Positions 1 through 64,000 of a stretch of 64,000 nucleotides of DNA are shown in pieces. Position 1 is the first letter of the stretch. Each line of letters opens with the position of its first letter. This DNA is from Actinophytocola xinjiangensis. Its GTDB lineage: Bacteria > Actinomycetota > Actinomycetes > Mycobacteriales > Pseudonocardiaceae. The position numbers and the translations under genes were made by a program. The stretch is from positions 1 through 64,000 of the forward strand of contig NZ_MSIF01000031.1 in assembly GCF_001921215.1 (NCBI RefSeq), read 5' to 3'. The notes beneath the pieces are model-generated. The model had not been told where the DNA came from, ran no database searches, and worked only from the letters and a program-made list of their open reading frames with translations.

Positions 1-611
1 AGGGTCAAGACAGCGCGGACCCGCCACAGGACCAGTCGGAGCAACGACACCAGGCAGCCCGGAGGTTAAAACTCAAGCTCACGCCTCAAGAGGCCCTGAC
101 ATGGGCTGGGGTGGGGGCTGGGTTCGTGTTCACCTGTGGGCCTCTTGACCCGTGAGCCTCCGCCGCCCTGACGCAGGGCTCAGGGGCAGGGCTGGCGCCC
201 TGCCCCACCATGGCCACCGACAACCCCAAAGCCCTCAACGCTCCCAGCACGCCAGGCCACGGCCACACCGAGGATGTTGCCGTCGGGATCAACGGTTGCG
301 GTTCGCCACGCTGTGGCCGCGCCGAGGTTGGTGCTGTCGTGATCAGCGGTCTTGGCTCGCCAAGCCACAGCCGCGCCGAGGCTCGTTGCCGTCGCGACCA
401 ACGGCCCCGGTTCGCCAGCTGTGGCCGCGCCGACGAGTTCTGGGCGGGCGACGATCCGGACGCGCCGGGCGCCCGGCTGTTCGGAACGCCCTAGACCCCA
501 CAAAGCAGACCCCACGAAGCAGACCCCACGAACCTGGCAACGTGGAGGAAGCGGACGAGCCCACCCACGGCGGACACTGTTGGCCTCACCAGTGACGAAG
601 GGCCACTCGCC
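1..611. other. Gene-poor left edge with degenerate repeats
   Basis: No open frame here has convincing codon bias, start context and family resemblance. The stretch holds a 54-bp degenerate tandem repeat (described separately) and, at about 490-535, three near-copies of a CAGACCCCACGAAG-type unit just before the symporter gene. The last ~70 bases before 612 should carry the symporter promoter, but no clear -35/-10 pair is seen. Confidence 0.5.
250..440. repeat. Four degenerate 54-bp tandem repeats
   Basis: Copies of a CGCCAxGCxxxGGCCGCGCCGAGG-like core begin at about 250, 304, 358 and 413, so the period is 54, 54 and 55 bp. Read on the minus strand the unit would encode an 18-residue repeat of the form LGAAxAWRxxTxDxDxxN. 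Arms of alternate copies are inverted (GCTGTGGC versus GCCACAGC). Whether this is a decayed repeat-protein gene or non-coding is undecided. Confidence 0.6.
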
Positions 612-1511
612 ATGGGACCGATCCTCACCGTCGCGCTGCCCGTTACGCTGGCGGTCGTCATGTTGGGCCTTGGGCTCGCGTTGACGACCGCCGACTTCAC
701 CCGCGTGCTCACCGCACCCAAGGCCGTGCTGCTGTCACTGGCCTGCCAACTCGTCGTCCTTCCCCTGCTGTGCTTCGGGATGGTCAAGCTCGTCGGTCTG
801 TCGCCGGTGTTCGCGGTGGGGATGATGATCCTGGTCGCCTCCCCCGGCGGGACCACCGCCAACCTGTTCAGTCACCTCGCCAAGGGCGACGTCGCCCTGA
901 ACGTCACGTTGACGGCCATCAACTCCGTGGTCGCCGTGGTGACGTTGCCGTTGATCGTCGGGTTGTCGATGAGTCACTTCCTCGCCGACGACGCGAACAT
1001 CGGACTGCAACCCGACAAGCTGGTTCAGGTGTTCGGCTACGTCCTCGTGCCGGTGGCCATCGGGATGTGGCTCAACCGCGCCTATCCGCGGTTCGCCGAG
1101 CGGATGCGGGGGCCGGTGAAGAAGACCTCCGTCATCGTGCTGGTGTTCATGTTGATCGGCACGGTGGTGCAGAACCGGGAGACGATCTTCTCCAACATCG
1201 ACACCATCGGTGGGGTGGCGCTGGCGCTCACGATACTGAGCTTCACCATCGGGTACTGGGTGCCCAAGCTCGCCGGGGTGAACCGGCAGCAGGCGATCGC
1301 CTCGGCCATGGAGATCGGGGTGCACAACGCCGTGCTGGCCATGGCGGTCGCCGCCTCGGTGTTCGACAGCCTGGACATGGTCATCCCGTCGGCGGTGTAC
1401 GGGACGCTGATGTTCGTGCCGGCGGGACTCGCGGCGTTGTACTTCGCCCGGCGTGAGGCGCGGATCGCCGCCGCCGAGCGGGAGCGGCCGGCCGAGGTCA
1501 TACCGGGGTAG
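612..1511 (+). CDS. Bile acid:sodium symporter (BASS) family transporter
   Basis: This 299-residue protein is almost wholly hydrophobic, with about nine or ten membrane segments, and matches the bile acid:sodium symporter fold in length and pattern: an N-terminal helix pair, a glycine-rich SPGGTTANLFS motif near residue 80, and a C-terminal AMEIGVHNAVLAM motif near residue 235, the two conserved ion-binding stretches of this family. Prokaryotic members are Na+-coupled organic-anion carriers with varied substrates, so the cargo is unknown. The ATG is preceded by a purine-rich CGAAGGG. The gene stands alone ahead of a two-component system and need not belong to the NRPS cluster. Confidence 0.88.
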   Translation: MGPILTVALPVTLAVVMLGLGLALTTADFTRVLTAPKAVLLSLACQLVVLPLLCFGMVKLVGLSPVFAVGMMILVASPGGTTANLFSHLAKGDVALNVTLTAINSVVAVVTLPLIVGLSMSHFLADDANIGLQPDKLVQVFGYVLVPVAIGMWLNRAYPRFAERMRGPVKKTSVIVLVFMLIGTVVQNRETIFSNIDTIGGVALALTILSFTIGYWVPKLAGVNRQQAIASAMEIGVHNAVLAMAVAASVFDSLDMVIPSAVYGTLMFVPAGLAALYFARREARIAAAERERPAEVIPG

Positions 1512-1527
1512 CACGCCGGGACTGGCT

Positions 1528-1557
1528 CCGTGGCGGGACGTGCGCGGCCCGCCACGG
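1528..1557 (+). terminator. Candidate hairpin terminator after the symporter gene
   Basis: A 10-bp perfect inverted repeat (CCGTGGCGGG/CCCGCCACGG, 10-nt loop) lies 16 bases after the symporter stop and 16 bases before the kinase start. No U-run follows, as is usual for high-GC actinomycete terminators. Confidence 0.5.
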
Positions 1558-1572
1558 GCCTACCGTTGACCC

Positions 1573-2751
1573 GTGCTGGAAACCATGCGGGACAACGGCG
1601 TGACCGCGCGCGGCCTGGGGTACGGGGCGACCCTGGTCGCCCTGCTGGTGCTCGGGGTCGTCGACCTCGTGCAGGACCACCACACCGTCCCGGCGACCGC
1701 GATGGCGTTGAGCCTCGCCAGGGTGGTGCCGCTGCTGGGCTACCGGCGGGTGCCGCTCCTGGCGGCCCTGGGTGAGCTGTCGGCGGTCCTGGTCACCGCG
1801 GTGGTCACCGCCCCGAGCCCGGTGTTCGAGTTCCCGGGCTCCGTGTACATCCCGTGGCCGTGGATCATGACCAACACCTGCGCGGTGGCCATCCTGGCCG
1901 GGCTGATCGCCTCCCGGGGCGGCCAGCGGCTCTCGCTCATGATGGCCACCGCCTACGTCACGGTGGGACTGCTGCTGACCGTGTGGGCGGGACACGGCGC
2001 GTGGACCTCGATGACCTCCGCGGCGGTCGTCGTCGGGGTGGCGGTGTTCGTCGGCAACTACGTGCACGGCCGGGGCGCCATCGCGGTGGAGCTGGTGCGG
2101 GAACGCAAGGTCAGCGCCCAGGAGCGGGAGCTGCGTTCGGTCGTCGAGGAGCGGGGGCGGATCGCCAGGGAGCTGCACGACGTGGTCGCCCACCACCTGT
2201 CCATGATCACCGTGCAGGCCGAGACCGTCCGCTACCGGCACAGCGGGGTCCCCGACACCCTCGCCACCGAGTTCAGCGGGATCGCCGACCTCGCCCGCTC
2301 CTCGCTGGCCGAGCTGCGCGGGCTGCTCTCCGCCCTGCGCGACGACGGCGCCGACCCCCACCGCGCGCCCCAGCCGACCCTGGCCGACCTACCGGCGCTC
2401 GCCGACCGGGTCACCGCCGCCGGCACCCCGGTCGCCCTGAGCGTGCCGCCCGACGTCAGCGGCCTGCCCCAGGTCGTCGGCCTGGCCGCCTACCGGATCG
2501 TGCAGGAGGCGTTGAGCAACGTCGTGCGGCACGCCGGCGGCGCGAACACCCGGGCGGTGGTCACCCGCACGGCTGACGCGCTGGAGGTCGAGGTGACCAA
2601 CGACCGCCCGCCCCGGCCCGCCGCCGGCGCCGAGGGCACCGGGCACGGCCTGGTCGGCCTGCGGGAACGCGCCATCCTGTTGGGCGGCACCTTCGCCACC
2701 GACCAGCCCGACGGCGGCTGGCGGGTCCGGGCGACCCTCCCGTTACGGTGA
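1573..2751 (+). CDS. NarL-type sensor histidine kinase
   Basis: A 392-residue HisKA_3 kinase. The first ~170 residues hold about five membrane helices with no large extracellular loop, suggesting sensing at or within the membrane. The phospho-acceptor region RIARELHDVVAHHLSM (about residue 197) carries the family histidine. The HATPase end has the N-box VQEALSNVVRHA and the G-box GTGHGLVGLRERA. The GTG at 1573 fits the membrane start. The last sense codon but one is TTA (2743-2745), a possible bldA-dependent codon. Its stop overlaps the regulator start (GTGA), so the pair is co-translated. It flanks the NRPS operon and could control it, but no target is shown. Confidence 0.9.
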   Translation: MLETMRDNGVTARGLGYGATLVALLVLGVVDLVQDHHTVPATAMALSLARVVPLLGYRRVPLLAALGELSAVLVTAVVTAPSPVFEFPGSVYIPWPWIMTNTCAVAILAGLIASRGGQRLSLMMATAYVTVGLLLTVWAGHGAWTSMTSAAVVVGVAVFVGNYVHGRGAIAVELVRERKVSAQERELRSVVEERGRIARELHDVVAHHLSMITVQAETVRYRHSGVPDTLATEFSGIADLARSSLAELRGLLSALRDDGADPHRAPQPTLADLPALADRVTAAGTPVALSVPPDVSGLPQVVGLAAYRIVQEALSNVVRHAGGANTRAVVTRTADALEVEVTNDRPPRPAAGAEGTGHGLVGLRERAILLGGTFATDQPDGGWRVRATLPLR

Positions 2752-3413
2752 CTCCGGTGGACGAGCCGATCAGCGTGGTCGTGGTCGACGACCAGGACAT
2801 GGTGCGGGCCGGGTTCGCCGCGCTGCTGGACGCGCAGGACGACCTGACCGTCGTCGGTCAGGCCGCCGACGGGCAGGCCGCGCTGGAGGTGTGCGCGCGG
2901 ACCGCGCCGGACGTGGTGCTGATGGACGTGCGGATGCCGGTCCTCGACGGTGTCGAGGCGACCAGACGGCTGGCCGGCGGACCCAGCCGGGTCCTCATGT
3001 TGACCACCTTCGACATCGACGAATACGTGTACACCGCGCTGCGGGCCGGCGCGTCCGGGTTCCTGCTCAAGGACGCCACCCCGGACGAACTGGTCAGCGC
3101 GGTCCGGGTGGTCGCGGCCGGCCAGTCGCTGCTGGCGCCGACGGTCACCCGCCGGCTGATCGAACACTTCACCCGCCAGCCCGCCCTGGCCGCCACCCCG
3201 CCGACGCTCGACGCGCTCACCCCGCGTGAACGCGAGGTGCTCGGCTGGGTGGCGCGGGGTGAGTCGAACACCGAGATCGCCGCCCGGCTCGTGCTGGCCG
3301 AGCAGACCGTCAAGACGCACGTCGGGCGGATCTTCCTCAAGCTCGGCATCCGCGACCGGGCGCAGGCCGTGATGGTCGCCTACGAGACCGGGCTGGTCTC
3401 GCCCGGCCGGTGA
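2748..3413 (+). CDS. NarL/FixJ-family response regulator
   Basis: A 221-residue response regulator. The receiver domain (about residues 5-120) has the acidic VVVDDQD cluster, the phospho-acceptor Asp in VVLMDVRMP and the conserved Lys in FLLKDATP. A LuxR-type helix-turn-helix (about residues 150-215) follows, with LTPREREVL and NTEIAARL...TVKTHV. It is the cognate partner of the kinase just upstream, whose stop it overlaps by GTGA. Its 3' end overlaps the convergent dioxygenase gene by 34 bp, so transcription of each could interfere with the other. Confidence 0.93.
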   Translation: MTPVDEPISVVVVDDQDMVRAGFAALLDAQDDLTVVGQAADGQAALEVCARTAPDVVLMDVRMPVLDGVEATRRLAGGPSRVLMLTTFDIDEYVYTALRAGASGFLLKDATPDELVSAVRVVAAGQSLLAPTVTRRLIEHFTRQPALAATPPTLDALTPREREVLGWVARGESNTEIAARLVLAEQTVKTHVGRIFLKLGIRDRAQAVMVAYETGLVSPGR

Positions 3414-4312
3414 GCCTGCGCCATCGCCACGGCGATCCGGCGCGGACCGGTGAACGGCTCCCGGCCGTGCGCGGTCAGCATGTTGTCGATCACCAGGACG
3501 TCGTCGGTCTCGTAGTCGAACCGGGTGGTGGCGCCGCGGTAGCAGGACCGCAGGTGCGCCATGACCTCGGCGTCGATCTCGCCGCCGTCGCCGTAGAAGG
3601 TGTTGGTGGGCAACGAGTCCGCCGAGAACAGGCCGAGCAGGCCGTCGCGCAGCTCGGCGGCCAGCGTGGTCACGTGGAAGAACGTGACGTGGTTGAACCA
3701 CACCCGCTCCCCGGAGTCCGGGTGGGTGTGCACGGCCGGGCGCACCGCCCGGGTGCGCAGCCCGCCGGGCAGCCACTCGACGGTGATGTCCTTGCCCTGG
3801 CAGTACTTCTCCACCTCGGCGCGGTCCTCGGTGCCGAACACGTGCTGCCAGCTCTGGCCGAAGTCGTCGTGGAAGTTGCGGACCACCATCCACCCCCGGC
3901 GCTCGAACTCGGCGCGCACGTCCGGGTCGACCAGCCGGTACACCTCGCGCACGTCGGCCAGCGGGGTGGCGCCGGCGGTCTCCGGGGGGCGCACGCAGTG
4001 GAAGTACAGCGTCCTGGGCCAGCTGGCCTGGTAGGAGTTCTCGTTGTGCAGGAAGATCTCCTCGTCGGGCGGGTAGTCCGTCGAGGTGTACACCTGCCCC
4101 TTGATGACACTGCGCGGCGAGGACTTCTCCGCGTAGGTCAGCGGCGGCCCGGACAGCGCCCGCACGACGCCCTCGAACCCGTCAACGCCACCGATGTCGA
4201 ACCCGCGCAGCAGCAGCGCGCCCCGGGTGCCCAGGACCTTGCGCAGCTCGTCGCGCTCGGCCGCGATCCGGGCCAGCGGGTCGCCTTCTCCGTCGACCAG
4301 ATAGGGAAACAC
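3380..4312 (-). CDS. TauD/TfdA (SyrP-like) Fe(II)/2-oxoglutarate dioxygenase, copy 2
   Basis: A 310-residue non-heme iron dioxygenase of the TauD/TfdA clavaminate-synthase-like group. The facial triad is visible as LHNENSY (His-x-Glu, about residue 120) and the distal His in LTAHGREPFTGPRR (about residue 290) with the 2OG-binding Arg after it. SyrP-like members with His-x-Glu hydroxylate the beta-carbon of amino acids, often on a carrier protein. The GTG start has GAGGAG eight bases before it. It lies 11 bp after its paralogue of identical length and is the last gene of the NRPS operon. Likely role: beta-hydroxylation of an Asn/Asp-like or basic residue; the substrate is inferred, not seen. 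Confidence 0.87.
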   Translation of the reverse strand: MFPYLVDGEGDPLARIAAERDELRKVLGTRGALLLRGFDIGGVDGFEGVVRALSGPPLTYAEKSSPRSVIKGQVYTSTDYPPDEEIFLHNENSYQASWPRTLYFHCVRPPETAGATPLADVREVYRLVDPDVRAEFERRGWMVVRNFHDDFGQSWQHVFGTEDRAEVEKYCQGKDITVEWLPGGLRTRAVRPAVHTHPDSGERVWFNHVTFFHVTTLAAELRDGLLGLFSADSLPTNTFYGDGGEIDAEVMAHLRSCYRGATTRFDYETDDVLVIDNMLTAHGREPFTGPRRIAVAMAQAHRPGETSPVS

Positions 4313-4323
4313 GTCGTCGCTCC

Positions 4324-5256
4324 TCAGCCGGACATGGCGACCAGCACGCGGCGGTCACCGGTGTAGGGCCGGCGCCCGTGGGCGACCAGCACGTTGTCGA
4401 TGACCAGTACGTCCCCGGGACGCCAGGCGACGTCCACGGCGGTGGACAGGCCCCGGTCGCGGATCTGGGTGATGTACTCCGGCGGGATCGGTGAGCCGTC
4501 GGCGAAGGTCACGTACTGGGGCAGCTCCTCGGGCTTCATCACCTCCGACATCACCCGCGCCACCTCGTCCTCCAGCCCGGCCGGATGCCACTGGTCGACC
4601 TGGTTGAACCACACCTCGGTGCCGGTGACCGGGTGGCGGGTGGTCGCCGGGCGGGTGTGGCTGACCCGCAGCCCGTCGGCCGTCCACTCGACAGTGGCGT
4701 CGCTGTCGGCGAGGAACCGCTCGACCTGCGCGCGGTCGTCGGTCTCGAACGTCTCCCGCCAGCTCTTGCCCAGCCCGGTGCCGTCGTGCAGCAGTTGCAG
4801 GTACCGCACGCCGCCGGCGAACGCGTCGCGCACCTCGGGGTCGAGGACCTCCAGCCATCGCTGGGCGTCCAGGACCGGGGTGGCGCCGCCGGTCTCGGCC
4901 GCGACCTGGCAGTAGAACATCAGCCGCGATGGCCAGGACGCGGCGTAGGACAGCTCGCCGTGCATGGAGATCGTGTAGCGCGACGGGTACTCGGTGGAGG
5001 TGTAGACGTTGTCGCCGACCTTGGTCCGGGGCGAGTTGCCGTGCACGTAGGACAGCCGGTTGGGCAGCAGCAGGTCCATCACCGTGTCCAGCTCGTCGGG
5101 GGTGACGGCGAAACCGCGCAGCAGCAACGCCTTCTCCCGGGCGAGCAGCGCGCCGAGGTCGGGCACCGAGTCGAGGTGGGCGACGAGTCCGGCGACGGTC
5201 GGCGCGTGGCCGGTGCTGTCCGGGCTGACCTCCAGCGGCTTCCAGGTGTCGTTCAC
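4324..5256 (-). CDS. TauD/TfdA (SyrP-like) Fe(II)/2-oxoglutarate dioxygenase, copy 1
   Basis: A 310-residue paralogue of the following gene, sharing YTSTEYP, a His-x-Glu iron motif (SMHGELSY), a FNQVDQWHP segment and the distal LVAHGRRPYTGDRR. The start is the GTG at 5256, preceded by AGAAAGGA and overlapping the exporter stop (GTGA); a longer open frame upstream is only exporter sequence in another frame. The family acts with Fe(II), O2 and 2-oxoglutarate, typically hydroxylating amino-acid beta-carbons. Two divergent copies suggest two different residues or carrier domains as targets, with the NRPS-bound Asn-like residues the obvious candidates. Confidence 0.87.
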   Translation of the reverse strand: MNDTWKPLEVSPDSTGHAPTVAGLVAHLDSVPDLGALLAREKALLLRGFAVTPDELDTVMDLLLPNRLSYVHGNSPRTKVGDNVYTSTEYPSRYTISMHGELSYAASWPSRLMFYCQVAAETGGATPVLDAQRWLEVLDPEVRDAFAGGVRYLQLLHDGTGLGKSWRETFETDDRAQVERFLADSDATVEWTADGLRVSHTRPATTRHPVTGTEVWFNQVDQWHPAGLEDEVARVMSEVMKPEELPQYVTFADGSPIPPEYITQIRDRGLSTAVDVAWRPGDVLVIDNVLVAHGRRPYTGDRRVLVAMSG

Positions 5257-6611
5257 GACGGGTCCTTTCTCTCCAGGTCGAAGGCCGCGCGTTCGGTGCG
5301 TTCGGCCTCGGCGGCCGCGCGGCCGGCGAAGCCGACGACGGCCAGCAGGGCGATGACGGCCATCGCGGCGCCGACGACGGCCATGGCGGCGGTGGTGCTC
5401 AACGCGTCCAGCAGCAGGCCGGCGGCCAGCGCGCCCAGCGAGTTGGCGCCGGAGGTGATCACGGTGGCGATGGACGCCGCCCGGGCCTGCATGTTCTCCG
5501 GGGTGGTCCTGACCTGGTAGACCATGCCGGCGACGTTGCCGACACCGGCCAGGAAGATGATCAGCGCGTAGACCAGCCCCAGCAACCAGGCGTTGGTGGT
5601 CAGGGCGATCAGCGGCATCAGCAGCGCCCAGCTGACGTTCACCGTCATGATCACCCGGCGGATGCCCAGCCAGCGCAGCGCGACGTTGCCGCACAGCGAG
5701 CCGAGCAGCCCGGCGACCGCGTTCGCACCCAGCAGCAGCCCCACCAGCTCGGGCGAGCCGCCGTTGTCCTTGACGATGACGATCAGGCCCAGGATCAGCA
5801 CCTGGAACAGCACGTTGCTGGCGGTCAGCAGCGACAGCGCGCGCCGCAGGTACTTCTGTCCCCAGACGAACCGGAAGCCCTCGCCGATGCGCGAGCGCAG
5901 CGTCTCCCGCCCGGGTTTGCGTTCCCCGGCGGTCAGGTCACCGCGCACGAACAGCGAGCTGAGCAGGGCGACCAGGTGGGCGAGCGCCGCGAACCCGAAC
6001 GGCGACCAGCGCAGGAACCCGAACAGTACGGTGCCCAGCGGCTGGCCGGCCAGGCTCGCCGCGCGGCCCCGGGACTCGTTGGCGGCGATCGCGGTCCCCA
6101 GTTGGGAGCGCGGCACCACGCGGAACACCGCCACCCGCTCGGCCAGCACGTAGATCGCGCCGAGGCTGGTGTCGACGAACGCGACGACCATCAGGTGCGG
6201 GATGGACACCACGCCCAGGGCGGCGGTGACCGCGACGCTGCCGATGCTGACCACCCGGCCGAGGTTGGCCCAGACCATGGTGCGGCGCCGGTCCCACCGG
6301 TCGACCCATGCGCCGGCCGGCAGCTGCACGACCAGCGCGGGCAGCAGCGCGGCGAACCCGACCAGGCCGGCGGCGGTGGCCGAGCCGGTCGACCAGTACA
6401 CCAGCAGTGTGTAGCCGATGCCCGAGGCGCGGGAGCCGAGCGCGGACAGGCCGGATCCCAGCCACAGCAACAGGAAGTCCCGGTTGCGCCGCAGCGGCGT
6501 CTCGACCGGGGCCGGGGGTTGGTCGGCGGCGGTCCGGTCGGTCGCGGTCTGGTCGGTCGCGGTCTGGTCGGTCGCGGTCTGGTCGGTCGCGGTCTGGTCG
6601 GCGGCGGTCAC
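5253..6611 (-). CDS. MFS exporter (EntS/MFS_3-like)
   Basis: A 452-residue major facilitator with about 12 membrane helices after a ~50-residue hydrophilic N-terminus. The motif between helices 2 and 3 reads DRWDRRRTM (about residue 110), as in drug and siderophore exporters. Its position inside the NRPS operon, overlapping both neighbours by GTGA, argues for export of, or self-resistance to, the peptide. The GTG at 6611 is chosen because it overlaps the carbamoyltransferase stop. The cytoplasmic N-terminus contains four perfect DQTAT repeats, unusual for this family. Siderophore export is possible but no hydroxamate or catechol genes are seen here. Confidence 0.88.
   Translation of the reverse strand: MTAADQTATDQTATDQTATDQTATDRTAADQPPAPVETPLRRNRDFLLLWLGSGLSALGSRASGIGYTLLVYWSTGSATAAGLVGFAALLPALVVQLPAGAWVDRWDRRRTMVWANLGRVVSIGSVAVTAALGVVSIPHLMVVAFVDTSLGAIYVLAERVAVFRVVPRSQLGTAIAANESRGRAASLAGQPLGTVLFGFLRWSPFGFAALAHLVALLSSLFVRGDLTAGERKPGRETLRSRIGEGFRFVWGQKYLRRALSLLTASNVLFQVLILGLIVIVKDNGGSPELVGLLLGANAVAGLLGSLCGNVALRWLGIRRVIMTVNVSWALLMPLIALTTNAWLLGLVYALIIFLAGVGNVAGMVYQVRTTPENMQARAASIATVITSGANSLGALAAGLLLDALSTTAAMAVVGAAMAVIALLAVVGFAGRAAAEAERTERAAFDLERKDPS
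6541..6600 (-). repeat. Four perfect 15-bp tandem repeats in the exporter gene
   Basis: GTCGCGGTCTGGTCG is repeated exactly four times, with a fifth degenerate copy at 6526-6540. It encodes DQTAT repeats at the exporter N-terminus. Because the unit is a multiple of three, slippage would change copy number without a frameshift. Confidence 0.95.
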
Positions 6612-7528
6612 CTCGGGCCGCCGTTGGCCCAGTCGAGCACCGCCATCGCGCTGTAGAGCTTGTTCTCCGCCTGGAAGAACGCGATGCTGGCCGGCCCGTC
6701 GAGCACCTCGGCGGCGACCTCCTCGCCCCGGTGGGCCGGCAGGTCGTGCATGAACACCGCGTTCGGGCTGCCCGCCCACAGCGACAGGTCCACCCGGAAC
6801 GGGGTGAACACCGCGCGCCAGTCCTGGTCGGGCTTGACCGTGCCGGTGGTCTGCCAGCGGGTCGTGTAGACCACGTCGACGCCGGTGGGCAGATCGACCA
6901 TGTCATGGCGTTCCTCGACGACCGCGCCGTACTTCTTGGCCCGGGCCATGGTCCGCTCGGCGATCTCGGCCGGCAGGCCGTAGCCGGGCGGGGTGCGCAG
7001 GAACAGCTCCACCCCGGTGAACCGGCTCAGGGCCAACGCCAGCGCGGTCGCGGTGTTGTTGCCCTCACCGACGTAGAGCACGCGCAGCGACTCGATCCGG
7101 CCGAAGTGGCGCAGCAGGGTGGTCAGGTCGGCCAGCGCCTGGGTCGGGTGTTCCTCGGTGCTCATGGCGTTCACCACGGCCATCGCCGACTGGCCGGCCC
7201 AGCCGCGCAGCAGCTCCGGTTCGCCCGGTGCCCGCGCGACCAGCAGGTCCAACATGGACGACAGCACCCGGCCGGTGTCGGCGACGGACTCACCGGTGTT
7301 GGTCTGCAGGTCCTCGGCGCCGTAGCTGACGACCGACGCGCCGAGGCGCTGGGCGCCGACGGAGAACGCGGTGCGGGTGCGGGTGGAGGTCTTGGTGAAG
7401 TAGATGCCGGCGACCCGGCCGGCCAGCGGCCGGCCGTGGCCCCCGTCGGCGAACAGCGCTCCCCGGCAGACCACGGAGAACAGCTCCTCGTCGGTGAGGT
7501 CGTCGATCGAGATGAGATGTCGTACCAC
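6608..7528 (-). CDS. Ornithine-carbamoyltransferase-like enzyme of specialised metabolism
   Basis: A 306-residue member of the aspartate/ornithine carbamoyltransferase superfamily. The carbamoyl-phosphate motif KTSTRTRT (about residue 46) and HPTQALADL (about residue 128) are intact. The amino-acid-binding motif, HCLP in ornithine carbamoyltransferases, reads HDLPAHRGEE, so the conserved Cys is Asp, implying a substrate other than ornithine. Related cluster enzymes (VioL of viomycin, ZmaT of zwittermicin) carbamoylate 2,3-diaminopropionate to beta-ureidoalanine. With the SbnA-like gene upstream in the same operon, that is the likeliest role here. The GTG start has AGGAGAG before it. It sits 25 bp after the NRPS and overlaps the exporter by GTGA. 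Confidence 0.85.
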   Translation of the reverse strand: MVRHLISIDDLTDEELFSVVCRGALFADGGHGRPLAGRVAGIYFTKTSTRTRTAFSVGAQRLGASVVSYGAEDLQTNTGESVADTGRVLSSMLDLLVARAPGEPELLRGWAGQSAMAVVNAMSTEEHPTQALADLTTLLRHFGRIESLRVLYVGEGNNTATALALALSRFTGVELFLRTPPGYGLPAEIAERTMARAKKYGAVVEERHDMVDLPTGVDVVYTTRWQTTGTVKPDQDWRAVFTPFRVDLSLWAGSPNAVFMHDLPAHRGEEVAAEVLDGPASIAFFQAENKLYSAMAVLDWANGGPR

Positions 7529-7553
7529 GAGTGCTCTCCTGGATCAGCGCAGG

Positions 7554-23995
<16,442 letters not shown>

Positions 23996-23999
<4 letters not shown>

Positions 24000-26900
24000 G
24001 CTGGCAGCTCCCCGGAGATGAGGTCGGACAGTTCGGCCGGGCTCAGGCCGGCGACCTCGTCGGCGATCAGCCGGCGCAGCTCACCGGCCAGGCCCTCGAC
24101 CGTCGGCCGGTCGAAGATCAGCCGGATCGGCAGGTCGAGGTCGAACTCCTGCTGGAGGCGGCCGAGCAGGCGCACGGCGAGGATGGAGTGGCCACCGGCG
24201 GCGAAGAAGTCCTCCCGGACGCCGACGGTCACGCCGAGCAGGTCGGTCCACAGCGCGCTGATCCGCTCCTCGACCGGGTCACGCGGCGCCAGCACCTCCC
24301 GGGCCGGGGCGTCGGCGGCCAGCGCGGCGATCCGCGCCCGGTCGAGCTTTCCGTTGAGGGTCAACGGGATCTCCGGCACCGCGACGATCACCGGCAGCAG
24401 GTAGTCGGGCAGCCGGGCGGCGCAGTGCGCGGCCAGTTCCGAGACCTCACCGACGACGGCCGCCACCAGCCGCTGCCCGTCGCTGACCACCGCGCAGGCC
24501 GCCACGGCGGGGTGCTCGTCGAGCACGGCCCGGACCTCGCCCGGCTCGATCCGGTAGCCACGGATCTTGACCTGGTCGTCGGCCCGCCCGACGAACTCCA
24601 CGGCCCCGTCGGCGCGGCGGCGCACCAGGTCGCCGGTGCGGTAGCGGCGGGAGCCGTCGGGTCCCGGCACGAACCGTTCGGCGGTCAGGTCGGGGCGCCC
24701 GGCGTACCCGCGCGCGACGCCGGTGCCGCCGACGTACAGCTCGCCGACCACACCGATGGGCACCGGGCGCATCCGCTCGTCCAGGACGTGCATCGTCAGG
24801 TTCGGCAGCGGCCAGCCGATCGGGACGGTCGACCGGCCGTGCTCGATGTCCACCGGGTACACGCAGGTGCCGACCGAGGCCTCGGTCGGGCCGTACTCGT
24901 TGATCAGCCGACCGGGTCCGAGCAGCCGCAGCCAGTGGTCGGCCAGCTCGCCGGGCAGCGCCTCCCCGGCGACCACGACCACCTCGGCCAGCGACGCGGC
25001 CGTCTCGTCGTCGAGCTGGTGGCCCAGCAGTTCCAGGTGTCCGGGAGTGAGCTTGAGGAAGCTGTAGGGCCCGCCCTCGGCGACGGCCGCGCCAAGACCG
25101 GCCGGGTCGCCGTCGACGATCGTCACCGGCTGGCCGGTGACCAGCGGCGCCCACAGGTTGGGCACCACCAGGTCGAAGGCCACCGACGAGAACAGCGCCG
25201 AACCACCGGAGCCGCTGCCCGCCAACGCCTCCGCCGCCCACGCCACATGATTGGCCAACCCGGCATGGGTCACCTGAACACCCTTGGGGCGCCCGGTCGA
25301 ACCCGACGTGAAGATCACGTACGCCAGCTCGCCGGGGTCGGCCGGGCGGGGCCGGGTGGCCAGCGTGCCGCCGGCGACCAGCAGCCGGTGGGTGTCGACC
25401 AGCAGCAGGGTCTCGGTGTCGAACCAGTCGGCGTAGCGCGCGCCGGTGACGACCGTGCGCACACCGGCCGTGGCGCACATGTCACGCAGCCGCCCCGCCG
25501 GGTGCGCCGGGTCGAGCGGCACGTACGCCGCGCCGGCCTTCCACACCCCCAGCAGCGCCGCGACCAGCTCGACCGACCGGTCCAGCAGCACGGCGACGGT
25601 GTCGCCGGGACGGACCCCGGCCGACGCCAGCTGGCCGGCGATCCTGGCGGCGTAGTCGTCGAGTTCGGCGTAGCTGCGCCGGTCGTCACCCCGGCGCACG
25701 GCCAGCGCGTCGGGCGTGGCGGCGCGTTGGGTCTCGAACGCGTCCAGCACGGTCGCGGTGGCCGGCGGCGCGACCGGGTCATTCCACCGGTCGTCGGCCG
25801 GCTCGTCGCCGAGCAGGTCCAGCTCGGCCAGCGGGGCGTCCGGGGTGGCGGCGATCGCGGCCAGCAGCCGCCCGAAGCAGGCGGCCATCCGCTCGACCGA
25901 CGCGTGCTCGAACAGCGTGGTGGCGTACTCGAGGGCGCCGGTCACCCGGCCGTCCTCACCGGCCCAGGCGAACAACGTCAGGTCGGTCTTGGTGATCGCG
26001 CTCGCCCGCTGGAACGCGGCCAGCGCCACGGCGTCCGGAGTGGACTCCTGGAGGTTGAACTCCGCCTGGAACAACGGGGTCCGGGACTGGTCGCGTTCGG
26101 CCACCAGTTCCTCGACGACCCGGTCGAAGGGCAGGTCCTGGTGGGCCAGCGCGGCCAGCACGACCTCGCGCACCCGGCGCAGCGCCTCGTCGAACGTGAC
26201 GTCCGGGTCGAGCACGCAGCGCAGCACGACCGGGTTGAGGAACGCCCCGACCATGTTCTCGGTCCCGGGCAGGGTGCGGCCCATCGCCGGGGCGCCTACC
26301 GGCACGTCCCAGCCGCCGGTGTAGCGGGCCAGCAGCACGGCGTAGGCGGTCAGCAGCGTCACGAACGGGGTGGCGCCCTGCTCGCGACCCCTGGCCAGCA
26401 CGGCCGAGGTGGCCTCGGCGGGCAGGGTGAGCGGCACGCCGCTGCCGTGCGGGTCGCGCACGGCCGGGCGCGGCCGGTCGGTCGGCAGCGCCAACGGAAC
26501 CAGACCATCCAGTGTGGACCTCCAGTGGGCGAGGTCGGCCTCCTCGGTGGCCCGCGCCCGCTGCCAGGCCGCGAAGTCGGCGTACTGCACGGTCAGCTCG
26601 GCCAGGGCCGGCGGGCGGCCGGCGGCGAACGCCGCGCAGAACTCGCGCAGGTCCGACTCCAGCAGCTCGGCGGTCCGCGCGTCGGAGGCGATGTGGTGCA
26701 CGGTGATCAGCACCAGCAGGTCCGGCCCGCCGGTCACCGCCAGCGCCCGCCACAGCGGCCCGCCGGCCAGGTCGAACCCGCGCGCCAACTGCTCGGCGAA
26801 CGGCCCGGTCGGGTCCTCGGCGGCCACCACCCGCAGGTCGACCTCGGCCGGCGGGAACACCGTCTGGTGCGGCTCGCCGGTCCGCGCGTCGACGCCGTAG

Positions 26901-28849
26901 CGGGTGCGCAGCGGCTCGTGGCGCGACTCCACCGCGCGCAGCGCGTCCGCCAGCACCTCCACCCCGACCGAGGGCAGCCGGACGAACACCGGTGTCACCC
27001 ACTCGGCGCTGGCCGGACGCAGCCGGTCGAGGAACCAGTGGCGCCGCTGGGCGAACGACAGCGGCAGCGGCCCCGGCCGGGGCGCGACCGGGATCCCGCC
27101 GGTGGCACCGGCCGGTTCGACCAGCGCGGCCTGCGCGGCCAGGGTCGTGGCGTCCAGCAGGGTGCGCAGCGGGACCGGGGCCCCGCGCAGCGTGCCGAGC
27201 CGGTTGGCCAGCCGCGCCAGGCCCAGCGACGAGCCGCCGAGCTGGAAGAAGTCGTCGGCCGTGCCGACCTCGGCGACCCCGAGCAGGTCCCGCCAGATCT
27301 CGGCGACCGCGCGCTGCGCCGGCGTGGCCGGGGCGATCCGCCGCGACACCGTGGTCTCGACCGGCGGCAGCGCGCCACGGTCGATCTTTCCGTTGGAGGT
27401 CAACGGGAACTCGTCGAGCACGACGAACGCGGCCGGCACCAGCGGCTGCGGCAGCCGCTGGGCCAGGAAGGCCCGCAGCGACTCCGGCGTCGGCGCCGCG
27501 CCGGAGGTGACGTAGCCGGCCAGCTGCCGCCCACCGGCCGCGTCGGCCACCGGCACCACGGCCGCGCCGCGCACCTGCGGGTGGGTGACCAGCACGGCCT
27601 CGATCTCCGCCGGCTCGATCCGCACCCCGTTGATCTTGAGCTGGTCGTCGGCCCGCCCGGCGAACTCCAGGGTCCGGTCCGCGCGCCAGCGCACCAGGTC
27701 GCCGGTGCGGTAGAGCCGCCCGCCCGGCGGCCCGTACGGGTCGGGCACGAACCGCTCGGCGGTCAGGTCCGGGCGCCCCAGGTAGCCGCGCCCGACACCC
27801 TCGCCGCCCACGTACAGCTCCCCCAGCACCCCCGGCGGGACCGGCAGGCCCCGCGCGTCCAGCACCAGGACCCGCAGCCCGGACAGCGGCCGGCCGATCG
27901 GCACCGCGTCCACCGCCAGGTCGGTGACCTCGTGCGCGGTGACGTCGATCGAGCACTCGGTCGGGCCGTAGGTGTTCCACACGGTCACCGACCCGGCCGC
28001 GGCCAGCTTCCGGCACAGCGCGCCGTGCAGCGGCTCGCCGGCCGAGAACACCAGCCGCAGCGTCGAGCACGACGGCCAGTCGGCCTCCTCGGCGACCAGA
28101 CCCAGCACCGAGGGCACGCCCTGCAACACGGTCACGCCGTGCTCGATGACCGACGCCACGACCAGCGCCGGGTCGTGTTCGGCACCCGGCGGGGCGAGCA
28201 CCACCGCGCCCCCGGACACCAGCGGCGCGAAGATCTCCCAGCCGGCGGCGTCGAAGCCGATGGTGGTCTTCTGCAACACCCGGTCGGCCGGGCCGAGACC
28301 GTGCGTGCGCACCGTCCAGTCGACCCGGTTGCCGATGCCCCGGTGGGTGATCACCACGCCCTTGGGCTGCCCGGTCGAACCGGACGTGTGGATGACGTAG
28401 GCCGCCGAGTCGGGGTCGAGGTCGACCTCCGGCGCGGTCGCCGGGCAGGCCATGATCGCCGGCAGGTCGGAGTCCACGCACACCGGCGTCACCTCCGGCG
28501 GCAGGTCGGTGGCGAGCCGTTCGGCGGTGACCACCAGCCGGGCGCGGGTGTCGCCGAGGATCCAGGCGCGGCGCCGCGACGGGTGGGCGGGGTCGAGCGG
28601 CACGTAGGCCGCGCCCGTCCGCCACACCGCCAACAGCGCGACCACCAGGTCGAAGCCCCTGGCCAGGCACACCCCGACCAGCGACTCCGGCCCCGCGCCG
28701 AGCGTGCGCAGGTGGTGGGCGAGCCGGTTGGCCCGGTCCTCGAGGTCGGCGTAGCGGAGCCGCTCGTTGCCGACCAGCAGGGCCGGCGCGTGCGGGGTGG
28801 CGGCTGCCTGCCGGGCGATCGACGCGGGCAGTGGGACGGACGCGTTCAT
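23996..28849 (-). CDS. Two-module NRPS (A-T-C-A-T)
   Basis: A 1617-residue synthetase. It begins directly with an adenylation domain (about 20-505), then T1 (Ser in LGGSSLGL ~538), an LCL-type C domain (HHIASDA ~720), A2 (1045-1510) and T2 (GGHSILAV ~1552). Having no N-terminal C domain, it should start the chain or be N-acylated by the free condensation protein encoded upstream. Codes by eye: A1 DAWQFATIDK, close to the Gln code DAWQFGLIDK; A2 DLPKVAEVGK, close to Asn DLTKLGEVGK. Beta-ureidoalanine is an isostere of Gln, so A1 may take that residue. ATG at 28849 has GGGAG upstream and follows the MbtH gene by 13 bp; its stop overlaps the next NRPS by ATGA. Confidence 0.94.
25155..25338 (-). 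repeat. Near-identical adenylation-domain tract, copy in module 2
   Basis: Partner of the tract at 18835-19018. Both encode the same residues around the core, and the two domains share the specificity code DLPKVAEVGK. The flanks are clearly more diverged than the tract. Confidence 0.85.
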
Positions 28850-28862
28850 GGTGGTCTCCCGC

Positions 28863-29069
28863 TCAGGCCTCGGTGGCGGCCATGCGCTCGCGCAGCGAAC
28901 GCGGACGCAGGTCGGTCCACACCTCGGCGATGTGCGCGAGGCACTGCTCGCGGCTGCCCTCGGTGCCCTCGGCGTGCCAGCCGGCCGGCAGGTCCCGGTC
29001 GGCCCACCAGATCGAGTACTGCTCCTCGTCGTTGTGCACCACGCGGTAGGTGGTCTGTTCGGTGCTCAC
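28863..29069 (-). CDS. MbtH-like protein
   Basis: A 68-residue MbtH-family protein with the family signature: VVHNDEEQYSIW near residue 11, the paired tryptophans, PAGWHAEG, and a C-terminal WTDLRPRSLRERM. MbtH proteins bind the adenylation domain and are often needed for solubility or activity of actinomycete NRPSs. The GTG start at 29069 overlaps the SbnA-like gene stop (GTGA), and the gene sits immediately before the NRPS genes it would serve. Confidence 0.97.
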   Translation of the reverse strand: MSTEQTTYRVVHNDEEQYSIWWADRDLPAGWHAEGTEGSREQCLAHIAEVWTDLRPRSLRERMAATEA

Positions 29070-30085
29070 TTGTCGCTCCTCGGGTTGTGGGTTGCGAGGT
29101 CCTTCCACAGATGGGCGACCTCGCCGAAGTGCCGGGTCACCCAGCGGTCGGAGTAGATGGTGTCCAGGTAGCGGTCCCCGCCGTCGGGGAGAACCGCCAC
29201 CCGCACGGCGTCGGCCGGCAGCCGGTCGAGGGTGCGGTCCAGCGCGGTCACCACCGCGCCGGAGGACCCGCCGGCGAGGATCGCCTCCCGGGCCACCAGC
29301 CGCCGGCAGCCGACCACACAGTCCAGATCGGACACGTGCACGACCTCGTCGGCCAGCCCGTCGCCGTGCAGCGGCGGCACGATCGACGCGCCGTGCCCCG
29401 GGATCAGCCGGCGGGCCGGGGCGTCGCCGAAGATGGCGCTGCCCCGGGCGTCCACCGCGACGAACCGGGTCGGCAGGCCCTGGTCGGCGGCGTACTCGGC
29501 GCAGCCACGCAGCGTGCCGCAGGTACTGGTGGCGCAGAAGACGTGGTCGACCGGGCCGAGCTCGTCGGTGATCTCGGCGAGCACCCGCGCCATCGACGCC
29601 GGGTTGCGCGGGTTGCGGTACTGGTCGGGGTTGACCGCGTCCGGGTCGGACTCGACAAGTTCCCGGACGCGGCGCAGCCGCATCGGCAGGTACTCGCCGG
29701 TGGCCGGGTCGCGGGCGGTCACCACCTCGATCTCCGCGCCCAGCGCCCGCAGCACCGCCCGGTTCTGCTGGGTGGTCTTGGCGTCCACCACGCACACGAA
29801 CCGCACGCCGAAATAGGCGCACACCTGCGCGATGCCCACCGCCAGGTTCCCGGAGCTGGACTCCACCACGACCGAGCGGCCCGGCACGATCCGGCCCGAC
29901 TCGATCAGCTCGACCAGCATGCCCACGGCCGAGCGGTCCTTGACGCTGCCGCCGGGGTTGAACCGCTCGACCTTCGCGTACACGGGATGGTCGGGGTAGA
30001 GCCGGTGCAGCCGGACCAGCGGCGTGTTGCCGACGGTCGACAGGATGCCCAGCGGTGTCGGAGCCAGCGTGCGCACGGCCGTCAC
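29066..30085 (-). CDS. SbnA/ZmaU-like PLP beta-substitution enzyme (2,3-diaminopropionate pathway)
   Basis: A 339-residue fold-type II PLP enzyme of the cysteine-synthase group. The PLP lysine lies in NPGGSVKDRSA (about residue 47). The substrate loop is SSSGNLAVGIA, and STCGT plus GGSSGAV complete the phosphate and PLP cups. SSSGN and STCGT resemble the SbnA subgroup, which joins O-phosphoserine and glutamate on the way to L-2,3-diaminopropionate. The second enzyme (SbnB/VioK/ZmaV, an ornithine-cyclodeaminase relative) is not in this window. The GTG at 30085 overlaps the condensation gene stop. In this operon it probably supplies diaminopropionate for carbamoylation or direct incorporation. 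A plain cysteine synthase role is less likely given the context. Confidence 0.83.
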   Translation of the reverse strand: MTAVRTLAPTPLGILSTVGNTPLVRLHRLYPDHPVYAKVERFNPGGSVKDRSAVGMLVELIESGRIVPGRSVVVESSSGNLAVGIAQVCAYFGVRFVCVVDAKTTQQNRAVLRALGAEIEVVTARDPATGEYLPMRLRRVRELVESDPDAVNPDQYRNPRNPASMARVLAEITDELGPVDHVFCATSTCGTLRGCAEYAADQGLPTRFVAVDARGSAIFGDAPARRLIPGHGASIVPPLHGDGLADEVVHVSDLDCVVGCRRLVAREAILAGGSSGAVVTALDRTLDRLPADAVRVAVLPDGGDRYLDTIYSDRWVTRHFGEVAHLWKDLATHNPRSDK

Positions 30086-31398
30086 ATCCCGTAGGCCAGC
30101 AGGGCGTCCAGCTCGGCGGACGTGGTCAGCGCGGCCCGCGCGACCGGGGTGTCGGGGCTGGTGCAGGCGGTGTCGAGCAGCAGCAGGAAGTGCTCGGCCA
30201 GCCGGTCGACGGTGGCGGCGTCGAACAGGTCGACGTCGTAGCGCAGGGTCAGCTCCAGCGCGCCGCCGGGCGCCGGCATGACCTGTGCGTTGAGGTCGCA
30301 CTGCCCGGCCAGGTGCGGCACCGGGACCGGCCGGACCCGGTGGTGCAGAAAGGTCTGCTCGGTCCTCGGCGCGGCGCCGACCATGGTGATCGCCACCCGG
30401 TACAGCGGCTCGCCACCGGGCCGGCGGTCGTTGTACAGCGCGAACGGGTAGGCGGCGTGCGGCAGGGACGCGGTCAGTGAGCGCTGCGCGGCGCGCATCG
30501 CGTCGGCGAAGGTCGTGTCCTGGGTGAACCGGGCGCGCAGCAGGGTCGTGTTGACCAGGAAGCCGACCACCTCGCGCAGCGCGCGGGTGCGCCGCACGCT
30601 CACCGGGCAGCCGATGAGGAAGTCCGGCTCGCCGGTGTAGCGGTGCAGCAGCGCCTGGAAGGTGCCGGTCAGCACGGCGAACGGGGTGACGCCGGCCGCT
30701 GCCGCGGCGACGCGCACCGGCTCGCCGGGGACGGTCCGGTGACGGGCGGCGCCACGCAGTCCCTGGCTGGCGGGGCGCGGGCGGTCGGTGGGCAGCGCGA
30801 GTGTGGCCGCCCCGTCGGCGATCCCCCGCCAGTACGCGGCGTGCGCGTCGGCGCCGGGGCCGGTGACCAGCGCGGTCTCCCGGGCGAGGTAGTCGTCGTA
30901 GGTGGCGCTCAGCGGCGGCCAGTCGGGCTCGGTGCCGGTGAGTGCGGCGGTGTAGGCGGCCATCAGGTCGCGCCACACGATGCCCTGGGAGATGGCGTCG
31001 GAGGCCAGGTGGTGGTTGACCAGCAGCAGCACGCCGTCGTTCTCGCGGCGGAACAGCGTGAACCGGCAGGGGCCCTCGGTCTCCAGCGCCAGCGGCTCGA
31101 CCGCCGCCCGCCGCACCAGCTCGTGCAGGGCGTCGTCGCCGGTGCCCGGCACCTCGCGGACCACCAGCGGCGGGCGGGCCGGCGGGCCGGGGACCCGCCA
31201 CGGGCGGCCGTCGCGGTCGACGAACGTCGAGCCGAGTTGGCCGTGCCGGGCGACGAGCGCGGACACCGCGTCGCGCAGCGCGGCGGGGTCCAGTCCCGGT
31301 GCGACGAGGACGGCGTCGGCGTCGTTGTAGGCGGCGCTGTCCGGGGCGAACCGGTAGAGCCACCACAGCGTCTGCTGGCCGAGGGACAGGTCGGGCAT
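30082..31398 (-). CDS. Stand-alone NRPS condensation-domain protein
   Basis: A 438-residue free condensation domain. The N-terminal SLGQQTLWWLYRFAP motif (C1) and the catalytic VNHHLASDA (HHxxxD, about residue 131) are intact, followed by YDDYLARE, a core GFLVNTTLLR and QCDLN. There is no A or T domain. Its place right after a free carrier protein, and ahead of an NRPS that lacks an N-terminal C domain, suggests it transfers an acyl group from the free carrier to the first aminoacyl-T domain in trans. ATG at 31398 is one base after the carrier stop. Confidence 0.92.
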   Translation of the reverse strand: MPDLSLGQQTLWWLYRFAPDSAAYNDADAVLVAPGLDPAALRDAVSALVARHGQLGSTFVDRDGRPWRVPGPPARPPLVVREVPGTGDDALHELVRRAAVEPLALETEGPCRFTLFRRENDGVLLLVNHHLASDAISQGIVWRDLMAAYTAALTGTEPDWPPLSATYDDYLARETALVTGPGADAHAAYWRGIADGAATLALPTDRPRPASQGLRGAARHRTVPGEPVRVAAAAAGVTPFAVLTGTFQALLHRYTGEPDFLIGCPVSVRRTRALREVVGFLVNTTLLRARFTQDTTFADAMRAAQRSLTASLPHAAYPFALYNDRRPGGEPLYRVAITMVGAAPRTEQTFLHHRVRPVPVPHLAGQCDLNAQVMPAPGGALELTLRYDVDLFDAATVDRLAEHFLLLLDTACTSPDTPVARAALTTSAELDALLAYGM

Positions 31399-31399
31399 G

Positions 31400-31660
31400 T
31401 CAGGCCACGCGCAGGTCGGCCAGCAGGCCGGTCAGGTCGCCGACCTGCCGCAGCTCGACCAGCTGCTGGTCGGTGATCGTCACGTCGAAGTCCGCCTCCA
31501 CCGAGCCGACCAGGTCCACCACCAACAGGGACGTCAGGCCCAGCGCCTCGAAGGTGACGGCCGGCGCGATCTCCGCGTCCTGGCCCAGGTCGGGGACGAG
31601 CTCCCGGATCAGCGCACCGACCCGCGTCAGCACCGCGTCCGGTTCCACGTCGTGGTTCAT
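31400..31660 (-). CDS. Stand-alone acyl/peptidyl carrier protein
   Basis: An 86-residue four-helix carrier protein. The phosphopantetheine Ser is in ALGLTSLLVVDL (about residue 44; Thr replaces the usual Asp before Ser), and a VTFE segment precedes it. It is the first gene of the minus-strand operon and is followed at once by the free condensation protein, so it probably delivers the N-terminal acyl unit. Start at ATG 31660, with only a weak GCGGCA upstream. Whether it is acyl- or aminoacyl-loaded cannot be seen. Confidence 0.88.
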   Translation of the reverse strand: MNHDVEPDAVLTRVGALIRELVPDLGQDAEIAPAVTFEALGLTSLLVVDLVGSVEADFDVTITDQQLVELRQVGDLTGLLADLRVA

Positions 31661-31794
31661 GCCGCGGAGTTTCTGCCGGTCACCTATGGGTTTCCTATAC
31701 CGCCGCTGGACCGGTGACTGTAGAAAACCTGTAGCCGCGCCGCGCACGATTCGCGCCGAGTCCCGCTGTTGTCCCCCGATGCCTGGAGTCGTGT
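31661..31794. promoter_or_regulatory. Divergent promoter region of the two NRPS-cluster operons
   Basis: These 134 bases separate the minus-strand NRPS operon from the plus-strand starter-unit operon, so promoters for both should lie here. It is locally less GC-rich than its flanks, with CCTATGGGTTTCCTATACC and TGTAGAAAACCTGTAG, which contain short direct repeats (CCTAT x2, TGTAG x2) that could be activator sites. No textbook -35/-10 pair is evident. Confidence 0.55.
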
Positions 31795-33084
31795 GTGCGC
31801 CCGCTCGATGACTGCGCCGAGATCACCTCGCGACTGTGTGCCGACCTCGCCGCCGAGTTCGGCACGCCGCTGTTCGCCTACGACGCGACCAGCCTGACCG
31901 GCGCACTGACCGAGCTGCGCACCGCGCTGCCGCCCGCCCTGGAGGTCTTCTACTCCCTCAAGGCCAACCCGAACCTCGGGGTGGTGGCGACACTGGCCGG
32001 GGCCGGGGCGCGGGCCGAGGTGTCCTCGCTGGTGGAGCTGCGGACCGCGCTGCTGGCCGGGGTGTCCCCGGCGGACGTGATCTTCCTGGGCCCCGGCAAG
32101 TCGGCCGAGGAACTGGCGGCCTGTCTGGACGCCGGCATCTACGCGGTGGTCGTCGAGTCGTTCGCCGAACTGGCCGACCTGAACCGGATGGCCGCCCACC
32201 GGGGCCGCCGCCAGCGGGTGCTGCTGCGGATCAACCCGGCGACGGCCGCGCGCGGCTCCCGGCTCACCATGGGCGGCAAGCCCCGCCAGTTCGGCATCGA
32301 CGAGCACGAGGTGCTGGCCGCCGGCGACCTGCCGGCCCGCCACCCGGCGCTGGACCTGGCCGGCGTGCACGCCTACCTGGGCACCCGGATCCTGGACGCC
32401 GCCGACGTGGTCGCCAACACCCGCCAGGTCCTGGACCTGGCGCGCCGGGTCGCCGCCGCCACCGGGATCGCCCTGGACGCGGTCGACGTCGGCGGCGGGC
32501 TGGGCGTGGCGTACTTCCCCGGCGAGCACGACCCGGACCTCGACGTGCTGCGCGCCGGCCTGGCCGACGCGATCGCGGAGTTCCGCCGCGACCACCCGGC
32601 GACCCGGCTGCTGCTGGAGTCCGGCCGCTACCTCACCGCCCGCGCCGGCCTGTACCTGGTGGGCGTGCGGTACGTGAAAACGTCGATGGGGCAACGGTTC
32701 GCGGTCACCGACGGCGGCACCCACCACCACATGGCGGCGGTCGGCATCGGCTCGTTCGTCAAGCGCTCGTTCCCCACCCAACTGGTCGGCCGGGACGCCA
32801 CCGGGCCGACCGGGCCGTGGCAGCTCACCGGTCCACTGTGTACCCCCAACGACACCGTCGCCAAGGACGCCGAGCTGCCGGAGCTGGCCAGGGGCGACCT
32901 GCTGGCGATCGGCCGCTCCGGCGCCTACGGCCCGACGGCCTCCCCCGGCCTGTTCCTCAGCCACGGCTTCCCCGCCGAGGTGCTCGTCCGCGACGGCGTC
33001 GCGCACCTGGTACGCGAACGCGACGCGCCCGAGGAACTCCTTGGCAAGCAACGACTTCCCACCCACCTTCAGGAGAGGATCTGA
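31795..33084 (+). CDS. BtrK-like fold-type III PLP decarboxylase
   Basis: A 429-residue member of the Orn/DAP/Arg decarboxylase family (alanine-racemase fold). The Schiff-base lysine is in FYSLKANPN (about residue 53). DVGGGLGVAYFPGE is the phosphate-binding loop, GRYLTARAG follows, and the C-terminal CTPNDTVAK holds the family's catalytic Cys. BtrK of butirosin and related enzymes decarboxylate an amino acid tethered to an ACP. The next gene is an ACP sharing one base with this stop (TGATG), which fits that mode. GTG 31795 has GGAG seven bases upstream. The substrate is unknown; a free amino-acid decarboxylase is the alternative. Confidence 0.88.
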   Translation: MRPLDDCAEITSRLCADLAAEFGTPLFAYDATSLTGALTELRTALPPALEVFYSLKANPNLGVVATLAGAGARAEVSSLVELRTALLAGVSPADVIFLGPGKSAEELAACLDAGIYAVVVESFAELADLNRMAAHRGRRQRVLLRINPATAARGSRLTMGGKPRQFGIDEHEVLAAGDLPARHPALDLAGVHAYLGTRILDAADVVANTRQVLDLARRVAAATGIALDAVDVGGGLGVAYFPGEHDPDLDVLRAGLADAIAEFRRDHPATRLLLESGRYLTARAGLYLVGVRYVKTSMGQRFAVTDGGTHHHMAAVGIGSFVKRSFPTQLVGRDATGPTGPWQLTGPLCTPNDTVAKDAELPELARGDLLAIGRSGAYGPTASPGLFLSHGFPAEVLVRDGVAHLVRERDAPEELLGKQRLPTHLQERI

Positions 33085-33350
33085 TGGACCGCACCGAGGC
33101 ACTCGACCAGTTACGGATCGTCGTCGGGAAGGTCACCGGCCACGAGGTGCCGGCGTTGGACGCCGACACCCGGCTGCTGGAGGACCTGGCCCTGGACTCC
33201 ACCGGGATCATGGAGACGCTGATCGAGCTGGAGGACACGTTCGGCTTCCGCGTCGACGTCGACACCCTCGACCCGGCCGTGTTCCGGACCGCGGGCAGCC
33301 TCGCCGACTACGTCGGCGAGATGACCGCCGCCGCCGACGTCGCGGGCTGA
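33084..33350 (+). CDS. Acyl carrier protein
   Basis: An 88-residue carrier protein with its phosphopantetheine Ser in LALDSTGIMETLIELED (about residue 39), a standard ACP helix II. AGGAG lies eight bases before the ATG, and the start shares a base with the decarboxylase stop. Codon 10 is TTA (33111-33113), rare in this genome. It probably carries the starter through adenylation, decarboxylation and dehydrogenation by its operon neighbours. Confidence 0.92.
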   Translation: MDRTEALDQLRIVVGKVTGHEVPALDADTRLLEDLALDSTGIMETLIELEDTFGFRVDVDTLDPAVFRTAGSLADYVGEMTAAADVAG

Positions 33351-33353
33351 GGC

Positions 33354-33896
33354 GTGTCGCTGGTCGACCGGGCCCGCTCGGCCACCACCCTGGCCGGCGG
33401 GCTCGGCACGATCCTGGACTCCGGGCTGCCCGCGCCCGCGCCGGCCGGGCACACCCTGGTCCCGGCCGGGCATCCCGGCCAGCCGCTGGCCCACCCGCTG
33501 GCCGGCTGGGAGGGTCTGGCGCTGGTCAGGGCGGAGCGTGTCAGCTGCCCCGAGGCCGTGCGGCTGCTGGCGGCCGTGCGGATCGGGCTGACCGAACGGA
33601 TGCTGCGCGCCGCCGTCGAGCACCTGACCGGCCGCGTCGCCGACGGCCGCCCGCTGGTGGACCACCCGGTGCTGCGCGGCGAGCTGGCCGACCTCACCGC
33701 CACGCTCGCCCTGTGCTGGCAGGGACTGGGCACCGGCACGTCCACCGCCGCCCTGCACGCGACGCTGGACCGCGCCGGCTGGGCGACCAGCGTGCTGTTC
33801 GGCGCGTCCGGCTACCTGCGCGACCACCCGGTGCGCTGCCTCTACCTCGCCGAGCTGGTGCACGACACCTGGAGTGACCATGTCGGACTGGCGTGA
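33354..33896 (+). CDS. Acyl-CoA dehydrogenase C-terminal-domain-like protein
   Basis: A 180-residue protein resembling only the C-terminal helical part of an acyl-CoA dehydrogenase. It has a helix with RIGLTERMLRAAVEHL, then HPVLRGELADLTATLAL, and near the end FGASGYLRDHPVRCLYL, which mirrors the GG/GxGY...PVxRLYRD motif of that domain. The N-terminal and beta-barrel domains that hold FAD are absent. GTG 33354 lies four bases after the ACP stop. It overlaps the full-length dehydrogenase gene by 17 bp, so the two may form a heteromeric flavoenzyme. It could also be a degenerate paralogue. Confidence 0.7.
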   Translation: MSLVDRARSATTLAGGLGTILDSGLPAPAPAGHTLVPAGHPGQPLAHPLAGWEGLALVRAERVSCPEAVRLLAAVRIGLTERMLRAAVEHLTGRVADGRPLVDHPVLRGELADLTATLALCWQGLGTGTSTAALHATLDRAGWATSVLFGASGYLRDHPVRCLYLAELVHDTWSDHVGLA

Positions 33897-34941
33897 GATC
33901 GGCCGGGCGCTGCGGGCCGGCGCGCTGGCGCTGGACGCCGCCCCCCACGACACCGAGGCGATCGCCGCCGACGAGGCCCTGCGCGCGGTCGCCGAGCTGG
34001 ACCCCATCATGTTGTCCGGCAAGGATTCCGCCGCCGCGTTGATCGAGCTGGCCCGCGGCGACGCCGGCATGGTGCTGGCCGCGCCCGGCCCGGCGCTGGC
34101 CGGGCGGGTGCTGGCCCAGCTCGGCGACGACGAGCAGCGCGAACGCCTGCGCGCGGCCGTCGCCGGCGGACGCACCTGGGCGTACCTGGCGATCACCGAA
34201 CCGGACGTCGGTTCGGACGCCACCCGGCTGCGCACCGAGCTGCGCCGCGACACCGACGGCCGGTACCGCCTGTACGGCACCAAGCGCTACATCGGCAACG
34301 GCCACCGGGGCACCGTCGGCGTGGTGCTGGCCAGGACCGGCCCGAGCCCGCTGGCGCTGCGCGCGGTCCTGCTCGACACCGCCCGCGCGCGCACCCGCCC
34401 GCTGGACATGCTGGGCCTGCGCGGCGCGCAGATCAGCGAGCTGGAGTTCGACGGCGTGCCCGTCGAGGAGCGGGACCTGCTCGGCGCGCACCTGAGCCCG
34501 CTGCGCCGGGGGATGTGGAGCATCGCGCAGGTGTTCACCGCCGTGCGGGTGCAGGTGGCGGCGCTGGCCGTGGGCACCGCGTTCGCCATCCACGACCTCG
34601 TCGCCGACCACCACCCCAGTAGCCCGACCCTCGACGACGCCCACGCCAACATCCGCGCCGCCGAAGCCCTCGTCCTGCGCGCCGCCGCCGAAGCCGATCA
34701 CGACCGCGAGTCAGCCGCCCCGGCCGCGTCCCTCGCGAAACTCACCGCGACCGGGGTCGCGCTGGACGTCGCCCGCACCCTGCCCCGACTGCTCGGGCCG
34801 GCCGCGCTGGTCACCCACCCGTTGCTGGAGAAGTGGTGCCGCGACGTGCGTGCCTTCGAGTTCATGGAAGGCACCAGCCAGATCCAACGACTTCACGCCG
34901 CCCAGGGCATCGTCCGAGGAAGCGTCTGGCATGCCACCTAG
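33880..34941 (+). CDS. Acyl-CoA dehydrogenase-family flavoenzyme
   Basis: A 353-residue acyl-CoA dehydrogenase. The middle domain has the FAD/substrate motif WAYLAITEPDVGSDATRL (about residue 105), and KRYIGNGHRG follows. The C-terminus carries the family signature RAFEFMEGTSQIQR. In specialised metabolism such enzymes oxidise carrier-bound acyl or aminoacyl groups, as in pyrrole-2-carboxyl formation and in VioJ-type dehydrogenation. Flanking ACP, decarboxylase and ligase genes suggest it makes an alpha,beta-unsaturated or imine starter. ATG 33880 has GGAG five bases before it; an in-frame GTG six bases earlier is possible. Confidence 0.88.
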   Translation: MSDWREIGRALRAGALALDAAPHDTEAIAADEALRAVAELDPIMLSGKDSAAALIELARGDAGMVLAAPGPALAGRVLAQLGDDEQRERLRAAVAGGRTWAYLAITEPDVGSDATRLRTELRRDTDGRYRLYGTKRYIGNGHRGTVGVVLARTGPSPLALRAVLLDTARARTRPLDMLGLRGAQISELEFDGVPVEERDLLGAHLSPLRRGMWSIAQVFTAVRVQVAALAVGTAFAIHDLVADHHPSSPTLDDAHANIRAAEALVLRAAAEADHDRESAAPAASLAKLTATGVALDVARTLPRLLGPAALVTHPLLEKWCRDVRAFEFMEGTSQIQRLHAAQGIVRGSVWHAT

Positions 34942-35004
34942 GAGGACACCAGCCAGGTCCGGCGGCGGCGCGTCGCGCGGGAGATCGTCCGAGGGAGCGT
35001 GGGT
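34942..35004 (+). pseudogene. Remnant of a second acyl-CoA dehydrogenase 3' end
   Basis: Directly after the dehydrogenase stop, the next ~63 bases read in frame as EDTSQVRRRRVAREIVRGSV. This matches the EGTSQIQR...GIVRGSV tail of the gene just ended, with roughly two thirds of bases shared (GACACCAGCCAGGTCC versus GGCACCAGCCAGATCC; ATCGTCCGAGGGAGCGT versus ATCGTCCGAGGAAGCGT). It is either a partial tandem duplication or the last ~21 codons of a deleted paralogue. It now supplies the ribosome-binding site (AGGGAG) of the next gene. Confidence 0.75.
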
Positions 35005-35973
35005 ATGTCGGTGAGGACTCGACCTGGGCCGGGTGAGCCGGTGGCCAGTCTGGTGGAGGTCGCGGCGTACGTGCCGGACACCAGTGTCACCGTCGAGGAG
35101 GCGGCGGTGCCGCTGGGGTTGAGTCCCCAGGAGCAGCGCCGCTACCGCCGGTTCCTGGGGTTGGACCGGGTGCGCTGGGACCCGGCCGCCCACCAGGTGG
35201 ATCTGCTGTGCGCGGCCGCCGGAGCGCTGGAATCCTTGCGCGGCAACGAACATCGTGTCCGGTTCGTGCTGCACGCGAGGACGATCGAGCCGACCGGGCC
35301 GTACTCGGTCAACCCGTTGCACCAGGCGGTCGGCAAGCTCGGGCTCGGGCACGCCACGGCGTTCGGCGTCAGCCAGCACGCGTGCGCGTCGGGGCTGCTG
35401 GCGGTGGACCTCGCCGCGCGGCTGCTGGCCGCGCAGGGCGACCCGTCCGCGCTGGCGCTGGTCCTGACCGGCGAGAAGACCTACCGGCACGTCGCCAGGT
35501 TCATGCTGGCCGCGACGATCATGGGCGAGTCGTCGGCGGCGTGCCTGGTCGGTCTGGACGGCCCGCGTGACCGCCTGGTCGCCTACGCCTCGCGCACCGA
35601 CGGCCGGTTCCACGAGCTGACAGCCGTCAGCGGCGAGGTGGCCACCGCGTTCGGCGAGCAGTACCCGGCGGGCCTGGCGGCCATCATCACCGAGGCGGTC
35701 GACGCGGCCGGACTCACCCTCGACGACCTGGCCCTGATCCTGCCGCACAACGTGAACCGGGTGTCCTGGACGAGGCTGTGCAACCAGCTGGGTCTGCCGT
35801 TCGACCGGGTGTGGCTGGACAACATCCCGAGGACCGGCCACTGCTTCTGCGCCGACACGTTCGTCAACCACACCGACGCGACCGCGGCCGGCCGCCTGCG
35901 CCCCGGCGACCACTACCTGATGGTCAGCGTCGGGCTGGGCGCGACGTTCTCGGCCATGGTCCTCCAGCACTGA
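35005..35973 (+). CDS. KAS III-like ketosynthase
   Basis: A 322-residue thiolase-fold enzyme. The nucleophile Cys is in SQHACASGLLAVD (about residue 127), and the His in LPHNVNRVSW (about residue 247) matches the PHQAN motif. The third position, Asn of GNTSAAS in FabH, appears to be His in RTGHCFCADTF. This Cys-His-His arrangement would be unusual and may mean acyl transfer or condensation with an atypical substrate. ATG 35005 is chosen because AGGGAG is seven bases upstream; the GTG at 34999 is too close to it. Likely role: elongating or offloading the ACP-bound starter unit. Confidence 0.83.
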   Translation: MSVRTRPGPGEPVASLVEVAAYVPDTSVTVEEAAVPLGLSPQEQRRYRRFLGLDRVRWDPAAHQVDLLCAAAGALESLRGNEHRVRFVLHARTIEPTGPYSVNPLHQAVGKLGLGHATAFGVSQHACASGLLAVDLAARLLAAQGDPSALALVLTGEKTYRHVARFMLAATIMGESSAACLVGLDGPRDRLVAYASRTDGRFHELTAVSGEVATAFGEQYPAGLAAIITEAVDAAGLTLDDLALILPHNVNRVSWTRLCNQLGLPFDRVWLDNIPRTGHCFCADTFVNHTDATAAGRLRPGDHYLMVSVGLGATFSAMVLQH

Positions 35974-35989
35974 CCGACAGGAGAAGTAC

Positions 35990-36847
35990 GTGCTCCGCCT
36001 GGACACGATCCGCCACCGCACGTTCGGCCCGTCGTCGGCGACCGAACCGTTCGCCGGCTTCCTGGACCTGTTCGTCGAACGCTGCGCCCCGCACGGGGTG
36101 GCCGTGGTGGACGGCCCCGTGCCCGGCAACCACAACGGCTACGCGTCGATGTGCCTGCGGCTGCTCACCGACCTGTGCGCCGGCCAGGACCCGGACGCGG
36201 TGGTGATCGCGCACGCCCTGCCCGACTACGACATGACCGTGTCGATCTCCGGGTACCTGGAGCAGCGGCTGCCCGGCGAGCCGTTGATCTTCGCGGTGAG
36301 CGAGCAGGGCCGCACCACCCCGTTCGCCGCCCTGCGGGTGGCGGCCACTCTCGCCGCCCAGTACGAGCGGATCGCGGTCCTGGTCGTCGACCAGGGCACC
36401 ATCCCCTACCCCGACCCGGCGCTGTCCACCGTGGACTCCACCACCGACCACGCCGTCGGTCTCCTGTTCACCCGCGACGGCCGCACACCTCCGCCACTGG
36501 TACGCCAACTGACCGGCGTCGGCCGCGAACGGCTCACCCAGACCCTCACCACCGAACTGGCCCACACCCCTGACGCCACCGTCATCCTCGGCCCCGGTGT
36601 CGAACAGGCCCTGACCTCCCCCGCACCCTTCACCGGCGCGACAGCCGTCGTGGGCGCTGGGCGGGCCGTCGGGCCGGCTCTCGCCGAGCCCACACGGAAC
36701 TCTCCGCCGGGTGGCCAGTGGTGTACGGCGGTGTGGTCGCGGCTGGCCGGTGTGTTGGCCGATCCGCCGCCCGGCCCGGTGGTGGCCGTCGAGTACGACC
36801 CCGAGTTGGGCTACCTGTGCCTGTCGATTTTCGAGGCGATCAAATGA
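35990..36847 (+). CDS. Thiolase-fold protein lacking the active-site cysteine
   Basis: A 285-residue protein I do not recognise with certainty. Its layout (DAVVIAHALPDYDM, then IFAVSEQGRTTPFAALRVAATLAAQYERIAVLVVD) resembles the N-terminal half of KAS III/thiolases. Where the nucleophile Cys should be there is VSEQG, and no PHQAN-like His follows, so it should not be a ketosynthase on its own. It lies 16 bp after the KAS III-like gene and overlaps the ligase start (ATGA). It may act as a non-catalytic partner, like a chain-length factor. GTG 35990 has AGGAGAAG upstream. Confidence 0.65.
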   Translation: MLRLDTIRHRTFGPSSATEPFAGFLDLFVERCAPHGVAVVDGPVPGNHNGYASMCLRLLTDLCAGQDPDAVVIAHALPDYDMTVSISGYLEQRLPGEPLIFAVSEQGRTTPFAALRVAATLAAQYERIAVLVVDQGTIPYPDPALSTVDSTTDHAVGLLFTRDGRTPPPLVRQLTGVGRERLTQTLTTELAHTPDATVILGPGVEQALTSPAPFTGATAVVGAGRAVGPALAEPTRNSPPGGQWCTAVWSRLAGVLADPPPGPVVAVEYDPELGYLCLSIFEAIK

Positions 36848-38316
36848 ACCCCCGTCTGCTGCACCATCTGCTGGACGACGCCGAGCGTCGGACCCCGCAC
36901 GCGCCGGCGGTCACCGCCGCCGGGCACACCCTGAGCTACACCGAGCTGGCTGACGCGAGCCGGTCGGCCGCGTCGGCGTTGGTGGCGTCGGGGGTGCGTC
37001 GGGGTGATCGGGTGGTCGCGCTGCTGCCGTCGTCGCTGCCGTTGGTGGCGCTGGTGTACGGGTGTTCCCGCGCCGGCGCCGCGTTCGTCGTGCTGCACGA
37101 GCAGGTGCGGGGCGCGGCGCTGCGCCACGTCCTCACCGACGCCGAGCCGGCCCTGCTGGTGACCGCCGACGAGGACGCCGCCGACCTCGCCGCGACGCTC
37201 GGTGTCCCGGTGCGTTCCCCCGAGGACCTGGCGTGCCCGTTCCCCGCCGCGCCGCCGGACCGGGCGATCGCCGTGGACCCGGTGTGTCTGATCTACACGT
37301 CGGGCAGCACCGGCCTGCCCAAGGCGGTGGTGTCGACCCACGCGCAGCTGCTGTTCGCCACCCACGCGATCGCCGAGGTCCTGGGTTATCGCGCCGACGA
37401 CGTCGTGTGGCTGCAGCTGCCCCTGTCGTTCGACTACGGCCTGTACCAGTTGTTCCTGGCGGCGGTGGCCGGCGCGCACGTGTCCGTCGGTTCGCCCGGC
37501 GACCTGGGCCCGATCCTGCTGGCGAACCTCCGCCGCTCCCGCGCGACGGTGCTGCCGGCGGTCCCGTCCCTGGCCGACAACCTGGCGACGATGCTCGAAC
37601 GGTACGGAGCCGACCTCCCGCTGCGGCTGGTCACCAACACCGGCGCGGCGATGCACCAGGACACTCTCGCCCGGCTCCGCGCCCAGCTGCCATCGCTGCG
37701 GGTGCGCCTCATGTTCGGCCTCACCGAATGCAAACGAGCCACGATCATGCCGGCCGACGAGGACCTCCGCCGCCCCGGTGCGTGCGGCGTCGCCCTCCCC
37801 GGCACCGAGATCCTCATCCTCGACGACCACGGCGCTCCTCTCCCCCCAGGCGAGATCGGCGAGATCGTCGTCCGCGGCCCGCATGTGATGGCCGGCTACT
37901 GGCGCCGCCCCGACCTGACCGCCCACCGCTTCCGCCTCGCGGACAACCTGTTCCCCCAACTACACACCGGCGACTACGGCTGGCTCGACCCCGACGGCTA
38001 CCTCTACTTCGACGGCCGCCGCGACGACCTGTACAAGTCGGCCGGCTACCGCGTGAGCGCCACCGAGGTCGAGGCCGCCGCCCGCCGCATCGACGGCGTC
38101 ACCGCGGCCGCCGTCGTCCCACCAGGCCCCGACCGCCGCCACCCCGTCCTGTTCGTCGTCACCGACCTGCCCCCGGAAACGGTCCTGACCCGCATGGCCG
38201 AGGAGATCGAGCCCTACAAGATCCCCCCGACCTGCCGCTCCATCCCCTCTCTTCCCTTGACCACCAACGGAAAAATAGACCGAGAAGCACTGGCCACCTC
38301 CCTCCTCACCAGCTGA
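36844..38316 (+). CDS. AMP-dependent ligase loading the starter onto the ACP
   Basis: A 490-residue ANL-family adenylating enzyme with the P-loop-like [14 protein letters not shown] (about residue 148), FGLTECKRATIM, the adenine/ribose motif HTGDYGWLD, and the C-terminal catalytic Lys in TTNGKIDREAL. There is no fused carrier domain. It resembles stand-alone amino-acid or acyl ligases, including those paired with PLP decarboxylases and ACPs in exosortase-associated clusters, more than an NRPS A domain. ATG overlaps the preceding stop. Substrate is unknown. It is the last gene of the plus-strand operon. Confidence 0.9.
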   Translation: MNPRLLHHLLDDAERRTPHAPAVTAAGHTLSYTELADASRSAASALVASGVRRGDRVVALLPSSLPLVALVYGCSRAGAAFVVLHEQVRGAALRHVLTDAEPALLVTADEDAADLAATLGVPVRSPEDLACPFPAAPPDRAIAVDPVCLIYTSGSTGLPKAVVSTHAQLLFATHAIAEVLGYRADDVVWLQLPLSFDYGLYQLFLAAVAGAHVSVGSPGDLGPILLANLRRSRATVLPAVPSLADNLATMLERYGADLPLRLVTNTGAAMHQDTLARLRAQLPSLRVRLMFGLTECKRATIMPADEDLRRPGACGVALPGTEILILDDHGAPLPPGEIGEIVVRGPHVMAGYWRRPDLTAHRFRLADNLFPQLHTGDYGWLDPDGYLYFDGRRDDLYKSAGYRVSATEVEAAARRIDGVTAAAVVPPGPDRRHPVLFVVTDLPPETVLTRMAEEIEPYKIPPTCRSIPSLPLTTNGKIDREALATSLLTS

Positions 38317-38386
38317 CCGTCCGCCCCTGGAAGGAGTATCCACCCTCACCTGCTCGACCGCCCTCCCGATGGTTGATCTTGGCAGG

Positions 38387-38821
38387 TCAGAAACGGTCAA
38401 TGAATCCTCGGTTCTGAACTATGTTGTCCACCATCTCCAGCACACCCACACCCAATGATCCAAACTCATCGTCAAATCCACCATAAAATGCTCCGTTCTC
38501 ATCGATCAATATCGTGAGATATTCTCGATATGCGGCACCGACCGGCAACATGGCCACCCCCACTCGTTGCGAGTAATCTTCTGCCCATGCCAGTGAAACT
38601 GATTCACAAGCTCGATCGGCCGCGAACCACAGTTCATCCGGACTTCCATACCGCATAAAGCCGATAGTTAACCCTGAAAACTCTCGGAGGAATTCCGTGA
38701 CTTGATCAAAAGTCTCACATTCTTCATCTCGGAATGCCTTCAAATCACGATCTATCTCGACGCGTCTACCCGGAAACCATCCCGACCTCTCAAGGTACTG
38801 AGTCGCAGACAACTTGTTCAT
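38387..38821 (-). CDS. SUKH-3-like immunity protein
   Basis: A 144-residue protein opening with TQYLERSGWFPGRR, the hallmark of the SUKH-3 family, followed by FDQVTEFLREFSGLTI and a tryptophan-rich middle (PDELWFAADRACESVSLAWAEDYSQRV). SUKH proteins neutralise polymorphic or contact-dependent nuclease and other toxins. No toxin gene is in the window, so this is an orphan immunity gene. ATG 38821 has AGGAGG seven bases upstream. Base composition and codon use are clearly AT-richer than the flanking clusters, indicating transfer. Confidence 0.8.
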   Translation of the reverse strand: MNKLSATQYLERSGWFPGRRVEIDRDLKAFRDEECETFDQVTEFLREFSGLTIGFMRYGSPDELWFAADRACESVSLAWAEDYSQRVGVAMLPVGAAYREYLTILIDENGAFYGGFDDEFGSLGVGVLEMVDNIVQNRGFIDRF

Positions 38822-38957
38822 TACCGACCTCCTTGACCCCATTTTTGCGGTTTTCGCGTGGCGGCTTACTGTGACCATTCTTGGAGCGTGTCTCATGTGG
38901 TGAGTTTGCGGAGCTTCCTGTGACAGGTGAGGGCTGCCATCTGTCAAGACCAACCAT
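38790..38957 (-). CDS. Possible 55-aa leader-like ORF before the SUKH gene
   Basis: An ATG at 38957 has a strong AGGAGG five bases upstream and opens a 55-codon frame that ends inside the SUKH gene. The translation is hydrophilic and basic (PHETRSKNGHSKPPRENRKNG near residues 20-40). I recognise no family. It could be the tail of a lost toxin gene or a translated leader coupled to the immunity gene; it may also be chance. Confidence 0.3.
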   Translation of the reverse strand: MVGLDRWQPSPVTGSSANSPHETRSKNGHSKPPRENRKNGVKEVGNEQVVCDSVP

Positions 38958-39392
38958 GATCGCCTCCTGATTTCCCCTTCCTGACCCCTGTCGATCGTCA
39001 TTCAGACCACAACAGACAGTCCAACGAGATCAACACCCAGGCAGCAAAAGACTCACTGACCTGGACAAACATCGGGCAGAACCAGCGGACCCTTCACAAC
39101 CGTCGGGCTGACAGGATCTGAACCTGCGACCCCTTGACCCCAGCGCCGTTACCACAATAGCTGACCAGCAAGAACGCAGGACCACTGCGCAAAGCAGGAC
39201 AGTTCAGACCGGTTGAACGCAGTTCACGTCATCAACAGCATAGTGAACTCTCCCGATTTTCTCCTTCTCCTTCATCGAACATTGATCGTCCACAGCCGGA
39301 GTGTTCCCGTACCGCTGCCGGCCCAACGTGACCGCGTGGCCCCTATGTGCCAACTCCTCCGGTGTCACCCTGTCCGTGGTACGACTTGGCGT
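38958..39392. other. Intergenic stretch of the low-GC island
   Basis: Apart from the tRNA-like fragment at 39102-39136, I see no gene with credible codon bias here. The base composition is mixed and AT-richer than the clusters on either side. Confidence 0.5.
39102..39136 (-). other. tRNA 3'-end-like fragment (possible attachment site)
   Basis: Read on the minus strand, a T-arm is complete: GCAGG, loop TTCAGAT, CCTGT (39111-39127). It is followed by a GCCCGAC segment that would form the 3' side of an acceptor stem. No matching 5' half (D-arm, anticodon arm, GTCGGGC) is found upstream. Such 3' ends are left when elements integrate into tRNA genes, so this may be an att remnant. No integrase gene is seen. 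Confidence 0.5.
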
Positions 39393-39605
39393 ATGGCTAC
39401 CTACCGCACCAAGGATGGTCACGCCGTGGGCCTGGGCGCCACCGTGTGGGGTATCAACGGACAGGGTCCCTTCATTCTCGCCGCGCCCGACTCAGCTCCG
39501 CCCCACTGGGTCTGCGTGGTCAGCGTCGACGGCGAGGACTATCGCCTGCACGCTCCCGAAGACATCACGCTGTACTACAACGTGAACCGACGGGTCGAGA
39601 TCTGA
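39393..39605 (+). CDS. Hypothetical small protein (70 aa)
   Basis: A 70-residue ORF from ATG 39393 with G/C-biased third positions, so probably coding. The sequence (GATVWGINGQGPFILAAP, a central PPHWVCVVSVDG, and LHAPEDITLYY) suggests a small beta-rich fold. I do not recognise a family. It ends in a CTGA that overlaps a possible second frame, described next. Confidence 0.5.
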   Translation: MATYRTKDGHAVGLGATVWGINGQGPFILAAPDSAPPHWVCVVSVDGEDYRLHAPEDITLYYNVNRRVEI

Positions 39606-39817
39606 CTGCGCCTGAGCCCTTCCCCGGCCAGGGTGCCGCCCACGCGCCGTACACCTGCGCGGCGGAGGTCTCCGAGCTGGCCGACGTCGATCCACTGTTC
39701 CGCCGCCTCACCACGATCCCCGAGGCCACCGTCACTCGGCAACGCCGCCGCGCCGAGGAAGACGGCCGTCTGACCGCCGTGCGCCTGCCCCGGTGTCCGG
39801 TGCCTACGTGTCGATGA
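39602..39817 (+). CDS. Possible small ORF with CTG start, or a broken gene
   Basis: For 71 codons this frame has strongly G/C-biased third positions and reads as plausible protein (EPFPGQG near the start, SELADVDPLFRRLTTIPEATV in the middle, Arg-rich end). There is no ATG or GTG in the usable part; the only upstream candidate is the CTG at 39602, overlapping the previous stop as CTGA. Either it is translationally coupled from CTG, or it is the 3' part of a gene damaged by a frameshift. Confidence 0.4.
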   Translation: MTAPEPFPGQGAAHAPYTCAAEVSELADVDPLFRRLTTIPEATVTRQRRRAEEDGRLTAVRLPRCPVPTCR

Positions 39818-39984
39818 GCAGCAAACCTCATCAAGGCAATCCAAACTGGCGAACCGCCAAACGATCACCGGCCGGCGAGTCATGGTGCAGCGCGGCCTGG
39901 CGACCCAGCGAGTCGTACCAGTACGCAAGCGCGTTGCTGTGGACATCGGTCGACGCGGTGAGCGGTTGGCATAGTTGCTATGAC

Positions 39985-40428
39985 CTATAGGTCGATTTTC
40001 AGAGCCAACCGCACCGCAATAGGAATCTTTCCCGGCGACCAAAGGATGAATTTGTTCTTAGCTTCATCAAAGAGCGCCAATCGACAGTTAACACGCTCTC
40101 CTACCTCGTACTTGTCCCCATCATCGATATACAAGGCGTCGATCAGGCCAACGCGGGACAGTCCCAAATCCACGATTACACCCCAACGAAACACGGCCTC
40201 AACCCGCCCTTCGACCGTCTTGCCAATGAGGCTTTGCTCATACCCAGTCAGCTGACCGTCCATCAGTTGTCTTCCAAACTTCGCGGGTACATGGTCAAAC
40301 GTGAACACCGATTTCGGGGCCGCCAATTCAGCATTACCGACACCGTCATAGTTTTGTACGTGCTCGCCGAAGTAATTTTCCAGATCAGCTTTAGGAATCC
40401 TGACCACCCCCACCGGCCACCTCATCAC
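39985..40428 (-). CDS. S1-domain protein of the accessory island
   Basis: A ~147-residue protein whose second half is an S1-type OB fold (GKTVEGRVEAVFRWGVIVDLG, RVGLIDALYI, YEVGERVNCRL). The N-terminal ~70 residues are unrecognised. Small S1-domain proteins of this kind occur among actinobacterial polymorphic-toxin immunity proteins, which fits the SUKH gene nearby, but this is inference. Codon use is AT-richer than in the flanking clusters. Start is GTG 40428 or ATG 40425, with no convincing ribosome-binding site. The gene begins exactly where the severed SDR fragment begins, so its 5' end may have been altered by the insertion. Confidence 0.6.
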   Translation of the reverse strand: MMRWPVGVVRIPKADLENYFGEHVQNYDGVGNAELAAPKSVFTFDHVPAKFGRQLMDGQLTGYEQSLIGKTVEGRVEAVFRWGVIVDLGLSRVGLIDALYIDDGDKYEVGERVNCRLALFDEAKNKFILWSPGKIPIAVRLALKIDL

Positions 40429-40524
40429 CCCGAGGACGTGCTTCCCGTCGTCCGCATGCTCCTACTCCACAACACCAACATCAACGGCCAGGTCCTCGTC
40501 GTCGACGGCGCCGCCTCCACCTGA
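40429..40524 (+). pseudogene. 3' fragment of a short-chain dehydrogenase gene
   Basis: The plus strand reads PEDVLPVVRMLLLHN, then NINGQVLVVDGAAST and a stop, the typical C-terminus of an SDR (GQVLVVDGG). Nothing upstream continues the SDR: the frame runs into low-GC sequence antisense to the S1 gene. This marks the point where the accessory island cut or replaced a resident gene. Confidence 0.75.
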
Positions 40525-40583
40525 GGCATGGAGTTCGGCCAGGCATCACAAGAAGAGCGGGATCCTCGATGGATTCGGTGTGG

Positions 40584-42353
40584 TCAGGCGGGGGTGTTGG
40601 CGAGGGCGGCTGCGGCGCGGTCGCTGGGGTCGGTGAGTTCGCGGGCGAAGACCCGCACGAGGCTGTGGAGCTGGTACCGGTCCGGCGCCACCTGGACGAC
40701 CCGGGCGTCCACCAGCTGCTCGGTGATCTCTTCGCCGGTGGTTCGGGAGAGGCCGAGCAGGGCGGCGGGGGCCCAGCCGGGGAAGCCGGCTGGTTCGAGC
40801 AGGGACAGTCTGCGCAGGGCTGTCTGGCCGCGTTCGGTGAGGTCGCGGTAGCTGTGGTCGATGCTGCGGCGCACGTCGAGCCCGCCGATGCGTAGTTCGT
40901 CAAGGCAGCAGTTCTCGGCGCGGAGGCGGGCGGCGAAGCGGCTGAGGGACCAGTGGGGTCTGGCGGCGAGGCGGGCGCCGGCGACCCGCAGGCCCAGGGC
41001 CAGCCGGCCGCAGAGGCGGATGATCTGGCCGGCGGCCACCGATTCGGCCGCTACCCGGTCGGGGCCGACGACTTCGGCGAACAGGGCCAGCGCCTCGTGT
41101 TCGCCGAGTTGGCCCAGGCCGACGGTTCTGGCCATCTCCACCGCCACCGGGCGTCGGGACGTGACGATGACGCGGCAGCCGGCCTCGCCGGGGAGCAGGG
41201 GGCGGACCTGGTTGTCGTCGGCGACGTTGTCGAGCATCACCAGCATGCGGCGGCCGGCGAGTTGGCTGCGGTACAGGTGCATCCGCTCGACGGTGCCGCG
41301 CGGGATCGTGGGCTCGGGGTTGCCCAGTCCTCTGAGGAACCAGCCGAGCACGTCGCCGGGGTCGACCGGCCGGTCGCTGGTCCCGCCGAGGTCGACGTAG
41401 AGCTGGCCGTCGGGGAAGGCGGGGCGGGCGGCGTGGGCGGCGCGCAGACCCAGCGCGGTCTTGCCGGCGCCGGCCATGCCGGTCAGCGACACCAGTCGGG
41501 GGCCGTCGCCGGAGCCGAGGACCTCGCTGATGCGGCGTAGTTCGTCGGCGCGGCCGTGGAACGCGGTCACCTCGGGCGGGAGCATCGCCGGCTGGACACC
41601 GCTCCAGCCGCCGGTGACCGGGGTCGGGCGCTCGTCGAGGACCTGGTGGAACACCGCCCGCAGCGCCGGGCCAGGGTCGATGCCCAGTTCGTCGGCGAGC
41701 AGCCGGCGGCCCTGGTGGTAGACCTCCAGCGCGTCGGCCCGGCGGTCGCAGGCGACCAGGGCGTGCATCAGCCTGGCCCGCAGGCCCTCGTGCAGCGGGT
41801 TGTCGGCCACCAGCGGCACCAGCTCGCCGACCAGGGACGCGTGACGGCCCAACCGCAGGTCGGCGGCGATCCTGTCCTCCAGCACCGCCAGGCGCACGGT
41901 GTGCAGGCGGTCGGCCTCGGCGTCGGCCAGGCTGTCCAGCACGCCGCCGAGGGCCTGGCCGTGCCACAGGGCCAGCGCCGAGCGCAGCGTCTCGGCGGCC
42001 TCCTCGTCGCGGCCGGCGCGCAGGGCGTGCCGGCCGACCTGGGCCAGCCGCTCGAACTCCTCGCAGTCGACCAGGGCGGTGCCGGCGCGCAGCGCGTAGC
42101 CGCCGGCCCGCCGCTCGATCACCGCGCCGCCGGCCAGAAGTTTGCGCAGCCGCGACACGTAGTTGCACAGCTGCGCGCCGACAGTCGCCGGCGGGTTGTC
42201 GCCCCACAGCAACGCGCACAGCCGGTCGTCGGTCACCGGATGTCCTCTGGACAGCACCAGCGCGGCCAGCAGGGTCCGCTGCTTGGGGCCGTCCAACCGT
42301 AATCGCTGGCCAGCACCGCACACCTCGACCGGCCCCAGTACCCGCAACTCCAC
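40584..42353 (-). CDS. SARP/AfsR-family transcriptional regulator
   Basis: A 589-residue regulator in AfsR order: an OmpR-type winged helix (about 1-90, LDGPKQRTLLAALVL), a bacterial transcriptional activation (BTAD) domain (about 95-240), and an NB-ARC ATPase (P-loop GMAGAGKTA about residue 293, LVMLDNV Walker B). The C-terminal TPR region of full AfsR is missing. SARPs activate antibiotic clusters by binding heptameric direct repeats near -35. It is divergent from the lanthipeptide genes with ~300 bp between, so that cluster is the likely target. GTG 42353 has GGAAGGTG upstream. Confidence 0.92.
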   Translation of the reverse strand: MELRVLGPVEVCGAGQRLRLDGPKQRTLLAALVLSRGHPVTDDRLCALLWGDNPPATVGAQLCNYVSRLRKLLAGGAVIERRAGGYALRAGTALVDCEEFERLAQVGRHALRAGRDEEAAETLRSALALWHGQALGGVLDSLADAEADRLHTVRLAVLEDRIAADLRLGRHASLVGELVPLVADNPLHEGLRARLMHALVACDRRADALEVYHQGRRLLADELGIDPGPALRAVFHQVLDERPTPVTGGWSGVQPAMLPPEVTAFHGRADELRRISEVLGSGDGPRLVSLTGMAGAGKTALGLRAAHAARPAFPDGQLYVDLGGTSDRPVDPGDVLGWFLRGLGNPEPTIPRGTVERMHLYRSQLAGRRMLVMLDNVADDNQVRPLLPGEAGCRVIVTSRRPVAVEMARTVGLGQLGEHEALALFAEVVGPDRVAAESVAAGQIIRLCGRLALGLRVAGARLAARPHWSLSRFAARLRAENCCLDELRIGGLDVRRSIDHSYRDLTERGQTALRRLSLLEPAGFPGWAPAALLGLSRTTGEEITEQLVDARVVQVAPDRYQLHSLVRVFARELTDPSDRAAAALANTPA

Positions 42354-42654
42354 GAGATTTCACCTTCCCCGCCCCAGAACGCCCCGCAGTCAACCCCGGC
42401 GCGCTGACCTGCGGCATCAGGTGCGGGTACCCGACTTTGCGCCGGGGCGGCGAACCGGCGCGGGCCGGGCAGGGGGTGGCATGGGTGATTCACCCCCATA
42501 GAACGGTCGCGGGCCGACGCGGAACCGGGGGTGAACGGGCGGTTCCGGGCTGTGGCGGCGCGGGTGGCGCCACCGCCGGCACAGGGGCGAACGGCGTAAA
42601 TGGTGGTGATCGTTACCCATGCCAGCCCGCCGGCCGTGTGTGAGCATTCCTCGC
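42354..42654. promoter_or_regulatory. Divergent promoter region of SARP and lanM genes
   Basis: About 300 bases without a gene, holding the promoters of the SARP gene (left) and the lanthipeptide operon (right). A GGAACCG/CGGTTCC inverted repeat lies around 42520-42546. No clear heptamer direct repeat was identified by eye. Confidence 0.45.
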
Positions 42655-45297
42655 ATGCCGGTCCCCGACGTCGTCCCGCGCGCCGGCCAGGTCCCCGCGT
42701 CCCCGGCGCACTGGTGGGCGCCCGCGCTCACCGACGCCGAACGCGGCCTGGCGCGGGCGCCCGCGTGGGCGCTGACGGTGACCGACGCGTTCACCGGCGC
42801 CGCGTTCGGCCCGGCCCCGCCCGGCGCGTGGACCGACGACCTCGCCCGGATCCTGGCGCCGCTGACCGCGCACGCCACCGGCCGGCTCGACGACGCGCTG
42901 CGCGGCGTGGCCGGCGCGGTCGCCGACCGTGCCGGGCTGCTGGCCGCGTTCTCCGCCGACCTGTCGCGCCGGCTGGTCACCGCCGCCACACCCGCCCTCG
43001 TCCGTGAGCTGGGACAGGCCGAACTCGACGGGCCGGACCCGCGCGCCCGGTTCCTCGACTTCGTCGACCGGCTGGCGCGGCCGGCGGCCGCGCTGGACCT
43101 GATGGCCGCCTACCCGGTGCTCGCCCGGCGGCTGGCCCGGCGCGCCACCGCCGCCACCGACACCACCGCCGAACTGCTCACCCACTTCGCCGCCGACCGG
43201 GACCGGCTGGCCGGCGCGCTGCTCGGCGGCCAACGGCCCGGCGTGGTCGCGGTGCGGCCCGGGCTCGGGGACCGGCACCGGGGCGGCCGGTCGACCAGCC
43301 TGGTCGAGCTGGCCGACGGGTCGCGGGTCGTGTACCAGCCGCGCGGGGTCGCCGCGCACCTGTGGTTCACCCGGCTCGTCGGGTTCGTCAACGAGATCGT
43401 GCCCGGTCTCGACCTGGCCACCGTCGAGGCCGTGTCCGGCGGCGAGCACGGCTGGACGGCGTTCGTGGAACCCGCGCCGCTGTCGGGGGCGGCGCGGGCC
43501 ACCGTCTACCACCGCCGCCTCGGTGGCCTGGTCGCGCTGACCCACCTGCTGCGCGCCACCGACCTGCACTACCAGAACCTGATCGCCCGGGGCGACCAGC
43601 CGCTGCTGGTGGACGTGGAAACCTTGTGCCACCCCAGGTTCGGGCCCGCGCACCCCGACCCGGCGGTCGTCGCGCTGGGGAACTCGGTGGCCCGCACGGG
43701 TCTGCTGCCCGCGCTCGCCGGCCGGCACGGCCTCACCGACGTCTCCGGGGTCGGCGGCGACCCCGGCCAGCCGACGTCGGCGGCGGTCACCGAGTGGGCC
43801 GACGCCGGCACCGACCGGATGCGCCCGGTGGCGCGCGAGGGCCGGGTCCTGGGTGGCGCGAACCGGCCGGAGTGGGCCGGCCGGCCGGTCGAGGCCGCCG
43901 ACCACGCCGACGCGGTGCTCGCCGGCTTCGGCGCCGTGCACGACGCGATTCGCCGCCACCGCACCGAGTTCACCGCGCTGCTGCACGCCGGGGCGGACGT
44001 CCCGGTGCGCGTGGTGCCCCGCCCGACCCGGCACTACGCGGCGCTGCTGGCCGACGCCACCCGCCCGGAACACGCCATGGCCGACGTGGAACGCGTGCTG
44101 CGCGCGGGCACCGACGGGCCGCTGGCCGGCCACGAGGTCGACGACCTGCTCGCCGGCGACATCCCACTGTTCACCACCACCCCGGGCGGGCGCGACGTGC
44201 TGACCAGCACCGGCGTGCGCGTGCCGGACGTGGTGGAACGGTCGGGGCTCGACGACGTGCTGGCCGCGCTGGCCGAGGTGGACGACCTCGACCGGCGCGA
44301 CCAGCAGTGGGTGGTCGCCGCGTCGCTGGCCAGCCGCCGCACAGCCGTGGCCGGGCCGGAGCCGGTCGCCGCGCCGGCCCCCGGCACGGTCGCCGGCACC
44401 GACGAGCTGCTCTCCGCCGCGTGCACCATCGGCGACCTGGTGACCTCCACCGCGCTGGGCACCGACCGGGTCAACTGGCTGGGCCTGGAACCGGTGACCG
44501 ACGACCGGTTCCTGGTGCTGCCCCTGGGAGTCGGCCTGGCCCACGGGTACTCGGGGGTCGCGCTGTTCCTCGCCCAGCTGGCCCGCACCAGCGGGGTGCG
44601 GCGCTACGCCGACGTCGCCCGGCGCGCCCTCACGCCCGTCCCGGCGGTGCTGGGCGCGCTGCGTGGCCAGCACGAGCAGATCGCGGCCGTCGGTGCCGGC
44701 CTCCACGGGTTCGGCGGCATCGCCTACGCGCTGGCTCGGCTCGCCACGCTCACCGGCGACCCCGAGGTCGCCGGCTGGGCCAGGTTGGCGGTCCCGCTCG
44801 CCGGGGAGGCCGCGACCCTGGACCCCGACCCTGGCTGGGCCTACGGCCTCGCCGGGTGCGCGGCCGCCCTGCACGCCGTCGACACCGAGATCGACTGCCA
44901 GCGGGCCGGTGACCTCGCCCGCCGCTGCGCCGCCCGGCTCACCGGCGGCGACGACGCCCAGGCGCACGCGATCGCCGTGGTCACCGGGACGGCCACGACC
45001 CGCCCCGGCGGGCCGTCGTGGTGGTGCCCGGACCCGCCGGCGACGCCCGACCTGTCGCTGTGCCACGGCGAGCTCGGCCGCCTCGACGGCCGGGTCACGC
45101 CGTTCCCGCACCGCGACGCCGGCGCCGTCCTGGCCCGGGTGCGCCGCGACGGCCCGCGCTGCGCCACCCCCGACGGCGTGCCGACCCCGGGGCTGCTGAC
45201 CGGGCTCGCCGGCATCGGCTACGGCCTGCTGCGGCTGGGTTTCCCGCACCAGGTCCCGTCGGTGCTGATGCTGGAGCCGACGCCGGCCGGCCACTGA
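42655..45297 (+). CDS. Class II lanthipeptide synthetase (LanM)
   Basis: An 880-residue bifunctional LanM. The dehydratase half (DUF4135) has YQPRGVAAHLWFTRLVGFVNE, then ATDLHYQNLIARGDQPLLVDVETL around residue 305. The C-terminal half is LanC-like with HGYSGVALFL and GLHGFGGIAYAL repeats. Zinc ligands read as WWC and LCHGELG, but only 11 residues separate the first Cys from the Cys-His pair; LanC enzymes usually have several tens. The whole protein is shorter than typical ~1000-residue LanMs, so the cyclase domain is trimmed. It should phosphorylate and dehydrate Ser/Thr of the precursor encoded next and add Cys. The start is uncertain: ATG 42655 is used, and ATG 42619 or GTG 42640 are in frame. 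Confidence 0.88.
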   Translation: MPVPDVVPRAGQVPASPAHWWAPALTDAERGLARAPAWALTVTDAFTGAAFGPAPPGAWTDDLARILAPLTAHATGRLDDALRGVAGAVADRAGLLAAFSADLSRRLVTAATPALVRELGQAELDGPDPRARFLDFVDRLARPAAALDLMAAYPVLARRLARRATAATDTTAELLTHFAADRDRLAGALLGGQRPGVVAVRPGLGDRHRGGRSTSLVELADGSRVVYQPRGVAAHLWFTRLVGFVNEIVPGLDLATVEAVSGGEHGWTAFVEPAPLSGAARATVYHRRLGGLVALTHLLRATDLHYQNLIARGDQPLLVDVETLCHPRFGPAHPDPAVVALGNSVARTGLLPALAGRHGLTDVSGVGGDPGQPTSAAVTEWADAGTDRMRPVAREGRVLGGANRPEWAGRPVEAADHADAVLAGFGAVHDAIRRHRTEFTALLHAGADVPVRVVPRPTRHYAALLADATRPEHAMADVERVLRAGTDGPLAGHEVDDLLAGDIPLFTTTPGGRDVLTSTGVRVPDVVERSGLDDVLAALAEVDDLDRRDQQWVVAASLASRRTAVAGPEPVAAPAPGTVAGTDELLSAACTIGDLVTSTALGTDRVNWLGLEPVTDDRFLVLPLGVGLAHGYSGVALFLAQLARTSGVRRYADVARRALTPVPAVLGALRGQHEQIAAVGAGLHGFGGIAYALARLATLTGDPEVAGWARLAVPLAGEAATLDPDPGWAYGLAGCAAALHAVDTEIDCQRAGDLARRCAARLTGGDDAQAHAIAVVTGTATTRPGGPSWWCPDPPATPDLSLCHGELGRLDGRVTPFPHRDAGAVLARVRRDGPRCATPDGVPTPGLLTGLAGIGYGLLRLGFPHQVPSVLMLEPTPAGH

Positions 45298-45326
45298 TTT
45301 CCACAGGTAACGACGAAAGGACAACC

Positions 45327-45539
45327 ATGGAGGACAACCAGGGCACCGCCCGTCGCGGCACCCGGGCGGCGAGCCTGCGCATCGCGGCGCTGGCCGGGGT
45401 CGCGCTCTCGGCGGGGGCGATCGCCGTCGGGGGGCAGGACGTGCTGCGCACCGAGGCGCCCGACCAGCGGGTCGACACGGTGGTGACCGGGGGCTGGCCG
45501 ATGGGCTCAACCTGCTGCCCGGAGGGGAACCCGTCCTGA
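45327..45539 (+). CDS. Lanthipeptide precursor peptide
   Basis: A 70-residue peptide 29 bp after lanM, with AAAGG before its ATG. The leader is unusual: after a basic start (ARRGTRAASLR) comes a ~20-residue hydrophobic stretch (AALAGVALSAGAIAVGG), then an acidic region. The probable core follows a TGG double glycine: WPMGSTCCPEGNPS, with one Ser and one Thr just before adjacent cysteines and a terminal Ser. Two small overlapping (methyl)lanthionine rings are possible. Cleavage after GG is the class II norm, but no LanT peptidase/transporter gene is in the window. Identification rests on position, size and the Ser/Thr/Cys-rich tail. Confidence 0.72.
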   Translation: MEDNQGTARRGTRAASLRIAALAGVALSAGAIAVGGQDVLRTEAPDQRVDTVVTGGWPMGSTCCPEGNPS

Positions 45540-45556
45540 CGTAGGGTCCAGCGGGC

Positions 45557-48460
45557 GTGGGAGTGCGCGCACCGGTCGTCGTCGGACGTGACCACGAGAT
45601 CGGGATCATCGAGCGGGCCCTCGGCGAGGTCGCCAAGGGCCGGGGCCAGGTCGTGCTGCTGACCGGCGAGGCCGGGATCGGCAAGTCCAGGCTGGCCGCG
45701 CACGCCACCGATCTGGCCTACGGCGCCGAGCTGAGCATCATGCGCGGCCGGGGCAGCGCCGTGGGCCGCACGGTCCCGTTCCGCGCGCTGAGCGAGGCGC
45801 TGCTGTCGCTGCAACGCCTCGGCACGCACGTGGACGTCGAGCAGTTGGGCGCCTACCGCCCCGAGCTGGCCAGGCTCAACCCCGACTGGGGCACGCCGTC
45901 CGAGGTCGCCGCCAGCGGTTCGCTGATGGTGCTCGCGGAGGGCGTGCTCCGGCTGACCGAGCTGGTCGGCCGGCACGCCGGCTGCGCGGTGGTGCTCGAC
46001 GACCTGCAGTACGTCGACCCGGACACGCTCGCGGTGCTGGAGTACGTCATCGACAACATCGAGCACCAGCCGACGTTGCTGCTGTGCACGATCCGCGACG
46101 ACGACGCGGACACCGTCGAGTTCGCCCGCACGGCGGGCCGGCGGTCTGCGGCCACCGTGGTCCCGCTGCGGCGGCTGACCCCCGGTGACGTCAGCGCGCT
46201 GGGCGCGGTGTGCCTGGGCGGCGCGGGCCAGTCGCTGCCCTCGGCGGCGACCGATCTGCTGTGGACGGGCAGCATGGGTCTGCCGTTCCTGGTGGAGGAA
46301 CTGCTCGACGAGATCGTCACCGAGGGCCGGCTGGTGCGCGACGAGGACGGCTGGCGGATGGTCGACTCGTTCCCGGATCCGCCCTCGGCGTTCGTGGAGG
46401 GCATCGACGCGCGGCTGGGGCGGCTCTCGGCGCAGGCGCGGGAGTTCGTGTCGGTGGCCGCGGTGCTGGGCCAGCGGTTCCCGCTGGTGATCGTCCAGGA
46501 GGTCACCGGGTTCGAGTACCGCACGCTGCTGCGCCACCTGCACGGCGACGTGGTGGCGAACATGGTCGCGCCGGACGACCACACCCCGGACTGGTACCTG
46601 TTCACCCACGCGCTGGTCGTGGACGCGGTGCTGGCGCTGCTCGCCGAGGAGACCAGGGTCGACCTGGCGCGGCGGGCGGCCGACGCGGTGGAGAAGCTCA
46701 ACAGCGACGTGCCGGGCGACTGGTGTCACCTGTGCGCGCGGCTGCGGGAGGCCGCCGGCCAGTTCACCGAGGCCGGCCAGCTCTACGCCAGGGCGGGGCG
46801 GCGGGCGCTGGCGCAGGGCGCCGCCCAGTCGGCGGTGACCCTGCTGGACCGGTCGCTGGACCTGCTGGTGCACGACCCGGCCAACCGGGCCTCGGCGCTG
46901 GAGAGCCAGCTGCTGGCGTTGACCGAGGCCGGTCAGGTGGACCGCGCGCTGGCGGTCGGCGCGCGGTTCGACGAGTTCGGCTCTGGCCTGGACCGGATCC
47001 ACCGGGTGCGTCTGCACACCCAGCTGGCGTGGGCGGCGAACCTGGCCGGGCGCACCGAGGGCGGCCTGGACCAGGTGCGGATCGCCCGCGCGCTGCTCGG
47101 CCCGGACCCCGACGACGAGCACGTCGCGCCGATCGACGTGGTGGCCGCGCACCTGGAGCTGGACCGGGCGACGCCAGGGCGGCTGGAGGTGGCCGAGGCG
47201 ATGGCGTTGCGCGCGGCGACCGTCGCCGAGCGGATCCCGCTGCCGATCATCGCGTGCCAGGCGTGGCAGTTGCTGGGGGCGCTGGCCCGCCGGCACGACC
47301 CGGCGCGGGCGACCGCGTACCTGGAGAAGAGCCGGGTCTTCGCGATCGCCCACGACCTGCCGATCTGGGAGATCCACGCCCTGGTGCGCCTGGGCCTGGA
47401 CGACGCGCTGCGCGCGGGCGACATCGACCGGCTGGAGCAGGCCCGCGAGCTGGCGTCGCGGATCGGCGCGGTGATCGCCCGCTACCAGTCCGAGGTCAAC
47501 ATCTCGTTGCAGCTGATCCTGCGGGGCGAGTTCACCGCCGCCAGGAACCTGATCGACAACGTCTCGGCGGCGGCGGCGCGCCTGGGGCTGCTGGAGATCC
47601 GCCAGTTCATGCTGGTCGCGCGGGCGGTGCTGGCCGGCCACCAGTGCGACCGGGCCGAGCTGGAGTCGGCCCAGCGGGAACTGGCCGGGCAGGGCGGCGA
47701 CCAGACCCAGTACGTGCCCCGGCTGCACGGCCTGGGGGCCGCGTTCTGCTCGCTGCTCCAGGAGGACCGCGAGCAGGCCAACGCCGACCTGGCGACCGCG
47801 CTGGCCACCGAGGAGGCCAACCCGACGACGTTCCACCTGTCCGGCCGGCACGGCCTGGCGTTGTTGTTGCGCGCGCTCGACGGCACCCTCGACTGGGCGG
47901 AGTACGTCGAGGTGAGCGCCAGCCCGGCGGCGGGAATGCGCTGGGACCGGCACTTCGCGCTGCTGGCGGCGGCGGTGCTCACCGGCCGGCGCGGCGACCC
48001 GGAGCAGGCGCTGGCGTGGCTGGAACGCGGTCAGGAGGCGGGGGAGCTGTACCCGGTGGCCCGCCATCTGGGTCTGCGGCTGGTGGGCGAGGCCGCCGCC
48101 CAGGACGGGTGGGGCGAGCCGGACCGGTGGCTGCGCACTGCCGAGCAGTACTTCCACGACGCGGGGATCCGTGCGGTGCCCGGGGCGTGCCGGGCGTTGC
48201 TGCGCCGGATGGGGGTGCGGGTCACCCAGCGCCGGTCGGGCACCAAGGACGTGCCGGACGACCTGCGCGCGGTGGGCGTCACCGGCCGGGAGTACGAGGT
48301 GTTGCTGCTGCTCGGGGCGCGCCTGGCCAACAACGAGATCGCCGTGCGGCTGCACCTGTCGCGGCGGACGGTGGAGAAGCACGTGTCCAGCCTGATGGCC
48401 AAGACCGGGGCCACCAACCGGGTCCAGCTGGGCAAGCTCACCGCCGGGGACGCTCGCTGA
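45557..48460 (+). CDS. LAL-type LuxR-family regulator with AAA ATPase domain
   Basis: A 967-residue large ATP-binding LuxR regulator. The N-terminal ATPase has Walker A GEAGIGKS (37-44) and Walker B CAVVLDDLQYVD. A long helical TPR-like middle follows, and the LuxR helix-turn-helix is at the C-terminus (NNEIAVRLHLSRRTVEKHVSSLM). Such proteins activate antibiotic clusters. It starts at GTG 45557, 17 bp after the precursor gene, so is probably in the same transcript and could give positive feedback. Confidence 0.92.
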   Translation: MGVRAPVVVGRDHEIGIIERALGEVAKGRGQVVLLTGEAGIGKSRLAAHATDLAYGAELSIMRGRGSAVGRTVPFRALSEALLSLQRLGTHVDVEQLGAYRPELARLNPDWGTPSEVAASGSLMVLAEGVLRLTELVGRHAGCAVVLDDLQYVDPDTLAVLEYVIDNIEHQPTLLLCTIRDDDADTVEFARTAGRRSAATVVPLRRLTPGDVSALGAVCLGGAGQSLPSAATDLLWTGSMGLPFLVEELLDEIVTEGRLVRDEDGWRMVDSFPDPPSAFVEGIDARLGRLSAQAREFVSVAAVLGQRFPLVIVQEVTGFEYRTLLRHLHGDVVANMVAPDDHTPDWYLFTHALVVDAVLALLAEETRVDLARRAADAVEKLNSDVPGDWCHLCARLREAAGQFTEAGQLYARAGRRALAQGAAQSAVTLLDRSLDLLVHDPANRASALESQLLALTEAGQVDRALAVGARFDEFGSGLDRIHRVRLHTQLAWAANLAGRTEGGLDQVRIARALLGPDPDDEHVAPIDVVAAHLELDRATPGRLEVAEAMALRAATVAERIPLPIIACQAWQLLGALARRHDPARATAYLEKSRVFAIAHDLPIWEIHALVRLGLDDALRAGDIDRLEQARELASRIGAVIARYQSEVNISLQLILRGEFTAARNLIDNVSAAAARLGLLEIRQFMLVARAVLAGHQCDRAELESAQRELAGQGGDQTQYVPRLHGLGAAFCSLLQEDREQANADLATALATEEANPTTFHLSGRHGLALLLRALDGTLDWAEYVEVSASPAAGMRWDRHFALLAAAVLTGRRGDPEQALAWLERGQEAGELYPVARHLGLRLVGEAAAQDGWGEPDRWLRTAEQYFHDAGIRAVPGACRALLRRMGVRVTQRRSGTKDVPDDLRAVGVTGREYEVLLLLGARLANNEIAVRLHLSRRTVEKHVSSLMAKTGATNRVQLGKLTAGDAR

Positions 48461-48471
48461 GCGCCACGCGG

Positions 48472-48960
48472 TCAGCCCCGGCCGGTGCGGCGTGGTCGCC
48501 TGGTGGTCGCGTTCGCGCCGGTGGCCCGCCGGCCGGCGCCCGCGTTCTCGGCGAGGGTTCCCAGGATCTCGGGCAGTGACGCCACGGTCTCCTCTCCCAG
48601 CCCCACGACGGTCTCCTCGGCCAGCGTGCGCCACGCCCGCCTGACCTGGTCGGCCAGCTCCCGCCCGCTGTCGGTCAGCTCGACCAGCGTGGCCCGCCGG
48701 TCGGTGGGCGCCGGCGAGCGCCGGATGTGCCCGGAGGCTTCGAGCTTGCTGGCCATGAGCGTGACGCTCGGCGGTTCGCAGCCCAGCGCGCCGCTGAGCT
48801 GGGCCTGGATCATCGGGCCGCTTCTGGCCAGTTCCAGCAGGAGGACCTCCTGGCCGGGGTGCAGTCCCAGTGGTGTGAGCAGGGCGGCGGCCCTGGCGCG
48901 GTGCCGCAGGCTCAACAGTCGAATGGCCTGGTTGAGGGCGTCGGCCCGCGCGAAGTCCAT
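48472..48960 (-). CDS. MarR-family transcriptional regulator
   Basis: A 162-residue MarR protein. The winged helix is clear (PMIQAQLSGALGCEPPSVTLMASKLEASGHIRR split by the usual turn, then the wing DRRATLVELTDSGREL, about residues 50-115). The C-terminus is basic. AGGAG precedes ATG 48960. It is divergent from a hypothetical gene, with a 28-bp perfect palindrome between them that is its likely operator, so it should repress itself and that gene. The ligand is unknown. Confidence 0.93.
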   Translation of the reverse strand: MDFARADALNQAIRLLSLRHRARAAALLTPLGLHPGQEVLLLELARSGPMIQAQLSGALGCEPPSVTLMASKLEASGHIRRSPAPTDRRATLVELTDSGRELADQVRRAWRTLAEETVVGLGEETVASLPEILGTLAENAGAGRRATGANATTRRPRRTGRG

Positions 48961-48969
48961 GACCGCTCC

Positions 48970-49008
48970 TTGACAACATAGTTAAGCGCATAACATTATG
49001 CGCTTAAC
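48970..49008. promoter_or_regulatory. MarR operator palindrome overlapping a promoter
   Basis: GTTAAGCGCATAA (48981-48993) and TTATGCGCTTAAC (48996-49008) are perfect 13-bp inverted arms with a CA centre. A consensus -35 TTGACA lies at 48970-48975 on the plus strand, placing the palindrome over the -35/-10 spacer and -10 of the 49036 gene. The local sequence is strikingly AT-rich for this genome. Confidence 0.85.
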
Positions 49009-49035
49009 CAAATTGTACGACGAGGGGGATCGCCC

Positions 49036-49656
49036 ATGGCCCGGCAGGATGCGATGAGTCTCGATCACGTCGCGGTGTTCCGCGCCGCCTGGGACAGCCA
49101 GGAAGTCACGCGTTGCGCACTGGCCCCGCTGGCCGTGAACGAGGTGCTGGCGGCCCGCTACACCGTGGACCCGGCGGTGACCTTCACCCGGACGATGCTG
49201 TGGGACCTGGAGGTCCGCAAGGCCCGGCGGCCGGACCTGTTCATCCCGTGGGTGGTGGCCGCCGGCAGCGCGCGGGTCTGGGGTGGCGACGACGTGTTCG
49301 TCCGGGCGTCCCGCCAGCGGTTGTGGTTGGAGCCCGAGCGGTACGGGCTGGTCCTGGAGCGGACCCACCTGGACCACGAGCGTCAGGCCGTCACGTTCAT
49401 CGGCACCGGCGAGATCCCGGGGCCCGACGGGGAGATCCTGCGGGGCACCGGGCAGGCCCTCTTCCACGTCGAGCATTCGGTGGGCGGCACCGAGAACGCG
49501 CCCACCAACCGGTGGCGGATCGCCCATCTCACCGGTGGGGTCGACGAGCGGCTGGTTCGGGTGTTCGCCGCGATCGACGCCGATCCCTGGCTGCCCGAGT
49601 ACGTGGAGATCTACGTCCGGGACGTTCTCGGGGCGAGGCTGGAACGGCGCTCCTGA
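49036..49656 (+). CDS. Hypothetical protein controlled by the MarR regulator
   Basis: A 206-residue soluble protein with normal G/C-biased codons. I recognise no family. It has no signal peptide or membrane segment. There is a central beta-rich stretch (TFIGTGEIPGPDGEILRGTGQALFHVE written in two halves around residue 125) and conserved-looking Trp and Asp residues, which might suit a small-molecule-binding or thioesterase-like fold. GGGGGAT precedes the ATG. The divergent MarR gene and the shared palindrome suggest it handles the ligand that MarR senses. Confidence 0.75.
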   Translation: MARQDAMSLDHVAVFRAAWDSQEVTRCALAPLAVNEVLAARYTVDPAVTFTRTMLWDLEVRKARRPDLFIPWVVAAGSARVWGGDDVFVRASRQRLWLEPERYGLVLERTHLDHERQAVTFIGTGEIPGPDGEILRGTGQALFHVEHSVGGTENAPTNRWRIAHLTGGVDERLVRVFAAIDADPWLPEYVEIYVRDVLGARLERRS

Positions 49657-49682
49657 CGGGCAGGGTCTCGACCCTGCCCGTC
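49655..49682. terminator. Bidirectional hairpin terminator
   Basis: GACGGGCAGGGT-CTCG-ACCCTGCCCGTC is a 12-bp perfect stem with a 4-base loop, beginning at the stop of the 49036 gene and lying just before the convergent hydrolase stop. Confidence 0.8.
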
Positions 49683-49692
49683 GGGGCGAGAC

Positions 49693-50640
49693 TCAGTACG
49701 GCGGCGGAACGACCCCCGGCCGCGTGTGGAACTCCAGAATCATCGACGAGAGCCACTCGTGGCGGTCCAGCATTCCCACGCCCACCGGCATGTGGTGGCT
49801 GGTCCCCGGCGGAACGGCGAGCCGGCCCCCGGGGATGCCCACGATGTCGCCCCAGCCGCCACCGCCGATGAGGCGCAGCATCTCGGCGGCGTGCTCGATG
49901 GGCACGATGTCCGCGTCGCTGACCACGATCATCGTGGGCATGGCCAGCGCGCTGACCCCGTCGGTCCAGTCGAAGTCCCGGGCGTCGATTCCGTTGATCT
50001 TGTCGACCAGGACGGGGAAGTCCTCGGGCCGGGGGGCGACCCGCTCGTAGACCTCCAGGATCTGGGTCCCGACGAAGTCCTCGGGGGACACCGGCCCGCC
50101 TTCGAGGAACTCCGGCTGGAACGCCGAACGCCGGCACGGCGCCGACATCGACACCAGCGTCCGCACCCGGTCCGGATGCCGGATGGCCACCTGGAACACC
50201 ACCCCGCCACCCAGGCTGTGCCCCACCACGTCGGCCTGGGCGATCCCCAGGTGACCCAGCAGCGCCGCGGCGTCGTCGGCCATGGTCTCGAACACCAGTG
50301 GACGGTCCACATCGGCCGTCCGCCCGTGGGCCTGCTGGTCGAACACGATCACCTGGCGCGTCCTGGCGAGCGTCGCGAGCAGCGGACCCCACTGCTCGGT
50401 CGACATGAACGACCCGTGCACCAACAACAACGGCGCCGCCGACGTGTCCCGGCCGTGGATCTCGTAGTACATGTGGAGCCCGTTGACCGGCGCGTAGCCC
50501 CGACGTACCGGGATCTCGGTGGCGCCGGCCAGGCCGGGTAGGCCCAGTCCGGCGGCGGTCACCCCGGCCCCGAGTCCGCCGGCACGCAGCAGTGCGCGCC
50601 GGGACAGCCCTTTCCCCGTCACCTCATCACGAGTCGTCAT
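49693..50640 (-). CDS. Tat-exported alpha/beta hydrolase
   Basis: A 315-residue alpha/beta hydrolase with a twin-arginine signal at its N-terminus (LSRRALLRAGGLGAG, then a hydrophobic stretch to LAGATE), so it is exported folded. The nucleophile elbow is VGHSLGGG (about residue 125). The oxyanion HG lies in LLVHGSFMS, the acid in VVSDADIVP and the His in PGTSHHMP. Cap and lid resemble epoxide-hydrolase/haloperoxidase-like hydrolases. ATG 50640 gives the proper Tat n-region; a longer frame to 50685 adds only an implausible tail. Substrate unknown. Confidence 0.88.
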   Translation of the reverse strand: MTTRDEVTGKGLSRRALLRAGGLGAGVTAAGLGLPGLAGATEIPVRRGYAPVNGLHMYYEIHGRDTSAAPLLLVHGSFMSTEQWGPLLATLARTRQVIVFDQQAHGRTADVDRPLVFETMADDAAALLGHLGIAQADVVGHSLGGGVVFQVAIRHPDRVRTLVSMSAPCRRSAFQPEFLEGGPVSPEDFVGTQILEVYERVAPRPEDFPVLVDKINGIDARDFDWTDGVSALAMPTMIVVSDADIVPIEHAAEMLRLIGGGGWGDIVGIPGGRLAVPPGTSHHMPVGVGMLDRHEWLSSMILEFHTRPGVVPPPY

Positions 50641-50694
50641 GCCTCCAGCATCCCGAAAACCCAACGGACCGGGCAAGCAGGACATTTCACAATC

Positions 50695-51303
50695 CTATGT
50701 GGACAGACGACCGAGGCCGGGGACGAACCGGCCGACCCGGGTGGCGTAGTCGCGGTAGCGCTGGCCGTGCGTGCGCAACAGGTAGGGCTCCTCGACCACC
50801 CTGACCTGGATCTCGATCGCCGCGACCAGACCGGCCACCCCCACCAGTGCGACGACGTTGGGGGCCAGCAGCGCGAGCCCCAGCCCGGCGGTGGTCATCG
50901 TGGTGAAGATCGGATTGCGCACGACGGTGAACGTGCCACTGGTGACCAGATCGGTGGTCTCCCGCTGGTCGACGCCGATGCGCCACGACGCGCCCATGCC
51001 CTGCTGGGCGGCCAGCGTGCCACCGATCCCGGCCAGCGCGAGCACCAGCCCGACCACCGCCACCGGCGTGGCGTCGAGGAACCCGACGGCGTCGACCACC
51101 CCGGTGACCTGGAGCAACGGTGCGGCCACCCCCAGCAGGACGGCCAGGACGAACAGCGCGCCACCCCACCACCGCACCGACCCCACCCGGCCGCCGACGC
51201 CGTGGAAGCCCGACGAGCCGGTGCGCCGGTACTGCGTCAGGGTGCGCAGACCGAAGGCCAGCGCGAGAAAGACCAGGTAGAGGACCAACGCCACGGTGGG
51301 CAT
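50695..51303 (-). CDS. Isoprenylcysteine carboxyl methyltransferase-family membrane protein
   Basis: A 202-residue integral membrane protein with about five helices. The C-terminal ICMT/PEMT signature is present: VTSGTFTVVRNPIFTT (RxP region, about residue 125) and then VVEEPYLLRTHGQRYRDYATRVGRFVPG. Bacterial members are S-adenosylmethionine-dependent methyltransferases of unknown substrate. AGGAG precedes ATG 51303. It is divergent from a CmtR-like metal sensor with a shared inverted repeat, so its expression is probably metal-responsive. Confidence 0.87.
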   Translation of the reverse strand: MPTVALVLYLVFLALAFGLRTLTQYRRTGSSGFHGVGGRVGSVRWWGGALFVLAVLLGVAAPLLQVTGVVDAVGFLDATPVAVVGLVLALAGIGGTLAAQQGMGASWRIGVDQRETTDLVTSGTFTVVRNPIFTTMTTAGLGLALLAPNVVALVGVAGLVAAIEIQVRVVEEPYLLRTHGQRYRDYATRVGRFVPGLGRLST

Positions 51304-51326
51304 GCGAGCTCCTGTCAGCATGGAGA

Positions 51327-51371
51327 GAACAGTTCAGCCACCGCTGTATATCAGCTTCTGCTGTACTGTTC
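51327..51371. promoter_or_regulatory. Candidate CmtR operator
   Basis: GAACAGTTCAGC (51327-51338) and GCTGTACTGTTC (51360-51371) are inverted arms matching at 11 of 12 positions with a 21-base spacer. They lie in the 73-bp divergent region between the ICMT gene and the CmtR-like gene. A CAGC-TTCT-GCTG sub-palindrome sits at 51352-51363. Confidence 0.65.
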
Positions 51372-51376
51372 CAGTC

Positions 51377-51709
51377 ATGCTGACCTGCGAGACCCGGGAA
51401 TCGGCGCTGGCCCGCCTCGGGCGCGCCCTGGCCGACCCCACCCGGTGCCGAATCCTGGTCGCCCTGCTCGACGGGGTCCACTACCCCGCCCAGCTGGCCA
51501 GCCACCTCGACCTGACCCGGTCCAACGTGTCCAACCACCTGGCCTGCCTACGCGGCTGCGGCCTGGTCGTCGCCACCTACGAGGGCCGGCAGGTCCGTTA
51601 CGCCCTGGCCGACCAGCACCTCGCGCACGCGTTGCGCGAACTGGTGCAGGTCGTGCTGGCGGTCGACCCCGAGCAGCCGTGCGTCGACGAGGCCGCCACC
51701 ACCCGGTGA
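51377..51709 (+). CDS. cmtR: CmtR-like ArsR/SmtB metal-sensing repressor
   Basis: A 110-residue ArsR-family repressor very close to mycobacterial CmtR. The recognition helix reads SNVSNHLACLRGCGLV, containing two cysteines equivalent to CmtR Cys57 and Cys61. The third ligand is in EQPCVDE near the C-terminus (Cys102 in CmtR). CmtR senses Cd(II)/Pb(II) and releases its operator on metal binding. Divergent from the ICMT gene with an inverted repeat between them. Convergent with the DUF899 gene, 4 bp apart. Confidence 0.9.
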   Translation: MLTCETRESALARLGRALADPTRCRILVALLDGVHYPAQLASHLDLTRSNVSNHLACLRGCGLVVATYEGRQVRYALADQHLAHALRELVQVVLAVDPEQPCVDEAATTR

Positions 51710-51713
51710 CCGC

Positions 51714-52439
51714 TCAGTGACAGGAGTGGCCGGACGCCCCGTCGTAGCGGTCGTGGTGGCGGAACTGGCTGACGTGACGCTGGCGGCCCAGCGGCGTGAG
51801 GTCCAGGTAGTGGTAGGTGATCAGCAGCGGCTCCAGGCCCCGGCCGTAGCTGGAGTAGGTGTGGAACACCTGGTCACCCTCGCGGAGGAAGACGCTGGCG
51901 CCGTGGCCCTCGTTGCTGACGAAGTGCTCCTGGCCCAGTTCGCGCAGCGTCGCCTCGTCCATGTAGTTGTACTCGACCGGGGCGAGCGCGGCGTCGTTGG
52001 AGACGTGGAAGTCGTAGTTGAAGTCGCTGCCGTGGGAGGAGTACCACGGCACGCTCCAGCCCATCCGCTCGCGGAACGCGGTGAGCGTGGCCAGCGGCGC
52101 GCGGGACACCAGCGCCAGCGTGGTCTCCTGGTCGTGCAGGTGCTCCAGGCGGCCCATCGAGTCGGTCACCGCCGAGCAGCTGACACAGCCCTCGTCCCAC
52201 GCCGGGTCGAACATGAAGTGGTAGATCACCAGCTGGCGCCGGCCTTCGAACAGGTCGGCCAACCCGACCGGTCCGTCCGGCCCCGCCAGCGTGTAGTCCT
52301 TGTCCACCAACACCATCGGCAGTGCGCGGCGTTGCGCGTCGACCGCCGTCTTGGCGTGGGTCAGCTTCTTCTCCTCGGCCAGCAGTGCCAGCCGGGCCTC
52401 CCGCCACTCGTCCCGCGTCACGACCTCAGGCAGCTCCAT
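51714..52439 (-). CDS. DUF899 thioredoxin-like protein
   Basis: A 241-residue DUF899 protein, a thioredoxin-fold family of unknown function. It starts with VTRDEWREARLALLAEEKKLTHA, and has YHFMFDPAWDEGCVSCS (CxxC about residue 84), then RMGWSVPWYSSHGSDFNYDF and a FHTYSSYGRGLE end, all family features. AGGAG lies eight bases before ATG 52439. It probably has a redox role, but no partner is seen. Confidence 0.92.
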   Translation of the reverse strand: MELPEVVTRDEWREARLALLAEEKKLTHAKTAVDAQRRALPMVLVDKDYTLAGPDGPVGLADLFEGRRQLVIYHFMFDPAWDEGCVSCSAVTDSMGRLEHLHDQETTLALVSRAPLATLTAFRERMGWSVPWYSSHGSDFNYDFHVSNDAALAPVEYNYMDEATLRELGQEHFVSNEGHGASVFLREGDQVFHTYSSYGRGLEPLLITYHYLDLTPLGRQRHVSQFRHHDRYDGASGHSCH

Positions 52440-52526
52440 GGAGCCATTCTCCTCGACCGCGACACCACCCTGCCAGCACCTGCGCACGTTCGGAGAAGGC
52501 TGGGGACAAGGCCGTAGTCTTCCCGC

Positions 52527-53081
52527 ATGGCACCCCTTCGGTACTCCATCAACATCACCCTGGACGGGTGCGTCGACCACCGCGCTGTCGAGGCGGACGA
52601 GGCACTGCACCGCCACCACGCCGCCAACCTCGAGCGGGCCGACGCGCTGCTGTTCGGCCGGGTGACCTACGAGATGATGGAGTCGGCCTGGCGCCTGCCG
52701 CCCGGGTCGCCGCCGGAGTCGGCCGACCCGTTCGCGCGCACCATCGACGCGGCCCGCAAGTACGTCGTGTCAAGCACCCTGGACACGGTCGACTGGAACG
52801 CCGAACTCGTCCGGGGTGACCTGGGCGAGGCCGTGCGCGCGCTCAAGGCGGAGTCCGGGCGGGGGGTGTTCGTCGGCGGTGTGCGCCTGCCGCTGGCCCT
52901 GGCGGAACTGGGCCTGATCGACGAGTACGAGTTCGTGGTGCACCCGCGCATCGTCGGCCACGGGCCGACGCTGTTCGCGGGTCTGGCCCACCACGTCGAC
53001 CTGACGCTGGTGGAGCGGCACGAGTTCGGCAGGGGCGTGGTGGTGCTGCGCTACGAGGCGGCCCGCCACTCCAGGACCTGA
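52527..53081 (+). CDS. Dihydrofolate reductase-family (RibD C-terminal) protein
   Basis: A 184-residue protein of the RibD_C/DHFR-like group, common in actinomycetes. It begins LRYSINITLDG, has DALLFGRVTYEMME (about residue 40), KYVVSSTLDTVDW, the nucleotide-binding FVGGVRLPLAL (about residue 112) and a VHPRIVGHGPTLF end. It probably binds NADPH; substrate unknown. Its 3' end overlaps the convergent GNAT gene by 31 bp. Confidence 0.88.
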   Translation: MAPLRYSINITLDGCVDHRAVEADEALHRHHAANLERADALLFGRVTYEMMESAWRLPPGSPPESADPFARTIDAARKYVVSSTLDTVDWNAELVRGDLGEAVRALKAESGRGVFVGGVRLPLALAELGLIDEYEFVVHPRIVGHGPTLFAGLAHHVDLTLVERHEFGRGVVVLRYEAARHSRT

Positions 53082-53557
53082 CCGGGCCAGCCGCGCACCG
53101 TGAACTCCTGGGCCCGGGTGAACCCCTGGCGTTCGTAGTAGCCGATCAGCGACCCGTCGCCGCCGGCGAAGCAGTCGAGCCGGACCAGCCCGATGCCGCG
53201 TTCGGCGGCCAGGGATCGGGCGTGGGACAACAGGTCCGCGCCGATCCCCCGCCCGGCGTGGCGGCGCGAGGTCAGCAGCAGCATCACGTACAGCTCCGGC
53301 TCGTCGACCGGGTCGACGCCCTCGGGCGGCTCGCCGCCGGTGATCAGCGCACCGGCGGTGTCGCCGTCGATCTCCGCCAGGCGCAGTTCTCCCTGGCGGA
53401 CCTCCTCGGTGATCATCGCCACCCGTCGTGGCTCGGTCGACCACGGCACGGCGCCCCACTGCTCGGTGTTGCCCCTGGCCACCAGCCAGGCCACCGCCTC
53501 GTCGAACAAGCCCATGACGACCGGCACGTCGGCCACGCCCCCGGTTCGGATCAGCAC
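53051..53557 (-). CDS. GNAT-family N-acetyltransferase
   Basis: A 168-residue GNAT acetyltransferase. Motif A, the acetyl-CoA loop, is RRHAGRGIGADLL (about residue 98), preceded by the beta4 strand ELYVMLLLT. The C-terminal YYERQGF is the usual motif B. It follows the ArsC-like gene by 10 bp in the same orientation. Substrate unknown. Confidence 0.9.
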   Translation of the reverse strand: MLIRTGGVADVPVVMGLFDEAVAWLVARGNTEQWGAVPWSTEPRRVAMITEEVRQGELRLAEIDGDTAGALITGGEPPEGVDPVDEPELYVMLLLTSRRHAGRGIGADLLSHARSLAAERGIGLVRLDCFAGGDGSLIGYYERQGFTRAQEFTVRGWPGQVLEWRAAS

Positions 53558-53567
53558 CCGTCCCGTT

Positions 53568-53921
53568 CTACAGGATCGAGCGCACCGCGTCCTGCGAGCG
53601 GCCGATGACCGTGGTGCCGTCGTCGGCGGTGATGATCGGGCGTTGGATCAGCTTGGGGTTGGCGGCCAGGGCGTCGATCCAGCGCTGGCGCTCGGCGGGG
53701 GTACGCGGCCAGTCACGCACGCCGAGTTCCTTGGCGACGGGCTCCTCGCGGCGGGTGATGTCCCACGGTTCGAGGCCGAGCCGGTCGAGCACGGCGACGA
53801 GTTCCTCGGCGGTGGGCGGGTCGTCGAGGTAGCGGCGCACGGTGTACTCGACACCGGCGTCGTCCAGCATGGACACCGCAGAGCGACACTTCGAACACGC
53901 GGGGTTCACCCAGATTTCCAT
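53568..53921 (-). CDS. ArsC/Spx-family arsenate reductase-like protein
   Basis: A 117-residue glutaredoxin-fold ArsC-family protein. The active site is NPACSKCRSA (CxxC, residues 9-12), and the arsenate-binding region IQRPIITADDGTTVIGR (about residue 95) is intact. Members reduce arsenate with glutathione or other thiols; in actinomycetes the physiological role is often unclear. No arsenite exporter is adjacent. Upstream gene of a two-gene operon with the GNAT. Confidence 0.88.
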   Translation of the reverse strand: MEIWVNPACSKCRSAVSMLDDAGVEYTVRRYLDDPPTAEELVAVLDRLGLEPWDITRREEPVAKELGVRDWPRTPAERQRWIDALAANPKLIQRPIITADDGTTVIGRSQDAVRSIL

Positions 53922-53939
53922 CCGCCGATCTTACTCCGG

Positions 53940-54034
53940 ACTGCGCAATCCCGATCGCGCAATACAGAAGATGTCCGCCGGCCGACCCTGGTCTTGGATT
54001 CTGACAAATCCATGGTCCGTGAAGGAGAGCGCCG
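53940..54034 (+). promoter_or_regulatory. Upstream region shared in layout with the PKS gene
   Basis: ACTGCGCAA at 53940 and TGACAAATCCATG at 54003 lie 95 and 32 bases before the acyltransferase start. Near-identical elements, ACTGCGCAA at 57428 and TGACGAATCGATG at 57494, lie 104 and 38 bases before the PKS start. GAAGGAGAG (54021-54029) is the ribosome-binding site. Confidence 0.5.
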
Positions 54035-55318
54035 ATGGTCGCCGAATTAGTAGGCCCACCTCCGGGTGGGCTGGCCGAGCCGCCCAAGGTGGCGGAAAAG
54101 CCCCGCCGCCCCAGGGTTCCCGTGCTGGACGGGATCCGAGGTTGGATCGCGGTCGGTGTCGCTTTCGCGCACACCGCCTATTTCGCCGGAGTCATGGACG
54201 TCGGACCACTCAAGGGTGTTCCGGTCCTCAACTGGCTCACGGTCGGCCTCACCATCATCCTGACGCCGTTCTTCCTGCTTTCCGGCATGCTCCTGTACAA
54301 GGGGTTCGCGAAGGCGACGTTCACCGGCGGCTCGGCGCCGAACGTGAAAACGTTCCTGGTGCGCCGGCTGCTGCGGATCGTGCCCATGTACTGGGTCATG
54401 ATCGTGGCCTGTCTGCTGCTGCTGAACCTGTCGGCCATCGACGGTCTCTGGTACGTGATCTCGCCGCTGCTGGGCCTGCACTACTTCAAGAACACCGACT
54501 ACACCGGACTGATCCCCGGCCTGGAGATCACCTGGAGCGTGGTCACCGAGCTGATGTTCTACCTGCTGCTGCCGATCGCGGCGGCGCTGATCAACCGGTA
54601 CGCGCGCAAGGTCGCCGGCGACCCGAAGCGCCAGCTGCGCCGGATGCTGTGGTCGATGGCGCCGTTCGTGCTGCTGGGCCCGGCGTGGGAGATCTACACC
54701 CACCTGCCGTCGATGGGCCTCTACCCGATCGAGATCTTCTGGCCGCCGATGTTCCTCGGCGTGATGGCGATCGGCATGATGCTCGGCGCGCTCAACGCCT
54801 ACCAGGACGTGACCGGTGAGGTGCCCTGGCTGTACCGGGCGGCGGGGCGCTCGCCGCTGTCGTGGTGGGTCGCGGCCTTCGGGCTCTACATCCTCAACTG
54901 TGTGCGGCCCTTCGACAAGGCGGGCAGCGGTGACTACCCGCCGATGAGCCAGGCGCTGCTCGACCACGTGTCGACGGTGATCTGGGGTGTGCTGGTGCTG
55001 GTGCCGCTGGTCTCGCCGGTGGCCCGGTCGCGGTTGATGGACGCGGTGCTGGGCAACCGGGTCAGCGTGTTCCTCGGCCGGATCTCCTACGGCATCTACC
55101 TGTGGCACTTCCCGATGGTCTACCTCTGGCTGGGTGCGGGCAGCGTGTTCGGCACGGCCGCGATGGCGATGCCGGGGATGGCCAACGGGTGGCTGCTGGC
55201 CCAGGTGCTCGCCAGCTCGATCGTGATGGCCACGGTGAGCTTCTACGTGGTCGAGCGGCCGTTGGGCCGGCTCGGTGGCCGGTTGTTCCGGACGGGCACG
55301 CCGACGGCCGCCCTCTAG
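54035..55318 (+). CDS. Membrane acyltransferase (acyltransferase-3/OafA family)
   Basis: A 427-residue acyltransferase-3 protein with about ten membrane helices. The N-terminal RVPVLDGIRGWIAVGVAFAHT (about residue 25) holds the RxxxxxR and catalytic-His region, and the C-terminal SYGIYLWHFPMV is also typical. These enzymes O-acylate sugars, lipids or secondary metabolites at the membrane. Codon 5 is TTA (54047-54049), a possible bldA control point shared with the PKS gene, and the two have similar upstream elements. The enzyme may therefore acylate the aromatic product or a glycosylated form of it. No sugar genes are in the window. Confidence 0.88.
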   Translation: MVAELVGPPPGGLAEPPKVAEKPRRPRVPVLDGIRGWIAVGVAFAHTAYFAGVMDVGPLKGVPVLNWLTVGLTIILTPFFLLSGMLLYKGFAKATFTGGSAPNVKTFLVRRLLRIVPMYWVMIVACLLLLNLSAIDGLWYVISPLLGLHYFKNTDYTGLIPGLEITWSVVTELMFYLLLPIAAALINRYARKVAGDPKRQLRRMLWSMAPFVLLGPAWEIYTHLPSMGLYPIEIFWPPMFLGVMAIGMMLGALNAYQDVTGEVPWLYRAAGRSPLSWWVAAFGLYILNCVRPFDKAGSGDYPPMSQALLDHVSTVIWGVLVLVPLVSPVARSRLMDAVLGNRVSVFLGRISYGIYLWHFPMVYLWLGAGSVFGTAAMAMPGMANGWLLAQVLASSIVMATVSFYVVERPLGRLGGRLFRTGTPTAAL

Positions 55319-55348
55319 ATCCGACCCCGCCTCCACCGGGGTCTGGCG

Positions 55349-55394
55349 CTCCCGGCACAGTTTTTGAGAGTATCCTCAAAAACTGTGCCGGGAG
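55349..55394. promoter_or_regulatory. 20-bp perfect inverted repeat, probable TetR operator or RBS hairpin
   Basis: Arms 55349-55368 and 55375-55394 (CTCCCGGCACAGTTTTTGAG and its complement) are perfect over 20 bp around AGTATC. The right arm contains the GGGAG ribosome-binding site of the thioesterase, ending seven bases before its ATG, so an RNA hairpin would hide the site. The A/T-rich centre TTTTTGAGAGTATCCTCAAAAA looks like a TetR-type operator. It also lies 30 bases after the acyltransferase stop and could end that transcript. Confidence 0.8.
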
Positions 55395-55401
55395 ATCATC
55401 C

Positions 55402-55836
55402 ATGACCGAGTTCCACCCCACCCTGGAGCTGGCCAACTCCGTGTTGGCGGCGCAACCGTTCACCGGGCAGGTCGGCGCCCGCTGCACGGTGTTCGACCGG
55501 GGCGCCGCCACGCTGGAGATCGACATCCGCGACCAGCACCGCCAGCAGTACGGCGTGGTGCACGGCGGCGTGCTGGCCTACGCGGCCGACAACGTGCTCA
55601 CCTTCGCCGGCGGCAGCGTGCTGGGCCCCAGCGTGATCACCGCCGGGTTCACCATCAACTACCTGCGCGCCGCCCGCGACGGGGTGCTGCGCGCCGAGGG
55701 TGTCGTGGTGCACGCCAACGCGCGTCAGGCGGTCTGCACGGCGCAGATCCGGGTCATCCCGCCCGACGGCGGCGAGCCGACACTGTGCGCGGTGGCCCAG
55801 GGCACGATCGTCGCCACCGGCGTCAGCCAGCCATGA
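55402..55836 (+). CDS. PaaI-family hotdog thioesterase
   Basis: A 144-residue hotdog-fold thioesterase. The PaaI signature is HGGVLAYAADNV (about residue 54), with Asp in the active-site position, followed by TAGFTINYLRAA and GVVVHANARQAVCTAQI. Members hydrolyse aryl- or acyl-CoA and occasionally ACP thioesters. Its 3' end overlaps the convergent TetR gene by 14 bp. The palindrome covering its ribosome-binding site suggests TetR control. It could edit or release the polyketide product. Confidence 0.9.
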   Translation: MTEFHPTLELANSVLAAQPFTGQVGARCTVFDRGAATLEIDIRDQHRQQYGVVHGGVLAYAADNVLTFAGGSVLGPSVITAGFTINYLRAARDGVLRAEGVVVHANARQAVCTAQIRVIPPDGGEPTLCAVAQGTIVATGVSQP

Positions 55837-56419
55837 TCAGCGCGGCGATCCGCCGGGTCAACCCGGTCGCCGAAGGCGCGGGCGGCTCCCCGCGGCCCAG
55901 GTAGCGGCCGACCACCGAGATCGGCAGGTCGATCAGCGCCAGCAGGATCTCCTCGGCGCCCCGGCCGGTCTCCGCGCGCAACGCGCGCACCACGCGCGCC
56001 AGCTCCCGCTCCCGCGCGGCGGCGTTGTCCGCCAGGCTGGCCCTGGCCGCCTCCGGCCAGGTGTGCGGCGAGAACGCCCGCACCCCGGCGTGCAGCACGG
56101 CCGCCCGCTCCGCGTTGTCCCGGCACCAGTCGACCGTCCACCCGCTCGCGTGCACCACGCCGTCCGCGCCGGGGTGCGCGTCGAGCACCGCCACCAGCTC
56201 CCGGTGGAACCGCCGCTCGGTGCCCAGCCAGACCTCGGCGAGCAGCCCCGGGCGGCCGGCGAAGCGGTGGTAGACCGACCCGGTCCGCGCCCCGACCGCC
56301 TCGGCCACGGCGGTCACCGTGACCGCGCGGGCGCCACCGGCGGCGAAGCACCGCACCGCCGCGTCGACGAACTCGTCGACGGAGTGTTCCGGGGGACGGC
56401 CCATCACACGGCCCCACAC
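55823..56419 (-). CDS. TetR-family transcriptional regulator
   Basis: A 198-residue TetR repressor with its DNA-binding domain in the first ~60 residues (VDEFVDAAVRCFAAGGARAVTVTAVAEAVGARTGSVYHRF, shown here in outline: helix, turn, then TGSVYHRFAGRPGLL). The C-terminal ligand domain is generic. It is encoded 13 bp after the amidohydrolase on the same strand, so is probably co-transcribed with it. The 20-bp palindrome before the thioesterase gene is its most likely operator. Confidence 0.92.
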   Translation of the reverse strand: MWGRVMGRPPEHSVDEFVDAAVRCFAAGGARAVTVTAVAEAVGARTGSVYHRFAGRPGLLAEVWLGTERRFHRELVAVLDAHPGADGVVHASGWTVDWCRDNAERAAVLHAGVRAFSPHTWPEAARASLADNAAARERELARVVRALRAETGRGAEEILLALIDLPISVVGRYLGRGEPPAPSATGLTRRIAALIMAG

Positions 56420-56432
56420 CGGCGCGCAGCCG

Positions 56433-57383
56433 TCATACCCGCAGCGTAGCGGGCAGCAGCCGGTGCGCGTTGGCGGTGGTGAGCGCCCGCCAGGTGGTGC
56501 CGGCCGGCTGGGCGGCGGTGTCCAGGGCGCCCGCGTGGGCCAGCGCCGCCGGTACCGGCGTCCAGCAGTAGTCGCTGCCGTAGAGGATCCGGGAGTCGCC
56601 GAACGCGCCGGTCAGCGCGGGCGCCGCGGTCGGGAACGGTGTCCCGGCCAGGTCGTACCAGAGCCCGGCGAGCTGCTCGGCGACCGGCGTGGCCGGCGGT
56701 GTCCCCAGGAACACGTCGGCGAACAGCTGGACCCGGTCGGCCAGCACCGGGAGCGCGCCGCCGCTGTGGGTGAAGATCCACTCGATGCGCGGGTAGCGGG
56801 CCAGCACGCCGCCCAGCACGAGGTCGGCGGCCGCACGGGTGGACTCGAAGACGAACTCCACCATCGGGCACGGCCGCCCGCTGGCCACCGCCGCCGCGTT
56901 CGGCGGCGCCGTGGGGTGGACGAACACGGTGGCAGCACGGCGATCCAGCTCCGCGTACACCTCGGCGTAGCGCCCGTCGCCCGGGTACACGCCGTGCGCG
57001 TTGGTCAGGATCGCGACGCCGGCGCTGCCCAGCACGTCCAGCGCGTGGGTCAGCTCGGCCAGCGACCCGGCGACGTCCGGGAAGGGCAGCGACGCGAAGT
57101 GCGCGAACCGTTCGGGGCGCGCGGCGGCCACCCCGGCCCCGTACTCGTTCACCGCGCGCGCGAGCGCGCGGGCGGCACCGTCGTCGCCGAAGTGGACGCC
57201 GGGCGAGGACACCGACAACACGGAGGTGGCGATGCCCGCGGTGTCCATCAGGGACAGATGGTCCGCCAGGCTCCACACCGCCCAGCCGGGCATCCCGTCC
57301 GGACGGACGTGTCCGGCCGCGACGGCGGCGGCGACGTAGTCGTCGGTGAGGAAGTGGGCGTGTACGTCGATCAGGCCGGTCAT
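56433..57383 (-). CDS. ACMSD-type amidohydrolase (probable aromatic decarboxylase)
   Basis: A 316-residue amidohydrolase-2 protein. Metal ligands read IDVHAHF (residues 5-11), FVHPTAP (about residue 165), the His in FTHSGGALP (about residue 220) and Asp in YGSDYCW (about residue 274), the set seen in ACMS and gamma-resorcylate decarboxylases. Fungal 6-methylsalicylate decarboxylases (PatG, YanB) belong to this family. It is divergent from an orsellinate-synthase-like PKS, so decarboxylation of orsellinic acid to orcinol is the natural guess. ATG 57383 is chosen since AGGA is nine bases upstream; ATG 57392 is in frame. Confidence 0.86.
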   Translation of the reverse strand: MTGLIDVHAHFLTDDYVAAAVAAGHVRPDGMPGWAVWSLADHLSLMDTAGIATSVLSVSSPGVHFGDDGAARALARAVNEYGAGVAAARPERFAHFASLPFPDVAGSLAELTHALDVLGSAGVAILTNAHGVYPGDGRYAEVYAELDRRAATVFVHPTAPPNAAAVASGRPCPMVEFVFESTRAAADLVLGGVLARYPRIEWIFTHSGGALPVLADRVQLFADVFLGTPPATPVAEQLAGLWYDLAGTPFPTAAPALTGAFGDSRILYGSDYCWTPVPAALAHAGALDTAAQPAGTTWRALTTANAHRLLPATLRV

Positions 57384-57531
57384 ACCCGGCATCCTGGCGG
57401 CACCGGCGCCGGCCCGCCCACTTCGGCACTGCGCAACCTGGGAGACACCGCGCATTCGCGGAGATGCGGCCGGGGTGCGGATCGCGAAACCTGTGACGAA
57501 TCGATGCCGCCGAGTCCACGGGAGAGCACGC
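57384..57531. promoter_or_regulatory. Divergent promoter region of amidohydrolase and PKS
   Basis: 148 bases between divergent starts. It holds ACTGCGCAA (57428) and TGACGAATCGATG (57494), both also found at similar distances before the acyltransferase gene at 54035. GGGAGAG (57520-57526) is the PKS ribosome-binding site. Confidence 0.55.
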
Positions 57532-60500
57532 ATGGCGCCAGATGGCAACTTAGTCCCGCCGGTACCCATCGCGATCGTCGGCATGGGTTGCCGGTTCCCA
57601 GGAGGGGTCCAGTCCCCGTCGGCGCTGTGGAACGTGTTGGTGGACAACCAGGACGTGATCGGCTCGGTGCCACCGCAGCGCTGGGCCGACTACGCCGCGC
57701 GCGGCCCCGACTTCGCCGGCGCGGTCCGCCGGGCGATCGGCGCCGGCGGCTACCTGGAGGACATCGCCGGGTTCGACGCGGACGTGTTCGGCATCTCCCC
57801 GCGCGAGGCCGAGCTGATGGACCCGCAGCAGCGGGTCACGCTGGAGGTGGCGTGGGAGTCGCTGGAGCACGCGGGAATCGCGCCGAGCGCGCTGGCCGGC
57901 AGCGACACCGCCGTGTTCATGGGCGTGTGCACCGACGACTACGGCCGCCGCGTGCTGGAGGACCTGCCGCGGCTGGAGGCGTGGAGCGGCATCGGCGCGT
58001 CGATGTGCGCGGTGGCCAACCGGGTCTCGCACGCGTTGGACCTGCGCGGCCCCAGTGTCGTGGTGGACACCGCCTGCTCGGCGTCGCTGGTCGCCGTGCA
58101 CCAGGCGTGCCAGAGCCTGCGGGCCGGGGAGACGTCGGTGGCGTTGGCCGGCGGCGTGATGCTGGTCGCCAGCCCCGCCTACGCGCTGGCGCTGGACGCG
58201 GCCGGCGCGCTGTCCCCCGACGGCACGTCCAAGGCGTTCGACGCGGCCGCCAACGGCTACGTGCGCAGCGAGGGCTGCGCGGTGCTGACCCTCAAACGGC
58301 TCGACGACGCGCTGCGCGACGGCGACCGGGTGCACGCCGTGCTGCGCGGCAGCGCCGTGTGCCAGGACGGCCGCACGAACGGGATCATGGCGCCCAGCGG
58401 GGCCGCGCAGGCCAGGCTGGTCGGGCTGGCGTGCGCGAACGCCGGCGTGGCACCGGGTTCGGTGGACTACGTCGAGGCGCACGGCACCGGCACCGGGGTG
58501 GGTGACCCGATCGAGGTGTCCGCGCTGGCGGCGACCGTCGGGCAGGACCGCCTGGACGGGCAGCCGTGCCTGATCGGCTCGGTCAAGACCAACATCGGGC
58601 ACCTGGAGGCCGCGTCCGGCGTGGCCGGGATCATCAAGGTGGTGCTGGCGCTGGGGCACGAACAGCTGCCGGCGACGCTGGCCCGCGACGGCCTCAACCC
58701 CGCCATCCCGTGGGCGGAGTCGGGGCTCGCGGTGGTCACCGAGAACACCGCGTGGCCCCGGCGCGCCGACCGGCCCCGGCGCGCGGGCGTGGGGAACTAC
58801 GGCTACGGCGGCACCCTGGCCCACGTCGTGGTGGAGGAGGCGCCGGCCCCCGCCGGTGACCGCACCCCCGACGGCACCGGTCCCCGACTGTTCCCGCTGT
58901 CCGGGACGACCACCGAGGCGTTGCGCGCCAACGCCTCCCGGCTCGCCGCGTGGCTGTCCGACGCGGCCGCCCCACTGGACGCGGTCGGCGCGACACTGGC
59001 GTTCGGGCGGGCCGGGCTGGACGTGCGGGCGTGCGTGGTGGCCGCCGACCGGGACGAGTTGGCCGAACGGCTCGGGTCGGTGGCGCGGGGCCGGGGTGGC
59101 GCGGGGATCGTCACCGGCCAGGTGCTGCGCGGCGCGGTGTCGCCCCACCCGGTGTGGGTGTTCTCCGGGCACGGCGCGCAGTGGGCCGGGATGGGCGCCG
59201 ACCTGCTGGCGACCGAGCCGGTGCTCGGCGAGACCCTCGACGAGCTGGCGGAGATCTTCGCCAAGGAGCTGGGTTTCACGCCCCGCCAGGCCCTGGCGGA
59301 CGGCGAACTCGGGGACGTGGGACAGATCCAGGCGCTGATCTTCGCGCTCCAGGTCGGGCTGTCCCGGGTGTGGCGGGCGCACGGGGTGACCCCGGCGGCG
59401 ATCATCGGGCACTCGGTCGGTGAGGTCGCCGCCGCGGTGGCCGCCGGCATGCTGGACCTGCCCGACGCGGCCCGGCTGATCTGCCGGCGCTCGGCGCTGC
59501 TGCGACGGGTTGCCGGGCGCGGTGGCATGGTGCTGGTGAACCTGCCCTTCGCCGAGGTCGACCGGCGGGTGCGCGGCGCGGCCGGCGCCGCGATCGCCGC
59601 CGCCCCACGGTCCACAGTGGTCAGCGGGGACGTGGCGGTGGTCGAGGACCTCGCGCGGCGGTGGCGGGCCGAGGGTCTGACGGTGCGCCGCGTCGACTCG
59701 GACGTCGCCTTCCACAGCCCCCACATGGACGAACTGGTCGGGGACCTGCGCACCGCGCTCGACGGCCTCACCGCACGCCCGGCGCGGGTCCCGGTGTACT
59801 CGACCGCCCTGGCCGACCCCCGCTCGGCCGCGCCCCGCGACGCCGCCTACTGGGCGACGAACCTGCGCGCGCCAGTGCGCTTCGCCGACGCCGTCGCCGC
59901 CGCCGTGGCGGACGGGCACCGGCTGTTCGTCGAGGTGTCGGCGCACCCGGTGGTGGCCCACTCGGTGATGGAGACCCTGGCGGAGGTGGGCGTGGACGGT
60001 GTCGTCGTGCCGACGCTGCGGCGCGGCCAGGGCGACCGGGAGACACTGCTCGATCGTCTGGGGACGCTGCACTGCCTTGGTGTGCCGGTGGATCTGGGGC
60101 ACCGGGCACACGAGCGGGCCGAACTGCCCGCCACGGCCTGGCAGCACCGGCGCTACTGGGTCAGCTCCCGCCCCACGTCCGCCGGCGGCGGCCACGACGT
60201 CGAGGGACACACGGTGCTGGGCCGGCACGTGGCCGTGCAGGGCGCCTCGCCGGTGTCGCTGTGGCAGACCAGGGTGGACACCGCCAGCCGCCCCTACCCC
60301 GGCGGGCACCAGGTACTGGGCAGCGAGGTGCTGCCGGCGGCGGTGGTGCTCACGACGTTCCTGGCCGCCGGCGGCGACGCGCTCACCGACGTGGTGCTGC
60401 GCTCCCCCGTCGCGGTGACCCTGCCGCGCGAGGTCCAGGTCGTGCTCCAGGACGGCGAACTGCGCCTGAGCTCACGGCTGGCCGACCAGCCGAGCGACCA

Positions 60501-61308
60501 CTCGTGGCTGGTCAACTCCTCGGCCAGGGTGGCGCCGCCCGGCGCCCGTCCCGCGCCGCTCACGCCGCTGCTGGCCGAGGTCCTCGACCCCGGCTGTGTC
60601 CTGGAGCGGCTTACCGACATCGGGGTCGTCGGCATCGGTTTCCCCTGGCGCGTCACCGAGGTCCACCGCGCCGCCGAGCACCTGCGCGCCAGGATCGCCG
60701 CCGACCCCGACGACGCGATGCCGGTCACCACCTGGGGTTCGCTGTTCGACGCCGCCCTGTCGGCCGCGCCGGTCCTGTTCCCCGGCGAGCCGCGGCTGCG
60801 CATGCCGGGCGCGCTGCGCGAGGTCCGGGTGTACGGCGCCCCGCCGGCCGAGGCGCTGGCCGGCATCGACCTGCGCGCGGTCACCGCCGCCGGGGACGCC
60901 GAGGTCGACGTGACGATCGCCGGCCCGGACGGGGAGGTCCTGGCCAGCCTCACCGGTGTGCGGTTCGCCGTGGTCCACCACGCCAGGACCCCCGCCACGA
61001 CCGAACCGTCCACAGCGGACCTGTCGTGGCGCGCGCTGCCACCGTCCGAACTGGCCGCGCACGTGGAAACCCTGGTCCGCCAGGCCATCGCCGTCGAGCT
61101 GCGCACCGACCCGGACGCGCTCAACCCCTACCGTCCGCTCACCGAGCTGGGTGTGGACTCCCTGCTGGGCGAGTCGATCCGCCAGCGGCTGGTGCGCGGG
61201 GTCGGCACGCCGCTGCCCAGCGGCCTGCTGTGGGACCGGCCCAACGTGGCCTCCCTGCGTGACCACCTGACCAGCCTGGTGACCGACGACCAGAACCGCG
61301 CCGCCTGA
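57532..61308 (+). CDS. Iterative type I PKS, orsellinic acid synthase-like (KS-AT-DH-ACP)
   Basis: A 1258-residue PKS. KS (about 12-435): DTACSASL Cys ~182, EAHGTGTGVGDP and NIGHLEAASG histidines. AT (540-850): IIGHSVGEV Ser ~625, with VAFHSPHMDE in the malonyl-specificity region. DH/TH-like (890-1150): intact HQVLGSEVLP (HxxxGxxxxP) at ~925. ACP: LGVDSLLGES Ser ~1208. There is no KR, ER or TE. This size and order match bacterial orsellinic acid synthases (AviM, CalO5) rather than 6-methylsalicylate synthases, which have a KR. The product is probably orsellinate from four C2 units, released by the TH-like domain or a separate thioesterase. Codon 7 is TTA (57550-57552), suggesting bldA-type control. 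ATG 57532 has GGGAGAG six bases upstream. Confidence 0.9.
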   Translation: MAPDGNLVPPVPIAIVGMGCRFPGGVQSPSALWNVLVDNQDVIGSVPPQRWADYAARGPDFAGAVRRAIGAGGYLEDIAGFDADVFGISPREAELMDPQQRVTLEVAWESLEHAGIAPSALAGSDTAVFMGVCTDDYGRRVLEDLPRLEAWSGIGASMCAVANRVSHALDLRGPSVVVDTACSASLVAVHQACQSLRAGETSVALAGGVMLVASPAYALALDAAGALSPDGTSKAFDAAANGYVRSEGCAVLTLKRLDDALRDGDRVHAVLRGSAVCQDGRTNGIMAPSGAAQARLVGLACANAGVAPGSVDYVEAHGTGTGVGDPIEVSALAATVGQDRLDGQPCLIGSVKTNIGHLEAASGVAGIIKVVLALGHEQLPATLARDGLNPAIPWAESGLAVVTENTAWPRRADRPRRAGVGNYGYGGTLAHVVVEEAPAPAGDRTPDGTGPRLFPLSGTTTEALRANASRLAAWLSDAAAPLDAVGATLAFGRAGLDVRACVVAADRDELAERLGSVARGRGGAGIVTGQVLRGAVSPHPVWVFSGHGAQWAGMGADLLATEPVLGETLDELAEIFAKELGFTPRQALADGELGDVGQIQALIFALQVGLSRVWRAHGVTPAAIIGHSVGEVAAAVAAGMLDLPDAARLICRRSALLRRVAGRGGMVLVNLPFAEVDRRVRGAAGAAIAAAPRSTVVSGDVAVVEDLARRWRAEGLTVRRVDSDVAFHSPHMDELVGDLRTALDGLTARPARVPVYSTALADPRSAAPRDAAYWATNLRAPVRFADAVAAAVADGHRLFVEVSAHPVVAHSVMETLAEVGVDGVVVPTLRRGQGDRETLLDRLGTLHCLGVPVDLGHRAHERAELPATAWQHRRYWVSSRPTSAGGGHDVEGHTVLGRHVAVQGASPVSLWQTRVDTASRPYPGGHQVLGSEVLPAAVVLTTFLAAGGDALTDVVLRSPVAVTLPREVQVVLQDGELRLSSRLADQPSDHSWLVNSSARVAPPGARPAPLTPLLAEVLDPGCVLERLTDIGVVGIGFPWRVTEVHRAAEHLRARIAADPDDAMPVTTWGSLFDAALSAAPVLFPGEPRLRMPGALREVRVYGAPPAEALAGIDLRAVTAAGDAEVDVTIAGPDGEVLASLTGVRFAVVHHARTPATTEPSTADLSWRALPPSELAAHVETLVRQAIAVELRTDPDALNPYRPLTELGVDSLLGESIRQRLVRGVGTPLPSGLLWDRPNVASLRDHLTSLVTDDQNRAA

Positions 61309-61311
61309 GAA

Positions 61312-61356
61312 AGCCCCGGGCGTGTCCTCCAGTTTCTGGAGGACACGCCCGGGGCT
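61312..61356. terminator. Strong bidirectional terminator
   Basis: A 21-bp perfect stem (AGCCCCGGGCGTGTCCTCCAG and its complement) with a TTT loop lies four bases after the PKS stop and 13 bases before the convergent gene's stop. It should end both transcripts. Confidence 0.92.
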
Positions 61357-61369
61357 CGCGGCCGGACGG

Positions 61370-62266
61370 TCAGGACACGCCCGGTGACACCACGCTCGTG
61401 ATCCACCGGGCCGCGCCCTGCCCCGGGGTGAACCGGGACCGCTGCGTCTTCCCCGACCACACCGTCTCCGGGCGGCACTGCAGCAGGACCGGAACCCCGT
61501 CCTCCACCGCGAACTCGACGTCCTGGGGGCCGCCGAGACGGCGTTCCAGACGCTTGCCCAGCCGCGCCAGGTCGAGGACCTGGTCGTCGGTCAGGCAGGG
61601 CGCGACGCGGCGGGCGGGGTCGACGACCGCCGGCGTGCCGTCCTCGCGGTACTCCAGGCGTTTGTCGCCGGGGTCGTGGTCCAGGACCGACAGGGCGATC
61701 TTGTCCACCACCCAGCGTTCGGGGGTCACCTCGCCGCCGACGACCGTCAGGCCAAGACCCCAGCTGGCCTCGACCACGATCCGCGAGCGGTCGCCGGTGA
61801 CCGGGCTGATGGTGAACATCACGCCGGCCGTGGTGGCCCGCACCATGCGCTGCACGACCACGCCCATCGACAGCGTGGCCGGGTTGATGCCGTTGACCCG
61901 CGCGTAGTCCACCGCCCGCTCACCGGACACGCCGGCCCAGCACCGGCGCACGGCCTCGACGACCTGGTCGGCGCCCCGGACGCCGACCACGGTGTCGAAG
62001 CCGCCGGCGAAGCTGGTGGCCGCGGAGTCCTCGGCGGTGGCGCTGGAGCGCACGGCGACCGGGACGTCGCTGTGCGGGCTGAGCCGGTGGTAGGCCTCGC
62101 GGACGGCGTCGTCGACACCGATCCGCCGCCGCGCGCGGGCGTCGACGGCGAACCCGTTGGCCACCGGCATTCCCTCGGCCGCCAGCCGCGCGAGCCCCGC
62201 GGCCTTGCCACCGAAGCGCCGCACGTCCAGACAGACCGGGTCGTCGAGCCGGGCGGTGAAGCTCAT
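61370..62266 (-). CDS. PEP-synthase-like ATP-binding subunit (PPDK_N)
   Basis: A 298-residue protein equal to the N-terminal ATP-grasp half of PEP synthase/PPDK. Visible are FGGKAAGLARLAAEGMPVANGF at the start (outline: GGKAxxLxxL...VPxGF), AVRSSATAEDSAATSFAG (about residue 72), VVQRMVRATTAGVMFT and the C-terminal DVEFAVEDGVPVLLQCRPET. In phenylphosphate synthase of Thauera, PpsB is the same detached ATP-binding part; in rifampin phosphotransferase it is fused. Its ATG overlaps the stop of the next gene's product (ATGA), so both halves are co-translated. Likely role: phosphorylating a phenol or alcohol made by the neighbouring PKS. Confidence 0.87.
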   Translation of the reverse strand: MSFTARLDDPVCLDVRRFGGKAAGLARLAAEGMPVANGFAVDARARRRIGVDDAVREAYHRLSPHSDVPVAVRSSATAEDSAATSFAGGFDTVVGVRGADQVVEAVRRCWAGVSGERAVDYARVNGINPATLSMGVVVQRMVRATTAGVMFTISPVTGDRSRIVVEASWGLGLTVVGGEVTPERWVVDKIALSVLDHDPGDKRLEYREDGTPAVVDPARRVAPCLTDDQVLDLARLGKRLERRLGGPQDVEFAVEDGVPVLLQCRPETVWSGKTQRSRFTPGQGAARWITSVVSPGVS

Positions 62267-64000
62267 GCCGCCACCCCCGTCCCCACGTCCGAGAGCAGCA
62301 CGACCTCGCCGGTCGTGCCGTCCAGGCGCACCCGGTCCCCGGTGCGCAGCCGCACCGTGGCGAACCCGGTCCCGACCACCGCCGGCAGCCCGTACTCGCG
62401 GCACACGATCGCCGCGTGGCACATCATGCCGCCGATGTCGGTGATCACCCCGGCCACCACCGAGAACGCCGGGCCCCACGAGGGCGCCGAGATCGGGCAC
62501 ACCAGCACCTCGCCGGGCAGCAGCGACCCCAGCTCGTGCTCGGAGCGCAGCACCCGCACGGTGCCCTCGACGATCCCCGGCGACCCGCCGACCCCGGCCA
62601 GGCGGTCGCCGCCGCCGGACTCCTGGCCCAGCCACTGTTCGACCCGCTCGGTGGTCACCCCGAAGTTCATCACGGCGAACGGGTCGGTGATCCGCTCCGG
62701 CGGGGTGCCGTAGGCCGGGCGCGGGGTGGCCGCGCGCAGCGCCGCCACGATCCCCCGGCGCCGCTCGATCTCGGCCGCCCAGCGCCGCACGCCGCGCTGG
62801 GGCACACCGATCGCCCACGACTGGACGACGTCAGCCAGCACCTCCTCCAGCTCGAACCGGTTGAGGTGGAACACGTCGTCGCGCGCACGGGCGAACCCGG
62901 CGTCGACCAGGAAGTCGCCCAGCTGCCACATCTTCTGCCAGAACACCGCGTGTGCCCAGTGCTCGACGTAGATGTTGTGCTCCTCGATGTAGGGGAACAC
63001 CCGCCGCGCGAGCGCCAGCAGCTCGTCGAACTGCGCGGTCTCCGCGTCGGTGAGCAGCGAGCGGTACTCGGCGACGATCTCGTCGCGTTCGGCGCGCAGC
63101 CGTGCCACCGGCCGGGCGATCTCCTCCCCCGCGCGCAGCCGGACCGCGTAGCGGGCGATGCCGGTCAGCGGGATGGCCGGGTTGCCCAGCCAGGTGTCCT
63201 GGTCGTGGGTGAACCCGTACTCGGCGAAGTAGTTGAACCACGGGTCCTTGGCCCGTTCGTAGGCCATCAGCCAGCGCCGCCCGGCCTCGCTGCCCAGCAG
63301 CGCCCCGAACGTCGCGTCCGGGTCGTCACCGGCGATGAGGTGGTCGACGTCCAGCTCGCAGGCCAGCGCGGCCAGCGAGCGCAGCTCGTCGTCGGGGCGG
63401 AAGGCGATCACGTCGATGCCGGCGACCATCCGGGCGATGGTCTGTTCGGCGATCTCCGGGAACGCCTCACGGCAGAACTCGAAGAACACGATGTAGCCGC
63501 CGTAGCCGAGGTTGAGGAACTCGAAGTGGTGCTGCCACACCACGAACAGGTCGTCGACCAGCCGGCGGAACCCGGCGATCGCCTCCCACGCGGTGGACCG
63601 GCCGCGCGCCTCGGTGACCACCTCGATCGGCTCCAGCTCACGCAGCGGCGGGAAGGTCACCGCGCGCATGTCGGCCACCACGGCGGCGACCTTGGTCTTC
63701 CACCGCCCGTACAGCTCGTCCCAGTTGTCGTAGTAGTAGCCGGCGCGGGCCTGGAAGTGCTCGGCGCGGCGGGCGATCTCGGCCGGGTCGGTGACCGGGA
63801 CCGGCGCGATGTACACGTAGCCCTGGTGGACGCGGATGTCCTGGCCGAGCGAGGCCGGCAGCGCGAAGATCCGGGTGCTGTTCTGCCCGGCGCCCAGGTA
63901 GGCGGCCTCGGCGATGACGCTGTCCAGCGGGTGGCAGCCGCGCGACCAGTGCATGGTGTCGGCGAACCAGAGCCGTGCGCCCTCCTCGTCGCGGGTCTCC
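62263..64000 (-). CDS. PEP-synthase-like phosphohistidine subunit (partial, runs off the right edge)
   Basis: At least 579 residues, with the open frame continuing past 64000. The C-terminal ~90 residues are the swivelling PEP-utiliser domain: ISAPSWGPAFSVVAGVITDIGG, then MMCHAAIVCREYGLPAVVGTG with the phosphocarrier His. The long preceding region starts with MHWSRGCHPLD and is an alpha-helical substrate-binding part as in PpsA of phenylphosphate synthase or the rifampin-binding domain of RPH. It lacks an ATP-grasp domain, which the next gene provides. An internal ATG at 63954 exists, but upstream codons (RLWFADT) are in frame and family-like, so the true start lies outside. Confidence 0.85.
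   Translation of the reverse strand, partial: ETRDEEGARLWFADTMHWSRGCHPLDSVIAEAAYLGAGQNSTRIFALPASLGQDIRVHQGYVYIAPVPVTDPAEIARRAEHFQARAGYYYDNWDELYGRWKTKVAAVVADMRAVTFPPLRELEPIEVVTEARGRSTAWEAIAGFRRLVDDLFVVWQHHFEFLNLGYGGYIVFFEFCREAFPEIAEQTIARMVAGIDVIAFRPDDELRSLAALACELDVDHLIAGDDPDATFGALLGSEAGRRWLMAYERAKDPWFNYFAEYGFTHDQDTWLGNPAIPLTGIARYAVRLRAGEEIARPVARLRAERDEIVAEYRSLLTDAETAQFDELLALARRVFPYIEEHNIYVEHWAHAVFWQKMWQLGDFLVDAGFARARDDVFHLNRFELEEVLADVVQSWAIGVPQRGVRRWAAEIERRRGIVAALRAATPRPAYGTPPERITDPFAVMNFGVTTERVEQWLGQESGGGDRLAGVGGSPGIVEGTVRVLRSEHELGSLLPGEVLVCPISAPSWGPAFSVVAGVITDIGGMMCHAAIVCREYGLPAVVGTGFATVRLRTGDRVRLDGTTGEVVLLSDVGTGVAA

What the first reader, a model, noticed from the sequence alone, without database searches (positions are those of the whole stretch)
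54035..64000. Candidate orsellinate to orcinol to aryl-phosphate pathway
Seen: a KR-less KS-AT-DH-ACP iterative PKS, divergent from an ACMSD-type amidohydrolase, and convergent with a two-subunit PEP-synthase-like system split exactly into ATP-grasp and phosphohistidine proteins. Known: PatG/YanB-type decarboxylases act on 6-methylsalicylate; phenylphosphate synthase PpsAB has this same split and phosphorylates phenol. Inference: the cluster makes and phosphorylates a small phenol, possibly for later carboxylation, acylation or as a protected intermediate. I know of no described polyketide route with this step.
Basis: partly seen in the sequence, partly recalled or inferred. Interest (0 to 1): 0.8.

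Follow-up and report, generated by a model that had tools for sequence, protein, structure and literature searches.

The report
Phenol kinase inside a polyketide cluster
An actinobacterium appears to carry, inside a gene cluster that builds a small natural product, a two-protein phenol-phosphorylating enzyme of a sort known from pathways that break phenols down, close to a polyketide synthase and a decarboxylase that could make the phenol; what is made is not yet known.

Summary
A KR-less KS-AT-PT/DH-ACP synthase (57532-61308 +), a divergent ACMSD-type decarboxylase AmH (56433-57383 -) and a convergent split dikinase (I 61370-62266 -, H 62263-64101 -) are present. One same-genus genome has this run, AmH and a split PKS, in another order; two genomes of another family have the run without H/I, AmH or PKS at the locus. 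H groups (100/100) with kinases beside biotin-carboxylase/HAD modules resembling the acetovanillone (Hpe) pathway; its genome has no close homologue of that carboxylase or phosphatase, so 'later carboxylation' is unlikely. Orsellinate is plausible, not shown: the PT is less AviM-like than two control enzymes. Substrate and fate of the aryl phosphate are inference. Verdict: a two-component phenol dikinase apparently recruited into a biosynthetic cluster; new variant of a known kind.

The parts
54035..55318 (+). Acyltransferase family 3 membrane protein (membership in the cluster uncertain)
   Evidence: Pfam PF01757, E 2.3e-23; no hit on G043 contigs C20 (E<=1e-6) or C7 (E<=1e-8)
55402..55836 (+). 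Hotdog thioesterase, PaaI-like (membership uncertain)
   Evidence: PF03061 6e-10; TIGR00369 6.2e-13; start; no hit on G043 C20 or C7
55823..56419 (-). TetR-family regulator, 13 bp downstream of the decarboxylase gene on the same strand (membership uncertain)
   Evidence: PF00440 1.3e-10; no hit on G043 C20 or C7
56433..57383 (-). Amidohydrolase_2 protein (AmH), ACMSD / gamma-resorcylate / 5-carboxyvanillate decarboxylase superfamily
   Evidence: PF04909 1.1e-18; best solved relative 2f6k (called metal-dependent hydrolase), then 5-carboxyvanillate and gamma-resorcylate decarboxylases; metal-site signatures; 68% identical homologue on G043 C20
57532..61308 (+). Iterative-type polyketide synthase KS-AT-PT/DH-ACP, no KR
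   Evidence: active-site motifs; PT/DH region matches AviM PT 7VWK at 2e-33; same-genus relatives L067 and L062 carry KR
61370..62266 (-). I: ATP-grasp subunit of a two-component dikinase (HpeI/CreI/PpsB-like), shortened N-lobe
   Evidence: PF01326 1.3e-70; best solved relative 9GOJ = HpeI; alignments
62263..64000 (-). H: substrate-binding and phosphohistidine swivel subunit (HpeH/CreH/PpsA-like); gene begins beyond the window at 64101
   Evidence: PF00391 4.1e-23; NCBIfam NF006153 (PRK08296.1-5) 784.8 bits; tree and motif

Best explanation
This is the left part of an uncharacterised biosynthetic cluster in an Actinophytocola-type actinobacterium. The PKS most likely makes an unreduced aromatic acid (orsellinate favoured) and AmH decarboxylates it to a phenol (orcinol if so). 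The two-component dikinase then phosphorylates the phenolic OH by the mechanism described for phenolic dikinases: I binds ATP, the histidine of H takes the phosphate, the swivel domain passes it to the phenol, giving the aryl phosphate. The aryl phosphate is then used, as a protected or activated building block, by the AfsA / KSIII-ACP-KSII / UbiA / fused-dikinase machinery encoded in the same gene run. Shown by sequence: gene content, order, domains, active-site signatures, kinship of H, co-variation of H/I with PKS and AmH in four genomes. Inferred: that the run is one operon, every chemical step, the identity of the phenol, and the fate of the phosphate.
For: H and its G043 counterpart lie in a 24-row clade (100/100) with 22 rows from 21 catabolic-type loci, apart from 28 other homologues. 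In 21 of 21 of those loci (L018, which supplied the queries, included) a carboxyltransferase and a HAD-phosphatase homologue lie beside H (domains confirmed by Pfam in L018 only); this is the part list of the Hpe pathway, whose kinase was shown to phosphorylate 4-hydroxyacetophenone and acetovanillone (PMC9618137, PMC12167813). TDIGGMMCH fits the T/SXXGGXXXH of phenolic dikinases, with Met at the regulatory Thr site and Cys before His as in HpeH. H/I, AmH and PKS pieces are linked with the gene run in both same-genus genomes although gene order differs, and the run occurs without all three at the locus in G407 and G881. AmH belongs to a superfamily rich in aromatic decarboxylases. The PKS lacks KR and its nearest solved DH-type relative is a product-template domain.
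Against: H/I is coupled to the 13-gene run, not to the PKS. Only two genomes, one genus, show the linkage, so it may be one evolutionary event. In G043 the PKS lies in two pieces on two contig edges, with a frame break and insertion-sequence-like DNA (by eye), so it may be broken there. I is 298 aa against about 345 in most relatives, lacking about 44 residues of the N-lobe; activity is not assured, although residues invariant in 18 sequences remain. HpeH itself was not in the tree; the branch with the gene order reported for strain GD02 (L120, L121) is another one, so the substrate of H's own branch is inferred from gene content alone. The PT is not the closest type to AviM. The HAD protein also occurs in the runs without H/I, so no dedicated aryl-phosphate phosphatase was found.
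Confidence: 0.45

Rival explanations
1. H/I phosphorylates an intermediate of the gene run's own pathway (for example the AfsA/KS product or another hydroxy compound), and the PKS and decarboxylase make a separate building block joined later.
For: H/I closes a tight 13-gene same-strand run with several 4-bp gene overlaps, while the PKS is only convergent; the run has a second, fused dikinase, so phosphoryl chemistry is part of its logic.
Against: The run exists in G407 and G881 without H/I, so the core chemistry does not need it, and among the four runs H/I is present only in the two that also have PKS and AmH; H's nearest relatives sit in phenol-type modules.
Confidence: 0.25
2. H/I is a self-protection or storage kinase: it phosphorylates the phenolic end product, as RPH does to rifampicin, and a phosphatase activates it later.
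For: RPH is the fused homologue, and a similar mechanism is proposed for it (PMC12167813); the run has a HAD-type phosphatase candidate.
Against: The HAD is 80-85% conserved in runs that lack H/I, so it has another primary role; H is closest to small-phenol modules, and phmmer finds RPH only in the swivel domain.
Confidence: 0.15
3. H/I is a catabolic phenol-scavenging kinase that merely landed beside the cluster.
For: Its nearest relatives are in catabolic-looking modules.
Against: Only distant homologues of the Hpe-type carboxyltransferase (27% in G000 and G043, against 76% in control G386) and of HpeD (30-36% in G000, 30% in G043, against 57%) at E<=1e-10; H/I is at the end of the gene run in both genomes.
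Confidence: 0.08

Closest known systems
HpeHI, two-component phenolic dikinase of the acetovanillone/4-hydroxyacetophenone pathway (PMC9618137, PMC12167813; PDB 9GOJ)
   Same: Split into ATP-grasp (I) and swivel/substrate (H) proteins; phosphohistidine motif with Cys before His; I's best solved relative is HpeI.
   Different: No close carboxylase or HpeD homologue in the genome; I shortened; sits in a biosynthetic-type gene run. H's nearest clade has the order carrier, biotin carboxylase, carboxyltransferase, HAD, H, I; the GD02 order with H and I first is seen in L120 and L121, another branch.
CreHI (4-cresol, Corynebacterium) and PpsAB (phenol, Thauera)
   Same: Two-component dikinases described with the same mechanism (PMC12167813).
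   Different: Reported to have Ser, not Cys, before the His; their sequences were not compared here.
AviM / CalO5 bacterial orsellinic acid synthases (PMC9135731, passages read)
   Same: KS-AT-PT-ACP without KR; our His aligns with the 7VWK His that, by its spacing to I956, is AviM H949, and an Asp fits D1104 by motif.
   Different: PT match to 7VWK is 2e-33, against 3e-70 for KR-less L068 and 1e-46 for KR-bearing L067; in a 9-row tree the query, L068 and the KR-labelled group form an unresolved three-way split.
ACMSD / gamma-resorcylate / 5-carboxyvanillate decarboxylases (and, recalled, PatG/YanB, OrsB)
   Same: Sequence superfamily and metal-site signatures.
   Different: Substrate untested; best solved relative 2f6k is named only 'metal-dependent hydrolase'; a 57-58% homologue in G881 lies in a 20-kb stretch without a PKS hit.
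AfsA-type butenolide/gamma-butyrolactone gene runs with a fused dikinase and a UbiA homologue (L140, L141)
   Same: AfsA, PEP-synthase-like dikinase and UbiA homologues (29-33% identity) within about 10 kb; L140 also an ACP, a male-sterility-type reductase and an NDK-like protein. That salinipostin (spt) operons look like this is my recollection, not verified.
   Different: Ours has KSIII/KSII, HAD, HIT-like, U400, DUF6182 and H/I; L140 has an AMP-ligase, reductase and nitroreductase instead. The L140 UbiA-like protein had no Pfam hit.

Membership tests
Two-component phenolic dikinases (PpsAB/CreHI/HpeHI) | ATP-grasp and swivel/substrate domains on two adjacent proteins | tested here: met
   PPDK_N only in I, PEP-utilizers mobile domain only in H, genes overlap by 4 bp
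Two-component phenolic dikinases (PpsAB/CreHI/HpeHI) | T/SXXGGXXXH phosphohistidine motif with Met in place of the regulatory Thr | tested here: met
   TDIGGMMCH against the motif given in PMC12167813
Two-component phenolic dikinases (PpsAB/CreHI/HpeHI) | H full-length related to H proteins of phenol-type modules rather than to PEP synthase | tested here: met
   62-84% over most of its length to L009-L030 (L028 cut by its contig); solved PEP synthases and RPH match only the swivel domain by phmmer
Two-component phenolic dikinases (PpsAB/CreHI/HpeHI) | Complete ATP-grasp N-lobe in I | tested here: inconclusive
   about 44 residues missing, invariant residues kept; structure prediction never ran
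Two-component phenolic dikinases (PpsAB/CreHI/HpeHI) | Phosphorylates a phenol with ATP | not testable with these tools
   needs an enzyme assay
Hpe pathway | Three-part biotin carboxylase and HpeD phosphatase with the kinase | tested here: not met
   carboxyltransferase 27% and HpeD 30-36% hits only in G000; control G386 76% and 57%
Bacterial orsellinic acid synthase (AviM type) | KS-AT-PT-ACP, no KR | tested here: met
   KR found by the same kind of scan in L067 and L062
Bacterial orsellinic acid synthase (AviM type) | PT domain of the AviM subclade | tested here: inconclusive
   7VWK is the best solved relative, but KR-bearing L067 scores better and the tree is unresolved
Amidohydrolase-2 aromatic decarboxylase | HxH plus later His and Asp metal/catalytic signatures | tested here: met
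   alignments; role of residues recalled
Amidohydrolase-2 aromatic decarboxylase | Decarboxylates orsellinate or 6-methylsalicylate | not testable with these tools
   needs an enzyme assay

The most novel reading that the evidence does not exclude
The aryl phosphate made by H/I is not a protecting group but a building block: orcinyl (or similar) phosphate is joined through its phosphate to the AfsA/KS-derived butenolide-type product with the help of UbiA and the fused dikinase, giving an aryl phosphodiester or phosphotriester natural product, so that a catabolic phenol dikinase was recruited to build a P-O-aryl bond in a signalling-type or antibiotic molecule.
Probability: 0.13. Interest if true: 0.85.

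Novelty: new variant of a known kind. Interest (0 to 1): 0.6.

Why it matters
The two-component phenolic dikinases named in PMC12167813 act in breakdown of cresol, phenol and hydroxyacetophenones; its authors write that recognising the family should help find members in other processes and that it is unclear why these pathways start with phosphorylation. A member wired into a PKS/AfsA cluster, without close homologues of the carboxylase and phosphatase of its relatives, makes a biosynthetic use of phenol phosphorylation directly testable with two purified proteins and a handful of phenols, and points to a possible product class with unusual phosphorus chemistry.

Tried and rejected
Rejected: (a) that the PKS is unrelated to the gene run. 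On L009 alone, which holds only part of the contig, no PKS was seen in the 9 kb downstream of I; the full contig C20 then showed AmH and the PKS start upstream. (b) That the run's HAD is the HpeD-like partner of H/I: different best Pfam families, no hit of it in L010-L030 at E<=1e-3, and conserved in runs without H/I. (c) That AmH always travels with a PKS: in G881 the 57-58% homologue has no PKS hit in the 20-kb stretch read. (d) That the AviM match settles the product: both controls scored better. (e) Plasmids: no match to the HIT-like protein.

Led nowhere: literature on phenol dikinases in natural-product clusters (listings only: 36 papers of which 20 listed, 0 papers, 192 papers of which 10 listed, PMC12167813 first); salinipostin papers (listings only, none opened); orsellinate decarboxylase papers (one listing, not opened); structure prediction of I (not completed); promoter and terminator scan of 57300-61500 (0 and 0).

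Rows dropped: in the H tree L031 and L032 (copies of the query and L009) were left out, and L033 repeats L010; the 28 'other' rows are L034-L060 from the 30 best-scoring loci (45 of 390 genomes matched) plus L108. Flanks were read for 12 of those 28 rows. In the PKS tree the partial G043 piece was left out, and the KR label of L063 and L064 rests on identity only (Pfam was run on L067, L062 and L068). Of 11 U400-bearing genomes besides G000 and G043 were read around the gene and G648 was not. Locus maps kept the best hit per place at 45 bits or more, 50 bits or 60 bits.
Full report
WHAT IS THERE. With starts chosen by eye and located the order is: acyltransferase-3 54035-55318 (+), hotdog thioesterase 55402-55836 (+), TetR 55823-56419 (-), amidohydrolase AmH 56433-57383 (-), PKS 57532-61308 (+), ATP-grasp protein I 61370-62266 (-), phosphohistidine protein H 62263-64101 (-). 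The window is G000 contig C25, bases 1-64000, of an 89854-base contig, so contig and window coordinates agree.

Reading on past 64000, H and I are the last genes of a minus-strand run: PEPS fused dikinase 72475-75150, UbiA 71579-72478 (Pfam 33.5 bits, just under its cut-off of 34.2), a P-loop kinase-like protein 70962-71582 and a HIT-like protein 69451-70308 (no Pfam hit for either; both names are my reading by eye), DUF6182 70327-70965, an unknown protein U400 68324-69526 (conserved from about 69454), AfsA 67358-68314, KSIII 66309-67361, ACP 66073-66312 (short frame, named by eye), KSII 64859-66073, HAD 64131-64838, H, I. Several neighbours overlap by 4 bp (coordinates). That it is one operon is inference from this spacing. 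Upstream and divergent lie an aldo-keto-reductase-like gene (75362-76390; by eye, no family scan) and a SnoaL/O-methyltransferase fusion.

CONSERVATION OF THE WHOLE. The closest genome with the run is G043. Its contig C20 contains L009 letter for letter, which names it as Actinophytocola sp. MAG Dino_bin25; G000 is in the same genus group. C20 has the run at 60-84% identity, AmH (68%), the reductase-like gene (72%), a SnoaL-type gene, a methyltransferase-like gene, and at the contig edge the first part of a PKS (79% over residues 1-309 of ours, then 59% in another frame), all on the other side of the run compared with PKS and AmH in G000. A further piece (residues 510-1254, 64%) is at the edge of contig C7; both edges carry DNA that by eye looks like an insertion sequence, so the G043 PKS may be interrupted. 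Acyltransferase, thioesterase and TetR homologues were not hit on C20 or C7. Searching U400 in 386 family genomes (8 with a match, G000 and G043 included) and 394 class genomes (6, G000 included), and the HIT-like protein in 392 genomes of G407's genus (2), gave two more complete runs, G407 and G881, unnamed members of one genus in another family. Neither has an H, I, AmH or PKS hit in the 52 kb (G407) or 55 kb (G881) read at the locus. In the whole genomes, G881 has a 45% H homologue about 1.2 Mb away and AmH homologues of 58% and 38% elsewhere; G407 has none at E<=1e-40 and 1e-30. Hence H/I, AmH and PKS are together in two genomes and absent from the locus in two. The two positives are one genus, so this is suggestive, not statistical.

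WHAT KIND OF KINASE. A two-component 'phenolic dikinase' family (PpsAB, CreHI, HpeHI) is described in PMC12167813 (abstract, sections 8-10 and passages read). Our pair shows the split, the T/SXXGGXXXH motif (TDIGGMMCH), Met at the regulatory Thr position and the Cys before His of HpeH. I's best solved relative is 9GOJ, which is HpeI. In a 52-row tree H and L009 sit in a 24-row clade (100/100) with 22 rows from 21 other actinobacterial loci, apart from 28 further homologues. In those 21 loci (L010-L030), a carboxyltransferase and a HAD-phosphatase homologue adjoin H in 21 of 21, and biotin carboxylase and carrier in 20 of 21 (L020 lacks them); L018 supplied the queries (Pfam check in L018 only). 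Of 12 flanks read from the 28 other rows, 2 (L120, L121) have such a module, in the H-I-first order reported for strain GD02 (PMC9618137: abstract, sections 7, 8 and passages). HpeH's own sequence was not at hand, so it is not in the tree, and it may belong to that second branch. My reading is that H comes from a branch that phosphorylates hydroxyphenyl ketones or similar phenols before carboxylation. G000 and G043 have only distant homologues of the carboxyltransferase (27%, against 76% in control G386) and of HpeD (30-36% in G000, 30% in G043, against 57%) at E<=1e-10. The kinase appears to have been taken out of that context. No PKS was hit (E<=1e-6) in any of 33 other H flanks read, L010-L030 and L114-L125. 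I is short by about 44 residues in the N-lobe (L009 is intermediate), with the invariant residues kept.

WHAT THE PKS MAKES. Motifs for KS, a malonyl-type AT (VAFH), PT/DH and ACP are intact (meaning of motifs recalled). Same-genus relatives L067 and L062 have a KR; L068 does not. The best solved relative of our PT/DH is 7VWK, the AviM product-template domain (PMC9135731, passages only). Our His aligns with the 7VWK His that has an Ile seven residues on, as H949 and I956 in the paper; the Asp that fits D1104 is matched by motif only. The controls cut against a simple reading: KR-bearing L067 scores 1e-46 and KR-less L068 3e-70 against 2e-33 for ours, region by region ours is closer to the KR-labelled group than to L068 in KS, AT and PT, and in a 9-row tree ours, L068 and the KR-labelled group form an unresolved split inside a 100/100 clade. 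Orsellinate remains the simplest guess for an unreduced tetraketide, but another aromatic is possible. AmH is in the ACMSD/gamma-resorcylate/carboxyvanillate decarboxylase superfamily, so decarboxylation of an aromatic acid is a fair inference.

WHAT THE GENE RUN MIGHT DO. AfsA with PEP-synthase-like dikinase and UbiA homologues (29-33% identity) recurs in L140 and L141, and the dikinase-UbiA pair without an AfsA hit in L137-L139. L140 adds an ACP, a male-sterility-type reductase, an NDK-like protein and a nitroreductase. From memory, salinipostin-type phosphotriester operons look like this; the library searches listed no paper that I checked it with, so it is only a lead. Nine other loci with U400 (for example G744) lack most of the run.

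VERDICT. The inference 'PKS -> phenol -> aryl phosphate' is partly supported: kinase type and co-variation agree with it; substrate, product and order of steps are unproven, and 'later carboxylation' is unlikely. I found no paper describing such a kinase in a biosynthetic cluster in the searches made (open-licence papers, listings only apart from the three papers named).

Noticed in passing
window 7554-31398 (-): Nonribosomal peptide synthetase genes: a 1617-aa protein with two adenylation, one condensation and two carrier stretches and a 438-aa condensation protein by Pfam, beside a 5481-aa frame too long to scan whole.
   Followed up: partly
window 42619-45297 (+): 892-aa protein with DUF4135 and a LanC-like domain, as in class II lanthipeptide synthetases (recalled); no precursor peptide was looked for.
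   Followed up: no
window 31795-33084 (+): Pyridoxal-dependent ornithine/arginine/diaminopimelate-type decarboxylase beside the NRPS genes.
   Followed up: no
window 45557-48460 (+): 967-aa LuxR-type regulator with an AAA ATPase domain, with a 1298-aa frame on the opposite strand that is probably only a high-GC shadow frame.
   Followed up: no
L099 (G744) 11563-16692; also L092 and L098: U400, DUF6182 and the P-loop kinase-like protein recur together without the rest of the gene run; in G744 a 567-aa protein that looks GH3-like by eye lies between kinase and U400.
   Followed up: partly
L137, L138, L139: A fused PEP-synthase-like dikinase and a UbiA homologue lie side by side without an AfsA hit in the 20 kb read; function unknown.
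   Followed up: no
L114 and L115: Two H-like (one of them only 26% identical) and two I-like stretches within one 20-kb stretch: paralogous kinase genes close together.
   Followed up: no
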